DNA from: Betaproteobacteria bacterium
GTDB lineage: Bacteria; Pseudomonadota; Gammaproteobacteria; Burkholderiales; Casimicrobiaceae
NCBI GenBank assembly: GCA_029884335.1
Contig: JAOUIA010000025.1
Location: forward strand, 1-47,427
Direction of reading: 5' to 3'
DNA length: 47,427 nucleotides
The notes under the pieces are model-generated. The model had not been told where the DNA came from. It did not search any database and was given only the letters and a program-made list of their open reading frames with translations. Position numbers and translations under genes: made by a program. Positions 1-47,427 of this stretch are shown piece by piece. The first letter of the stretch is position 1. The number at the start of each line of letters is the position of its first letter.

Positions 1-212
1 ACCGCGGCGACGCCGGCGGCCACGAGCCCCCCGGCCATCGCGTCCTCGAAGATCCGCCGGTCGGTCAGGTCCGGCGAGACGCCGAGCACGACGAACTTGC
101 GAAATGCGGAGCCGCCGTGTTGCGGGTCGACCCACGAGTCGCGGATCGACGTCGAGACGCATGCCGCAAGCGCGAGCGCTGCGGCGGCGACAAGCCGGCC
201 GTGGATGTTCAT
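1..212 (-). CDS. lipoprotein of unknown function, N-terminal part only (runs off the left edge)
   Basis: The first 70 residues are visible. They open with a lipoprotein signal: a short basic start, an Ala/Leu-rich core, and a lipobox L-A-A-C ending at Cys18, which predicts lipid attachment and envelope anchoring. The mature part reads on through a 'DSWVDPQ' segment to 'KFVVLGVSPDLTDRRIFED', resembling small betaproteobacterial lipoproteins of no known function. A GGAGGA ribosome site lies about 10 nt before the ATG. The gene starts 22 nt after the upstream hydratase on the same strand and may be the last cistron of the hmgA operon. The C-terminus is outside the window, so no function is assigned. 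Confidence 0.7.
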   Translation of the reverse strand, partial: MNIHGRLVAAAALALAACVSTSIRDSWVDPQHGGSAFRKFVVLGVSPDLTDRRIFEDAMAGGLVAAGVAA

Positions 213-234
213 GGTCGGAAGATCCTCCGGGCGC

Positions 235-1011
235 TCAGCGCCCCTTGAATTGCGGAGTGCGCTTCTCGAGGAACGCCGCGATGCCTTCGCGGCGGTCCTC
301 GCTGGCGGCGAGCAGCGCGAACGTCTGGCGCTCGGCGGCAAGCGCCTCGGCGAGCGGCGACTCGAACGCGCGCAGCACCGCCTCCTTGGCGAGTCGCACC
401 GCCAGCGGTGGCTTGGCCGCGATGACCGCGGCCAGCTCGACCGCGCGCGCCGGCACGGCCTCGGCTTCGGCGACCTCGGTCACGATGCCGGCCGCGAGAG
501 CTTCCTGCGCGCCGACCGGCTGGCCGGACAGCACCATGCGCATCGCGAACCCCTTGCCGCAGGCGCGCGCGAGCCGCGCCGTGCCGCCGGCGCCGGGGAT
601 CATGCCGAGGTTGACCTCGGGCTGGCCGAACTGCGCGTTCGACCCCGCGACGACGAAGTCGCAGCACAGCGCCAGCTCGCACCCCGCGCCGAGCGCGTAG
701 CCGCACACCGCGCCGATCAGCGGCTTGGGAAACGCGGCGATGGCCTTCCAGTGCTTCTGCCGCTCGTGCGCGACGATCTCGACGGGGCCCAGCGCCTGCA
801 TCTCGCGCACGTCGGCGCCGGCCGCAAAGTACTGCGCCCCTCCCGTCAGCACGACCGCGCGCGTCGCGTCGTCGGCCGCCGCGACGGCGAGCGCCTCGGC
901 GATCTCGCGCAGCGTCTGCGTGCGCAACGCGTTGCGCGCCTCGGGGCGGCTGAGCGTGATGCGCGCCACACCCTCGGCCGGGCGGTCGAGCACGATGTCC
1001 TGCGGTGGCAT
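235..1011 (-). CDS. enoyl-CoA hydratase/isomerase (crotonase family)
   Basis: A 258-residue crotonase-fold protein of the usual length. Both catalytic glutamates of classical enoyl-CoA hydratase are visible: Glu112 in GAGCE and Glu132 in GQPE, 20 residues apart as in the mammalian enzyme. The oxyanion-hole segment is 'AAGADV' near residue 64. It should hydrate trans-2-enoyl-CoA to 3-hydroxyacyl-CoA in the cytosol. The start ATG lies 5 nt after the stop of the preceding hydratase, so the two are co-transcribed. The nearby paa operon lacks a recognisable paaF, so this or its neighbour could supply the 2,3-dehydroadipyl-CoA hydratase step; that assignment is inference. Substrate range cannot be read from sequence. 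Confidence 0.9.
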
Positions 1012-1016
1012 AGCGC

Positions 1017-1793
1017 TCACCTGTGCCGGAACGCGGGCTTGCGCTTCTCGACGAACGCCTTCATGCCCTCCTTCCGGTCCTCCAGCGCGAAGGTGGCGTG
1101 GAACTCGCGGCGCTCGAACAGCAGGCCTTCCGCCAGCGACGACTCGTAGGCGCGGTTGATCGACTCCTTGATCTTGAGCACCACGGGCAGCGGGAACGAC
1201 GCGATCTTCGCCGCGATCGCCAGCGTCTCGTCCATGAGCCTGTCGGCCGCAACGACGCGCGCGACCAGCCCGGCGCGCTCCGCCTCGGCAGCGTCCATCA
1301 TGCGGCCCGTGAGGCACATGTCCATCGCCTTCGCCTTGCCGATCGCGCGCGGCAGCCGCTGCGTGCCGCCCATGCCTGGCATCGTGCCGATGGTGACCTC
1401 CGGCTGGCCGAACTTTGCCGTGTCCGCCGCGACGATCATGTCGCACATCATCGCGAGCTCGCAGCCCCCGCCGAGCGCGTAGCCGGCCACCGCCGCGATC
1501 ACCGGCTTGCGCACCGAGCGGATCGCCTCGTAGTTCTTCGTGATGTAGTCGTCGCCGTAGACCTTCGCGTAGTCCCAGTCGGCCATCGCGCCGATGTCCG
1601 CCCCCGCGGCGAACGCCTTCTCGCCGCCCGTCAGGACGATCACCGCGATCGCCGGGTCGTCGTCGAGCGCGCGCAGCGCCGCGGCGAGTTCCGCGGCGAG
1701 CGCGTCGGACAGCGCGTTGAGCCGCTGGGGCCGGTTCAGCGTGACGACGCCGACGCGGTCGCGGGCCTCCACAAGCAGGTTCTCGTAGGTCAT
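1017..1793 (-). CDS. enoyl-CoA hydratase (ECHS1/PaaF-like)
   Basis: A 258-residue crotonase with catalytic Glu112 (GGGCE) and Glu132 (GQPE), the same spacing as its downstream neighbour but clearly divergent in sequence, so an old paralogue and not a recent duplicate. The C-terminal '[15 protein letters not shown]' is typical of short-chain enoyl-CoA hydratases. It hydrates 2-enoyl-CoA esters during beta-oxidation. It begins 8 nt after the hmgA stop and ends 5 nt before the next hydratase, placing it in the hmgA transcription unit. Two consecutive hydratases beside hmgA are unexplained by tyrosine or homogentisate breakdown; service to the paa pathway (PaaF role) or to side-chain shortening of aryl alkanoates are both possible. 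Confidence 0.9.
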
Positions 1794-1801
1794 GGCGAAG
1801 G

Positions 1802-3154
1802 TCAGGGGCGCGTCGGATCGAAGTGCTTGCGCAGGCCCTGCCAGCAGCGGTAGTACTCCTGCTGCAGCTCTCCCGACTCCAGCGCGAAGCGCGTCGGGAA
1901 GTACGGCAGGCAGGTCTCGAACATGAAAGCCATCGTGTCGCGCAGGTACGCGGGCTTGCCGGTGTCTATGTTGCTCTGCTCCTCGAACGTCGTCGCGTCG
2001 GGGCCGTGGCCGGTCCAGCAGTTGTGCAGGCTCGCGCCGCCGGGCACGAAGCCCTCGGCCTTGGCGTCGTACGCGCCGCGGATCAGCCCCATGAACTCCG
2101 AGGCGACGTTGCGGTGGAACCACGGCGGGCGGAACGTGTTCTCCATCGCGAGGATGCGCGGCGCGAACACGACGAAGTCGATCGCGTCGACTCCCGGCGC
2201 GGCGCTCTGCGACTGCAGCACGAGGAAGATCGACGGGTCGGGGTGGTCGTAGCTGATCGAGCCGATCACGTTGAAGCGCTTGAGGTCGTAGCGGTACGGC
2301 GCGTAGTTGCCGTGCCAGGCGACGACGTCGAGCGGCGAGTGGTCGATCGCCGCGGTCCAGCGCTCGCCCATGAACTTGGTGGTGAGCTCGAAGGCGCCCT
2401 CGCGGTCCTCGTAGGCGGCCACAGGCGTCTCGAAGTCGCGCGGGTTGGCGAGCCCGTTGCTGCCGATGGCGCCGAGATCGGGAATGCGGAACAGCGCGCC
2501 GAAGTTCTCGCAGATGTAGCCGCGCGCCTCGCCGTCGGGCAGGTCGACGGCGAAGCGCACGCCGCGCGGGATCACGGCGAGCTCGGTCGGGCCGGCCTCG
2601 AGGACGCCGAGCTCGGTGCGGAACCGCAGCCGCCCCTGCTGCGGCAGCACGAGCAGCTCGCCGTCGGCGTTCGCGAAGTAGCGGCCCTCCATCGACTTGT
2701 TCGCGGCGTACAGGTGCACCGCGCAGCCCGCCATCGCCGCGGCGCCGCCGTTGCCGGCGTAGGTGACCCAGCCGTCGATCCACTCGGTGGGCTGCGCCGG
2801 GATCGGCAGCGGGTCCCAGCGCAGCTGGTTGGGCGGCACGGGTTCCGTCCCGAATGCGCTGACGACGCGACCGGCGTCGACGCGCCGGAACGGCTCGTGC
2901 ATCGCGCCCGGCCGGATGCGGTAGGTCCACGTGCGGCGGTTGAACCAGCGCGGCATGGTGAACGCGGTACCGGAGAGCTGCTCGGCGTACAGCCCGTACG
3001 GGCACTTCTGCGGCGAGTTGCGCCCCACCGGCAGCGCGCCGGGCAGCGCCTCGGTGGCGAACTCGTTGCCGAAGCCCGTCATGTAGGCGAGCGGGCGCTG
3101 CGAAGCGGGACTCGCCTGCGCGCTGCGGGCGGGAGCGGTGGTGGCGTGGTTCAT
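1802..3154 (-). CDS. hmgA: homogentisate 1,2-dioxygenase
   Basis: Opens the ring of homogentisate to give maleylacetoacetate, the central step of tyrosine, phenylalanine and 3-hydroxyphenylacetate breakdown. The 450-residue product matches the family length. The non-haem iron ligands are visible as His347 (FHRN), Glu353 (SEFMG) and His383 (TGHGPD), with the spacing of the human enzyme (His335, Glu341, His371). The internal Met in 'MNHATTAP' was chosen as start because the open frame upstream runs into a palindromic repeat (3184-3211) and is not protein-like. Genes for maleylacetoacetate isomerase and fumarylacetoacetase are not in the window. It lies downstream of a flavin hydroxylase pair that could make its substrate. 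Confidence 0.95.
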
Positions 3155-3183
3155 GTCCGCGGGATCTCCGTGGCGGAAAGACA

Positions 3184-3211
3184 CTGGGCCCCCGCCTGCG
3201 CGGGGGCGACG
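3184..3211 (-). repeat. single REP-like palindromic element between the DUF2783 gene and hmgA
   Basis: A lone copy, in the reverse orientation, of the 28-nt palindromic repeat that recurs four more places in this window. Its core has changed to CCCCCGCC/GCGGGGG but still folds as a hairpin. It sits in the 82-nt gap inside an otherwise compact operon, so the transcript would carry the hairpin between the two cistrons. Confidence 0.8.
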
Positions 3212-3236
3212 AAACAAGCAACCTTCGCAAGCGGCA

Positions 3237-3443
3237 TCACCGTTGCGGGCCGACGCCCTCGCGCGCGGCGGCGAGCGCCTGCGCGAGGACCTCGGGGTCG
3301 CCGACGTGGTTCGCGAGCAGCAGCACGAGCTTCGCGTTGACCAGCGCGCTCTCCTCGTCGGAGAGGTCGCGGTGCGCGCCGATCAGCTGCTCGTAGAAGT
3401 CGTCGGGGGACGGCAGGTTCGGTTCGGTGTTGAGCGTGCCCAT
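3237..3443 (-). CDS. DUF2783 small protein, probable coupling partner of the adjacent flavin hydroxylase (MhaB-like)
   Basis: A 68-residue acidic helical protein with the DUF2783 pattern ([20 protein letters not shown], then [14 protein letters not shown]). It starts 11 nt after the stop of the FAD monooxygenase and precedes hmgA. In Pseudomonas putida U, 3-hydroxyphenylacetate 6-hydroxylase is known to need a flavoprotein (MhaA) plus a small coupling protein (MhaB) encoded next to it. Size, order and the hmgA context fit that pair, so I infer a coupling role; the sequence itself shows no catalytic motif. The ATG at 3443 was preferred over upstream in-frame starts because the homologous part begins at 'MGTLNTEPN'. 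Confidence 0.8.
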
Positions 3444-3454
3444 CGCGCCCCCGT

Positions 3455-5101
3455 TCAGTCGTTGCACGTCGCATGCGCGATCGCCGCGCGCACGCGCATC
3501 GCGTCGAACGCCCGCCACCGCGCGGCGACGTGCTGGTCGGGCCGCAGCAGGACCACCGTCCCGACCCGGCCGTCGTAGCGCCGGGCCGCCAGCCCCTCGG
3601 CGTCCTCGATGCGCACAGCACCCGGCGTCGCGCCGCCGCCGACCTGCACCACGCGGCAGGGGATCGCGGCGCCGGCGAGCGCGGCGACCTCACCCGCGGG
3701 CACCGCGTCGCCGAACGCCAGCAGCGCGAACTCGCCGCCGAGGTGGTCGAGCAGCCACTCGCCGCGCGGCCCCCTGACCGGCGCGTCGGCCGCCGGCGCG
3801 CCGGGGATCATCGCGCCGGGACCGCGGGGAAAATCGGCGTCGGCATCGGGCGTGTTGAGCGGCGAGCCGGCCAGCACGGCCGGCACCGAAAGCCGTCCGC
3901 TGTTGACCAGCCCGCGGGCGAACGCGTGCTTCTTCGCGAGCTCCAGCACGGCGTCGCGAAACGTGCGCGACACCCTGCTCTTGGGCGTGATGAAGTCGGT
4001 GGCGCGCGTCGAATTGAGGAGGTTCTCGTCGGCCGCGAACGTCCGCTCGGCGTCGTAGCTGTCGAGCAGCCGCTGCGGCGCCTTGCCTGCTAGCACCAGC
4101 GCGAGCTTCCACGCGAGGTTGTCGGTGTCCTGGAAGCCGCTGTTGGCGCCGCGCGCGCCGAACGGCGAGACGAGGTGCGCGGCGTCGCCGGCGAAGATCA
4201 CGCGACCGTGGCGGAACGACTTCATGCGCCGGCACTGGAACGTGTAGACGCTCGCCCACTCGATCTCGAAGCGCGCGTCGGGACCGAGCATCGCGCGAAG
4301 CCGCGGCAGGATGCGCTCGGGCTTCTTCTCCTCCTCGGGGTCCGCGTCCCAGCCGAGCTGGAAATCGATGCGCCACACGTCGTCGGCCTGCCGGTGCAGC
4401 AGCACCGACTGGTTCGGGTGGAACGGCGGGTCGAACCAGAACCAGCGCTCGGTCGGGAAGCTCGACTGCATGTGGATGTCCGCGATCAGGAAGCGGTCGC
4501 GGAACACCTGGCCCTCGCTCTCCAGCCCGAGCATGTTGCGCACCGGGCTGCGCGAGCCGTCGCAGGCGATCAGCCAGTCGGCGTGCAGCGTGTACGGGCC
4601 GTCGGGCGTGTCCACCGTCAGCTCCACGCGCTCGCCGCGCGGTGTTGCGCGCGTCACCTTGCTGGACCAGCGCAGGTCGATGTCTTCCAGCTCGCTCGCG
4701 CGATCGACGAGGAACTCCTCGAGCCAGTACTGCTGCAGGTTGACGAACGCGGGGCGGCGGTGCCCGGCCTCGGGCAGCAGGTTGAAGCGGTAGGCGAGCG
4801 CGTCGCGGAAGAACACGCGGCCCACGTTCCAGCCGACGCCCTTGTCGACGATGCGCTGCCCCACGCCGAGGCGGTCGAGGATCTCCAGCGCCCGCTTCGC
4901 GTAGCAGATCGCGCGCGAGCCCACCGACACCGTCTCGTCTTCGTCGAGCACGACGACCGGCACGCCGTGCTGCGCGAGGTCGATGGCCGCGGCGAGCCCG
5001 ATCGGTCCCGCGCCGACGACCACGACCGGGTGCCGCACCGGCCCCGCGTCCTGGTCGGGGGAGCGGACGTAGGGGTAGATCGGGTTCGTGTACGTCTTCA
5101 T
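3455..5101 (-). CDS. FAD-dependent aromatic hydroxylase, group A (MhaA/MhpA-like)
   Basis: A 548-residue flavoprotein monooxygenase. The N-terminal Rossmann motif is GAGPIG at 30-35, the DG motif at residues 181-182 (CDGSRSP), and the FAD ribityl-binding GD motif at 305-306 (FAGDAAHLVSPFGARG). The C-terminal ~110 residues form the thioredoxin-like extension typical of MhpA and related phenol hydroxylases. Expected reaction: NAD(P)H- and O2-dependent ring hydroxylation. The order hydroxylase, DUF2783, hmgA suggests 3-hydroxyphenylacetate to homogentisate; 3-hydroxyphenylpropionate or a resorcinol-type substrate cannot be excluded. The start 'MKTYTNPIYPY' was chosen over an upstream in-frame Met because the earlier residues derive from intergenic sequence near a repeat pair. 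First gene of the block. Confidence 0.88.
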   Translation of the reverse strand: MKTYTNPIYPYVRSPDQDAGPVRHPVVVVGAGPIGLAAAIDLAQHGVPVVVLDEDETVSVGSRAICYAKRALEILDRLGVGQRIVDKGVGWNVGRVFFRDALAYRFNLLPEAGHRRPAFVNLQQYWLEEFLVDRASELEDIDLRWSSKVTRATPRGERVELTVDTPDGPYTLHADWLIACDGSRSPVRNMLGLESEGQVFRDRFLIADIHMQSSFPTERWFWFDPPFHPNQSVLLHRQADDVWRIDFQLGWDADPEEEKKPERILPRLRAMLGPDARFEIEWASVYTFQCRRMKSFRHGRVIFAGDAAHLVSPFGARGANSGFQDTDNLAWKLALVLAGKAPQRLLDSYDAERTFAADENLLNSTRATDFITPKSRVSRTFRDAVLELAKKHAFARGLVNSGRLSVPAVLAGSPLNTPDADADFPRGPGAMIPGAPAADAPVRGPRGEWLLDHLGGEFALLAFGDAVPAGEVAALAGAAIPCRVVQVGGGATPGAVRIEDAEGLAARRYDGRVGTVVLLRPDQHVAARWRAFDAMRVRAAIAHATCND

Positions 5102-5173
5102 CGGAGCACGGGAACGGGGACTACCTGTGACTCGCCCGGAGGTCTTTCCGTTGCTGAACACCCTCCGCGCATT

Positions 5174-5270
5174 CGTCGTCCCCGCGCAGGCGGGGACCCA
5201 GTGTCTTTGGATTCCACGAGCGAACAGCCGGACCGCAAGTCACTGGGTCCCCGCCTGCGCGGGGACGACG
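5174..5270. repeat. REP-like facing pair between the MBL-fold gene and the hydroxylase gene
   Basis: Two copies of the 28-nt repeat face each other: forward at 5174-5201 and reverse at 5243-5270, with 41 nt between. Each contains the hairpin core CCCCGCGCAGGCGGGG or its complement. This is the REPIN or BIME arrangement. The 245-nt gap (5102-5346) separates the end of the eleven-gene operon from the start of the hydroxylase-hmgA block, so the pair may end the upstream transcript. I see no clear promoter in the gap. Confidence 0.9.
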
Positions 5271-5346
5271 ACGGTTGCATGCGCTGGACGCACACAAGGC
5301 AGATACAGCGTCATGAAGCCTCACCATCAGTCCCCAGTCCCGCCTC

Positions 5347-6300
5347 TCATCCCTCCAGCGCCTCCCACATCTCCTTGTCCCGCTTCGCCGTCCAGATGCG
5401 CGGGTCCGGGAACTTCGTCGCCTCGTCGTAGGCGCGCGTGACGTCGAACGGCAGGCAGTGGTCGAAGATGACCCAGTGGCCGAAGCGCGGCTTGAGCGTG
5501 TCGTAGGTCTCGCGGTACACGGTCCGCAGGTCCTTGCCCGCCGCTGCGCCGCGCTTCACGGACTCGAACATCGCGGTGACGAATGCGCGCGTGGCGTCGA
5601 GGCCCGCCTGCACGGTGGCGGGCGTCTGCAACGCGGGGCCGCGCCCGGGCACCAGCTTCTCCGGCTTCAGCGCGGCGATCGCGTCGAGCGTGGCCGGCCA
5701 GTCCGTGAGGTAGGCGTCGCCGGTGTAGGGCGTGGCGTCGTACTCGACGAGGTCGCCGGAGAACAGCACCTTGTCCTGCGGCAGCCAGACGACGGTGTCG
5801 CCCTTCGTGTGGCCGCGCCCCAGCTGCATGATCTCCACCTGCAGCTTGCCCAGCCGGAGGGTCATGCGCTTCTCGAACACGAGCGTGGGCCACGTGAGGC
5901 CGGGCACCGACTCGACGGCGCGGAACAGGCGCGGGAAGCGGCCGATCTCGCTCGCCTTGTCGGCTTCACCGCGCTCGACGATGAGGTCGTAGGTGTCGCG
6001 GCTGGCGATGACGTGGTCCGCGCCGTACGCCGAGGCGCCGAGCACGCGCACGGCGTGGTAGTGCGACAGCACGACATAGCGGATCGGCTTGTCGGTGACC
6101 TCGCGCACGCGCCGGATGACGTCCTGCGCCATCACCGGCGTCGCCTGCGTGTCGATCACCATCGCCGCGTCGTCGCCGACCACGATGCCGGTGTTGGGAT
6201 CGCCCTCGGCGGTGTAGGCGTAGGCGTGGTCGGAGAGCTTGTCGAACGAGACCCGCTTTTCGACCAGGTCCGCCTGCGATGCGAAAGCCTTCTGGTTCAT
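5347..6300 (-). CDS. metallo-beta-lactamase-fold protein with a partly degenerate metal site
   Basis: A 317-residue MBL-fold protein, last gene of the operon. The usual HxHxDH zinc motif reads HYHAVR at 80-85, so His80 and His82 remain but the site-2 Asp and His are Val84 and Arg85. His164 (GRGHTKGD) and Asp183 (SGDLVEY) are present, while the final GHG histidine is Arg220 (PGRGP). At most the first metal site is intact. It may bind one metal, act as a hydrolase with altered chemistry, or have lost catalysis. The ATG overlaps the stop of the preceding dehydrogenase by four bases, implying coupled translation. Substrate unknown; I believe related betaproteobacterial proteins share the HYHAVR variant, but cannot check. 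Confidence 0.85.
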   Translation of the reverse strand: MNQKAFASQADLVEKRVSFDKLSDHAYAYTAEGDPNTGIVVGDDAAMVIDTQATPVMAQDVIRRVREVTDKPIRYVVLSHYHAVRVLGASAYGADHVIASRDTYDLIVERGEADKASEIGRFPRLFRAVESVPGLTWPTLVFEKRMTLRLGKLQVEIMQLGRGHTKGDTVVWLPQDKVLFSGDLVEYDATPYTGDAYLTDWPATLDAIAALKPEKLVPGRGPALQTPATVQAGLDATRAFVTAMFESVKRGAAAGKDLRTVYRETYDTLKPRFGHWVIFDHCLPFDVTRAYDEATKFPDPRIWTAKRDKEMWEALEG

Positions 6301-7385
6301 GCAGTGGGTCCTTCCAGAACGTCGTGGAGTCCGAGCGATGCGGCGCAGGCGTCGAGGGCGGCGAGCGTGCGGCGCGGCATCGGGATGCCGCCCCGGTCGC
6401 GCACGGCAGCCGCGAGGCGCTCGGGCTCGCCGGGCAACAGGATACCTTCCCCCGGATCGGCGGGCGGCGAGGCGCGAACCCAGCCGGCCAGGGTTGCGAT
6501 CTCGCGCTCGAGCGTCGACGCCCCCGCCAGCCGCGCCGGATCGAAGGCCAGCGTGAGCATGTTGTTCACGATGGTGTCGTTGAAGCGGCCGTCCTGTGCG
6601 CCTCCGCCGGTCAGCGCGCCGCCGAGGAGCTCGCACATCACCGACAGCGCCCAGCCCTTGTGCTGCGCGAACGGCAGGAGCGCGCCGGTCGGGGCACCGC
6701 GCCACAGCACGCCCGGGTCGGTCGTCGGTCGTCCCTGCGCATCGAGCAGCAGGCCGGGCTCGAGCTCCCGCCCTTCGTCGACGGCAACGCGCGTCTTGCC
6801 GAGCGCGATCGCGCTGGTCGCGTAATCGAGCACGAGCGGGTGCGGGGCGTGCGGGACCGCCACGCAGAACGGATTCGTCGAGACGCGCGCGTCGAGCCCG
6901 CCGTGCGGCGCGACCCACGCGCGCGAGCGCACGTTGACGAAGTGGATCGAGACCAGTCCCGCCTCTGCGCAGCGCTCGCCCCACTGCCCGATGCGGCCGA
7001 GGTGGTGCGTGTTGGCGAGGCCGACGACGGCGCAGCCGTGCGCGAGCGCGCGGGCGATGGCGAGGTCGATGGCGGCCTCGCCGATCGTGCGCCCGAAGCC
7101 CATCTGTCCGTCGAGCGCAACTAGGGCGCCCGTGTCGCTGACCACGCGCGGGCTGCGCCCGGGCGCCACCAGAGCGCGGCGCACGGACTCGACGTACTGC
7201 GGCGCCAAGCCGATGCCGTGCGAATCGTGGCCATAGCGATTGGCGTCGACCAGCGCCGCCGCGATGTTGCGCGCCTCGGCGGCGTCGCAGCCGACGGCCC
7301 CGAACAGGCGCGCGCCCCACGCGACGAGCCGGGACGGCGGCACCCGGACGGCGTCGGCAGGAGCGGCGATCGGCGCAGCGGTCAT
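6297..7385 (-). CDS. Ldh-family NAD(P)H-dependent oxidoreductase (malate/L-lactate dehydrogenase type 2)
   Basis: About 362 residues of the Ldh_2 family, which reduces or oxidises 2-keto/2-hydroxy acids (malate, sulfolactate, ureidoglycolate, diketogulonate). Family landmarks: 'GHDSHGIGL' near residue 52, the catalytic-histidine segment NTHHLG at 125-130, and 'STNPFCVAVP'. The enzyme is cytosolic. The start at 7385 (MTAAPIAAP) leaves 4 nt after the HAD gene; an alternative ATG at 7409 would overlap that gene. The stop overlaps the MBL start (ATGA). In this operon it probably oxidises or reduces a hydroxy-acid intermediate; the exact substrate is not readable. Confidence 0.88.
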   Translation of the reverse strand: MTAAPIAAPADAVRVPPSRLVAWGARLFGAVGCDAAEARNIAAALVDANRYGHDSHGIGLAPQYVESVRRALVAPGRSPRVVSDTGALVALDGQMGFGRTIGEAAIDLAIARALAHGCAVVGLANTHHLGRIGQWGERCAEAGLVSIHFVNVRSRAWVAPHGGLDARVSTNPFCVAVPHAPHPLVLDYATSAIALGKTRVAVDEGRELEPGLLLDAQGRPTTDPGVLWRGAPTGALLPFAQHKGWALSVMCELLGGALTGGGAQDGRFNDTIVNNMLTLAFDPARLAGASTLEREIATLAGWVRASPPADPGEGILLPGEPERLAAAVRDRGGIPMPRRTLAALDACAASLGLHDVLEGPTA

Positions 7386-7389
7386 TGCA

Positions 7390-8067
7390 TCATGGCGAGC
7401 GTGCCTCATGATAGCGGACGAACTTCGGGAGCTTCAGAAGTTCCGGCACGCTCTCCAGCGTCGCGACGACGGGCACCTCGGGCGGAAAGCGGTTGTGCGA
7501 ACCCGCGGGCACGACGCCGAGGAAAGCCACGCCGAGGTCGCGCGCTGCCTCACACTCGGTCAGCGCATCGCCGACCGCGAGGACTTCGCCCGGCGCATAG
7601 CCGCCCTCGTGCAGGATCCGCTCGAACGCCACACGCTTGACCGGCGGGGCGCCGCGCACGCTGCGGAACCACCCGGCGAGCCCGCGCAACGCGACGATCT
7701 CGCACAGCTCGTCGTGCGGCGTGCCGCTGACGAGGTGCAGGTCCATGGCGGCGTGCGCGTGCTCGAGCAGGCGCCGGGCCCCTGGGACGAACGGGCACGA
7801 CACGACGGCGTCGAAGACGCGCTCGCGGAAGCGCGCCGCCAGTGGCGCGACGTCTTCCGGCGCACCGGCGCGGCCGAAGAACGCGCGCTCGATGTGCGCG
7901 AGCTTGTCGGTGCGCGTCACGCCGCCGTGGCGCTCGACGTAGTCGACGATCGCTGCGAGCCGCGCCGGATCCGTGCCGGGGTAGAGGTCGGCGAAGGCTT
8001 GCGTCTTCAGCGCCGCGGATTGCAGGATGACGCCGTCGAAGTCGAGCAGCAGCGCACGCAGCTTCAT
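7390..8067 (-). CDS. HAD-superfamily phosphatase, beta-phosphoglucomutase/phosphoglycolate-phosphatase-like
   Basis: A 225-residue HAD hydrolase with all four motifs: Asp9 and Asp11 (LLLDFDGV), the motif II Ser/Thr in 'LVSGTP', the motif III Lys in 'PVKRVAFERIL', and motif IV 'AVGDALTECEAA'. The all-helical cap between motifs I and II marks subclass I. It should hydrolyse a small phosphate ester in the cytosol. Its ATG overlaps the IclR stop (ATGA). A phosphatase between a CoA pathway and an acid dehydrogenase is unusual; it might dephosphorylate a phosphorylated sugar-acid-like intermediate or clear a toxic by-product. Substrate unknown. Confidence 0.88.
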   Translation of the reverse strand: MKLRALLLDFDGVILQSAALKTQAFADLYPGTDPARLAAIVDYVERHGGVTRTDKLAHIERAFFGRAGAPEDVAPLAARFRERVFDAVVSCPFVPGARRLLEHAHAAMDLHLVSGTPHDELCEIVALRGLAGWFRSVRGAPPVKRVAFERILHEGGYAPGEVLAVGDALTECEAARDLGVAFLGVVPAGSHNRFPPEVPVVATLESVPELLKLPKFVRYHEARSP

Positions 8068-8885
8068 GCGGCCGCGACCACGCGCCCCGCGCGCGGCAGC
8101 TCCGCTCCCCGCGTGCGCAACGGCCACAATTCGGAGATCTCGGCGGCCGACCGACACACGAGCGGCGCAAGTTCGAGGACGCGCTCGTCCGTGAGGCGGA
8201 CGCTCGGCCCCGCCACGCTGACGGTCCCGCTCGCCGCTCCGCCGCTGCCCGAGCGAATGACCGCTGCGACCGCCGTGACGCCCGGTTCGGCTTCGTTGAC
8301 CGCCAGGCCGTAGCCGCGCGCCCCCGTCGCAGCGATCTCCCGCAGCAGCCCGTCCATCGAGCGCACCGCGTTCGGCCCGTAGGCGTCGGCCCGGGTGAAG
8401 TTGCCCTGCTTCAGCACGTTGTGCACCGCGCGTTCGGGCTCGAGCGTGGCGAGCCAGGCCTTGCCGCTCGCGGTCGCGTGCAGCGGCACCGTGTTGGTGG
8501 CAAGCGAAGGCTGGTACATGAGGCCGGCCGTCGCCCCCTGCGCCTGCGCAACCCACACCAGCGAGTCGCCGTCCACCACCGCCAGCCGGATGAACTCGCG
8601 GGTCTCCTGCGCCAGGCGGTCGAGCAGCGGCTGGCAGATGTCGGGGATGCCCGTCGCGACGTAGTACCGCTGACCGAGGATCGCGAGCCGCATCGTCAGG
8701 CGATAGAAGCCCGTGTCGGGATCCTGTTCGACCCAGCCCAGTTCGGTCAGCGTCGCCAGCAAACGGTGCGCTCCGCTCTTCGGGAGTTCGAGCCGCTCGG
8801 CGATCCCGCCGAGCGGCAGCTCACCCGCCTCGCCGGCGAGCAGCTCGATGATGGAAAGGCAGCGTTCTGCGGGAACGTGCGCCAT
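8064..8885 (-). CDS. IclR-family transcriptional regulator
   Basis: 273 residues with an N-terminal winged helix-turn-helix (about 8-60, including 'LPLGGIAERLELPKSGAHRL') and a C-terminal IclR effector domain (about 80-250, 'LHATASGKAWLA'). IclR proteins control catabolic operons for aromatic and organic acids and bind a pathway metabolite. It starts 6 nt after the shikimate-dehydrogenase-like gene and its stop overlaps the HAD start, so it is embedded inside the operon it probably controls instead of being divergent, which would give autoregulation. A possible target is the promoter/dyad upstream of the permease gene (15545-15584). Confidence 0.93.
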   Translation of the reverse strand: MAHVPAERCLSIIELLAGEAGELPLGGIAERLELPKSGAHRLLATLTELGWVEQDPDTGFYRLTMRLAILGQRYYVATGIPDICQPLLDRLAQETREFIRLAVVDGDSLVWVAQAQGATAGLMYQPSLATNTVPLHATASGKAWLATLEPERAVHNVLKQGNFTRADAYGPNAVRSMDGLLREIAATGARGYGLAVNEAEPGVTAVAAVIRSGSGGAASGTVSVAGPSVRLTDERVLELAPLVCRSAAEISELWPLRTRGAELPRAGRVVAAA

Positions 8886-8891
8886 GGGTCG

Positions 8892-9704
8892 CTACAGGTC
8901 GCGGGCGGCGGGGTCGAAGAAGCTCACGATCGCCTCGGCCTGCCCGGCGTGCATGTCCCGCCCGTTCACCCACGCGCAGCCGCACGCCTGAGCATGCCGC
9001 AGGATCGCGGTCGGCCCGTCGGCGATGATCACGTCGCCGACGAGGGTGTCGGGCGCGAGCGGACCGAGGTCGGCCGGCATCCCGTCGCCGGGCTTCATGC
9101 CGATCGTCGACGCGTTCACCACCATGTCGGCATCCGCGGGCGGCGCCGTCGCCTCGGCGAAGCGGCAGCCCGGGAAGGCGGGGCGCAGCCGCTGCGCCAG
9201 CGCCGCGGCGCGACCGGCCTGCGGATCGATCAGCGCGATCGACGCGACGCCGGCCTCGGCCAGCGCGCAGGCGATCGCGCTGCCCGCGCCTCCTGCGCCG
9301 AAGATCGCGACGCGACGCCCGGCGACGCGCTGGCCCTTGCGCTGCGCGGCGCGCACGAAGCCGGCTCCGTCGAACATGTCGCCGGTCCACGTGCCGTCCG
9401 CTTCGCGCCGCAGCGCGTTGAGCGCGCCGATGCACTGCGCGGTCGCGCCAAGGCGCGTGGCATGCGGCACGGCGCGGGCCTTGAAGGGTACGGTGATGAG
9501 CAGTCCGTCGAGATTGCCCAGCGCCTTGAGCGCCGGGAAGACCGTGTCGAACCGGTCCGGCGCAATCTGCGCGGGGAACATGATCGCGTTCGCTCCGCGC
9601 GTCGCGAACGCCTCGGTGAACACGCTCGGCGAGCGAACCTGCGCGATGGGATCGCCGACGATGGCGTACAGGCGCGTGGCGCCGTCGATGCGCACTGCGG
9701 TCAT
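8892..9704 (-). CDS. shikimate dehydrogenase-family oxidoreductase (AroE-like, catabolic context)
   Basis: 270 residues with the AroE two-domain layout. In the substrate domain the catalytic Lys75 (TVPFK), Asn96 (GALNAL) and Asp112 (GDMFDG) are present. The dinucleotide site GAGGAG is at about 136-141. The first serine of the substrate-carboxylate SxS motif is replaced by Val23 (AQVRSPS), which argues against plain shikimate as substrate and towards quinate/shikimate-like or other hydroxycyclic acids. The gene overlaps the CoA-transferase stop (ATGA) and sits in a catabolic operon, so it is unlikely to be the biosynthetic aroE. It would oxidise or reduce a hydroxyl or keto group on the pathway's ring or chain intermediate. 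Confidence 0.87.
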   Translation of the reverse strand: MTAVRIDGATRLYAIVGDPIAQVRSPSVFTEAFATRGANAIMFPAQIAPDRFDTVFPALKALGNLDGLLITVPFKARAVPHATRLGATAQCIGALNALRREADGTWTGDMFDGAGFVRAAQRKGQRVAGRRVAIFGAGGAGSAIACALAEAGVASIALIDPQAGRAAALAQRLRPAFPGCRFAEATAPPADADMVVNASTIGMKPGDGMPADLGPLAPDTLVGDVIIADGPTAILRHAQACGCAWVNGRDMHAGQAEAIVSFFDPAARDL

Positions 9705-11317
9705 GCCTTCTCCCTTCGGGCCGCGTGCCAGCGCGCGACGCGCGCCGAGCGATACCCTCGCGGCTTGGCGTGCACGTCGGCGGCCAGGCCCATCGTTCCG
9801 GGATCGAAGATGCGCGGGTCCATCGCGCGCAACTCGCGCGCGACGGCCGGACGGAAGCCCATGTGCGCGATCACGTCGCGTTCCGCGTCGAGGCCCGGGG
9901 CGATCTCGAAGAGCTCCAGCCCTTCGGCGCCGATCCGGAACACCGCGCGCTCGGTCACGAAGAGCACCTCCTGGGCGCGCTCCCGGCCGATGCGCGCGCT
10001 GTAGCAGATCTGCTCGAGCTTGGGCACGAACTTCCGGTGCCGCCCCTCCTTGCGGATGACGGTGCGGCCGCTCTCCCACGCGACGTCGAGGTCGCCGGCA
10101 GTGAGCGTCCCGCCGAAGACGACGCAGCGCGCGTTCTGGGCGATGTTGATGAACCCGCCCACGCCGATGATCCGGTCGCCGAAGCGACTCACGTTGACGT
10201 TGCCCTGCGCATCCACCTCGGCGAACGAGAGGAACGCGAGGTCGAGCCCGCCGCCGTCGTAGAAGTCGAACTGCGCCGGCTGCTCGATCATCGCGGCGAA
10301 GTTCTGCCCGCCGCCCGAGTCGCGCCCGGTGATCGGCGCGCCGCCGATGATCCCCTGCTCGTTCGTGAGGTAGACGTCGTCGAGCAGCCCTTCCTCGGCG
10401 GCGATCGTCGACAACCCGGTGGAAACGCCCGCCCCGAGGTTGCAGACCGCGCCGGGGTAGAGCTCCATCGCAGCGCGGCGCACGATCACCTTGCGCGGGC
10501 CGAAGGGCAGCGGCTTGATCGCGTCCAGCGGCACGCGCAGCTCGCCCGAGTAGCTCGGGTCGTACTCGGTGGCGTAGGTCTGCCGCTGCTGCGGCTCGAC
10601 CACGACGAAGTCGACGAGGATGCCGGGGATGCGAACGTCCTTGGGCGGCAGCGTGCCGCGCCGCGCCATGCGCTTCACCTGCACGACGACGATGCCGCCC
10701 ACGCGACGCGCGGCCTGTGCCATGGCCAGCATTTCGCCGAGCACGGCCTCGTGCTCCATCGTCACATTGCCGTCCTCGTCGGCTGTCGTTCCACGCAGGA
10801 AGGCAACGCTCACCGGAACCGGCCGGAAGAGCAGCCACTCCTCGCCGGCGAGGTTCACGACTTCGACGAAGTCCGGCGGCGTGCGTGGACTCTGACGCGA
10901 GCCCTGCTGCCTCGGATCGACGAACGAGTGCAGCCCCGTCTTCGTGATGAGCCCGGGCCGCCCGGCGGCCATGTCGCGCATGAGTTGCGAGAGCACTCCC
11001 TGCGGCAGCGTGTACGCCTCGATCTTGTCTTCCGCGGCGAGCCGCACGAGCCCCGGCGAATCGACGAGCGCGCTGGTGATCGCCCGCTTGAGCAGTCCCT
11101 CGTGCGCGAGGTGCGACGCGCCCAGCAGCGCGCGGTCGCCGACGCCCACCACGCTCACCGACGTCAGCCCGCGCGGCTGGCCCTCGGCGAGGAAGCGCCG
11201 CTCGACCGCCGCCAGCAGCGCCTCGGGCACCGAGTGTCCGCCGCCGGATCCGCTGATGAGGATCGCATCGCCGTCTTCGACCAGTCGGGCCGCTTCGTCC
11301 GCGGTGATCTTTTCCAT
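9701..11317 (-). CDS. family I CoA-transferase, fused alpha/beta subunits (acetate/3-oxoacid type)
   Basis: A 538-residue single-chain CoA-transferase. The N-terminal half holds the CoA-binding 'ISGSGGGHSVPE' segment; the C-terminal half holds the catalytic Glu320 in NEQGIIGG, which forms the glutamyl-CoA thioester in this family. It moves CoA between acyl-CoA and a carboxylic acid, so it is the likely activation step for the substrate imported by the ABC genes upstream. It starts 34 nt after the hydratase gene and overlaps the AroE-like start (ATGA). Acceptor acid unknown; relatives are annotated as acetate, propionate or 3-oxoacid transferases. Confidence 0.92.
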   Translation of the reverse strand: MEKITADEAARLVEDGDAILISGSGGGHSVPEALLAAVERRFLAEGQPRGLTSVSVVGVGDRALLGASHLAHEGLLKRAITSALVDSPGLVRLAAEDKIEAYTLPQGVLSQLMRDMAAGRPGLITKTGLHSFVDPRQQGSRQSPRTPPDFVEVVNLAGEEWLLFRPVPVSVAFLRGTTADEDGNVTMEHEAVLGEMLAMAQAARRVGGIVVVQVKRMARRGTLPPKDVRIPGILVDFVVVEPQQRQTYATEYDPSYSGELRVPLDAIKPLPFGPRKVIVRRAAMELYPGAVCNLGAGVSTGLSTIAAEEGLLDDVYLTNEQGIIGGAPITGRDSGGGQNFAAMIEQPAQFDFYDGGGLDLAFLSFAEVDAQGNVNVSRFGDRIIGVGGFINIAQNARCVVFGGTLTAGDLDVAWESGRTVIRKEGRHRKFVPKLEQICYSARIGRERAQEVLFVTERAVFRIGAEGLELFEIAPGLDAERDVIAHMGFRPAVARELRAMDPRIFDPGTMGLAADVHAKPRGYRSARVARWHAARREKA

Positions 11318-11351
11318 GTCGTTGCGTTCGCTCCGCTGTGCCCCGGGCCGC

Positions 11352-12137
11352 TCATCGTCCGAGGAAACCGGGCGCGCGCTTCGCGAAGAAAGCGGCCACG
11401 CCCTCGTGCAGGTCGTGCGAATCGAAGATCGCCTGCTGGGCCACGGTGGACCGCGACAGTGCGGCCTCCTGCGGGAGATCCTGCGCGAGGTCGACCAGAT
11501 CCTTCGCCAGCTTGTTGGAGAGCGGTCCGCGCGCGACGATCGTCGCCGCGAGCGCGCGCGCCGCGTCGAGCGCCGAGCCTTCGCTGGCGACGCGATTCAC
11601 GAGCCCCCACGCCAGCGCTACGTCGTCGGCGACCGTATCGCCGGTGAACAGCATCTCCTTCGCTCGCGCGGGTCCCACGAGTCGCGTGAGCCGAATCGAG
11701 CCGCTGCCCGCCAATCCCCCCAGTCGCGACTCCGTCAGGCCGAGCGCGACACCGCGACGAACGACGCGAAGATCGCACGCAAGTGCCAACTCCAGGCCGC
11801 CGCCGAGCGCCGGACCGTCGATGGCCGCGATCGTCGGCATGGGCAGGCCCGCGAGGTTGCGCAGCACCATGTCTTCGAACAGGATCTTGTGCTCGCTCGC
11901 GTCTGCGCGGAGGTGCGCGAACTCCCTGATGTCGCTGCCCGCGCAGAAGGCCCGCGCGGTTCCGCCGTGAAGGATCACGCAACGCACGTCCTGCCGCGCA
12001 GCGACCTCGCCCAGCGCGCGATGCAGCGCGCGCAGCAGCGACTTGTTCACGAGGTTGAGGGGACCGCTGCTGATGCCGATCTCGGCCACCGCTTCGCGGT
12101 GGCTCACCGTCACCGTTCCAGCTTCGTCGCGGGTCAC
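11352..12137 (-). CDS. enoyl-CoA hydratase/isomerase family protein
   Basis: 261 residues of the crotonase family. The first catalytic Glu is present in GGGLE and the second in 'LTESRLGG', where the usual QPE is replaced, so the active site differs from the two hydratases at 235-1793 and the substrate probably does too. The GTG start at 12137 overlaps the stop of the ABC ATPase (GTGA), a coupled start; no ATG gives a better fit. With MaoC upstream and the CoA-transferase downstream it forms the CoA-ester core of this operon. Hydratase, isomerase or hydrolase activity are all possible in the family. Confidence 0.88.
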   Translation of the reverse strand: MTRDEAGTVTVSHREAVAEIGISSGPLNLVNKSLLRALHRALGEVAARQDVRCVILHGGTARAFCAGSDIREFAHLRADASEHKILFEDMVLRNLAGLPMPTIAAIDGPALGGGLELALACDLRVVRRGVALGLTESRLGGLAGSGSIRLTRLVGPARAKEMLFTGDTVADDVALAWGLVNRVASEGSALDAARALAATIVARGPLSNKLAKDLVDLAQDLPQEAALSRSTVAQQAIFDSHDLHEGVAAFFAKRAPGFLGR

Positions 12138-12967
12138 GGCGCGACCCTCTCCGGCGCGTCGAGCCCGTGCAGCACGCCCATGCGCTCGAAGTGGCGATGG
12201 ATCCTGTCCACGTACGCGCTGAACTCCGGCGCATCGCCCAGCACGATCGGACGCGGGCGCGGGAGCTCGACGCGCAGCTCCTCGACAACCTCGCCGGGAC
12301 TCGGGCTCATCACCAGGACGCGGTCGGAAAGCCCCACGGCCTCCTCCACGCTGTGCGTGATGAAGAGCACCGTGGGCCGGCGACGGAGCCAAAGCGTCTC
12401 GAGGTCCATCCGGACCTGCAGGCGCGTCAGCGCGTCGAGCGCGCCGAACGGCTCGTCCATCAGCAGCACGGATGGGTCGTGCACGAGAGTGCGGATCAGC
12501 GAGACGCGCTGGCGCATCCCGCCCGACAGCTGGCGCGGGTACTTGTGCATCGCGTGGGTCAGCCGCAGCTGCTCGAAGAGCTCCTTCGCCCGCGCCTCCA
12601 CCTGCTTGCGCGGCAGGCCGCGGATGTCCGAGTGCAGCATCACGTTGTCGAAAGCCGTGCGGAACTCGAGAAGCAGGTGGTCCTGGAACGCGATGCCGAC
12701 GTCCGTGATCGGCCGGGTCACCGACGCCCCGCCGACCAGGATGTCGCCGTGCGAGCGCTTGAGCAGCCCGGCCACCATCAACATCAACGTGCTCTTGCCG
12801 CAGCCCGATGCGCCGACCACCGAGATGAACTCGCCGGCCGCGATGTCGACGGTGACCTCCTTCAGCGCGAGGAACGGGTGGTCTCCCTCCTCGTCGAACG
12901 TCTTCGAAACCTTGCGGATCGCGATGCCGGCGCCCGTCGGCGCCTGCGGCTGGGGCACGGCGCTCAT
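12134..12967 (-). CDS. ABC importer ATPase, nitrate/sulfonate/taurine type
   Basis: 277 residues of an SsuB/TauB-like ATPase. Walker A GASGCGKST spans residues 52-60, the Q-loop is 'AFQDHLLL', the signature LSGGMRQR starts near 147 and Walker B 'VLLMDEP' ends near 173. It energises the importer formed with the permease at 14572-15456 and the binding protein at 13502-14506. The three transport genes are interrupted by the MaoC gene, a sign that transport and catabolism evolved as one unit. Its ATG overlaps the MaoC stop and its own stop overlaps the next GTG. Confidence 0.95.
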   Translation of the reverse strand: MSAVPQPQAPTGAGIAIRKVSKTFDEEGDHPFLALKEVTVDIAAGEFISVVGASGCGKSTLMLMVAGLLKRSHGDILVGGASVTRPITDVGIAFQDHLLLEFRTAFDNVMLHSDIRGLPRKQVEARAKELFEQLRLTHAMHKYPRQLSGGMRQRVSLIRTLVHDPSVLLMDEPFGALDALTRLQVRMDLETLWLRRRPTVLFITHSVEEAVGLSDRVLVMSPSPGEVVEELRVELPRPRPIVLGDAPEFSAYVDRIHRHFERMGVLHGLDAPERVAP

Positions 12968-13488
12968 CCGCGCGGCCCCTCCGGAGCCCGTCCACCCGAA
13001 GCAGCCACCGCCGCGAGCGGCACCTTGGAGACCAGCAGCACCTTGCGTCCCCGCTGCACCTCGACCTCGTCCTGGTTGACCAGCGACACGTCGAACGTCG
13101 CGATGGCCTGCGTGGGACGCGAGCGGCTGTCGCGCAGCTCGGCGAGCCGGTAGTTCACGAAGAGCGTGTCGCCGATGAAGATGGGCCCGACGAACTTCCA
13201 GTCGGTGATGCCGAGAAAGGCGATCGCGGTCTCCCTGAGCTCGCCGGTCCGCGCCCACATGAGCCCGTGCGCGTAGGCGAGGCCAAGCATGCCCTGCGCG
13301 ACCCGGCGGCCGAACTGGCTGCTCTTCGCGTAGACGTCGCTGGTGTGAAGCTCCGAATAGTCGCCCGTGAGGCCGGAGAATCCCACCAGGTCGGCGTCGG
13401 TGATCGTGCGACCGGGGCTGCGGAAGGCCATCCCGACGAACAGGTCGTCGTAGCGGTAGCCCAGCCTCGGCCGCTCGCGTGCTGTCAC
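12964..13488 (-). CDS. MaoC-like (R)-enoyl-CoA hydratase
   Basis: 174 residues with a single hot-dog fold. The MaoC catalytic dyad is visible as Asp43 and His48 in GDYSELH, followed by the conserved 'RRVAQGMLGLAY'. It should hydrate an enoyl-CoA with R stereochemistry or, as in the C-terminal half of PaaZ, hydrolyse a ring such as oxepin-CoA. The neighbouring paa operon has only the aldehyde-dehydrogenase half of PaaZ (PaaN), so this gene is a candidate for the missing ring hydrolase; alternatively it acts only inside its own operon. It starts 13 nt after the binding-protein gene. Confidence 0.9.
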   Translation of the reverse strand: MTARERPRLGYRYDDLFVGMAFRSPGRTITDADLVGFSGLTGDYSELHTSDVYAKSSQFGRRVAQGMLGLAYAHGLMWARTGELRETAIAFLGITDWKFVGPIFIGDTLFVNYRLAELRDSRSRPTQAIATFDVSLVNQDEVEVQRGRKVLLVSKVPLAAVAASGGRAPEGPRG

Positions 13489-13501
13489 CTTGCCGCCCTC
13501 T

Positions 13502-14506
13502 TCAGCGCTTGCACGCCCGCATCTGCGCCGCGGGAGGCAGGTAGTCGTTGGTGTAGTAGCTCTTCGGGTCCTGCCCCTCCGGCAGCAGCTTCACCTCGGA
13601 GAGCAGCGCCTGCGTGCGCGTCCAGTGCGCGTCCTCGGCCTTGCCGATGTACTGCGCGCCGCCGCTGCAGAACAGAGGCGTGATCGCGGCGAGCTCGGCG
13701 GCGGCCACCTTCTCGTTGACGTCCGGGAACACCGCCTTCACGTGCTGGATCGTCTTCGCCGGGTTGTCGAGCGCGAAGCTCCACCCCTTGAGGCTCGCGG
13801 CGATGAAGCGGCGCAGCACGTCGGGGTTCTCCTTGATGAAGGCCTCGCTCGCGAAGATCGACGTGCTCACCGTCGGCACGCCGTAGTCGGCGAAGCGGTA
13901 GTTGTCGGTCTGCGCACCCTGCTGCTCCAGCTGGATCTGGTAGGCGTCCATCGAGCCCAGGATGGCGTCGACCTGGCCCTGCAGCAGCGACGGGACCATC
14001 GAGGTCGGCGGCATGTTGATCAGCGTCATGTCCGCTTCCTTGAGCCCGTTCGCCTTGAAGAACAGCGGCAGCATCGTCGTCTGCGACGAGCCGGACGGCA
14101 CCCCCACCTTCTTGCCCACGAGGTCCTTGGGCGAGCGGATGTTGGTCTTCTTGAGCGCCGAGACCTGGTTCGGGTTCGACTGGTAGACGGTCGAGACGAT
14201 CTTCATCGGCGCACCCTTCGCGATCAGCTGCGAAACCGTGACGGCGTCGGCGTAGGCGAGCTGCGAGCGGCCGCTGGCGACGAGCTGCGCCGTGTTGCCG
14301 GAGCCGTTGCCCTGCAGGACCGTGACGTCGAGCCCGGCGTCCTTGTAGTACCCCTCGCCGACGGCGGCGGCGAAACCGGCGTTGGCGCCGCCCGCGACCC
14401 AGTTGAGCTGGAACGTGAGCTTCGTCTGCGCCAGGGCGCCGGCGCTCAAGGTGAGCCCGGCGGCGAGGACGCCGAGGGTCGTCAGGTGTCGCATCGTTGC
14501 ACGCAT
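13502..14506 (-). CDS. periplasmic ABC substrate-binding protein, NMT1/THI5-like (SsuA/TauA type)
   Basis: 334 residues with a Sec signal (basic start, Leu/Ala core, cleavage after 'AGALAQ' near residue 26) and the NMT1/THI5 fold ('NWVAGGANAGFAAAVGEGYYKDAGLDV' region, residues ~35-60, and 'VGVPSGSSQTT'). Such proteins deliver aromatic or heterocyclic acids, sulfonates, pyrimidine precursors or nitrate to the importer. A good ribosome site, AGAGGAAAC, precedes the ATG. It is the second gene of the operon, 65 nt after the permease. The ligand cannot be assigned; the downstream CoA-transferase argues for a carboxylic acid. Confidence 0.92.
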   Translation of the reverse strand: MRATMRHLTTLGVLAAGLTLSAGALAQTKLTFQLNWVAGGANAGFAAAVGEGYYKDAGLDVTVLQGNGSGNTAQLVASGRSQLAYADAVTVSQLIAKGAPMKIVSTVYQSNPNQVSALKKTNIRSPKDLVGKKVGVPSGSSQTTMLPLFFKANGLKEADMTLINMPPTSMVPSLLQGQVDAILGSMDAYQIQLEQQGAQTDNYRFADYGVPTVSTSIFASEAFIKENPDVLRRFIAASLKGWSFALDNPAKTIQHVKAVFPDVNEKVAAAELAAITPLFCSGGAQYIGKAEDAHWTRTQALLSEVKLLPEGQDPKSYYTNDYLPPAAQMRACKR

Positions 14507-14571
14507 GGTGTTTCCTCTCGAGAAGGGTTGACGGGTGCGCCGCGGCCAGGGAACCCCGGCCCTGCCGCGGG

Positions 14572-15456
14572 CTAGCTGTTGTTGGCTCGTTGCCACGGCG
14601 TCATCGCCCACTCGCTGAACTCGACCGCGTAGTTGATGAGGATGCCGATGAAGGTGAGCACGACCAGCACCGCGAACGTGAGCTCGATGTCCATCGTGCT
14701 GGTCCCGCGCAGGAGCACGTAGCCAAGCCCCTTGTTCGCGCCGACGAACTCGGCCACGATCGCGGCGGTGGCGGCGATCGTCGCAGAGGTCTTGATGCCT
14801 GAGAAGATCACCGGCAGCGCGGCGGGCACGCGCAGGTAGCGGAAAGTTTGCCAGCGGGTCGCGCCCATCGACTGGGTGAGGTACAGCAAACGGGTGTCGA
14901 GGATCTGGAAGCCGCTGATGCTTGCGAGCAGCAACGGGAAGAACGTCATCAGGACGGTGAGCAGCACCTTGGATTCCATCCCGAAGCCGAGCCAGACGAG
15001 GAACAGCGGTGCCACGGCGATCTTGGGCACGAGCTGCAGCAGCATGATCGGCGGGTAGAGGATCTGCTTGGCGAACAGCGACAACGCGATCAGCAGCCCC
15101 AGCGGGATCGCGGTGACGACCGTGAGCCCGAAGCCGAGCAGGATCTCGGTGAGCGTCACCAGCGAGTGGTCCCAAAGCATCGGCGCATCCGCCACGACCC
15201 GGGAGAACACGGCGCCGGGGCCCGGCAGCAGATAGGCAGGAATGCTGAACAGCTTCACGGCGAGCGCCCAGAGGGCCACGATGGCCGCGAAGGTCAGCGG
15301 CGGAAGCAGGTTCCAGCCGATGCGGCGCAGCGTGCGGGCCGTCTTCGACCGCGGCCTGCGCCCGGACGCTTCGAACGACGGCGCCGGGAGCGGAGCCTCC
15401 CAGTTGCCGCGACGGTCGAGTCCGGGTGCGGAGTTCGACGTCAGGTTCGATGCCAT
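14572..15456 (-). CDS. ABC importer permease, SsuC/TauC type
   Basis: 294 residues with about six membrane helices and the permease EAA-like loop ('QSMGATRWQTFRYLRVPAAL', then 'IVAEFVGANKGLGYV'). A proline- and arginine-rich cytosolic N-terminus of about 50 residues precedes the first helix. The ATG at 15456 is preferred over in-frame Met codons upstream because it carries a strong GGAGGAGG ribosome site 7-8 nt away. It is the first gene of the eleven-gene operon; the 180-nt gap before it holds a plausible promoter. It forms the inner-membrane channel with the ATPase at 12134-12967. Confidence 0.93.
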   Translation of the reverse strand: MASNLTSNSAPGLDRRGNWEAPLPAPSFEASGRRPRSKTARTLRRIGWNLLPPLTFAAIVALWALAVKLFSIPAYLLPGPGAVFSRVVADAPMLWDHSLVTLTEILLGFGLTVVTAIPLGLLIALSLFAKQILYPPIMLLQLVPKIAVAPLFLVWLGFGMESKVLLTVLMTFFPLLLASISGFQILDTRLLYLTQSMGATRWQTFRYLRVPAALPVIFSGIKTSATIAATAAIVAEFVGANKGLGYVLLRGTSTMDIELTFAVLVVLTFIGILINYAVEFSEWAMTPWQRANNS

Positions 15457-15555
15457 CCCGCGCTCCTCCTCCATACCGCGCTTGGTCCCGCCCGGCGACT
15501 CGTCCCGCTCGCCGCTCCTGAGGGAGGCCAAGCTGGGACGCCGGTCAATGATTGA

Positions 15556-15584
15556 ATGCTATTCGATCTTGGGTCGATCCGCAA
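15556..15584 (-). promoter_or_regulatory. candidate sigma70 promoter and dyad upstream of the ABC/CoA operon
   Basis: In the 180-nt gap between paaJ and the permease gene, the minus strand carries TTGCGG (15584-15579), a 17-nt spacer, and TAGCAT (15561-15556), with a predicted start near 15549. Just downstream lies the perfect palindrome TCAATGATTGA (15545-15555), and ATCGAATAGCATTCAAT over the -10 region is an imperfect one, both suitable for a regulator such as the operon's own IclR protein. The boxes are imperfect and the call is tentative. Confidence 0.4.
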
Positions 15585-15636
15585 CGGCGACGCGGATGGC
15601 CAGCGAGCAGTACGTCCCAACCACCCCGCAACGCGC

Positions 15637-16845
<1,209 letters not shown>

Positions 16846-16858
16846 CGCAGTGCTCCGT

Positions 16859-18163
16859 TCACTTCGGCCGCTTGTCGACGACGCGCTTCGCCTTGCCGAC
16901 CGATCGCTCGATCGAGCCGGGCGCGGCGACCCTGACCTCGGCGCTGATGCCGATCAGCGACTTGATCAGCTGCTCCAGCCGCCGGCCCGCCTCCTCGCCC
17001 TCGGCGAAGCCCGAGTGCGGCGTGCGCTCGACGTGCACGGCGATCTCGTCGAGGTGCTTCGGCCGCGTCACCTCCAGCTGGTAGTGCGGCGCGAGCGAGC
17101 GCTCCTTGACGATCAGCTCCTCGATCTGCGTCGGGAACACGTTGACGCCGCGGATGATCAGCATGTCGTCCGAGCGGCCGGTGATCTTCTCGATGCGCCG
17201 CATCGACCGCGCGGTGGGCGGCAGCAGGCGCGTGAGGTCGCGCGTGCGGTAGCGGACGATCGGCAGCGCCTCCTTGGTGAGCGAGGTGAACACGAGCTCG
17301 CCCTTCTCGCCGGGCGGCAGCACGGCCCCGGTCTCGGGATGGACGATCTCCGGGTAGAAGTGGTCCTCCCAGATCGTGAGGCCGTCCTTCGTCTCGATGC
17401 ACTCCTGCCCCACGCCCGGGCCGATCACCTCGGAGAGCCCGTAGATGTCGATGGCGTCCATGTCCATCTTCGCCTCGATGGCCTCGCGCATCGCCGGCGT
17501 CCACGGCTCGGCGCCGAAGATGCCGATCTGCAGCGGACACTGCCGCGGGTCCTTGCCCTGCCGCTCGATCTCCTCGGCGATCGCCAGCATGTAGCTCGGC
17601 GTCACCATGATGACCTCGGGCTCGAAGTCGTAGATCAGCTGCACCTGCCGCTCGGTCATGCCACCGGACATCGGGATCACGGTGCAGCCGAGCCGCTCGG
17701 CGCCGTAGTGCGCGCCGAGGCCCCCGGTGAAGAGGCCGTAGCCGTACGCGACGTGCACGCGGTCGCCGGCGCGCGCGCCGGCGGCGCGGATCGAGCGCGC
17801 CATCACGTTCGCCCACATGTCGACGTCGTTGCGCGTGTAGCCGACCACCGTCGGCTTGCCGGTCGTGCCCGACGACGCGTGGATGCGCACCACCTGCTCG
17901 CGCGGCACGGCGAACATCGCAAACGGGTAGTTGTCGCGCAAGTCGGCCTTCGTCGTGAAGGGAAACTTCGCGAGGTCGGCGAGCGACTTGAGGTCGTCGG
18001 GGTGCACGCGCGCCGCGTCGAACTTGCGGCGGTAGTGCGCGACGTTGTCGTAGGCGTGCCTGAGCGACCACTTGAGGCGCGCGAGCTGCAGCGCCTCGAG
18101 CTCGTCGCGGCTGGCGCGCTCGATCGGCTCGAGGTCGCCGGGTGCGGGCTTCCTGACGGGCAT
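16859..18163 (-). CDS. paaK: phenylacetate-CoA ligase
   Basis: 434 residues of the adenylate-forming PaaK family. The ATP-binding P-loop is HASSGTTGKPT near residue 95, followed by 'YGYGLFTGGLGAHYGAERLG', 'IYGLSEVIGPGV' and the C-terminal 'RGVNVFPTQIEELI'. It activates phenylacetate to phenylacetyl-CoA with ATP in the cytosol, the entry step of the pathway. A GGAGGAGGAG ribosome site lies just before the ATG. It follows paaI by 43 nt and precedes paaJ by 13 nt. The family often has two PaaK copies; only one is seen here. Confidence 0.96.
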   Translation of the reverse strand: MPVRKPAPGDLEPIERASRDELEALQLARLKWSLRHAYDNVAHYRRKFDAARVHPDDLKSLADLAKFPFTTKADLRDNYPFAMFAVPREQVVRIHASSGTTGKPTVVGYTRNDVDMWANVMARSIRAAGARAGDRVHVAYGYGLFTGGLGAHYGAERLGCTVIPMSGGMTERQVQLIYDFEPEVIMVTPSYMLAIAEEIERQGKDPRQCPLQIGIFGAEPWTPAMREAIEAKMDMDAIDIYGLSEVIGPGVGQECIETKDGLTIWEDHFYPEIVHPETGAVLPPGEKGELVFTSLTKEALPIVRYRTRDLTRLLPPTARSMRRIEKITGRSDDMLIIRGVNVFPTQIEELIVKERSLAPHYQLEVTRPKHLDEIAVHVERTPHSGFAEGEEAGRRLEQLIKSLIGISAEVRVAAPGSIERSVGKAKRVVDKRPK

Positions 18164-18206
18164 CTTCTCCTCCTCCGAAACCGTCCCGGATGCGCTCCGG
18201 GACGCG

Positions 18207-18665
18207 TCACGCCTCCTCGATCACGTGCCCCTTGATCCGGTAGCTCTTGCCCCGGAACAGCGCGATCTTCTCGCCGCGTTGATTCGTCACTTCGATGTCG
18301 TACACGCCGGTGCGTCCGGACGCGCTGCGCTCGTGCGCGCGCGCATTGAGCTCGTCCCCCTCGCGCGCGGGCGCGATGAAGTCGATGCCGCAGCCCGAGG
18401 CCACCGTCACCAGGTTGTAGCTGTTGCAGGCGTAGGCGAACGTGCTGTCGGCCAGCGTGAAGATGAAGCCGCCGTGGCAGATCTCGTGGCCGTTCAGCAT
18501 GTCGCGGCGCACGCGCATCGCGAGGTGCGCGGTGCCCGGCCCGACGTCGACCAGGCGCATGCCCAGCGCCTGCGACGCGTGGTCGTTCGCCCACATGTGG
18601 TCGGCCACGCGGCGCGCCAGCGCCGCGGCTTCCATGGGGCTGCGAAACGGGTGGTGCTCACCCAT
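18207..18665 (-). CDS. paaI: hydroxyphenylacetyl-CoA thioesterase
   Basis: 152 residues with a hot-dog fold. The catalytic segment is HGGFIFTLADSTFAYACNSY, with the conserved Asp at the head of the helix. PaaI removes CoA from dead-end hydroxyphenylacetyl-CoA or ring-opened intermediates, protecting the cell's CoA pool. The ATG at 18665 overlaps the paaH stop by eight bases (ATGGGTGA), a coupled start; a second in-frame Met lies ten codons on but is less well placed. Confidence 0.94.
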   Translation of the reverse strand: MGEHHPFRSPMEAAALARRVADHMWANDHASQALGMRLVDVGPGTAHLAMRVRRDMLNGHEICHGGFIFTLADSTFAYACNSYNLVTVASGCGIDFIAPAREGDELNARAHERSASGRTGVYDIEVTNQRGEKIALFRGKSYRIKGHVIEEA

Positions 18666-20211
18666 CGCCGCGCCCCTGCCCGGCGAGCGGCGCGCCCGTC
18701 GCGCTCCGTCGCGCGACCAGCGGCGAAACGCGGTAGCGCGCTTCGCCGTAGTGCGCGTGCAGGTTGCGCAGCACGTCGCGCACGCGCGCGCAGCCGATCG
18801 CGTCGCCCCACGCGAACGGCCCCGCGGGATAGCTCACGCCCTTGCGCATGGCGACGTCGATGTCCTCCGCCGAGGCGACACCCTGCGTGGCGGCGTCCGC
18901 GGCCTCGTTGACGAGCATCGCCACCGTGCGCATCACCGCCAGCCCGGCGACGTCGTCGAGCTGCGAGACGGCGAGCCCCGCGGCCTGGAGCAGCCCCACC
19001 GCGGCCCCGAAGGCCTCGTCGCCGCACTGGTCGGCGCGCGCCACCGCGATGCGCGCGGCCTTGCCGTAGTCGAACGCAAGGTCGAAGACGACGAGGTCGC
19101 GCGCGCCCGTCGTCGCCGCGCGCCCCGTCGCCGTGCGTCCGTCGGTGAGCGCGAGCCACGCGCCGCCGGCGGCCAGCACGCCGTCGGGAAACGCGTCCTG
19201 CGCCGGGCCGCGCTCGACGGCCACGCCGCGCGCCACGAGCCGCGCGGCCAGCGCTTCGGCAGGCCCGAGGTTGCCGTAGGCGGAGACGCGCTCCGGTGCG
19301 CCCGACGCCGGCAGCGTGCGTGCCGCCGGTCTCACCGCCTCGGGCGCGTAGTCGTAGAACCCGCGACCCGACTTGCGCCCGAGCAGGCCGGCCGCGACCA
19401 TCTCCCGCTGCGCGACCGACGGCGTGTAGCGCGGGTCGTGGAAGTAGCCCTCCCACACGCCCTGCGTCACGGCGTGGTTGACGTCGTGGCCGACGAGGTC
19501 CATCAGCTCGAAGGGACCCATGCGGAAGCCGCCGGCCTCGCGCATCACGGCGTCGATCGTCGGCACGTCGGCGGCCCGCTCGGCCAGCAGCCGCCACGCC
19601 TCGGCATAGTACGGCCGCGCGCAGCGGTTGACGACGAAACCCGGCGTCGAGCCCGCGTGCACCGGGGACTTGCCCCAGGCCAGCGCGGTGTCGTACAGCG
19701 TCGCCGCCACGTCCGGGCCGGTGGCAAGCCCGCTGACGATCTCGACCAGCGGCATCAGCGGCACCGGGTTGAAGAAGTGCATGCCCGCGACGCGCTGCGG
19801 GTGCTTGAGGCCCGCGGCGAGCGCGGTGATCGAAAGCGACGACGTGTTCGACGCGAGGATCGCGTCGGGCGCGACGACGACCTCGAGCTGGCGCAGCAGT
19901 TCGCGCTTGGCGGCGGCGTCCTCGACGATCGCCTCGACGACCAGGCGCGCCGAGACCGCGTCGCCGATCGCGTGGATCGGCCGGATGCGCTCGGCGGCGG
20001 CCGTCGCTTCGGCAGGCGCGAGAGCGCCCTTCTGCGCGAGCGCGGCGAAGGTCGCCTGCAGCTTCTTCCGCGCATCGTCGGCGGCGGCGATGCGGGCGTC
20101 GAACACGAGCACGCGGTGGCCGGCGGCCGAGGCGGTCTGCGCGATGCCGATGCCCATCGCGCCGGCGCCGAACACGGCGACGACAGCGTCCTTCGGCAGC
20201 GCCGCGTGCAT
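18658..20211 (-). CDS. paaH: 3-hydroxyadipyl-CoA dehydrogenase
   Basis: 517 residues, the PaaH length, with an N-terminal NAD Rossmann domain (GAGAMG at 15-20, 'VVEAIVED') and two consecutive C-terminal 3-hydroxyacyl-CoA dehydrogenase domains ('NPVPLMPLVEIV', 'GRGFYDYAPE'). It oxidises (S)-3-hydroxyadipyl-CoA to 3-oxoadipyl-CoA. It lies 5 nt after paaG. The second half is rich in Ala/Arg and less conserved than the first, as usual. The start ATG at 20211 is the first in-frame Met consistent with the Rossmann domain. Confidence 0.95.
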   Translation of the reverse strand: MHAALPKDAVVAVFGAGAMGIGIAQTASAAGHRVLVFDARIAAADDARKKLQATFAALAQKGALAPAEATAAAERIRPIHAIGDAVSARLVVEAIVEDAAAKRELLRQLEVVVAPDAILASNTSSLSITALAAGLKHPQRVAGMHFFNPVPLMPLVEIVSGLATGPDVAATLYDTALAWGKSPVHAGSTPGFVVNRCARPYYAEAWRLLAERAADVPTIDAVMREAGGFRMGPFELMDLVGHDVNHAVTQGVWEGYFHDPRYTPSVAQREMVAAGLLGRKSGRGFYDYAPEAVRPAARTLPASGAPERVSAYGNLGPAEALAARLVARGVAVERGPAQDAFPDGVLAAGGAWLALTDGRTATGRAATTGARDLVVFDLAFDYGKAARIAVARADQCGDEAFGAAVGLLQAAGLAVSQLDDVAGLAVMRTVAMLVNEAADAATQGVASAEDIDVAMRKGVSYPAGPFAWGDAIGCARVRDVLRNLHAHYGEARYRVSPLVARRSATGAPLAGQGRGDG

Positions 20212-20216
20212 CGGGG

Positions 20217-21008
20217 CTAGCGTCCCGTGAAGCGCGGCGCGCGCTTGGCCGCGAACGCCGCCACGCCCTCGCGGTAGTCGTCGCCGAAGCCCAGCTCGCG
20301 CTGCATGTCCCGCTCGACGTCGAGCTGCTGCTCCAGCGTGCGCGCGGCCGAGCCGTGGATCGCCCGCTTGATCGCGGCGAGCCCCTTCGTCGGCCCGCTC
20401 GCGAACTGCGCGAGCAGCGCCTCGGTCGCCTCGGGCAGGTCGTCGTCCTCCACCCACTTCCAGATCAGCCCCCACGCGGCCGCGTCTTCGGCCGAGAGCT
20501 TCTCGCCGGTCAGCGCGAGGCCCAGCGCGCGCGCCGTGCCCACGAGGCGCGGCAGGAAGTACGTGCCGCCGGAGTCCGGCACGAGCCCGATGCGGCAGAA
20601 CGCCTGGATGAAGGTCGCCGACTTCGCCGCGATCACCACGTCGCAGGCAAGCGCGAGGTTGGCGCCCGCCCCGGCGGCGACGCCGTTGACCGCGCAGACC
20701 ACCGGCATCGGCAGAGTGCGCAAGCCGAGGATCAGGGGCTTGTAGTTGCGCTCGATCGAATCGCCGAGGTCCACCGGCGCGCCGCCCGGCGCCACCGCGC
20801 GGTCCCCGAGATCCTGGCCGGCGCAGAAGCCGCGCCCCGCACCGGTCAGCAGCAGCACGCGCGCGGAGGCGTCCCCGCGCACGTTATCGAGCGCGTCGCG
20901 CACCTCGGCGTGCATCGCGTCGTTGAAGCTGTTGAGCCGCTCGGGGCGGTTCAGCGTGATGCGCGCGATGCCGTCGGCGGCGTGGAAGAGGATGTGGTCG
21001 TAGCTCAT
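20217..21008 (-). CDS. paaG: 1,2-epoxyphenylacetyl-CoA isomerase
   Basis: 263 residues of the crotonase superfamily. The first hydratase Glu is absent (GAGANLALACD), while the isomerase Asp is present in GLVPDSGGTY, the signature of PaaG rather than a hydratase. It converts ring-1,2-epoxyphenylacetyl-CoA to oxepin-CoA and also shifts double bonds later in the route. It lies 111 nt after paaN, a gap in which I see no gene or clear signal, and 5 nt before paaH. Confidence 0.94.
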   Translation of the reverse strand: MSYDHILFHAADGIARITLNRPERLNSFNDAMHAEVRDALDNVRGDASARVLLLTGAGRGFCAGQDLGDRAVAPGGAPVDLGDSIERNYKPLILGLRTLPMPVVCAVNGVAAGAGANLALACDVVIAAKSATFIQAFCRIGLVPDSGGTYFLPRLVGTARALGLALTGEKLSAEDAAAWGLIWKWVEDDDLPEATEALLAQFASGPTKGLAAIKRAIHGSAARTLEQQLDVERDMQRELGFGDDYREGVAAFAAKRAPRFTGR

Positions 21009-21119
21009 GGCATGAGGGGCCCCGGGGGCTTGGGCAAGGGTACCGGACGAAGGCGTCCTGGCGGAACAGGAAGCTGCGCGCCCCGGTCCCCGGCCCTCAC
21101 CCGCCGATGCCGCCTCGTT

Positions 21120-22784
21120 TCACACGTGCCTGCGATGCTGCACGACGCGGAAGCGTCCCGCGACATACGCGGCATCGGTCAGCGCCGCGTTCGCCGCCGG
21201 ATTGGCCCCGGTGCCGTGGAAGTCGGAGAACGCCGCGGACTGGTTGACGAACACGCCGCCGGTCAGGTTGATCGACAGCGCCACGCCCGCGTCCTCGGCC
21301 GCGTCGATCGCGGCCTCCTGCACCTTCGGATCCGTCGAGTACAGCGACAGCGTGAGCGCGCCGTGCTCCTTCGCCGCCTTGCGCGCGATGGCGAGGCTCT
21401 CCGCGGTGTCCTTCGTGGCGATGATGAACGAGATCGGCCCGAACCACTCGGACAGGTACTTGTCGCGTTCGCCCGCGTCGAGCTTCACGACGAGCGGCGT
21501 GCGGATCGTCGCCTGCGGAAACGCCGGATGAGCGATCGCCTGGCTGTCGAGCACTATCGTGCCGAGCTTGCGCGCGGCGTCGATGCGCCTCGTCACGCCG
21601 TCGTTCTGCACGGCGCCGAGCACCTCGACCGCGCGCGCCGGGTCGCCGAGCAGCTTCGCCACACCGTCCGCGATCGCCTTCGCGACGTCTTCGAAGGACG
21701 CGCGGCCGTCCTTCGTGGCGACGCCGCCCGCGGGGACGTAGATGTTCTGCGGCGCCGTGCACATCTGCCCGGTGTACAGCGACAGCGAGAACGCGACGTT
21801 GCGCGCGACGGCGGCAAGGTCGTCGGCGGAGTCGATCACGATCTGGTTGACGCCCGCCTTCTCGGTGAACACCAGCGCGTGCGTGGCGTTGCGCTCGAGC
21901 CACGCGCCGTTCGCGCTGCTGCCGGTGAAGTCGATCAGCCTGACCTCGGGGCGCATCGCCAGCCTCTGCGCGGTGTCGTCGCCCGCCTCGTGCGCGACCA
22001 GCGTCACGACGTTCGGGTCGAAGCCGGCGTCCGCGAGCGCTCCGCGCACGATCTTCACGGTCATCGCGAGCGGCAGGATCGCGCCCGGATGCGGCTTGAC
22101 GACCACCGCGTTGCCGGTGGCGAGCGACGCGAAGAGCCCCGGATAGCCGTTCCACGTCGGGAACGTGCAGCAGCCGATCACCAGCCCCACGCCGCGCGGC
22201 ACGATGCGGAAACGCTTCTCCATGCGGATCGGGTCCCCCTTGCCCTGCGGCTTCTCCCACAGGGCGCCGGCCGGAACGCGGCGCATCTCGTCCCACGCGT
22301 AGGCCACGGCCTCGAGCCCGCGGTCCTGCGCGTGCGGGCCGGCGGCCTGGAACGCCATCAGGAACGCCTGCCCGGTCGTGTGCATGACCGCGTTGGCGAT
22401 TCCGAAGCTGGCCTTGTTGATGCGTTCGAGCGCCTCGAGGCACACGCCGACCCACGCCTGCGGGCCGGCCTTGCGCCAGCCCTGCTGCGCCTCCGCGACG
22501 GCGGCGAGCAGGGCGTCGAGGTCGGCCTTCGGATACGTGATGCCCAGGTCGAACCCGTACGGCGAGCGCTCCTTGCCAACCTGTCCGACGGTGCCCGGCT
22601 GGTCGAGGTCGAACGGCTTGCCGAGCAGCGCCTCGTAGCCCGCCTTCCCGGCCTCGGCCGTGCCCTCGCCGTACACCTTCGGGCTCGCCGACTCGGGGAA
22701 GTGGCTCCAGTAGCCGCGCTCGGCAATCGCCTGCAGCGCGCGGTCCAGCGTAGCCTGGTGCTTGTCGAAAAGCGGGTGAGTCAC
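21120..22784 (-). CDS. paaN: PaaN-type aldehyde dehydrogenase (ALDH half of PaaZ)
   Basis: 554 residues matching the PaaN length. Active-site Glu308 (VFTEKAG) and nucleophile Cys342 (TGQMCTAP) lie 34 residues apart, the classical aldehyde-dehydrogenase spacing. It oxidises 3-oxo-5,6-dehydrosuberyl-CoA semialdehyde with NADP+. There is no C-terminal MaoC hydrolase domain, unlike bifunctional PaaZ, so oxepin-CoA ring hydrolysis must come from another protein. The GTG at 22784 is chosen: it has an AGGAG site 9 nt upstream and matches 'THPLFDKHQ', whereas the ATG at 22859 would translate part of an inverted repeat. Confidence 0.92.
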   Translation of the reverse strand: MTHPLFDKHQATLDRALQAIAERGYWSHFPESASPKVYGEGTAEAGKAGYEALLGKPFDLDQPGTVGQVGKERSPYGFDLGITYPKADLDALLAAVAEAQQGWRKAGPQAWVGVCLEALERINKASFGIANAVMHTTGQAFLMAFQAAGPHAQDRGLEAVAYAWDEMRRVPAGALWEKPQGKGDPIRMEKRFRIVPRGVGLVIGCCTFPTWNGYPGLFASLATGNAVVVKPHPGAILPLAMTVKIVRGALADAGFDPNVVTLVAHEAGDDTAQRLAMRPEVRLIDFTGSSANGAWLERNATHALVFTEKAGVNQIVIDSADDLAAVARNVAFSLSLYTGQMCTAPQNIYVPAGGVATKDGRASFEDVAKAIADGVAKLLGDPARAVEVLGAVQNDGVTRRIDAARKLGTIVLDSQAIAHPAFPQATIRTPLVVKLDAGERDKYLSEWFGPISFIIATKDTAESLAIARKAAKEHGALTLSLYSTDPKVQEAAIDAAEDAGVALSINLTGGVFVNQSAAFSDFHGTGANPAANAALTDAAYVAGRFRVVQHRRHV

Positions 22785-22826
22785 GTTCGGTGTCTCCTGC
22801 CTGCGATGTGGAACTCTAGCACTCCG

Positions 22827-22900
22827 GAAAGTAGGGTCAGACTCGACTTTCGCGGGCATTGGCCGTCGTTGTGGCGAAAGTCGAGTCTGACCCTACTTTC
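22827..22900. repeat. perfect 27-bp inverted repeat between paaE and paaN (second palindromic family)
   Basis: Arms at 22827-22853 and 22874-22900 are exact reverse complements separated by 20 nt. Each arm also holds its own GAAAGT...ACTTTC half-palindrome. The last base of the paaE stop codon lies in the outer end of the repeat. The motif AGGGTCAGACTCGACTTT resembles REP elements linked to REP-associated tyrosine transposases in Proteobacteria; that link is from memory. As RNA it would make a very stable hairpin within the paa transcript. Confidence 0.92.
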
Positions 22901-23982
22901 TAGCCGGTGCCGGTGTCGTCGAAATTGACCGTCACCTTGTCGGTGGCGGGGTAGCTCTGGCAGGCGAGCACGAAGCCGCGCGCGACCTCGTAGTCCTCCA
23001 GCGCGAAGTTGACGTCCATGTCAACCTCGCCGGCCACCACGCGGCAGCGGCACGTCGAGCAGACGCCGCCCTTGCACGAGTACGGCAGCTCGACGCCGTG
23101 CTTCAGGCCGGCTTCGAGGATGCTCTCCTTCGTGCGGTCGAGCGCGAACGTGCGCCGCGCGCCGTCGAGGATCACGGTGACCTCGCTCTGCGTCGCGCTG
23201 CCGGGAGCGACGGCCGCCGGCTTGTGCTCGTGGCGCGGGATGCTGCTGGCGAACCGCTCGACGCGCACCTGCGCCGGCGGATAGCCGCGCGCCTCGAGCA
23301 TCTCCCGGACCGACCGCATCATCGCGTCGGGCCCGCACAGGTACACCACGTCGACGTCGGCGAGCGGCGCCCAGCGGTCGAGCAGCGCGGCGGCGCGCTC
23401 CCCGTCGATGCGCCCGTGCAGCACCTCGACGTCCTGCTCCTCGCGCGAGAGCACGTGGACCAGGTTGAAGCGCGTCATGTGGACGTCCTTGAGCGCGGCC
23501 AGCTCCTCGCGGAACATCACGGTGCCCGAGGCGCGGTTGCCGTAGAACAGCGTGAACTGCGCGCGCGGCTCGGCGGCGAGCGTGGAGGCGACGATCGACA
23601 GCACCGGCGTGATGCCGCTGCCGGCGGCGAAGGCCACGTAGTGGCGCGCGGCGCCGGCGTCGAGCGGCATGCCGAAGTGGCCCATCGGCGGCATCACCTC
23701 GAGCGAGTCGCCGGCCCTGAGCGACTCGTTGGCGAAGGTCGAGAACGCTCCGCCCGCGCAGCGCTTGACCGCGATGCGCAACGTTCCGTCGTCCCTGCCC
23801 GAGCAGATCGAGTAGGAACGGCGCACGTCCGCATCGCCGACGCGCGCGCGCACCGTGACGTGCTGTCCCGGTTCGAAGCGGAACTGCGCGGCCAGCGGCT
23901 CCGGCACGGCGAACGTGATCGCCACCGCGTCGCGCGTCTCGCGGTCGACGCGGGCGATGGTGAGGGGGTGGAACTTGCTCAT
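22900..23982 (-). CDS. paaE: phenylacetyl-CoA epoxidase reductase subunit
   Basis: 360 residues: an FAD domain ('RRSYSICS' about 55-62), an NADP domain (GSGITPVLSI and 'YLCGPDAMM') and a C-terminal plant-type [2Fe-2S] ferredoxin with cysteines 303, 308, 311 and 341. It passes electrons from NADPH to the PaaABC oxygenase. It starts 71 nt after paaD with only a weak ribosome site, and the next gene paaN follows after an inverted repeat. Confidence 0.96.
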   Translation of the reverse strand: MSKFHPLTIARVDRETRDAVAITFAVPEPLAAQFRFEPGQHVTVRARVGDADVRRSYSICSGRDDGTLRIAVKRCAGGAFSTFANESLRAGDSLEVMPPMGHFGMPLDAGAARHYVAFAAGSGITPVLSIVASTLAAEPRAQFTLFYGNRASGTVMFREELAALKDVHMTRFNLVHVLSREEQDVEVLHGRIDGERAAALLDRWAPLADVDVVYLCGPDAMMRSVREMLEARGYPPAQVRVERFASSIPRHEHKPAAVAPGSATQSEVTVILDGARRTFALDRTKESILEAGLKHGVELPYSCKGGVCSTCRCRVVAGEVDMDVNFALEDYEVARGFVLACQSYPATDKVTVNFDDTGTG

Positions 23983-24053
23983 TGAAGGACTGGCGGGAAT
24001 TGCGTTGGAGAAGTGTCGGTCCGGATCGGGGGCGCTCCGCCCTCGCCCTCCTG

Positions 24054-24626
24054 TCAGAACGGCTTGAAGTAGTCGAAGGGCTCGCGGCAAGCGCTGCAAC
24101 GGTAAAGCGCCTTGCACGCCGTCGACCCGAACTGCGCGACGAGCTCGGTGTGCACCGAGCCGCAGCGCGGGCACGCCACCGCCTCGCGCGCGCGGCGCAG
24201 CGGGCTGATGCCGGCGACGTCGACGCGGGCGACGGGCCCCGGCGGCGCGATGCCGAACGCGGCGAGCTTCGCCTTCGCCTCGGGCGCGATCCAGTCGGTG
24301 CTCCACGCCGGCGCCAGCGCGGTCTCGACGTCGCAAGCTGCAACGCCGGCGCCGCGCACGACCTCCTCGATGCCCTGCAGGATCAGCGCGGTGGCGGGGC
24401 AGCCGGAGTACGTGGGCGTCACGCGCACGACCAGGCGCTCGCCGACCCACGTCACCTCGCGCACGATGCCGAGTTCGACGATCGACACGACGGGGATCTC
24501 CGGATCGGGCACGTGCGAGAGCGCCTGCCAGATCGCAGCGGGCGAGGGGCGAGTGCCTTCGCGCGCCGCCGCGAGATCCGCGCCGCGCGCCGCCGCGGCG
24601 ACCGCGTCCTGCTCGGCCGTGGTCAT
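24054..24626 (-). CDS. paaD: phenylacetyl-CoA epoxidase accessory protein, MIP18/SufT-like
   Basis: 190 residues: an N-terminal MIP18 domain ('ALSHVPDPEIPVVSIVELGIV') and a C-terminal zinc-ribbon with two CxxC pairs (CPRCG, CSACREPFDYFKPF). PaaD is needed for the epoxidase in vivo, probably in iron-sulfur assembly for PaaE. The ATG at 24626 is chosen; the open frame continues upstream to 24812 but that part translates a degenerate repeat. It is separated from paaC by an unusual 261-nt gap. Confidence 0.94.
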   Translation of the reverse strand: MTTAEQDAVAAAARGADLAAAREGTRPSPAAIWQALSHVPDPEIPVVSIVELGIVREVTWVGERLVVRVTPTYSGCPATALILQGIEEVVRGAGVAACDVETALAPAWSTDWIAPEAKAKLAAFGIAPPGPVARVDVAGISPLRRAREAVACPRCGSVHTELVAQFGSTACKALYRCSACREPFDYFKPF

Positions 24627-24670
24627 GTCCACGGCCTCATCGCGAGCGCTGCAGGTGCCCACCCAAGCAC

Positions 24671-24885
24671 GTCGGCCGCCTGCCCGATGCGCCTGGCCGC
24701 ATCCCCGCGCGGTGGAGCCCCTGCTTCCCGGCGCATCGCCGCGGCCTCCCTGGACCCTGCCTCCCGGCGCATCGTCGCGGCCTCCTTGCATCCTGCTGCA
24801 ATTGCCCGCCAATCCGCGTCGGCCGCCTGCCCGACGCGCCTGGTCGCATCCCCACTCCGTGGGGCCCCTGCTTCCCGGCGCATCG
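24671..24885. repeat. degenerate direct repeats filling the paaC-paaD gap
   Basis: A 68-nt unit occurs at 24671-24738 and again at 24818-24885 with 62 matching positions. The 13-mer TCCCGGCGCATCG occurs three times, at 24726-24738, 24762-24774 and 24873-24885, the first two followed by a similar 'CGCGGCCTCC' tail. The block fills the 261-nt space between paaC and paaD, genes that are usually adjacent or overlapping. The reading frame stays open through it in the direction of paaD, but I see no protein domain. Confidence 0.8.
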
Positions 24886-24887
24886 TG

Positions 24888-25658
24888 CTACCACTTCGCG
24901 TCGGGATAGGCGCGCGGCAGGAACTGCATCGTGGCGAGCAGGTGCCCGAGGTGCTCGCTGTGCCTGCCCGTCCTGCCGCCACTCTGCATCCAGCCGTCGG
25001 CGGGACGCTCGAGCGTCGCTTCGGCGAGCACCGCGCCCACCGCCGCATCCCACGGGTCCTTGAGCGCCCGCGCGTCGGCAGCGATGCCGGCGGCGGCCAG
25101 CGCCTCCTCGCCCGCGTCGACCGCGAACATCTCGCCCGTGTACATCCACAGGCCGTCGATCGCCTGCTGCATCCGCTCGTGCGAGAGCCCGGTGCCGTCG
25201 CCCAGCCGGACGACCCAGTCCGCCGACCGCTCGGCGTGGTAGGTCGCCTCCTTCGCGGCCTTCGCCGCGATCGCGGCCACGCGATCGTCGGTCGAGCCGG
25301 CCAGCGCGCGCAGCAGCAGGACGTGCCACTGGTCGAAGAGGAACCCTCGCGCGATCGTGTCGCCGTAGTGGCCGTTCGGCTGCTCGACCAGCAGCAGGTT
25401 GCGGAACTCGTGAGCGTCGCGGCGGAACGCGAACACGTCCTCGTCGCGTCCGGTCCCCTTGATGCGCGCCTCCACTTCGCCGGCATAGGCGTACCACAGC
25501 CGGGCCTGCCCCAGGAGGTCGAGGCCGACGTTGGTCGACGCGATGTCCTCCTCGATCACCGGCCCCTTGCCGACCCATTCGCCGAGGCGCTGGGCCAGCA
25601 CGAGGCCGTTGTCGGCGAGGCGCAGGAGGTAGTCGAGGAGTGCGGCGTCGGAGGTCAT
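24888..25658 (-). CDS. paaC: phenylacetyl-CoA epoxidase structural subunit
   Basis: 256 residues, all-helical ferritin-like fold as in PaaC, the catalytically silent partner that scaffolds PaaA. Recognisable segments are 'LLRLADNGLVLAQRLGEWVGKGPVIEED', 'NGHYGDTIARGFLFDQWH' and the C-terminal 'SEHLGHLLATMQFLPRAYPDAKW'. It starts 73 nt after paaB and ends at the repeat block before paaD. Confidence 0.95.
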   Translation of the reverse strand: MTSDAALLDYLLRLADNGLVLAQRLGEWVGKGPVIEEDIASTNVGLDLLGQARLWYAYAGEVEARIKGTGRDEDVFAFRRDAHEFRNLLLVEQPNGHYGDTIARGFLFDQWHVLLLRALAGSTDDRVAAIAAKAAKEATYHAERSADWVVRLGDGTGLSHERMQQAIDGLWMYTGEMFAVDAGEEALAAAGIAADARALKDPWDAAVGAVLAEATLERPADGWMQSGGRTGRHSEHLGHLLATMQFLPRAYPDAKW

Positions 25659-25731
25659 GGCGAAAGGACAGCGGGGCTGCGGGAACGGCCTCGGGGCCCG
25701 CGGCGCCCGATCCCGGCCCGGATCCCGGAGT

Positions 25732-26016
25732 TCAGATGTTCTTCACTTCCGGCGGCATCGGAAAGAACGTCGGATGCCGGTACACCTTGCTCTGCGCCGG
25801 GTCGAACAGCGCCTCGCGGTCGCCGGGCGACGAGGCGACGACGTCGCTCGAGCGCACCACCCAGATCGACACGCCCTCGTTGCGGCGCGTGTAGACGTCC
25901 CGTGCGTTGCGTATCGCCATCTCCGCGTCCGCCGCGTGCAGGCTGCCGGCGTGCTTGTGCGCCAGGCCGTGCTGGCTGCGGATGAAGACTTCCCACAGCG
26001 GCCATTCCTTGCTCAT
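25732..26016 (-). CDS. paaB: phenylacetyl-CoA epoxidase bridging subunit
   Basis: 94 residues, the standard PaaB size, with 'WPLWEVFIRSQHGLAHKHAGSLHA' at the N-terminus and 'SIWVVRSSDV' in the middle. PaaB links PaaAC dimers into the active epoxidase complex. It starts 25 nt after paaA. No anomalies. Confidence 0.95.
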   Translation of the reverse strand: MSKEWPLWEVFIRSQHGLAHKHAGSLHAADAEMAIRNARDVYTRRNEGVSIWVVRSSDVVASSPGDREALFDPAQSKVYRHPTFFPMPPEVKNI

Positions 26017-26041
26017 GTGCGCCCCCAGCTCCCGCCGTGCT

Positions 26042-27034
26042 TCACGCCGCCCGCGCCGCGCGGGCGGCCCGCTTGTCCGCGTGCGCCACCGCCGCCTCGC
26101 GCACCCACTCGCCGTCCTCCCACGCCTTGACGCGCGTGCGCAGGCGGTCGCGGTTGCACGGCCCGTTGCCCTTCAGCACCGCGTGGAACTCGCTCCAGTC
26201 GATCGCCCCGAAATCGTAGTGTCCGCGCTCGGCATTCCACTTGAGGTCCGCGTCCGGGACCGCCAGGCCGAGGTACTCGGCCTGCGGCACCGTCTGGTCG
26301 ACGAAGCGCTGGCGCAGCTCGTCGTTGGACAGGAGCTTGACCTTCCACTGCATCGACTGCGCGGAGTGCACGCTGTCGGCGTCGGGCGGGCCGAACATCA
26401 TCAGCGACGGCCACCACCAGCGGTCGAGCGCGTCCTGCGCCATCGCCTTCTGCTCCGCCGTCCCCTGCGCCATCGCGATCATGATGTCGAAGCCCTGGCG
26501 CTGGTGGAACGACTCCTCCTTGCAGATGCGGACCATCGCGCGCGCGTACGGCCCGTAGCTGCAGCGGCACAGCGGGATCTGGTTCATGATCGCCGCCCCG
26601 TCGACCAGCCAGCCGATCGCGCCGATGTCGGCCCAGTTCAGCGTCGGGTAGTTGAAGATCGACGAGTACTTGACCTTGCCCGCGTGCAGGTCCGCGATCA
26701 GGTCGTCGCGCGACACGCCCAGCGTCTCCGCGGCGGAGTACAAATAGAGGCCGTGGCCGCCCTCGTCCTGGATCTTCGCCATCAGGATCGCCTTGCGCTT
26801 GAGCGAGGGCGCGCGCGTCACCCAGTTGCCCTCGGGCAGCATGCCGACGATCTCGGAGTGCGCGTGCTGCTGGATCTGGCGGACCAGCGTGCGACGGTAG
26901 GCCTCGGGCATCCAGTCCTTCGGCTCCACCTTCACGTCGGCGTCGATGCGCGCCTGGAACGCGCGCTCCTCCGGCGACAGCTCGGCCGCGTCCCGCAGCT
27001 TGCGCAAGCCGGTGTCGACCATTTGCGCGTACAT
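26042..27034 (-). CDS. paaA: phenylacetyl-CoA 1,2-epoxidase catalytic subunit
   Basis: 330 residues of the ferritin-like di-iron monooxygenase subunit. Candidate metal ligands include Glu61, the ExxH motif Glu91-His94 (DEGGH) and a second ExxH, Glu174-His177 (EESFH). With PaaB, C and E it epoxidises phenylacetyl-CoA using O2. The ATG at 27034 has a strong GAGGAGG site; an in-frame Met at 27079 would lie inside the promoter/operator and is rejected. First gene of the paa operon, with a 5' leader of roughly 37 nt from the predicted transcription start. Confidence 0.96.
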
Positions 27035-27077
27035 GAATCCTCCTCGCCGCCCGGTGGCCGGGCCCGTCTCGTGCAAC

Positions 27078-27107
27078 ATGATACGAAATTGTCATGTCGT
27101 ATGTAAA
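27078..27107 (-). promoter_or_regulatory. predicted paaA promoter
   Basis: On the minus strand, TTTACA (27107-27102), an 18-nt spacer and TATCAT (27083-27078) form a good sigma70 promoter with a start expected near 27071. The -10 box is part of the left operator arm. Confidence 0.75.
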
Positions 27108-27118
27108 GCCTGTATCAT
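27089..27118 (+). promoter_or_regulatory. predicted paaX promoter, overlapping the paaA promoter
   Basis: TTGTCA (27089-27094), an 18-nt spacer and TATCAT (27113-27118). The expected transcription start, about 7 nt after the -10 box, falls at 27125, exactly the GTG start codon of paaX, so the paaX message may be leaderless. The -10 box is part of the right operator arm and mirrors the paaA promoter. Confidence 0.7.
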
Positions 27119-27124
27119 GTTGCC

Positions 27125-28054
27125 GTGCCCGCCCCGCCGCCCGACCCTGCCGTCGCCCGCTGGATCCGCCGCGAGCTCGCCGCGGAGCCACCTCGCGCAC
27201 GCTCGCTGATCGTGACCGTGTGGGGCGACACGCTGGCCCCGCACGGCGGCGAGGTCTGGCTCGCCACGCTGATCCGCCTGCTGGCGCCGTTCGGCGTCAA
27301 CGAGCGCCTGACGCGCACGAGCGTGTTCCGCCTCGCGCGCGACGGCTGGATCGAGGGCGTCGCGCACGGCCGCCGCTCGCGATATCGCCTGACCGCCGAC
27401 GGCGCGCGCCGTTTCGCGCAGGCGTACCGGCGCGTCTACGCGCCGCCCTCGCGCCCGTGGGACGGACAGTGGGACATGGTCCTGGTGCCGCCGGAGGCGC
27501 TCGCCGCGGCCGAGCGCGCGCAGCTGCGCGACGACCTCGCGTGGAGCGGATTCGCGTCTTTCGCGCCGGGGGTGCACGCCCGGCCGGCGTACCCGGCAGG
27601 CGCGGCCCCTCCCGGTGCGCCCGCGTGGCCCGCCGGCGTGCTGCGCTTCGCCGCACGCGACCTGCCCGACGCGAACGGCGCATCGCTGGCGGCGCGGGCG
27701 GACGCGGCGTGGTCGCTGCCGGCGCTCGCGGTGGAGTACCGCGCGTTCCTCGGGCGCTTCCGCCCGCTCGCCGCAGCGTTCGCCGGCCGTGCCGCGCTTT
27801 CCCCCGAGCAGGGCTTCGTCGTGCGCACGCTGCTCGTGCACGAGTACCGCCGCGTGCGGCTGCGCGACCCGCAGCTGCCTCCCGACCTCCTGCCTGCCGA
27901 TTGGCCCGGATCCGCGGCCTACGCGCTCTGCCGCGACGTCTACCGCGCCGCCGAGCCGCTCGCCCGCGCGCACCTCGCCGCGGCCCTCGGCGACGAGGGC
28001 GAAGCGCTGCTTCCGGCGTTTCCCGAGTTCCTCACGCGCTTCGAGACGGCGTGA
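27125..28054 (+). CDS. paaX: phenylacetate operon repressor PaaX
   Basis: 309 residues of the PaaX family: N-terminal winged helix (about 28-95, 'TVWGDTLAPHGGEVWLATLIRLL', 'RTSVFRLARDGWI'), a central PaaX domain and the C-terminal 'FPEFLTRFE'. It represses the paa operon and is released by phenylacetyl-CoA. The start is GTG, two bases after the operator; counting to the conserved 'WGD' segment gives a length similar to other PaaX proteins, so this start is credible, although no leader or ribosome site would exist. Many betaproteobacteria use the TetR-type PaaR instead; the PaaX type here is noteworthy. Confidence 0.92.
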   Translation: MPAPPPDPAVARWIRRELAAEPPRARSLIVTVWGDTLAPHGGEVWLATLIRLLAPFGVNERLTRTSVFRLARDGWIEGVAHGRRSRYRLTADGARRFAQAYRRVYAPPSRPWDGQWDMVLVPPEALAAAERAQLRDDLAWSGFASFAPGVHARPAYPAGAAPPGAPAWPAGVLRFAARDLPDANGASLAARADAAWSLPALAVEYRAFLGRFRPLAAAFAGRAALSPEQGFVVRTLLVHEYRRVRLRDPQLPPDLLPADWPGSAAYALCRDVYRAAEPLARAHLAAALGDEGEALLPAFPEFLTRFETA

Positions 28055-28104
28055 ACCGGATGCGCGCGCGGGACCGGCGTCGGGCGCTTCTGTCGAAATA
28101 TGGG

Positions 28105-28133
28105 TTGCGAGCGCGGGACCTCTTGCGTTACAT
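28105..28133 (+). promoter_or_regulatory. candidate promoter of the antiporter gene
   Basis: In the 130-nt gap after paaX, TTGCGA (28105-28110), a 17-nt spacer and TTACAT (28128-28133) match sigma70 moderately, about 50 nt before the GTG start at 28185. Weak evidence only. Confidence 0.4.
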
Positions 28134-28184
28134 CGTGGTTCCTGTGACGCGCACACCATCGCGACGACCCACGGGGGTGGCAAC

Positions 28185-29459
28185 GTGATCTTGATCTCCG
28201 CTTTCGTCGCCGCGGTCTTCCTCTACAGCCTGGTGTCAAGAAGGGTGGAGAGGACCTGGCTCACCGCCCCGATCCTGTTCGTGGCCGCCGGGTCGATCCT
28301 GGAGATTTCGCGCGAGGTTTCCGGAGGGCTGGACCTCGACAGGACGAACTTCCTGATCGTCGCGGAGCTGGGACTGGTGATGCTGCTGTTCACCGACGCT
28401 TCGCGCATCCGCCTGCGCATGCTCAGGGAGCGCCCCAACCTGGCCGTGCGCCTGCTCAGCGTCGGCATGCTGGCGACCATCGCGCTCGGTGCAGTGGTGG
28501 CGAAGGCGCTGTTTGCCGACCTGACGTGGTGGGAAGCCGGCATCGTTGCAGCCATCCTGGCGCCCACGGATGCCGGGCTCGGGCAGGTCATCGTCAACAG
28601 TCCGCTGGTGCCGGAACGCATTCGCCAGGCGCTGAACGTCGAGGCCGGGCTCAACGACGGGCTCTCCGTGCCGTTCCTGATGCTGTTCATCGCGCTGGCG
28701 GCATCCGCCGCGGAGGGTGCGAGCGGCGGCGCCGTGCTCACCCGTCTCCTGGTCGAGCAGCTGGGCTACGGGGCGCTGGTCGGCGTCGGCATCGGGCTAG
28801 GGGGCGGCTGGCTGCTCGCGCTCGCCAGGCGCAACACGTGGATGGCCGAGTCCACGGCGCAACTCGGCGTGGTGGCCCTGCCGCTGGCCTGCGCGCTCGC
28901 CTCCCACGCGACGGGTGCCAGCATGTTCATCGCCGCGTTCGTGGCTGGGCTGGCCGCACAGTGGGGATTCCCCGACATCGGCCGCCACAGCGTCGAGTTC
29001 ACCGAGGAGTGGGGCCAGCTCCTCAACGACTTCGTGTTCTTCCTGTTCGGCGTGCTCGTCGTGCAGCCGTGGGCGGACTTCGGCTGGCCGGTCGTGCTGT
29101 ACGGCGTGCTGAGCCTGACGCTGATCCGCATGCTTCCCGTGGCCCTCGCGCTGCGCGGCACCGGCCTTGCCGGGCCGACGCTGCTGTTCATGGGCTGGTT
29201 TGGCCCGCGTGGGCTCGCGTCCATCGTGCTGGGACTCGTGTACCTGGAGCACGAGTCGCAGCTCGCGGGCGAGTCGACGATCCGTCTCGCCGTCATGGCC
29301 ACCGTGCTTCTCAGCATTCTCGCCCATGGCCTGAGCGCCCAGCCGGGAATACGCAGGTACGCCGCGGCCATCGCGTCGCTGCCGCCCGGTGCGCCGGAGC
29401 ATCAGGTGCCGGCGACCGCGACGGATGCTCGCGGCACTTCGCACCATCGATCGCCCTGA
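28185..29459 (+). CDS. NhaP-type cation:proton antiporter (CPA1)
   Basis: 424 residues with about twelve membrane helices. The CPA1 ion-binding signature 'LAPTDAGLGQV' is seen near residue 127, followed by 'EAGLNDGLSVP', where the ND pair is typical of electroneutral Na+(K+)/H+ exchangers. It would sit in the inner membrane and manage pH and cation balance. The GTG start at 28185 follows a GGGGGTGG ribosome site; the longer frame upstream overlaps paaX and is not membrane-like. It follows paaX by 130 nt and probably has its own promoter. Confidence 0.9.
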   Translation: MILISAFVAAVFLYSLVSRRVERTWLTAPILFVAAGSILEISREVSGGLDLDRTNFLIVAELGLVMLLFTDASRIRLRMLRERPNLAVRLLSVGMLATIALGAVVAKALFADLTWWEAGIVAAILAPTDAGLGQVIVNSPLVPERIRQALNVEAGLNDGLSVPFLMLFIALAASAAEGASGGAVLTRLLVEQLGYGALVGVGIGLGGGWLLALARRNTWMAESTAQLGVVALPLACALASHATGASMFIAAFVAGLAAQWGFPDIGRHSVEFTEEWGQLLNDFVFFLFGVLVVQPWADFGWPVVLYGVLSLTLIRMLPVALALRGTGLAGPTLLFMGWFGPRGLASIVLGLVYLEHESQLAGESTIRLAVMATVLLSILAHGLSAQPGIRRYAAAIASLPPGAPEHQVPATATDARGTSHHRSP

Positions 29460-29479
29460 AGGCGCGGGGACAGGAAACT

Positions 29480-29503
29480 CCAGCCGACGGGAACGCCGGC
29501 TGG
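29480..29503 (+). terminator. hairpin after the antiporter gene
   Basis: A 7-bp stem, CCAGCCG with CGGCTGG, and a 10-nt loop, 20 nt after the stop codon. There is no T-run, so intrinsic termination is uncertain. Confidence 0.35.
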
Positions 29504-29572
29504 CACGGATGACGTGCGCCCGGCCCCGATCGGCGTCCCCGTCCCGGCGCTCTTGCTGCCGAATAGGCGTTA

Positions 29573-29611
29573 GGTCGGACGACCGGCGCATGCGCCCACC
29601 TGCGCGATAAT
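29573..29611 (+). promoter_or_regulatory. dyad and -10-like box before the formyltransferase-ACT gene
   Basis: The palindrome GGTCGGACGACC (29573-29584) is followed by GATAAT (29606-29611) about 57 nt before the start codon at 29669. The dyad occupies the -35 position, so it could be an operator for a regulated promoter with a weak -35. No other gene-like content was found in the 209-nt gap 29460-29668. Confidence 0.35.
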
Positions 29612-29668
29612 TGCGTTCGTCGCACCCTCCAACCATCCCGACGCATCGACGCCGCGCGAGGTAGCCCG

Positions 29669-30805
29669 ATGAAGTGCACGCTGGTCGGTTCCCGCTTCTT
29701 CGGCGCGCAGGTATTCCAGGCGCTGCGCAACGACGGCCTCGACGTCGCGGCGGTGGTCGCGCCCGCGGCGGACGACCGCCTCGCGACGGCGGCGCGCGCC
29801 GCAAACGTCCCGCTGCACGTTCTCGCGGATCCGAAGATCGTGCCCGGCGAGGCGATCCCCGAGGGCACCGGGCTCATCGTCTGCGCGCACACGCACGCCC
29901 GCGTGTCGGCCGAGGCGCTGGCGCGCTCGCGTCTGGGCGGCATCGGCTACCACCCGTCGCTGCTGCCGCGCCACCGCGGCATCGCCGCGGTCGAGTGGAC
30001 GATCCTCGAAGGCGACCCGATCGCCGGCGGCACCGTCTACCACCTCGCCGAGCGCTGGGACGCGGGCGCGATCGCCGCGCAGGACTGGTGCTTCGTCGCG
30101 AAGGGCGAGGGCGCGCGCGAGCTGTGGGAGCGCGCGCTCGCGCCGATGGGGCTCAGGCTGCTCGTGCAAGTGGTGCGGCATGCCACGGCCCACGGCGCGC
30201 TGCCCGCGCAGCCGCAGGACGACCGCTTCGCCACGCGCGCGCCGATGATCCGCAAGAGCGTCGCGCTGAGCGAGGAGCCGCGCGGCAACGTCTCCCTGGT
30301 GGTGACCGCGATCGCGCCGGACCGCCCGGGCATCGTGCGCCTGCTCTCGGAGCGGGCGCGCGGCCACGGCGCCAACTGGGCGGGCAGCCGCATGGCAAGC
30401 CTCGCCGGGCAGTTCGCCGGAATGGTGCACTTCGAGGTGCCCGCGGAGAACGCGAAGGCGCTCGCCGATTCGCTGCGCGGCCTCGAGTCGTCGGGCATCA
30501 GCGTGGTGATCGCGCAGAGCGCGGCGCCGCCGGCGCCGGCCGGCGCGCGCATCGTCCGCCTCGAGCTGGTGGCGCCCGACCGCCCCGGCATCGTGCGCGA
30601 GCTGTCGACGAGTCTCGCCGATCGCGGCGTCAGCATCCACGAGCTGGCCACCGAGCTCGTCGACGGCGGCGCCGGCACCGGGCACACGTTCAAGGTGCAG
30701 GCGCTGCTGGAGGTGCCGCAGTCGCTGTCCAACGAAGCGCTGCGCGCCTCGCTCGACGCGCTCGCGGCGCAGGCCGCGACCGACATCTCGCTCGGGCCGC
30801 GGTGA
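29669..30805 (+). CDS. formyltransferase-like domain fused to two ACT domains (GcvR-like)
   Basis: 378 residues in two parts. Residues 1-195 are a formyl-transferase N-domain ('YHPSLLPRHRGIAAVEWTI', 'WDAGAIAAQDW'). Residues 207-378 are two ACT domains like the glycine-cleavage regulator GcvR, each with 'APDRPGIVR'. The formyltransferase Asn-x-His catalytic motif reads Gly93-Tyr94-His95, so the Asn is missing; the Asp is Asp131. PurU has an ACT domain before its formyltransferase, so this order is reversed. It may be a folate-linked enzyme or sensor gated by an amino acid such as glycine, or the result of fusing two neighbouring genes; the frame is continuous with no obvious slip site. A GAGG ribosome site precedes the ATG. 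Confidence 0.8.
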   Translation: MKCTLVGSRFFGAQVFQALRNDGLDVAAVVAPAADDRLATAARAANVPLHVLADPKIVPGEAIPEGTGLIVCAHTHARVSAEALARSRLGGIGYHPSLLPRHRGIAAVEWTILEGDPIAGGTVYHLAERWDAGAIAAQDWCFVAKGEGARELWERALAPMGLRLLVQVVRHATAHGALPAQPQDDRFATRAPMIRKSVALSEEPRGNVSLVVTAIAPDRPGIVRLLSERARGHGANWAGSRMASLAGQFAGMVHFEVPAENAKALADSLRGLESSGISVVIAQSAAPPAPAGARIVRLELVAPDRPGIVRELSTSLADRGVSIHELATELVDGGAGTGHTFKVQALLEVPQSLSNEALRASLDALAAQAATDISLGPR

Positions 30806-30840
30806 GGCCCTTCGCGCGAGTCATCGCAGCGTCCTGATGT

Positions 30841-31035
30841 CGTCGTCCCCGCGCAGGCGGGGACAGGGCCCTCGCGCGAGTCCACGCAACATCGCCATTT
30901 CGTCGTCCCCGCGCAGGCGGGGACCCAGTGTCGTTGTCCTGAACTGGTGGCGTGGGACCGAACGACGCTGGGTCCCCGCCTGCGCGGGGACGACGATTGC
31001 CCGGTTGTGGGTCCTCGCCCGCGCGGGAACGATGA
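30841..31035. repeat. REP-like cluster of four copies between convergent genes
   Basis: Copies at 30841-30868 (forward), 30901-30928 (forward), 30968-30995 (reverse) and a degenerate one at 31008-31035 (reverse). The first two lie on a roughly 60-nt tandem duplication that includes a shared 'CGCGCGAGTC' lead-in. The cluster separates the ends of the formyltransferase-ACT gene and the receiver-cyclase gene and could end both transcripts. Confidence 0.9.
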
Positions 31036-31038
31036 CTG

Positions 31039-32148
31039 CTAGGCGGCCGGGCCGAGCAGGCGAAACACCGGCACCGGCTTGTCGAAACCCTTGAGCACCA
31101 GCGGTTCCAGCGCGTCGAGCGCGAAGCGGTCCTCGAGACTCGCCTTGGCGCGCCGGTCGACCAGCACCTGCCCGCCGCCCGCCTCGCCGCACAGGCGCGC
31201 GGAGAGGTTCACCACGCTGCCGATCGCCGAGTAGTCGACGCGGCCCTCGTAGCCGACGGCGCCCAGCGTCGCGTAGCCGCGGGCGATGCCGATGCCGAGC
31301 CCGAGCTCGTAGCCCAGCTTCGCCCACCTCGCGGCCAGCGCGACGAACGCCTCCTGCATCGCCAGCGCCATGCGCGCCGCGTGCCCGCAGGGATCGTCGA
31401 CCGGCAGCGGATCGTTGAAGAAGATGAGGATGCCATCGCCGGCGAAGTGCGGCACGGTGCCCTGGTGCGCGGTGATGATCGGACCCATGCCGGCGTGGAA
31501 CTCGGAGAGCACCGCCATCACCTCCTCCGGCTCGGCGTTGTCGGTGAAGGAAGTGAACCCGCGCAGGTCGACGAACGCGCAGCAGATGTCGCGCCGGTGC
31601 GGCGCCAGCATCGACTGCTCGCCGGCGGACACGATCGCCTCGGCCACGGGCGCCGAGAAGAAGCGCTTGAGCCGCCCCAGGCCCTCGATCTCGGCGACGC
31701 AGGCCTGCACGCGCTCCTCGAGCGTGGCGTTCCAGACCCTGAGCTCGGCGGCCTGCCGCGCCACCTCGTCCTGCAGCGTCTTGACGCGCAGCAGCGAGCG
31801 CACGCGGGCCAGCAGCTCCGGCTGGTTGATGGGCTTCTGCAGGAAGTCGTCGGCTCCCGCCTCGATGCCCTTGACGCGCTCGCCCTGGGGGTCGAGCGAG
31901 GTCACCAGCACGACCGGCAGCAGCGCGGTGGCCGGCTCGGCGCGCAGGCGCCGGCACACGTCGTAGCCGGACAGCCCGGGCATCATGATGTCGAGCAGCA
32001 CGAGATCGGGCGACTCGTCCGCGACCTTCGCGAGACCCTCCTCGCCCGAGGCCGCGGTGATCGCCGTGTAGCCCTTCGCGGTCAGGATGTCCGCCAGCAG
32101 CTTGACGTTCTGCGGCGTGTCGTCGACGACCAGGACCTTCGCACCCAC
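31039..32148 (-). CDS. response regulator with C-terminal class III nucleotide cyclase
   Basis: 369 residues: a receiver domain (1-120) with phospho-acceptor Asp53 and Lys105, a coiled-coil linker (about 122-160) and a class III cyclase domain (185-360). The two metal-binding aspartates are Asp194 (FVDLRGFT) and Asp238 (AGDGILIFF). The base-selecting residues are not the usual adenylate Lys and Asp: the lysine position reads PHFAGD and the Asp of IGD is Ser (IGSVVN), so cAMP against cGMP cannot be called. It probably converts kinase output into a second messenger. It starts 7 nt after the single-domain receiver gene. Confidence 0.92.
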   Translation of the reverse strand: MGAKVLVVDDTPQNVKLLADILTAKGYTAITAASGEEGLAKVADESPDLVLLDIMMPGLSGYDVCRRLRAEPATALLPVVLVTSLDPQGERVKGIEAGADDFLQKPINQPELLARVRSLLRVKTLQDEVARQAAELRVWNATLEERVQACVAEIEGLGRLKRFFSAPVAEAIVSAGEQSMLAPHRRDICCAFVDLRGFTSFTDNAEPEEVMAVLSEFHAGMGPIITAHQGTVPHFAGDGILIFFNDPLPVDDPCGHAARMALAMQEAFVALAARWAKLGYELGLGIGIARGYATLGAVGYEGRVDYSAIGSVVNLSARLCGEAGGGQVLVDRRAKASLEDRFALDALEPLVLKGFDKPVPVFRLLGPAA

Positions 32149-32155
32149 GGCGGAC

Positions 32156-32538
32156 TCACTTTCCCTTGACGTGGCCGCGCACGGTCTCGATGAACGGCTT
32201 GAGGCTGATCGGCTTGCCGATGTAGCCGTCGAAGCCCGCCGCGGTGATTTCGCGGCGGTCGGTCTGCATCACGGACGCGGTGACCGCCACCACGGGGATC
32301 GCCGCGGTGGCGGCGTCCGCGCGCAGCTGGCGCAGCGCCTCGATGCCGTTGATGCCCGGGAGCTGGATGTCCATCAGCACGAGGTCGGGCACGTGCTCGC
32401 GCGCGAGCCGCACGCCCTCCTCGCCGGTGACGGCCTCCAGCGTCGCGTAGCCCTGCGCCTGCAGGATGTCGCGCGCCAGCTTCATGTTCTTGTCGTTGTC
32501 CTCGACGATGAGGATCCTGGCGGCGGTGCCCGCGTCGC

Positions 32539-32542
<4 letters not shown>
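32156..32542 (-). CDS. single-domain response regulator, DivK-like
   Basis: 128 residues, receiver domain only: acidic pair at 14-15 (VEDND), phospho-acceptor Asp58 (VLMDIQLPG), the Thr of 'AVTAS' and the Lys of 'GKPI'. There is no output domain, so it acts as a phosphate shuttle or by protein contact. The ATG overlaps the stop of the kinase (ATGA), so the two are made together, and the cyclase regulator follows 7 nt later. Confidence 0.94.
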
Positions 32543-36012
<3,470 letters not shown>

Positions 36013-36031
36013 GTGGGGCTCGATGCGGAGC

Positions 36032-37054
36032 TCAGATCACTTCCGCGCGCGCGAGCAGCGTTGCCGGCACGGCGACGCCGAGCTCCTTCGCCGTCGCCCG
36101 GTTGACCGCCGTGTGAATGCGCGTCGGCCGCTCGATGGGCATCGACGAGGCGTCGGCGCCGCGCAGGATGCGGATCGCCTGCATGCCGATGAGGTCGTAG
36201 GCCTCGTCGAGGTCCGGCCCGCAGCTCGCGAGCGCCCCCGCCACGCAGGCCACCCTCCAGCCGCCGACGATCGGCAGCCTCGTGCGCAGCCCGTAGCGCG
36301 CGATGGCCGGCGCCGCCCGCGTCATTGTCGCGTCGGGGAACACCACCACGCCGTCGAGCTTCGCCTGGGTCACGGCACCGAAGACCCGCGGAAGGTCGTC
36401 CGCGTTTCGAAGCTCGAAGGTCTCGGTGGCGAGCTTGAGCGCGCGGGCCGCCCGCTCGGTTTCCGCCAGCTCTGCCTCGTAGCCGTAGTGCCGCGCGTTG
36501 AGCAGGATGCCGACGCGCCGCACGCCGGGCACCAGTTCGGTGAGGACCTCGAGCCGCTTGCCGACCATCTCCACCACGAGGAAGCTCACGCCGGTCGCGC
36601 GCCGCCCCGGGGCGCGGAGGCTGGCGGCCAGGCCCGCGGCGACGAGGTCGCCGCTGAAGGCGACCACCAACGGCACGCGCTGCGCGACCGCGCGGAACAC
36701 CAGCGGGACGACCGGACCTTGCGCGACGATGAGCTCCACGCCGCTGCGCACCGCCGCCTCGACGATCGCCGCGGCGTCGCTGCCGTCGAGCGCCGGCGTG
36801 ACCGTCTGCGACGCCAGCGTCGTGCCCTCGACGAACCCCGAGCGCGCGAGCATGTCCTGCACGCGAAACAGGCTCTCCAGTCCGGCCGGCCCCCAGACGT
36901 AGGCGACGCGGCGCGGCGCGGCCTTCTGCGCGCGCGCGGCGCCAAGCGCGGCGCCGGCGAGCGCACCGCCCGCCGCACGCAGCGCCAGCCGGCGCGCGGC
37001 GCTGGCGGGCGAGCGCCCCGCGGGCGGCTCCGGCACCTGTCCTTCTCCGGGCAT
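36032..37054 (-). CDS. ABC-type substrate-binding protein (PF04392/TrpX-like), probable sensor partner
   Basis: 340 residues with a twin-arginine-like export signal ('AARRLALRAAGGALAGAALGAARAQ', residues ~19-43) and a periplasmic binding-protein fold of the ABC_sub_bind family ('VAYVWGPAG', 'GVSFLVVEMVGKRLEVL', 'VGILLNARHYGYEAE'). No transporter genes adjoin; it lies 19 nt before the Cache histidine kinase. I infer that it presents a ligand to the kinase's periplasmic domain rather than to a permease. Ligand unknown. Confidence 0.88.
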   Translation of the reverse strand: MPGEGQVPEPPAGRSPASAARRLALRAAGGALAGAALGAARAQKAAPRRVAYVWGPAGLESLFRVQDMLARSGFVEGTTLASQTVTPALDGSDAAAIVEAAVRSGVELIVAQGPVVPLVFRAVAQRVPLVVAFSGDLVAAGLAASLRAPGRRATGVSFLVVEMVGKRLEVLTELVPGVRRVGILLNARHYGYEAELAETERAARALKLATETFELRNADDLPRVFGAVTQAKLDGVVVFPDATMTRAAPAIARYGLRTRLPIVGGWRVACVAGALASCGPDLDEAYDLIGMQAIRILRGADASSMPIERPTRIHTAVNRATAKELGVAVPATLLARAEVI

Positions 37055-37123
37055 GGCGCGAGAGCATACGCCGGATCGACCGGCCGGGACACACCGCAGG
37101 GGAACTCGGACGGCGCAAACGTT

Positions 37124-37177
37124 GGCGCCCCGCGGAGAGCGGGGCGCCGGGGTATTGCGGGCCGGCCGAAGCCGGCC
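37124..37177 (-). terminator. two strong hairpins after the acidic mini-protein gene
   Basis: On the minus strand, immediately after the stop at 37179, a 7-bp stem GGCCGGC closes on a TTCG tetraloop (37160-37177), followed by a perfect 10-bp stem GGCGCCCCGC with a 5-nt loop (37124-37148). Neither has a T-run, but together they would stall or protect the transcript and separate this gene from the signalling operon. Confidence 0.55.
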
Positions 37178-37178
37178 G

Positions 37179-37364
37179 TCAGGTCAGGTCGATGCCTTCC
37201 TCGTCGTCATCGTCGTCGACGTCGTCTTCCTCGCCTTCCTCCTCGTCGTCGTCCGGGTCGCCGATCGGACGCTCGTCGTCGTCATCGTCATCGTCGGGCC
37301 CGAACGGAGTGCGGCGGTGCGCGACCGCGGGCCCGCCGGGGTCGAGGGCAGCAACGAGGCACAT
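37179..37364 (-). CDS. possible acidic mini-protein (Asp/Glu-rich tail)
   Basis: 61 residues; of the last 38, 27 are Asp or Glu, arranged as runs separated by short 'RPIGDP', 'G', and 'V' breaks. The N-terminus is 'MCLVAALDPGG'. It follows the LysM gene by 22 nt on the same strand and is followed at once by a strong hairpin, both supporting a real last cistron. No ribosome site is clear and low-complexity DNA can stay open by chance. It might bind metal ions or mimic nucleic acid; this is speculation. Confidence 0.5.
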   Translation of the reverse strand: MCLVAALDPGGPAVAHRRTPFGPDDDDDDDERPIGDPDDDEEEGEEDDVDDDDDEEGIDLT

Positions 37365-37386
37365 GCCGGACGGCGCGCGAGACGGC

Positions 37387-37890
37387 CTACAGCGGCGGGA
37401 TGCGAAGGTTCTGTCCCGGGTAGATCTTGTCCGGGTGCGACAGCATCGGCTTGTTCGCCTCGAAGATCTTCATGTACTTGTTGGCATCGCCGTAGAACTG
37501 CTTGCTGATCTTCGACAGCGTGTCGCCGGAGACCACCGTGTAGTACTGCGCCTCGGGCGCGCTCTGGTCGACGGTCAGCATGTCCTTGACCGCCGCCACG
37601 CCGGCCACGTTGCCGCAGCACAGCACGATCTTCTCCTTGGTCGCCTGGTCCGGCGCGACGCCGAACACGGACGCCGTGCTGGTGGCGCCGTCGAAGGTGA
37701 CGGTCAGGCCCGTCGCGCTCAGGTTCTGCGACTTGACGTACTCGAGGATCGCGTCTCCCGCCGCCGCGTTCGCAGCCTCGATCTTCGCGGGATCGGCCGG
37801 TGCCGCCTTCATCTCCGCCATCGCCGCCTGCGCCTTGCCGCGCCCGAAGAGCTTCTCCCCTGCGTCGCGCACGAAATCGATCAGACCCAT
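37387..37890 (-). CDS. BON-LysM protein (YgaU/Kbp-like potassium-binding family)
   Basis: 167 residues: a short N-terminal helix with 'MGLIDFVRDAGEKLFGRG', a BON domain (about 40-105) and a C-terminal LysM domain (about 116-165, 'YYTVVSGDTLSKISKQFYGDANKYMKIF', 'IYPGQNLRIPPL'). This is the layout of E. coli Kbp/YgaU, which binds K+ in the cytoplasm. There is no signal peptide, consistent with that role rather than peptidoglycan binding. GGGAG lies before the ATG. Divergent from the prenyltransferase gene across a 162-nt gap. Confidence 0.93.
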   Translation of the reverse strand: MGLIDFVRDAGEKLFGRGKAQAAMAEMKAAPADPAKIEAANAAAGDAILEYVKSQNLSATGLTVTFDGATSTASVFGVAPDQATKEKIVLCCGNVAGVAAVKDMLTVDQSAPEAQYYTVVSGDTLSKISKQFYGDANKYMKIFEANKPMLSHPDKIYPGQNLRIPPL

Positions 37891-38052
37891 TGCCACTCCC
37901 GGTAGTCGGTTGGTTGGTGTTTCCGCCCGCGCCTGCAGCCCGGACGACCCTTGAGAGCTTACACCTCCGCGCGAGGCCAGGCTTGCGCGGCGGCAAGGCG
38001 CCACACCTCGATTTGCTACGATCACGGGCCGCCCTCCGCGGCGCCGAACCCG

Positions 38053-38979
38053 ATGAACGCATTTACCCCGCCTGCCGATGTCCGGCCCGGCTCGCTCGCC
38101 GCGTGGCTCGCCGCGCTGCGCCCGCTCACGCTGCCGATTGCCGCCATTCCCGTCGTTGCGGGCACTGCGCTGGCGTGGTCGCTGCACGGCGCGTTCGCCG
38201 CGTGGATCGCGGCGCTGTCGCTGGCGGGCGCGCTGCTCGTGCAGGTGATCTCGAACCTGCAGAACGACGTCGGCTACACGGTGCGGGGCGGCGAGACCGG
38301 CACGCGAACCGGCTTGCCGCGCGCCACGGCCCGCGGCTGGCTCGGCGTGGGCGAGGTCCGTGCGGCAATCGCCGGCGCGGTCGTCCTCGCCATTGCGGTC
38401 GGCGCGCCGCTGATCGCGCTGCGCGGCTGGCCCGTCGCGGCGATCGTCGCGGGCTCGATCGCCGCAGCCTACGCGTACATGGGCGGGCCGCGGCCGATCG
38501 CGTACACGCCCTACGGCGAGGCGACCGTCTTCGCGTTCTTCGGCGTCGTCGCGCTGGTGGGTACGATCTATGCGCAGGCCGGGACCGTGGACGGGACCGG
38601 CTGGACGGCAGGGGTCGCGTTCGGGCTCCTCGCGGCCGCGGTGCTCAACGTCAACAACCACCGCGACATCGCGCACGACGCCTCGACCGGGCGGCGCACG
38701 ATGGCCGTCGTGCTCGGCTCGCGCGGCTCGCGGGCGGTCTTCCGCGCGAGCGTGGCGGGCGCATTCTTCCTCGTTCCCCTGATTGCCGGGCTTGCCGGTT
38801 CCGCGTGGTACCTTCTGCCGCTGGCGCTGGTGCCGCGGGGATTGCGCCTTCTGCGCGATTTCGACGAAGCCGGCAGCGGCCACGCCCTCACTCCGGTGCT
38901 GTTCCGGACCGTATTCCTCGAAGCCGCATTCGGCCTCCTGCTGGCCGCCGGCGCACTGCTTGCCACGATCTTCCGATGA
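38053..38979 (+). CDS. UbiA-family prenyltransferase (MenA-like)
   Basis: 308 residues with about eight or nine membrane helices. The first aspartate-rich motif reads NLQNDVGY (Asn71, Asp72), where the third conserved Asp of NDxxD is Tyr75; the second is NNHRDIAHD with Asp205 and Asp209 and a 'GRRTMAV' tail typical of MenA. It would prenylate an aromatic acid in the inner membrane, possibly for quinone or another lipid. The ATG 'MNAFTPP' was chosen over longer upstream frames; TGCTACGAT at 38015-38022 is an extended -10 candidate about 30 nt upstream. No other men genes are in view, so the true product is uncertain. Confidence 0.85.
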   Translation: MNAFTPPADVRPGSLAAWLAALRPLTLPIAAIPVVAGTALAWSLHGAFAAWIAALSLAGALLVQVISNLQNDVGYTVRGGETGTRTGLPRATARGWLGVGEVRAAIAGAVVLAIAVGAPLIALRGWPVAAIVAGSIAAAYAYMGGPRPIAYTPYGEATVFAFFGVVALVGTIYAQAGTVDGTGWTAGVAFGLLAAAVLNVNNHRDIAHDASTGRRTMAVVLGSRGSRAVFRASVAGAFFLVPLIAGLAGSAWYLLPLALVPRGLRLLRDFDEAGSGHALTPVLFRTVFLEAAFGLLLAAGALLATIFR

Positions 38980-39950
38980 CGCTCACCCGCCGCCGCCTGC
39001 TCGCCCTCGCCGCCCTTGCCCCGCTCGCCAGCCGGGCGATGGCGCAGGCGACCGCCTTCCCGACGAAGCCCGTCCGCATCGTCGTCCCGTACAACGTGGG
39101 GCTCGGCCCCGACGTCGTCGCGCGCGCGGTCGCCGCTTCGATGGAGCAGGCCTGGGGCCAGAGCGTCATCGTCGAGAACAAGCCGGGCGCGGCGGGCATC
39201 ATCGCGATGTCCGAAGTCAAGCGTGCCGCGCCGGACGGCCACACGCTGTTCGTCGGCGATGCCGGCTCGCTCGCCGCGAACCCGCTGATCTACCGCAACC
39301 TCCCCTACCTCGTCTCCGACTTCGCGCCGCTCACCACGCTGTTCAACGCGACGTTCGTCGTCTGGGTGCGCGCCGGCAGCCCGTACAGGACGCTGCGCGA
39401 GCTGATCGACGCCGCCAGGGCGCAGCCGGAGAAGATCAGCTACGCGTCGCTGGGCAACGGGCACCCGAGCCAGCTCGCCGTCGAGTCGTTCGCCGCGGCC
39501 GCGGGCATCACTCTGCTGCACGTTCCGTTCAAGGACGCCGGCGCAATGATGACCGCGGTGGCCACCGGCGACTGTGACTTCACCACGCTGTCGGCGAACA
39601 CCTCGTCGGGCATGGTCAAGGCGGGCAAGTGGCGTGGCCTCGCGGTTGCCGCGCCTTCGCGCCTGCGCGAGTACCCGGAGATCCCGACGATCGTCGAGGC
39701 CGGCGGCCCGTCGGTGACGATGCAGCCGTGGGCGGCGCTGCTGGGCGTGGCCGGCACGCCCGAGCCGATCCTCGACCGGATCCACAAGCAGACGCTCGCC
39801 GCGCTCAACACCCCGGAGATCCGCGCGCGCATCGAGGCGGCCGGCTTCGACGTGCTGCCCTCCACGCCGGCGCAGCTCGTCGAGCGCATCCGCCGCGACG
39901 TCGCCACGTACACGCCGCTGGTGGCGAGCGGCCGCGTGAGGGTCGAGTAG
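38976..39950 (+). CDS. Bug-family tripartite tricarboxylate transporter binding protein
   Basis: 324 residues with a signal peptide carrying an arginine run ('TRRRLLALAALAPLASRAMAQ'; cleavage near residue 24), then the Bug fold: 'PVRIVVPYNVGLGPDVVAR', 'VENKPGAAGIIA', 'GDAGSLAANP'. These periplasmic proteins bind small carboxylates, often for TctAB or for signalling. No TctA/TctB genes adjoin, as is common for this expanded family in Burkholderiales. The ATG overlaps the prenyltransferase stop (ATGA), an odd functional pairing. Confidence 0.93.
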   Translation: MTLTRRRLLALAALAPLASRAMAQATAFPTKPVRIVVPYNVGLGPDVVARAVAASMEQAWGQSVIVENKPGAAGIIAMSEVKRAAPDGHTLFVGDAGSLAANPLIYRNLPYLVSDFAPLTTLFNATFVVWVRAGSPYRTLRELIDAARAQPEKISYASLGNGHPSQLAVESFAAAAGITLLHVPFKDAGAMMTAVATGDCDFTTLSANTSSGMVKAGKWRGLAVAAPSRLREYPEIPTIVEAGGPSVTMQPWAALLGVAGTPEPILDRIHKQTLAALNTPEIRARIEAAGFDVLPSTPAQLVERIRRDVATYTPLVASGRVRVE

Positions 39951-39953
39951 CGG

Positions 39954-39986
39954 CCGCCCCGGCGGGCCGGCCGCCGCCGGGGGCGG
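39954..39986 (+). terminator. GC-rich hairpin right after the Bug-protein gene
   Basis: Three bases after the stop, CCGCCCCGGCGG (39954-39965) pairs with a near-complementary arm (39974-39986) with one bulged G. No T-run. Its position suggests transcript termination or 3'-end protection. Confidence 0.45.
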
Positions 39987-40098
39987 AAATGCCACAGCCG
40001 ACGAAGCGGCGCCGCCGCCGGACGGAGCGCCCTTGTGCGCCGCCCTCCTCCCCCCTAGCATGACCGCACGCGACACCTGTTCCTCCGAGGGGTAGCCC

Positions 40099-40494
40099 AT
40101 GAACGCCCGACCCGTCCTGGCCAGCGCACGCGCCGCCGTCGTCGCGGCCGCCCTGCTCTCTCCCGCCGCGCAGGCGGTGACCTGCTTCGTCGTGATGGAC
40201 CGCAGCGAGAACGTCATCTACCGCGACGTGTTGCCGCCGGTCGACCTCTCCGACGCCGGCAAGCCGGCGCGCGAGGCGATGCGCCAGCGCGGCGAGCACT
40301 TCCTGTTCCTCGAGTCCGAGTCCTGCCCGCGCATGGAGTTCTTCACCGGTGGCGCGGGCAACGTCGCTCTCGCGCTCGACCAGACGCTGGCGCCGACGAC
40401 AGTGCAGGCGAAGCCCGCCGCCGAAGCGCCCGCCAAGCCCGCGGCCGCCGCGCCCGCAAGGCCTGCGGCGGCAGCCCCCGCCAAGCAACGCTAG
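40099..40494 (+). CDS. small secreted protein of unknown function with an Ala/Pro/Lys tail
   Basis: 131 residues: a Sec signal (residues 1-26, cleavage after 'SPAAQA'), a 65-residue core ('VTCFVVMDRSENVIYRDVLPPVDLSD', 'RQRGEHFLFLESESCP') with two cysteines that could form a disulfide, and a tail of 'KPAAA/APAKPAA' repeats. The core resembles short periplasmic proteins annotated only as hypothetical in Burkholderiales. GAGGGG lies before the ATG. The tail looks like a cell-wall or envelope spacer. Function unknown. Confidence 0.8.
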   Translation: MNARPVLASARAAVVAAALLSPAAQAVTCFVVMDRSENVIYRDVLPPVDLSDAGKPAREAMRQRGEHFLFLESESCPRMEFFTGGAGNVALALDQTLAPTTVQAKPAAEAPAKPAAAAPARPAAAAPAKQR

Positions 40495-40543
40495 GTTTGA
40501 AGCTTCGATACGTTGTTTCGCCGATCCATGAATTCAGTTCATG

Positions 40544-40638
40544 CGTCGTCCCCGCGAAGGCGGGGACCCAGCGTCTCGTCGATTCGACAGGCTGGTTGGC
40601 ACGAAAGACACTGGGTCCCCGCCTTCGCGGGGACGACG
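40544..40638. repeat. REP-like facing pair between convergent genes
   Basis: Forward copy 40544-40571 and reverse copy 40611-40638, 39 nt apart. Both have the same loop variant, CGCGAAGGCG instead of CGCGCAGGCG, so the two arms have changed together and can still pair. The pair occupies the 222-nt gap (40495-40716) between the secreted-protein gene and the methyltransferase gene, which converge here. Confidence 0.9.
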
Positions 40639-40716
40639 ACTCGTGGATGCGAGCAGCGCATGCCTTGCAGCAACAGCGTCTTGACAGATGACAGCTAGGC
40701 GGTCAGACCGCGCCGA

Positions 40717-42999
40717 TCAGGCCGGCGCGCGCGCCCAGAACTGGTACATCTGGGCGAAGGTGTCGGGACGGCGCTCCTCGAAGAGCTGCCAGTTGCCAAG
40801 GCCCGTCAGCGCAACGTCGCCGGGAAACTCCGCCCGGTAGTCGGCCGGCACGCGGTCGTCGCCGAACTCGAAGCCGACGAATCCGAGGTCCAGCTCGTCC
40901 AGCATCGCGGCAAGCTGCGGGATGGTGAAGCGCGTCTCCTGCGCGTGGAACAGGAGGTCGCGGCACCCGCTCAGGCTGTAGAAGTCCGCGCCCTGCGCCA
41001 CGCGCGCGAGCAGCGGGTCGTCCCGGCGCGCCAGGATCGCGTCGCGGCAGGCCCGGATGCCTTCGGGGGTCGATCCGAGCCCCAGCTCGGCGATCAGTTC
41101 CCGCGCGCGCACGACGTGGCGCCGCGCGGTCTCGCTGTAGAGGCCGATGCGCATGAAGCCGCCGGGCTTCACCAGGCCGCGCAGCGTCCGCCAACCGGCG
41201 AGCGGATCTGCGAGGTGGTGCAGCACGCCCGAGCACTCGACGAGGTCGAAGCGTTCGTCGAGCGCGCCAAGTTCCGTGAGGTCCGCCTGGCGGTAGTCGA
41301 TGCCCGCAACGCCGAGCTCCCGGGCCTTGCGGATCGCGTAGGCGAGGCTCGCGAGGCTCAGGTCGAACGCGAGCAAGCGCGCGACGAGGAAGCGGCGAGC
41401 CGACTCCAGCGACTGCCGGCCGGTCCCGCAGCCGGCGACGAGGACGCTGGCGGGCCCGGCGGGCGCGCCGTCGAGCGTCGCGTGCGGGAAGAGGCGGCGC
41501 AGGAAGTCGCCGATGGACGCCGGCGCGCTGCTCGTGCGCAGGCGCTGCCAGCGCGGATACGGGTTCGCCTCGTACTGTTCGCGCACGAGCGCGGAGACGC
41601 CACCGCCGATCGCGGTCAGCGCCGGAATCGCCGCGGCGATGCGGCGCTCCTCGGCGGGCTCGGCGATCTGCCGCTGCGCCAGCCGGGCGAGCGGCGTCGA
41701 CGCGAGTTCGGCGGCGATCGCTTGCGCGTCGTCGAGCGCGTGGAGCGGGCGGTAGCAGCCGAACAGCGCGTACCAGTGCAGCGGCACGCTGCCGCGCCCC
41801 GCGCGCACCCGGGCGATGGCGCCCGCGAGTGCCGCTACGCCGTCGCCCTCCAAGGCCGGCTCCGCGCTCACGTACTCGGTGTTGAAGCCCTGTTGCGCGA
41901 TTGCCGCAGTGGCGGCAAGCGGCAACGCCGGCTCGGCTTCCGGCGCTTCCGTCCACCCGGCGAGCAGCGCGCCCCTCGTGGCGGCGACGAGGCGCTGCAG
42001 CGCCGCGTGCGGGACGATCGCCTCTTCCAGCAGGCGCTGCGCCAGCGGCAGGCCGAACAGGGCGCGGGCGTGATGCCGCGCTGCCTGCCAGCTTCCGGCG
42101 TCGAAGGTCGCCGCCTCCGCCAACGCCCCCTGCAGCGCGATCGCCGCCGGGTGCAAGGCGAGGAGGCTCGCGACGGGGCGCGCCATCCGCGCCGGGTCGA
42201 CCGCGGGGTGGCCCAGCGCGCGGAACAGCGCCTCGTGCACGCGCGAATCCGCCGTGTAGCCGAGGTCGAGGTCGCGCGCTGCCACCTCGAGCTGCACCCA
42301 GTAGGCGTCACTGCTGCCGTCGATGTCCAGCGCGGCGACGATGCTCGCGAGTGCATCGAGCCGCGCTGCCGCGGTGGTGCTTCCCTCGCCTGCAGCCAAG
42401 CGCAGCGCCGCCCGCGAAAGGTTGTAGTGCGCTTCGTGGAAGCGCGGGTCGAGCGCCACGGCGCGCGCGAAGTCCGCGCGCGCCCCCGCGGCGTCGCCCA
42501 GCGCCAGCGCGGCATTGCCGCGCCCGTTCAGCGCGTCCGGGAAGTCGCGGCGGATCGCCAGCGCACGCGCGAAGCTCGCGTGCGCCGCCGCGAAGTCGCC
42601 GCGGTCGAGCAGCGCCATGCCGAGATTCGCGTGCAGCTCGGGCAGCGTCGGGTCGATCGCGAGCGCGGCATCGAGCTCGGCGATCGCCCTGTCCACCCGG
42701 CCCATGCGGCGGCACGCGATCGCGAGGTGGCCGCGCAGCGCCGGGTCGCGCGCGTCGATCTCCACCGCGCGGCGCAGCAGAGGCTCGGCCCGGCTCGCCT
42801 GTCCCAGCTGGAGCGCGAGCACGCCGGCGGCGTGCAGTGCCTGCGCGTCGCGAGGCAGCCCCGGCTCGATGGCGTCGAGCATCGCGGCAGCACCGGCGCG
42901 ATCCCCCGCGCGCAGCGCGTGGAATGCGCGCTCGATCGACCGGCCGTCGAGCACCGGAGCCTGGTGCGCGGCCGCAAGCCGCCGCCTTTTCTCGCCCAT
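40717..42999 (-). CDS. TPR-repeat protein with C-terminal SAM-dependent methyltransferase
   Basis: 760 residues. Residues about 20-215 are tandem TPR helices ('ALHAAGVLALQLGQASRAEPLLRRAVEIDARDP' type). The middle (about 230-490) is unassigned and helical, and includes 'REQYEANPYPRW', a segment often seen before methyltransferase domains in this family. The C-terminal domain (about 515-620) carries SAM motif I VLVAGCGTGRQS at 519-530, the acidic residue in 'LLAFDLSL' and 'DLVECSGVLHHLADP'. It probably methylates a protein or glycan held by the TPR region. Target unknown. Monocistronic as far as can be seen. Confidence 0.9.
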   Translation of the reverse strand: MGEKRRRLAAAHQAPVLDGRSIERAFHALRAGDRAGAAAMLDAIEPGLPRDAQALHAAGVLALQLGQASRAEPLLRRAVEIDARDPALRGHLAIACRRMGRVDRAIAELDAALAIDPTLPELHANLGMALLDRGDFAAAHASFARALAIRRDFPDALNGRGNAALALGDAAGARADFARAVALDPRFHEAHYNLSRAALRLAAGEGSTTAAARLDALASIVAALDIDGSSDAYWVQLEVAARDLDLGYTADSRVHEALFRALGHPAVDPARMARPVASLLALHPAAIALQGALAEAATFDAGSWQAARHHARALFGLPLAQRLLEEAIVPHAALQRLVAATRGALLAGWTEAPEAEPALPLAATAAIAQQGFNTEYVSAEPALEGDGVAALAGAIARVRAGRGSVPLHWYALFGCYRPLHALDDAQAIAAELASTPLARLAQRQIAEPAEERRIAAAIPALTAIGGGVSALVREQYEANPYPRWQRLRTSSAPASIGDFLRRLFPHATLDGAPAGPASVLVAGCGTGRQSLESARRFLVARLLAFDLSLASLAYAIRKARELGVAGIDYRQADLTELGALDERFDLVECSGVLHHLADPLAGWRTLRGLVKPGGFMRIGLYSETARRHVVRARELIAELGLGSTPEGIRACRDAILARRDDPLLARVAQGADFYSLSGCRDLLFHAQETRFTIPQLAAMLDELDLGFVGFEFGDDRVPADYRAEFPGDVALTGLGNWQLFEERRPDTFAQMYQFWARAPA

Positions 43000-43087
43000 C
43001 GCTGCGCAACCGGTTCCGCCGGAAGTACGGGACGCCGCGAAATGTACACGCTTCCGCCCTCGCCCGGCGGCGCCGAGCGCCGCCCCG

Positions 43088-43414
43088 TCAGCGCTCGTCG
43101 TCGCTCAGCGCGGTGCCCAGCGCCTTGACGGCGACGGCTGCGACGAGCGCGGTCACGAGCACGCCGCACACGCCGATCGCGATCGCCAGCGCGCGCGAGA
43201 CCTGGCGCTTGGGCACCAGGTCGCCATAGCCGATGGTCAGCCCGGAGACGAACGTGAAGTAGAGCGCGTCCAGCACCGGCCAGCCCTCGAGTACGCCAAT
43301 GACGAGTCCCGCCGCGACCATCAGGGCAAGCAGCACGGAGAGGATCGGCCACACGACACGCAGGCCCGACCCGAGCCCGGCGAGGAAGCGCCTGCGCATC
43401 GTGCGCGCGTCCAT
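43088..43414 (-). CDS. small two-helix potassium channel
   Basis: 108 residues: helix 1 (~21-42), a pore loop with selectivity filter TIGYGD at 60-65, and helix 2 (~72-98), the minimal KcsA-type architecture, with no ligand-binding or RCK domain. It would form a tetrameric K+ channel in the inner membrane. It starts 4 nt after the CAX antiporter gene, so the two are co-transcribed and may work together on cation balance. Confidence 0.9.
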   Translation of the reverse strand: MDARTMRRRFLAGLGSGLRVVWPILSVLLALMVAAGLVIGVLEGWPVLDALYFTFVSGLTIGYGDLVPKRQVSRALAIAIGVCGVLVTALVAAVAVKALGTALSDDER

Positions 43415-43418
43415 GTCG

Positions 43419-44513
43419 CTAGCCCTGGGGCGGGAGCAGGTACAACGCGATCGCGAACGTGAGGTACACGGCCAGCACCAGCGCGCCGGTGAACCACGCG
43501 CTGCGCCCGCCGTTGCAGATCATCATCGCGGTGAGGGTCGCGAACAGCATCATGGCCACCGCGCCGGGCCAGAACTCGAGCGTCATCGGCGCCGGCGCGA
43601 CGAAGTAGCTCGCCACGACGAGCACGGGGGCGACGAACAGCGCGATCTGCGTCGCGCTGCCGAGCGCGATGCCCACGGAGAGGTCGAGCCGGTTGCGGCG
43701 CGCGCCGGAGAACGCGGAGGCCATCTCGGCAGCGCCGCCGACCAGCGCCACGACGATGAAGCCGACGAACGCGTCGGTCATTCCCATCGTGCGAGCCGCC
43801 TCCTCGACGGAGGCGACGAAGACCTCGCTCACCAGAGCGACGAGGACCGTGACGGCGGCAAGCACGACGAGCGCCGCGGGAAGCGGCCACGGCTCGCCCT
43901 CGGCGGCATCGTGATGCGCGGCGGCCTGGAAGAACTCCTTGTGCGTCTTCAGCGTGAAAAGGAGGCCGAGCAGGTACACCAGCATCATCAGCACGGCGAG
44001 CGCGAGGCTCAACTGGGTGGCGAACGCGCCGTCGGCCGCGCGCGACCCTGAGGCGACGGTGGACGGCACCATCAGCGCGATCGTGGCGAGGAACAACTGC
44101 GCGGCCTGCAGGCGCGCAGAGCCGGCATTGAACTCCTGCGTGTGGTGCTTCAGCCCGCCGAGCAGGAACGACGCGCCGAGCATGAACAGCGTGTTCGTCA
44201 CGATCGCGCCGGCGATCGACGCCTTGACCAGCATCATCTGGCCCGCAGCCAGCGCGGTGAGCGCGATCACCAGCTCGGTCAGGTTGCCGAGCGTGGCGTT
44301 GAGCAGCCCGCCAACCGTGTCGCCGGTGCGCGCGGCCACGGCCTCCGTCGCCTGGCTCAGCAGGGCCGCCAGCGGCACGATGGCAAGCACGGACAGCACG
44401 AACAGCAGCGTCCCCGACCGCGGCCCCAGGTGCTCGGCCAGCAGCACCGCGGGCACGAACACGAGCAGCCACAGCAGCGGACTGCCGCGAATCGCCTGCC
44501 AGACGCGCGCCAT
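43419..44513 (-). CDS. Ca2+/H+ antiporter, CAX family
   Basis: 364 residues, about eleven membrane helices in two inverted halves. The first alpha-repeat has NATLGNLTELVIAL and the second 'VALVGGAAEMASAF'; in the second the usual GNAAE reads GGAAE, so the conserved Asn is Gly. The central acidic linker around 'HHDAAEGEP' lies between the halves. It should export Ca2+ in exchange for protons. It precedes the K+ channel by 4 nt. The 58-nt gap to asnS shows no clear signal. Confidence 0.92.
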   Translation of the reverse strand: MARVWQAIRGSPLLWLLVFVPAVLLAEHLGPRSGTLLFVLSVLAIVPLAALLSQATEAVAARTGDTVGGLLNATLGNLTELVIALTALAAGQMMLVKASIAGAIVTNTLFMLGASFLLGGLKHHTQEFNAGSARLQAAQLFLATIALMVPSTVASGSRAADGAFATQLSLALAVLMMLVYLLGLLFTLKTHKEFFQAAAHHDAAEGEPWPLPAALVVLAAVTVLVALVSEVFVASVEEAARTMGMTDAFVGFIVVALVGGAAEMASAFSGARRNRLDLSVGIALGSATQIALFVAPVLVVASYFVAPAPMTLEFWPGAVAMMLFATLTAMMICNGGRSAWFTGALVLAVYLTFAIALYLLPPQG

Positions 44514-44571
44514 GACCCCACGCTACCAGCGGGCCGCGCGCTCCGCTAGGCCTTTCTGGACAAATCGGCCG

Positions 44572-45972
<1,401 letters not shown>

Positions 45973-46033
45973 GGTCGCGAATACCCGGGCAAAGCCGGTA
46001 TTCTAATGAGGTTGGCGCAAGGGCATTGCACTG

Positions 46034-46233
46034 CGTCGTCGTTCCCGCGCAGGCGGGGACCCGGCGTCTTTCGCCGGAACAGCAGGTCGCAGTCGTCCTC
46101 GCGCATAATGGAGTTCGCGCGGGCGCATTGCACGCTGTCGTTGTCCCCGCGCAGGCGGGGACCGCGTGTCCTTGGCCACCGGCCGCGAGAGTCAATTCGA
46201 ATTCGCTGGGTCCCCGCCTGCGCGGGGACGACG
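46034..46233. repeat. REP-like cluster of three copies between asnS and the ClpX-like gene
   Basis: Copies at 46034-46062 (forward, with an inserted GTT), 46136-46166 (forward) and 46206-46233 (reverse). The two forward copies share a 'GGGCATTGCA/GGCGCATTGCA' lead-in, showing a roughly 100-nt tandem duplication. They occupy most of the 320-nt divergent region 45973-46292, which must also hold both promoters; no other gene is visible there. A frame stays open through the repeats but its translation is just the repeat. Confidence 0.9.
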
Positions 46234-46292
46234 AAGCCCGGGCAAACGCTACAGCGAATCCGTCGACCTCTCCCGCACGCCACCAGACCGCC

Positions 46293-47285
46293 ATGCTCGC
46301 AGCGTCCCTCACGCCCCGCGCCATCGTGCAGCAGCTCGACGAGTACGTCGTCGGCCAGGACGAGGCCAAGCGCGTCGTCGCGGTGGCCGTGTGGACGCAC
46401 TTCCGCAAGATCGCCCGCTCGCAGGCGAAACAGCTCCCGCTGGAGAAGAGCAACGTGCTGCTGATCGGAGCCTCGGGCACCGGCAAGACGCTGCTGTGCG
46501 AGACGCTCTCGCGCATCCTCGGCGTGCCGTTCGTCACCGCCGAGGCGACCTCGCTCGCGCAGTCGCGCTTCGTCAACGACGAGATCGAGGCGATCATGCA
46601 GCGCCTGCTCGACAAGGCCGGCGGCGACGCCGACCGCGCCGGGCGCGGCATCGTGTTCATCGACGAGATCGACAAGCTCAAGGCGGCCGGCACCGACCTG
46701 CGCGCGGTGTCGGGCGAGTCGGTGCAGCACGCGCTCCTCAAGATCATGGAAGGCGCGCAGGTGCGCGTGGCCGACGGCCGCTACGTCGACACCACGCGCG
46801 TGCTGTTCATCTGCGGCGGCGCGTTCGTGGGCCTGGAGAAGATCCTCAAGGACACGCACGGCTACGGCTTCATCGCCACGTCGAACGAGGAGAGCCGCGC
46901 GATCCTCGCGCGCCTCAACTCGCGCGTGAAGCCGACCGACCTGTTCGCCTACGGGCTGATCCCCGAGTTCACCGGCCGCCTGCCGGTGATCGCCCGCTTC
47001 GGCGACCTGTCGAAGGCGATGCTGGTGCGGATCATGACCGAGCCGCGCAACGCCATCTACGCGCAGTTCCGCGACCTGTTCGCCGCCGAGGGCGTGGAGC
47101 TCGACGTCGCGCCGCGCGTGTTCGAGCAGGTCGCCGAGGTGGCGCTGGAGTACAAGACCGGCGCGCGCAGCCTGCGCGGCATCTTCGAGGAGCTGATGTC
47201 GCCGGTGCTCTTCGAGCTGCCCGAGCGCAAGGGCGCGAAGCGCGTTGCGTTTGCGTCGCTGTTCGCCGAGCCCGCCTGGAGCTGA
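46293..47285 (+). CDS. ClpX-like AAA+ ATPase without the zinc domain and with altered pore loops
   Basis: 330 residues against about 420 for ClpX. It aligns along the whole ClpX AAA+ module: Walker A GASGTGKT (59-66), Walker B 'GIVFIDEIDK' (119-128), 'LFICGGAFVGLEKI', 'GLIPEFTGRLPVIARFGDLS' and the sensor-2 segment 'KTGARSLRGI'. Differences: no N-terminal zinc-binding domain, pore-1 GYVG replaced by SRFVN (91-95), the RKH loop deleted, and the ClpP-contact IGF replaced by YGF (191-193). It is probably a dedicated unfoldase or remodeller, with ClpP pairing doubtful. The Met at 46293 is the likely start; upstream codons translate repeats. No partner gene is in view. Confidence 0.88.
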   Translation: MLAASLTPRAIVQQLDEYVVGQDEAKRVVAVAVWTHFRKIARSQAKQLPLEKSNVLLIGASGTGKTLLCETLSRILGVPFVTAEATSLAQSRFVNDEIEAIMQRLLDKAGGDADRAGRGIVFIDEIDKLKAAGTDLRAVSGESVQHALLKIMEGAQVRVADGRYVDTTRVLFICGGAFVGLEKILKDTHGYGFIATSNEESRAILARLNSRVKPTDLFAYGLIPEFTGRLPVIARFGDLSKAMLVRIMTEPRNAIYAQFRDLFAAEGVELDVAPRVFEQVAEVALEYKTGARSLRGIFEELMSPVLFELPERKGAKRVAFASLFAEPAWS

Positions 47286-47427
47286 CTAGTGGACTGTAAC
47301 GGTCAAATCGGTAGTGGAGATGTGCGCGACATCGATGGTTTGCATAGGCACCCCTGGTGAGGCGATTCGCGTCGAGCGCTAGGCGCCGGGGCGCAGCAAG
47401 GGTAGGTCCCCTTGCAAGACCCGGCAA
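47286..47427. other. tail of the window: lower-GC segment with a 19-codon frame and a hairpin
   Basis: Directly after the ClpX-like stop the base composition drops to near 50% GC for about 60 nt. On the minus strand, AGGGG followed 5 nt later by ATG (47345) opens the frame MQTIDVAHISTTDLTVTVH, ending at 47286. Further right, GCAAGGG and CCCTTGC form a 7-bp hairpin (47396-47415). This may be the edge of an insertion sequence or a leader peptide; the window ends before this can be settled. Confidence 0.35.

Follow-up and report, generated by a model that had tools for sequence, protein, structure and literature searches.

An eleven-gene run in the window (the whole stretch of 47,427 nucleotides analysed here) interleaves an ABC importer with enzymes of CoA-dependent catabolism, and raises the question of whether these genes form one operon for one substrate or, if they do not, which of them belong together and on what compound they might act. 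Gene calling on the window places all eleven on the minus strand, transcribed from 15456 to 5347, and HMM searches with Pfam and NCBIfam models assign them to the families that the initial annotation had named. In transcription order the junctions measure 65, 13, -4, -4, 34, -4, 6, -4, 4 and -4 bases; the five 4-base overlaps and the gaps of 6 and 4 bases make up the seven overlapping or nearly touching junctions, out of ten, that had been counted before. The genes, with the partner of the last one, are as follows.

14572-15456, minus strand: ABC importer permease, first core gene (Pfam BPD_transp_1, 96.5 bits)
13502-14506, minus strand: NMT1/SsuA-type periplasmic binding protein (Pfam NMT1, 180 bits)
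12964-13488, minus strand: MaoC-type hydratase, GTG start (Pfam MaoC_dehydratas, 64.6 bits)
12134-12967, minus strand: ABC ATPase (Pfam ABC_tran)
11352-12137, minus strand: crotonase-fold enoyl-CoA hydratase-like protein, GTG start (Pfam ECH_1, 143.9 bits)
9701-11317, minus strand: YdiF/FadX-type CoA-transferase (PDB YdiF 2ahu, 431 bits)
8892-9704, minus strand: AroE-like dehydrogenase (shikimate-dehydrogenase-family HMM and fold model)
8064-8885, minus strand: IclR-family regulator, closing the conserved core (Pfam IclR_C and HTH_IclR)
7390-8067, minus strand: HAD hydrolase, an optional companion (HMM family HAD)
6297-7385, minus strand: Ldh_2 dehydrogenase (NCBIfam NF007504, 396.9 bits against a cut-off of 336)
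5347-6300, minus strand: MBL-fold hydrolase, opening an mbl-fmo-DUF2783-hmgA unit (HMM family and adjacency)
3455-5101, minus strand: FAD monooxygenase of the PRK08132 subfamily, outside the eleven genes, partner of MBL (849.5 bits, cut-off 416)

A promoter scan returned no sites (0.4 expected) and five terminator-like sites were found against 4.3 expected. The window contains no match to RNA families and no tRNA, and every match in a phage search lies below 60% identity, with five listed at 28-30%.

Comparison with other genomes divides the run. An orthologue of the binding protein is present in 11 of 64 genomes of the family, the window's own included, and eight of the ten relatives that carry it have a complete core of permease, NMT1-type binding protein, MaoC, ATPase, crotonase, YdiF-type CoA-transferase, AroE-like dehydrogenase and IclR regulator, counting G027, in which the core is split across two contigs (IclR lying on a separate one together with the CoA-transferase and AroE-like genes), and G043, in which the CoA-transferase match shifts frame. 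MaoC is present in eight of the ten relatives and IclR at the core loci of all ten; permeases are 73-88% identical in the relatives, and CoA-transferases 84-89% in those with the core. In G051 and G053 the importer, AroE-like and IclR genes are kept and a kinase and an aldolase replace the CoA genes. The core recurs in Caballeronia, where strain NK8 has it on a plasmid, and because the order of its eight genes is maintained in other genomes the arrangement is beyond chance. The interleaving of importer and CoA-dependent enzymes described previously is thus a conserved trait, and the conservation of order that the initial annotation proposed to check extends through these eight genes and stops there: neither ldh nor mbl lies at the core locus of any of the ten relatives (the G059 contig, which stops right after iclR, being uninformative on this point), and had does so in one. 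A HAD homologue with 50% identity also adjoins the AroE-like gene in L087.

The genes at the downstream end have other partners. The mbl gene adjoins fmo in 37 of the 38 genomes having both, 31 of these 37 lacking the core, which assigns MBL to the aromatic cluster downstream. An ldh orthologue (57%) lies beside mbl-fmo-duf2783-hmgA in G025, which has no core and is the one other genome in which ldh and mbl are adjacent, and Ldh_2 probably belongs with MBL and the hmgA/paa aromatic unit. In G062 and G004 paaK is followed by mbl with no core in between, and in G045, the closest relative, another contig carries the core and cytochrome-oxidase-like genes occupy the corresponding site. The window's core sits within an aromatic island, and the eleven genes are not one unit: they are two neighbouring modules reading as one. 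With ldh, mbl and had lying beyond the eight conserved genes, the late reactions suggested earlier, of a hydroxy acid and perhaps of a phosphate ester, rest on non-core genes.

In an alignment of the AroE-like enzyme with 17 rows, Lys65, Asn86 and Asp102 of Escherichia coli AroE are retained throughout, while Ser14 is replaced by Val and Thr101 by Phe in 16 rows each, position 215 is not Tyr in any, and Asn149 is Asp or Glu in 16, the last suggesting dependence on NAD. In the window's own protein Val takes the place of the first SxS serine, whose absence had been noticed before. In shikimate dehydrogenase Lys65 and Asp102 form the catalytic pair, and the SxS motif and Tyr215 provide contacts with the shikimate carboxylate; here the catalytic pair is kept and the carboxylate contacts are lost. 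The predicted model (pLDDT 91.7) and Foldseek place the protein in the SDH superfamily, with 4k28 as the best fold match, and the best NCBIfam AroE equivalog model reaches 142.9 bits against a cut-off of 252. The protein is not a shikimate dehydrogenase and is probably NAD-dependent; its nearest structure, the Pseudomonas putida SDH-family protein 4k28 (best PDB match by sequence as well as fold, 39% identity), also has Val at the first SxS position and is assigned no function in the records consulted.

The CoA-transferase aligns with YdiF (2ahu) over residues 4-512, including the Glu of the ltvEtGpiGG stretch, presumably the active-site residue, and is of the YdiF type; it scores 403.6 bits against a cut-off of 750 for the staphylococcal FadX equivalog. 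The best 80 of 264 matches gave 78 loci in alpha-, beta- and gammaproteobacteria, several of them on contigs of family genomes already counted; at 44 of these loci the CoA-transferase gene directly precedes the AroE-like gene, and 39 of these 44 pairs have a possible 4-base overlap. Because the two genes are directly adjacent and mostly overlapping in this sample, the enzymes are likely to act together; their distances also correlate (Mantel test, r 0.87, on 43 of 45 pairs, two having been dropped for stops or short length). The context of these loci was read by tblastn with a chosen probe set, in which only probed genes are visible and short contigs hide neighbours. An order-level search for AroE-like proteins (399 genomes sampled, E 1e-60) gave 35 matches, mostly to other AroE-like clades. 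Such other clades are seen next to NIPSNAP and a gene whose annotation reads 4-hydroxyphenylpyruvate-domain sugar isomerase, or next to GH88.

Binding protein, permease and ATPase make up an NMT1/SsuA-type ABC importer and reach no NCBIfam equivalog cut-off, the best models for the ATPase being SaoA/TauB/SsuB-like and all under cut-off; the PDB matches of the binding protein are of pyrimidine-precursor and taurine types, which do not fix its ligand. Crotonase, whose best PDB sequence match is the 3-hydroxypropionyl-CoA dehydratase 5zai, and MaoC both resemble short-chain hydratases. Relatives carry an extra protein of 250 residues between crotonase and CoA-transferase, with no Pfam or NCBIfam match and no PDB profile match at E up to 1; its model (pLDDT 91.2) gives tandem alpha/beta-barrel matches at TM about 0.5, among them putative monooxygenases and bacterial chalcone isomerase, that indicate no function.

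A further indication comes from genes of C4 acid-sugar metabolism. The tetronate pathway, as outlined in two accounts, uses LtnD or DenD, OtnI, OtnK (DUF1537) and OtnC (PMC12540250, PMC10580937). Of the 11 core-bearing genomes 10 have the 3-oxo-tetronate kinase (NF043035), compared with 6 of the remaining 53 (Fisher p 5e-7, on the assumption of independence and with phylogeny left out of account); within the genus the figures are 9 of 9 and 1 of 13. The kinase adjoins the core in 5 of the 11. In G046 the core encloses a gene for D-erythronate dehydrogenase (480 against a cut-off of 325), an enzyme that is found in 9 of the 11, having been counted among core-bearing genomes only, with no match in G000; L-threonate dehydrogenase is above cut-off in none of them. 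Genes passing the DenD, OtnK and OtnI models thus adjoin or sit inside the core of relatives, and OtnK tracks it across genomes. The window's locus differs, in that none of OtnK, OtnC, OtnI and DenD is among its eleven genes, and its AroE-like dehydrogenase, CoA-transferase and two hydratases are foreign to the pathway. Elsewhere in the same genome OtnK is on C101 and OtnI on C106, with no DenD match; this kinase lies on a different small contig from the core with a piece of a TRAP transporter, and since G004, G006 and G008 have comparable TRAP-kinase sets but no core, this copy adds little. Among 18 importer-bearing loci (from the best 80 of 264 matches), 11 have no tetronate gene in the flank examined and 7 do, 5 of the latter being family genomes already counted.

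The reading that we favour, at about even chances, is of two modules, the core being a cassette that acts on a small acid resembling an acid sugar, with an oxidation by the AroE-like enzyme and a CoA branch. We infer the substrate, the reactions and their order as follows. The first module, 15456-8064 and perhaps extending to 7390, would use the importer to bring in a small acid with several hydroxyl groups, either an acid sugar with some four or five carbons or the lactone of one. The AroE-like enzyme would oxidize a secondary hydroxyl, using NAD+; the CoA-transferase would exchange CoA from a short acyl-CoA onto the acid or its product, MaoC and crotonase would remove water from or add it to the short CoA ester, and IclR may respond to the substrate or to an intermediate. 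Where the core has 3-oxo-tetronate kinase and a class II decarboxylase as neighbours, they could carry the oxo-acid to dihydroxyacetone phosphate. The second module, from 7385 downward (ldh, mbl, fmo, DUF2783 and hmgA), would be part of the aromatic island hosting the first.

The earlier suggestion of a hydroxylated alicyclic (hydroaromatic) acid, whose ring the AroE-like enzyme would oxidize, retains the shikimate/quinate dehydrogenase fold, the catalytic Lys/Asp and the aromatic surroundings of the window's core in its favour, together with the E. coli K-12 row ydiB-aroD-ydiF-ydiO, where an SDH-family gene is paired with that of a YdiF-type CoA-transferase near an MFS gene. That row, however, has aroD intervening and no importer, MaoC or crotonase, and YdiB keeps both shikimate-type serines and Thr101, whereas the Ser14, Thr101 and Tyr215 positions are all altered here; a dehydroshikimate-dehydratase-like gene gave no match at the 78 loci with a partial sequence as probe. 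Given these pocket changes, the low AroE model score and the ties of the core to 3-oxo-tetronate genes, we now regard the suggestion as unlikely. Also improbable is a salvage of short hydroxy or unsaturated acids, in which the AroE-like enzyme would come in at a late step or handle a by-product and only a shared ecology would make neighbours of the tetronate genes: the short-chain character of the two hydratases, the acyl-CoA dehydrogenase and FabG-like genes seen at a part of the loci, and the tricarballylate genes TcuA/TcuB downstream of iclR in one relative (G031) are in keeping with it, but the CoA-transferase and AroE-like genes are tightly coupled, and G051 and G053 retain the latter with importer and kinase where the locus has no CoA genes. 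A single eleven-gene operon for one substrate, with MBL, Ldh and HAD performing later steps, is rejected as very improbable, for although the junctions are tight through mbl (iclR-had and ldh-mbl overlapping by 4 bases) and the genes could still be co-transcribed in the window's genome, the mbl-fmo and ldh-mbl adjacencies recur without the core.

A precedent for the acid-sugar reading that we favour is the oxidation of deoxyribonate via acyl-CoA intermediates in Klebsiella michiganensis, whose sugar-acid cluster, in the portion of the account considered, likewise has a CoA-transferase near propionate CoA-transferase, and differs in having a CoA-synthetase, beta-hydroxyacyl-CoA dehydrogenase, thiolase and glycerate kinase; that portion makes no mention of shikimate, enoyl-CoA or MaoC (PMC6365646). 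One review mentions threonate, CoA-transferase and shikimate dehydrogenase together (PMC13039779). The view that the combination matches no described pathway holds for the literature searched, most subscription journals lying outside that search.

Genes for YdiF-type CoA-transferases and AroE-like dehydrogenases are common, and their names often refer to unrelated reactions. It is possible, though we put it forward tentatively, that alpha-, beta- and gammaproteobacteria share a route that breaks down C4-C5 acid sugars with the help of CoA. In it a remodelled, NAD-dependent SDH-family enzyme would serve as sugar-acid or lactone dehydrogenase, always in partnership with a YdiF-type CoA-transferase, and the route could feed either 3-oxo-tetronate kinase or a MaoC/crotonase CoA branch. 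Given the adjacency of the two genes, a pair of vague annotations becomes a single enzyme couple open to testing, and recognition of this pairing would stop such AroE-like genes being annotated as shikimate dehydrogenases.

The conserved unit in this region is smaller than the eleven-gene operon proposed in the initial annotation. Gene calling with a codon model on the window (contig C27, 47,427 bases, of a 3.66 Mb genome in 120 contigs that is 95.6% complete) placed all eleven genes on the minus strand, and domain searches confirmed every family that had been listed; the tight junctions were likewise borne out: of the ten, five are 4-base overlaps and two more are short gaps, one of 4 and one of 6 bases. 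The region is laid out as follows.

18207-28054: phenylacetate (paa) cluster, upstream of the core, with paaX on the other strand
15456-8064, minus strand: core, comprising permease, NMT1-type binding protein, MaoC, ATPase, crotonase, CoA-transferase, AroE-like and IclR genes
1802-6300: mbl (MBL-fold), FAD monooxygenase (PRK08132), DUF2783 and hmgA, a unit conserved in the family

The upstream cluster contains paaA, paaC, paaD, paaE, paaN, paaG, paaH, paaI, paaK, a pcaF/paaJ-type thiolase and paaX, all reaching their curated cut-offs except paaH (642.4 vs 669.4 bits); a small gene at the paaB position had no match at the threshold used. Downstream of the eleven genes lie the FAD monooxygenase, DUF2783, homogentisate dioxygenase (hmgA, above its curated cut-off) and two crotonases.

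Among 64 genomes of the family, that of the window included, the binding-protein orthologue is present in 11. The permease, binding protein, ATPase, AroE-like and IclR genes occur at the loci of all ten relatives, and MaoC, crotonase and CoA-transferase at eight, counting one core split across two contigs (G027); another relative, G043, has a frame change within the CoA-transferase match and one TGA in the AroE-like match. The expectation of a conserved gene set and order is borne out for the core, which recurs in the relatives and in Caballeronia, and is not supported for the last three genes: HAD is found at one relative's core locus, and Ldh and MBL at none of the ten (the G059 contig ends just past iclR). 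MBL matches are present in 42/64 genomes and the monooxygenase in 40/64; both occur in 38, adjacent (<500 bases) in 37 and on different contigs in the remaining one, and 31 of those 37 genomes lack the core. Ldh_2 matches to Ldh occur in 30/64 genomes, and the nearest (57%), in core-less G025, directly precedes mbl-monooxygenase-DUF2783-hmgA. In G062 and G004, no known gene lies between paaK and the mbl that follows it, and in the closest relative, G045, 7.7 kb including a cytochrome-oxidase-like gene separates paaJ from mbl while the core sits on another contig. Because the mbl, ldh and paaK neighbourhoods occur without the core, and that of G045 is elsewhere, the core looks inserted into an aromatic island. 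G045 carries cytochrome-oxidase-like genes (L193:6150-13848) at the site matching the window's, which therefore seems to be a spot for module exchange. A Rhodospirillaceae MAG (L135) has an AroE-like gene among paa, monooxygenase, DUF2783 and mbl homologues.

Gene order within the core is the same in Caballeronia and genera related to it, and the annotated NK8 plasmid copy has a hypothetical and a fumarylacetoacetate-hydrolase-family protein between crotonase and CoA-transferase. Most relatives encode a 244-residue protein at this position (L059:7312-8043), absent from the window, which has no Pfam match and is modelled as a tandem alpha/beta barrel. The six genes for importer, MaoC, crotonase and IclR are also present at loci of Azospirillum and Bradyrhizobium, where the order of the neighbouring CoA-transferase and AroE-like genes differs. 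A profile scan of named genomes gave 264 matches, the best 80 of which represent 78 loci; reading their context with our own probe set, we found CoA-transferase in 56 and MaoC in 54. At 44 of these 78 loci CoA-transferase is directly upstream of AroE-like, with a possible 4-base overlap in 39 of the 44 pairs; by record title they include Burkholderiales, Hyphomicrobiales, Pseudomonas and Enterobacterales. In Escherichia coli the pair is rare (1/5426 genomes), within an island of SDR, crotonase, MFS, CoA-transferase, AroE-like, TIM barrel, GH88, SDR and MaoC genes (L174:3949-14183) that lies beside allose and phosphonate genes. E. albertii (L126) likewise has an island with CoA-transferase, AroE-like and GH88 genes in such surroundings.

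The best PDB match of the AroE-like protein is 4k28, from P. putida. We aligned 17 AroE-like rows with E. coli AroE and YdiB at positions (E. coli AroE numbering) that we take to serve in carboxylate contacts, catalysis and recognition of the NADP phosphate. Ser14, the first SxS serine, whose loss had been noted earlier, is Val in 16/17 rows; Thr101 is Phe in 16/17, Tyr at 215 is absent in all 17, and Asn149 is Asp or Glu in 16/17. Lys65, Thr61, Asn86 and Asp102 are conserved throughout, and Gln244 in 14/17. With these residues, the alignment suggests an NAD-dependent enzyme whose substrate would lack a carboxylate placed as in shikimate. A second AroE-like group of about 40% identity (L051, L054, L055) occurs with other transporters and large enzymes, and has lost both SxS serines in the row checked.

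A link to tetronate metabolism comes from neighbouring genes and from gene presence across genomes. In G046 a gene inside the core is above the D-erythronate dehydrogenase (DenD) cut-off, and downstream of iclR are 3-oxo-tetronate kinase and 2-oxo-tetronate isomerase genes, above their cut-offs, and a decarboxylase gene just below (220.1 vs 250). The locus of G051 and G053 combines importer, AroE-like, IclR, kinase and class II aldolase genes without the CoA genes; in each, CoA-transferase lies elsewhere with MaoC-, crotonase- and FabG-like neighbours. The kinase is found in 10/11 core-bearing vs 6/53 other genomes (Fisher 5e-7), or 9/9 vs 1/13 within the genus (2e-5), and adjoins the core in 5/11, with 0.0015 expected per 20 kb. 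We count against the link that the window genome's kinase is on a separate contig whose type is also found in core-less genomes, that DenD has no match in that genome, that L-threonate dehydrogenase (LtnD) is above cut-off in no core-bearing genome, and that outside the family tetronate genes occur at only two importer-bearing loci among the best 80 of 264 matches. Eight loci of a more distant AroE-like group show no tetronate genes. In G031, TcuA and TcuB (tricarballylate), both above cut-off, lie downstream of iclR (L040:9083-11660).

A literature search of limited coverage found no description of this gene set. Klebsiella michiganensis, which oxidises deoxyribonate, offers a precedent for handling a sugar acid by CoA chemistry (PMC6365646), and the known tetronate path runs to dihydroxyacetone phosphate (PMC12540250, PMC10580937). 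Given the changed pocket positions and the tetronate genes, we favour, at about even confidence, an acid sugar over the alicyclic acid guessed initially. The crotonase and MaoC are similar to short-chain enzymes, and the gene families of the core suggest that it would serve for uptake by the importer, NAD-linked oxidation, CoA exchange, and hydration or dehydration of a short CoA ester.
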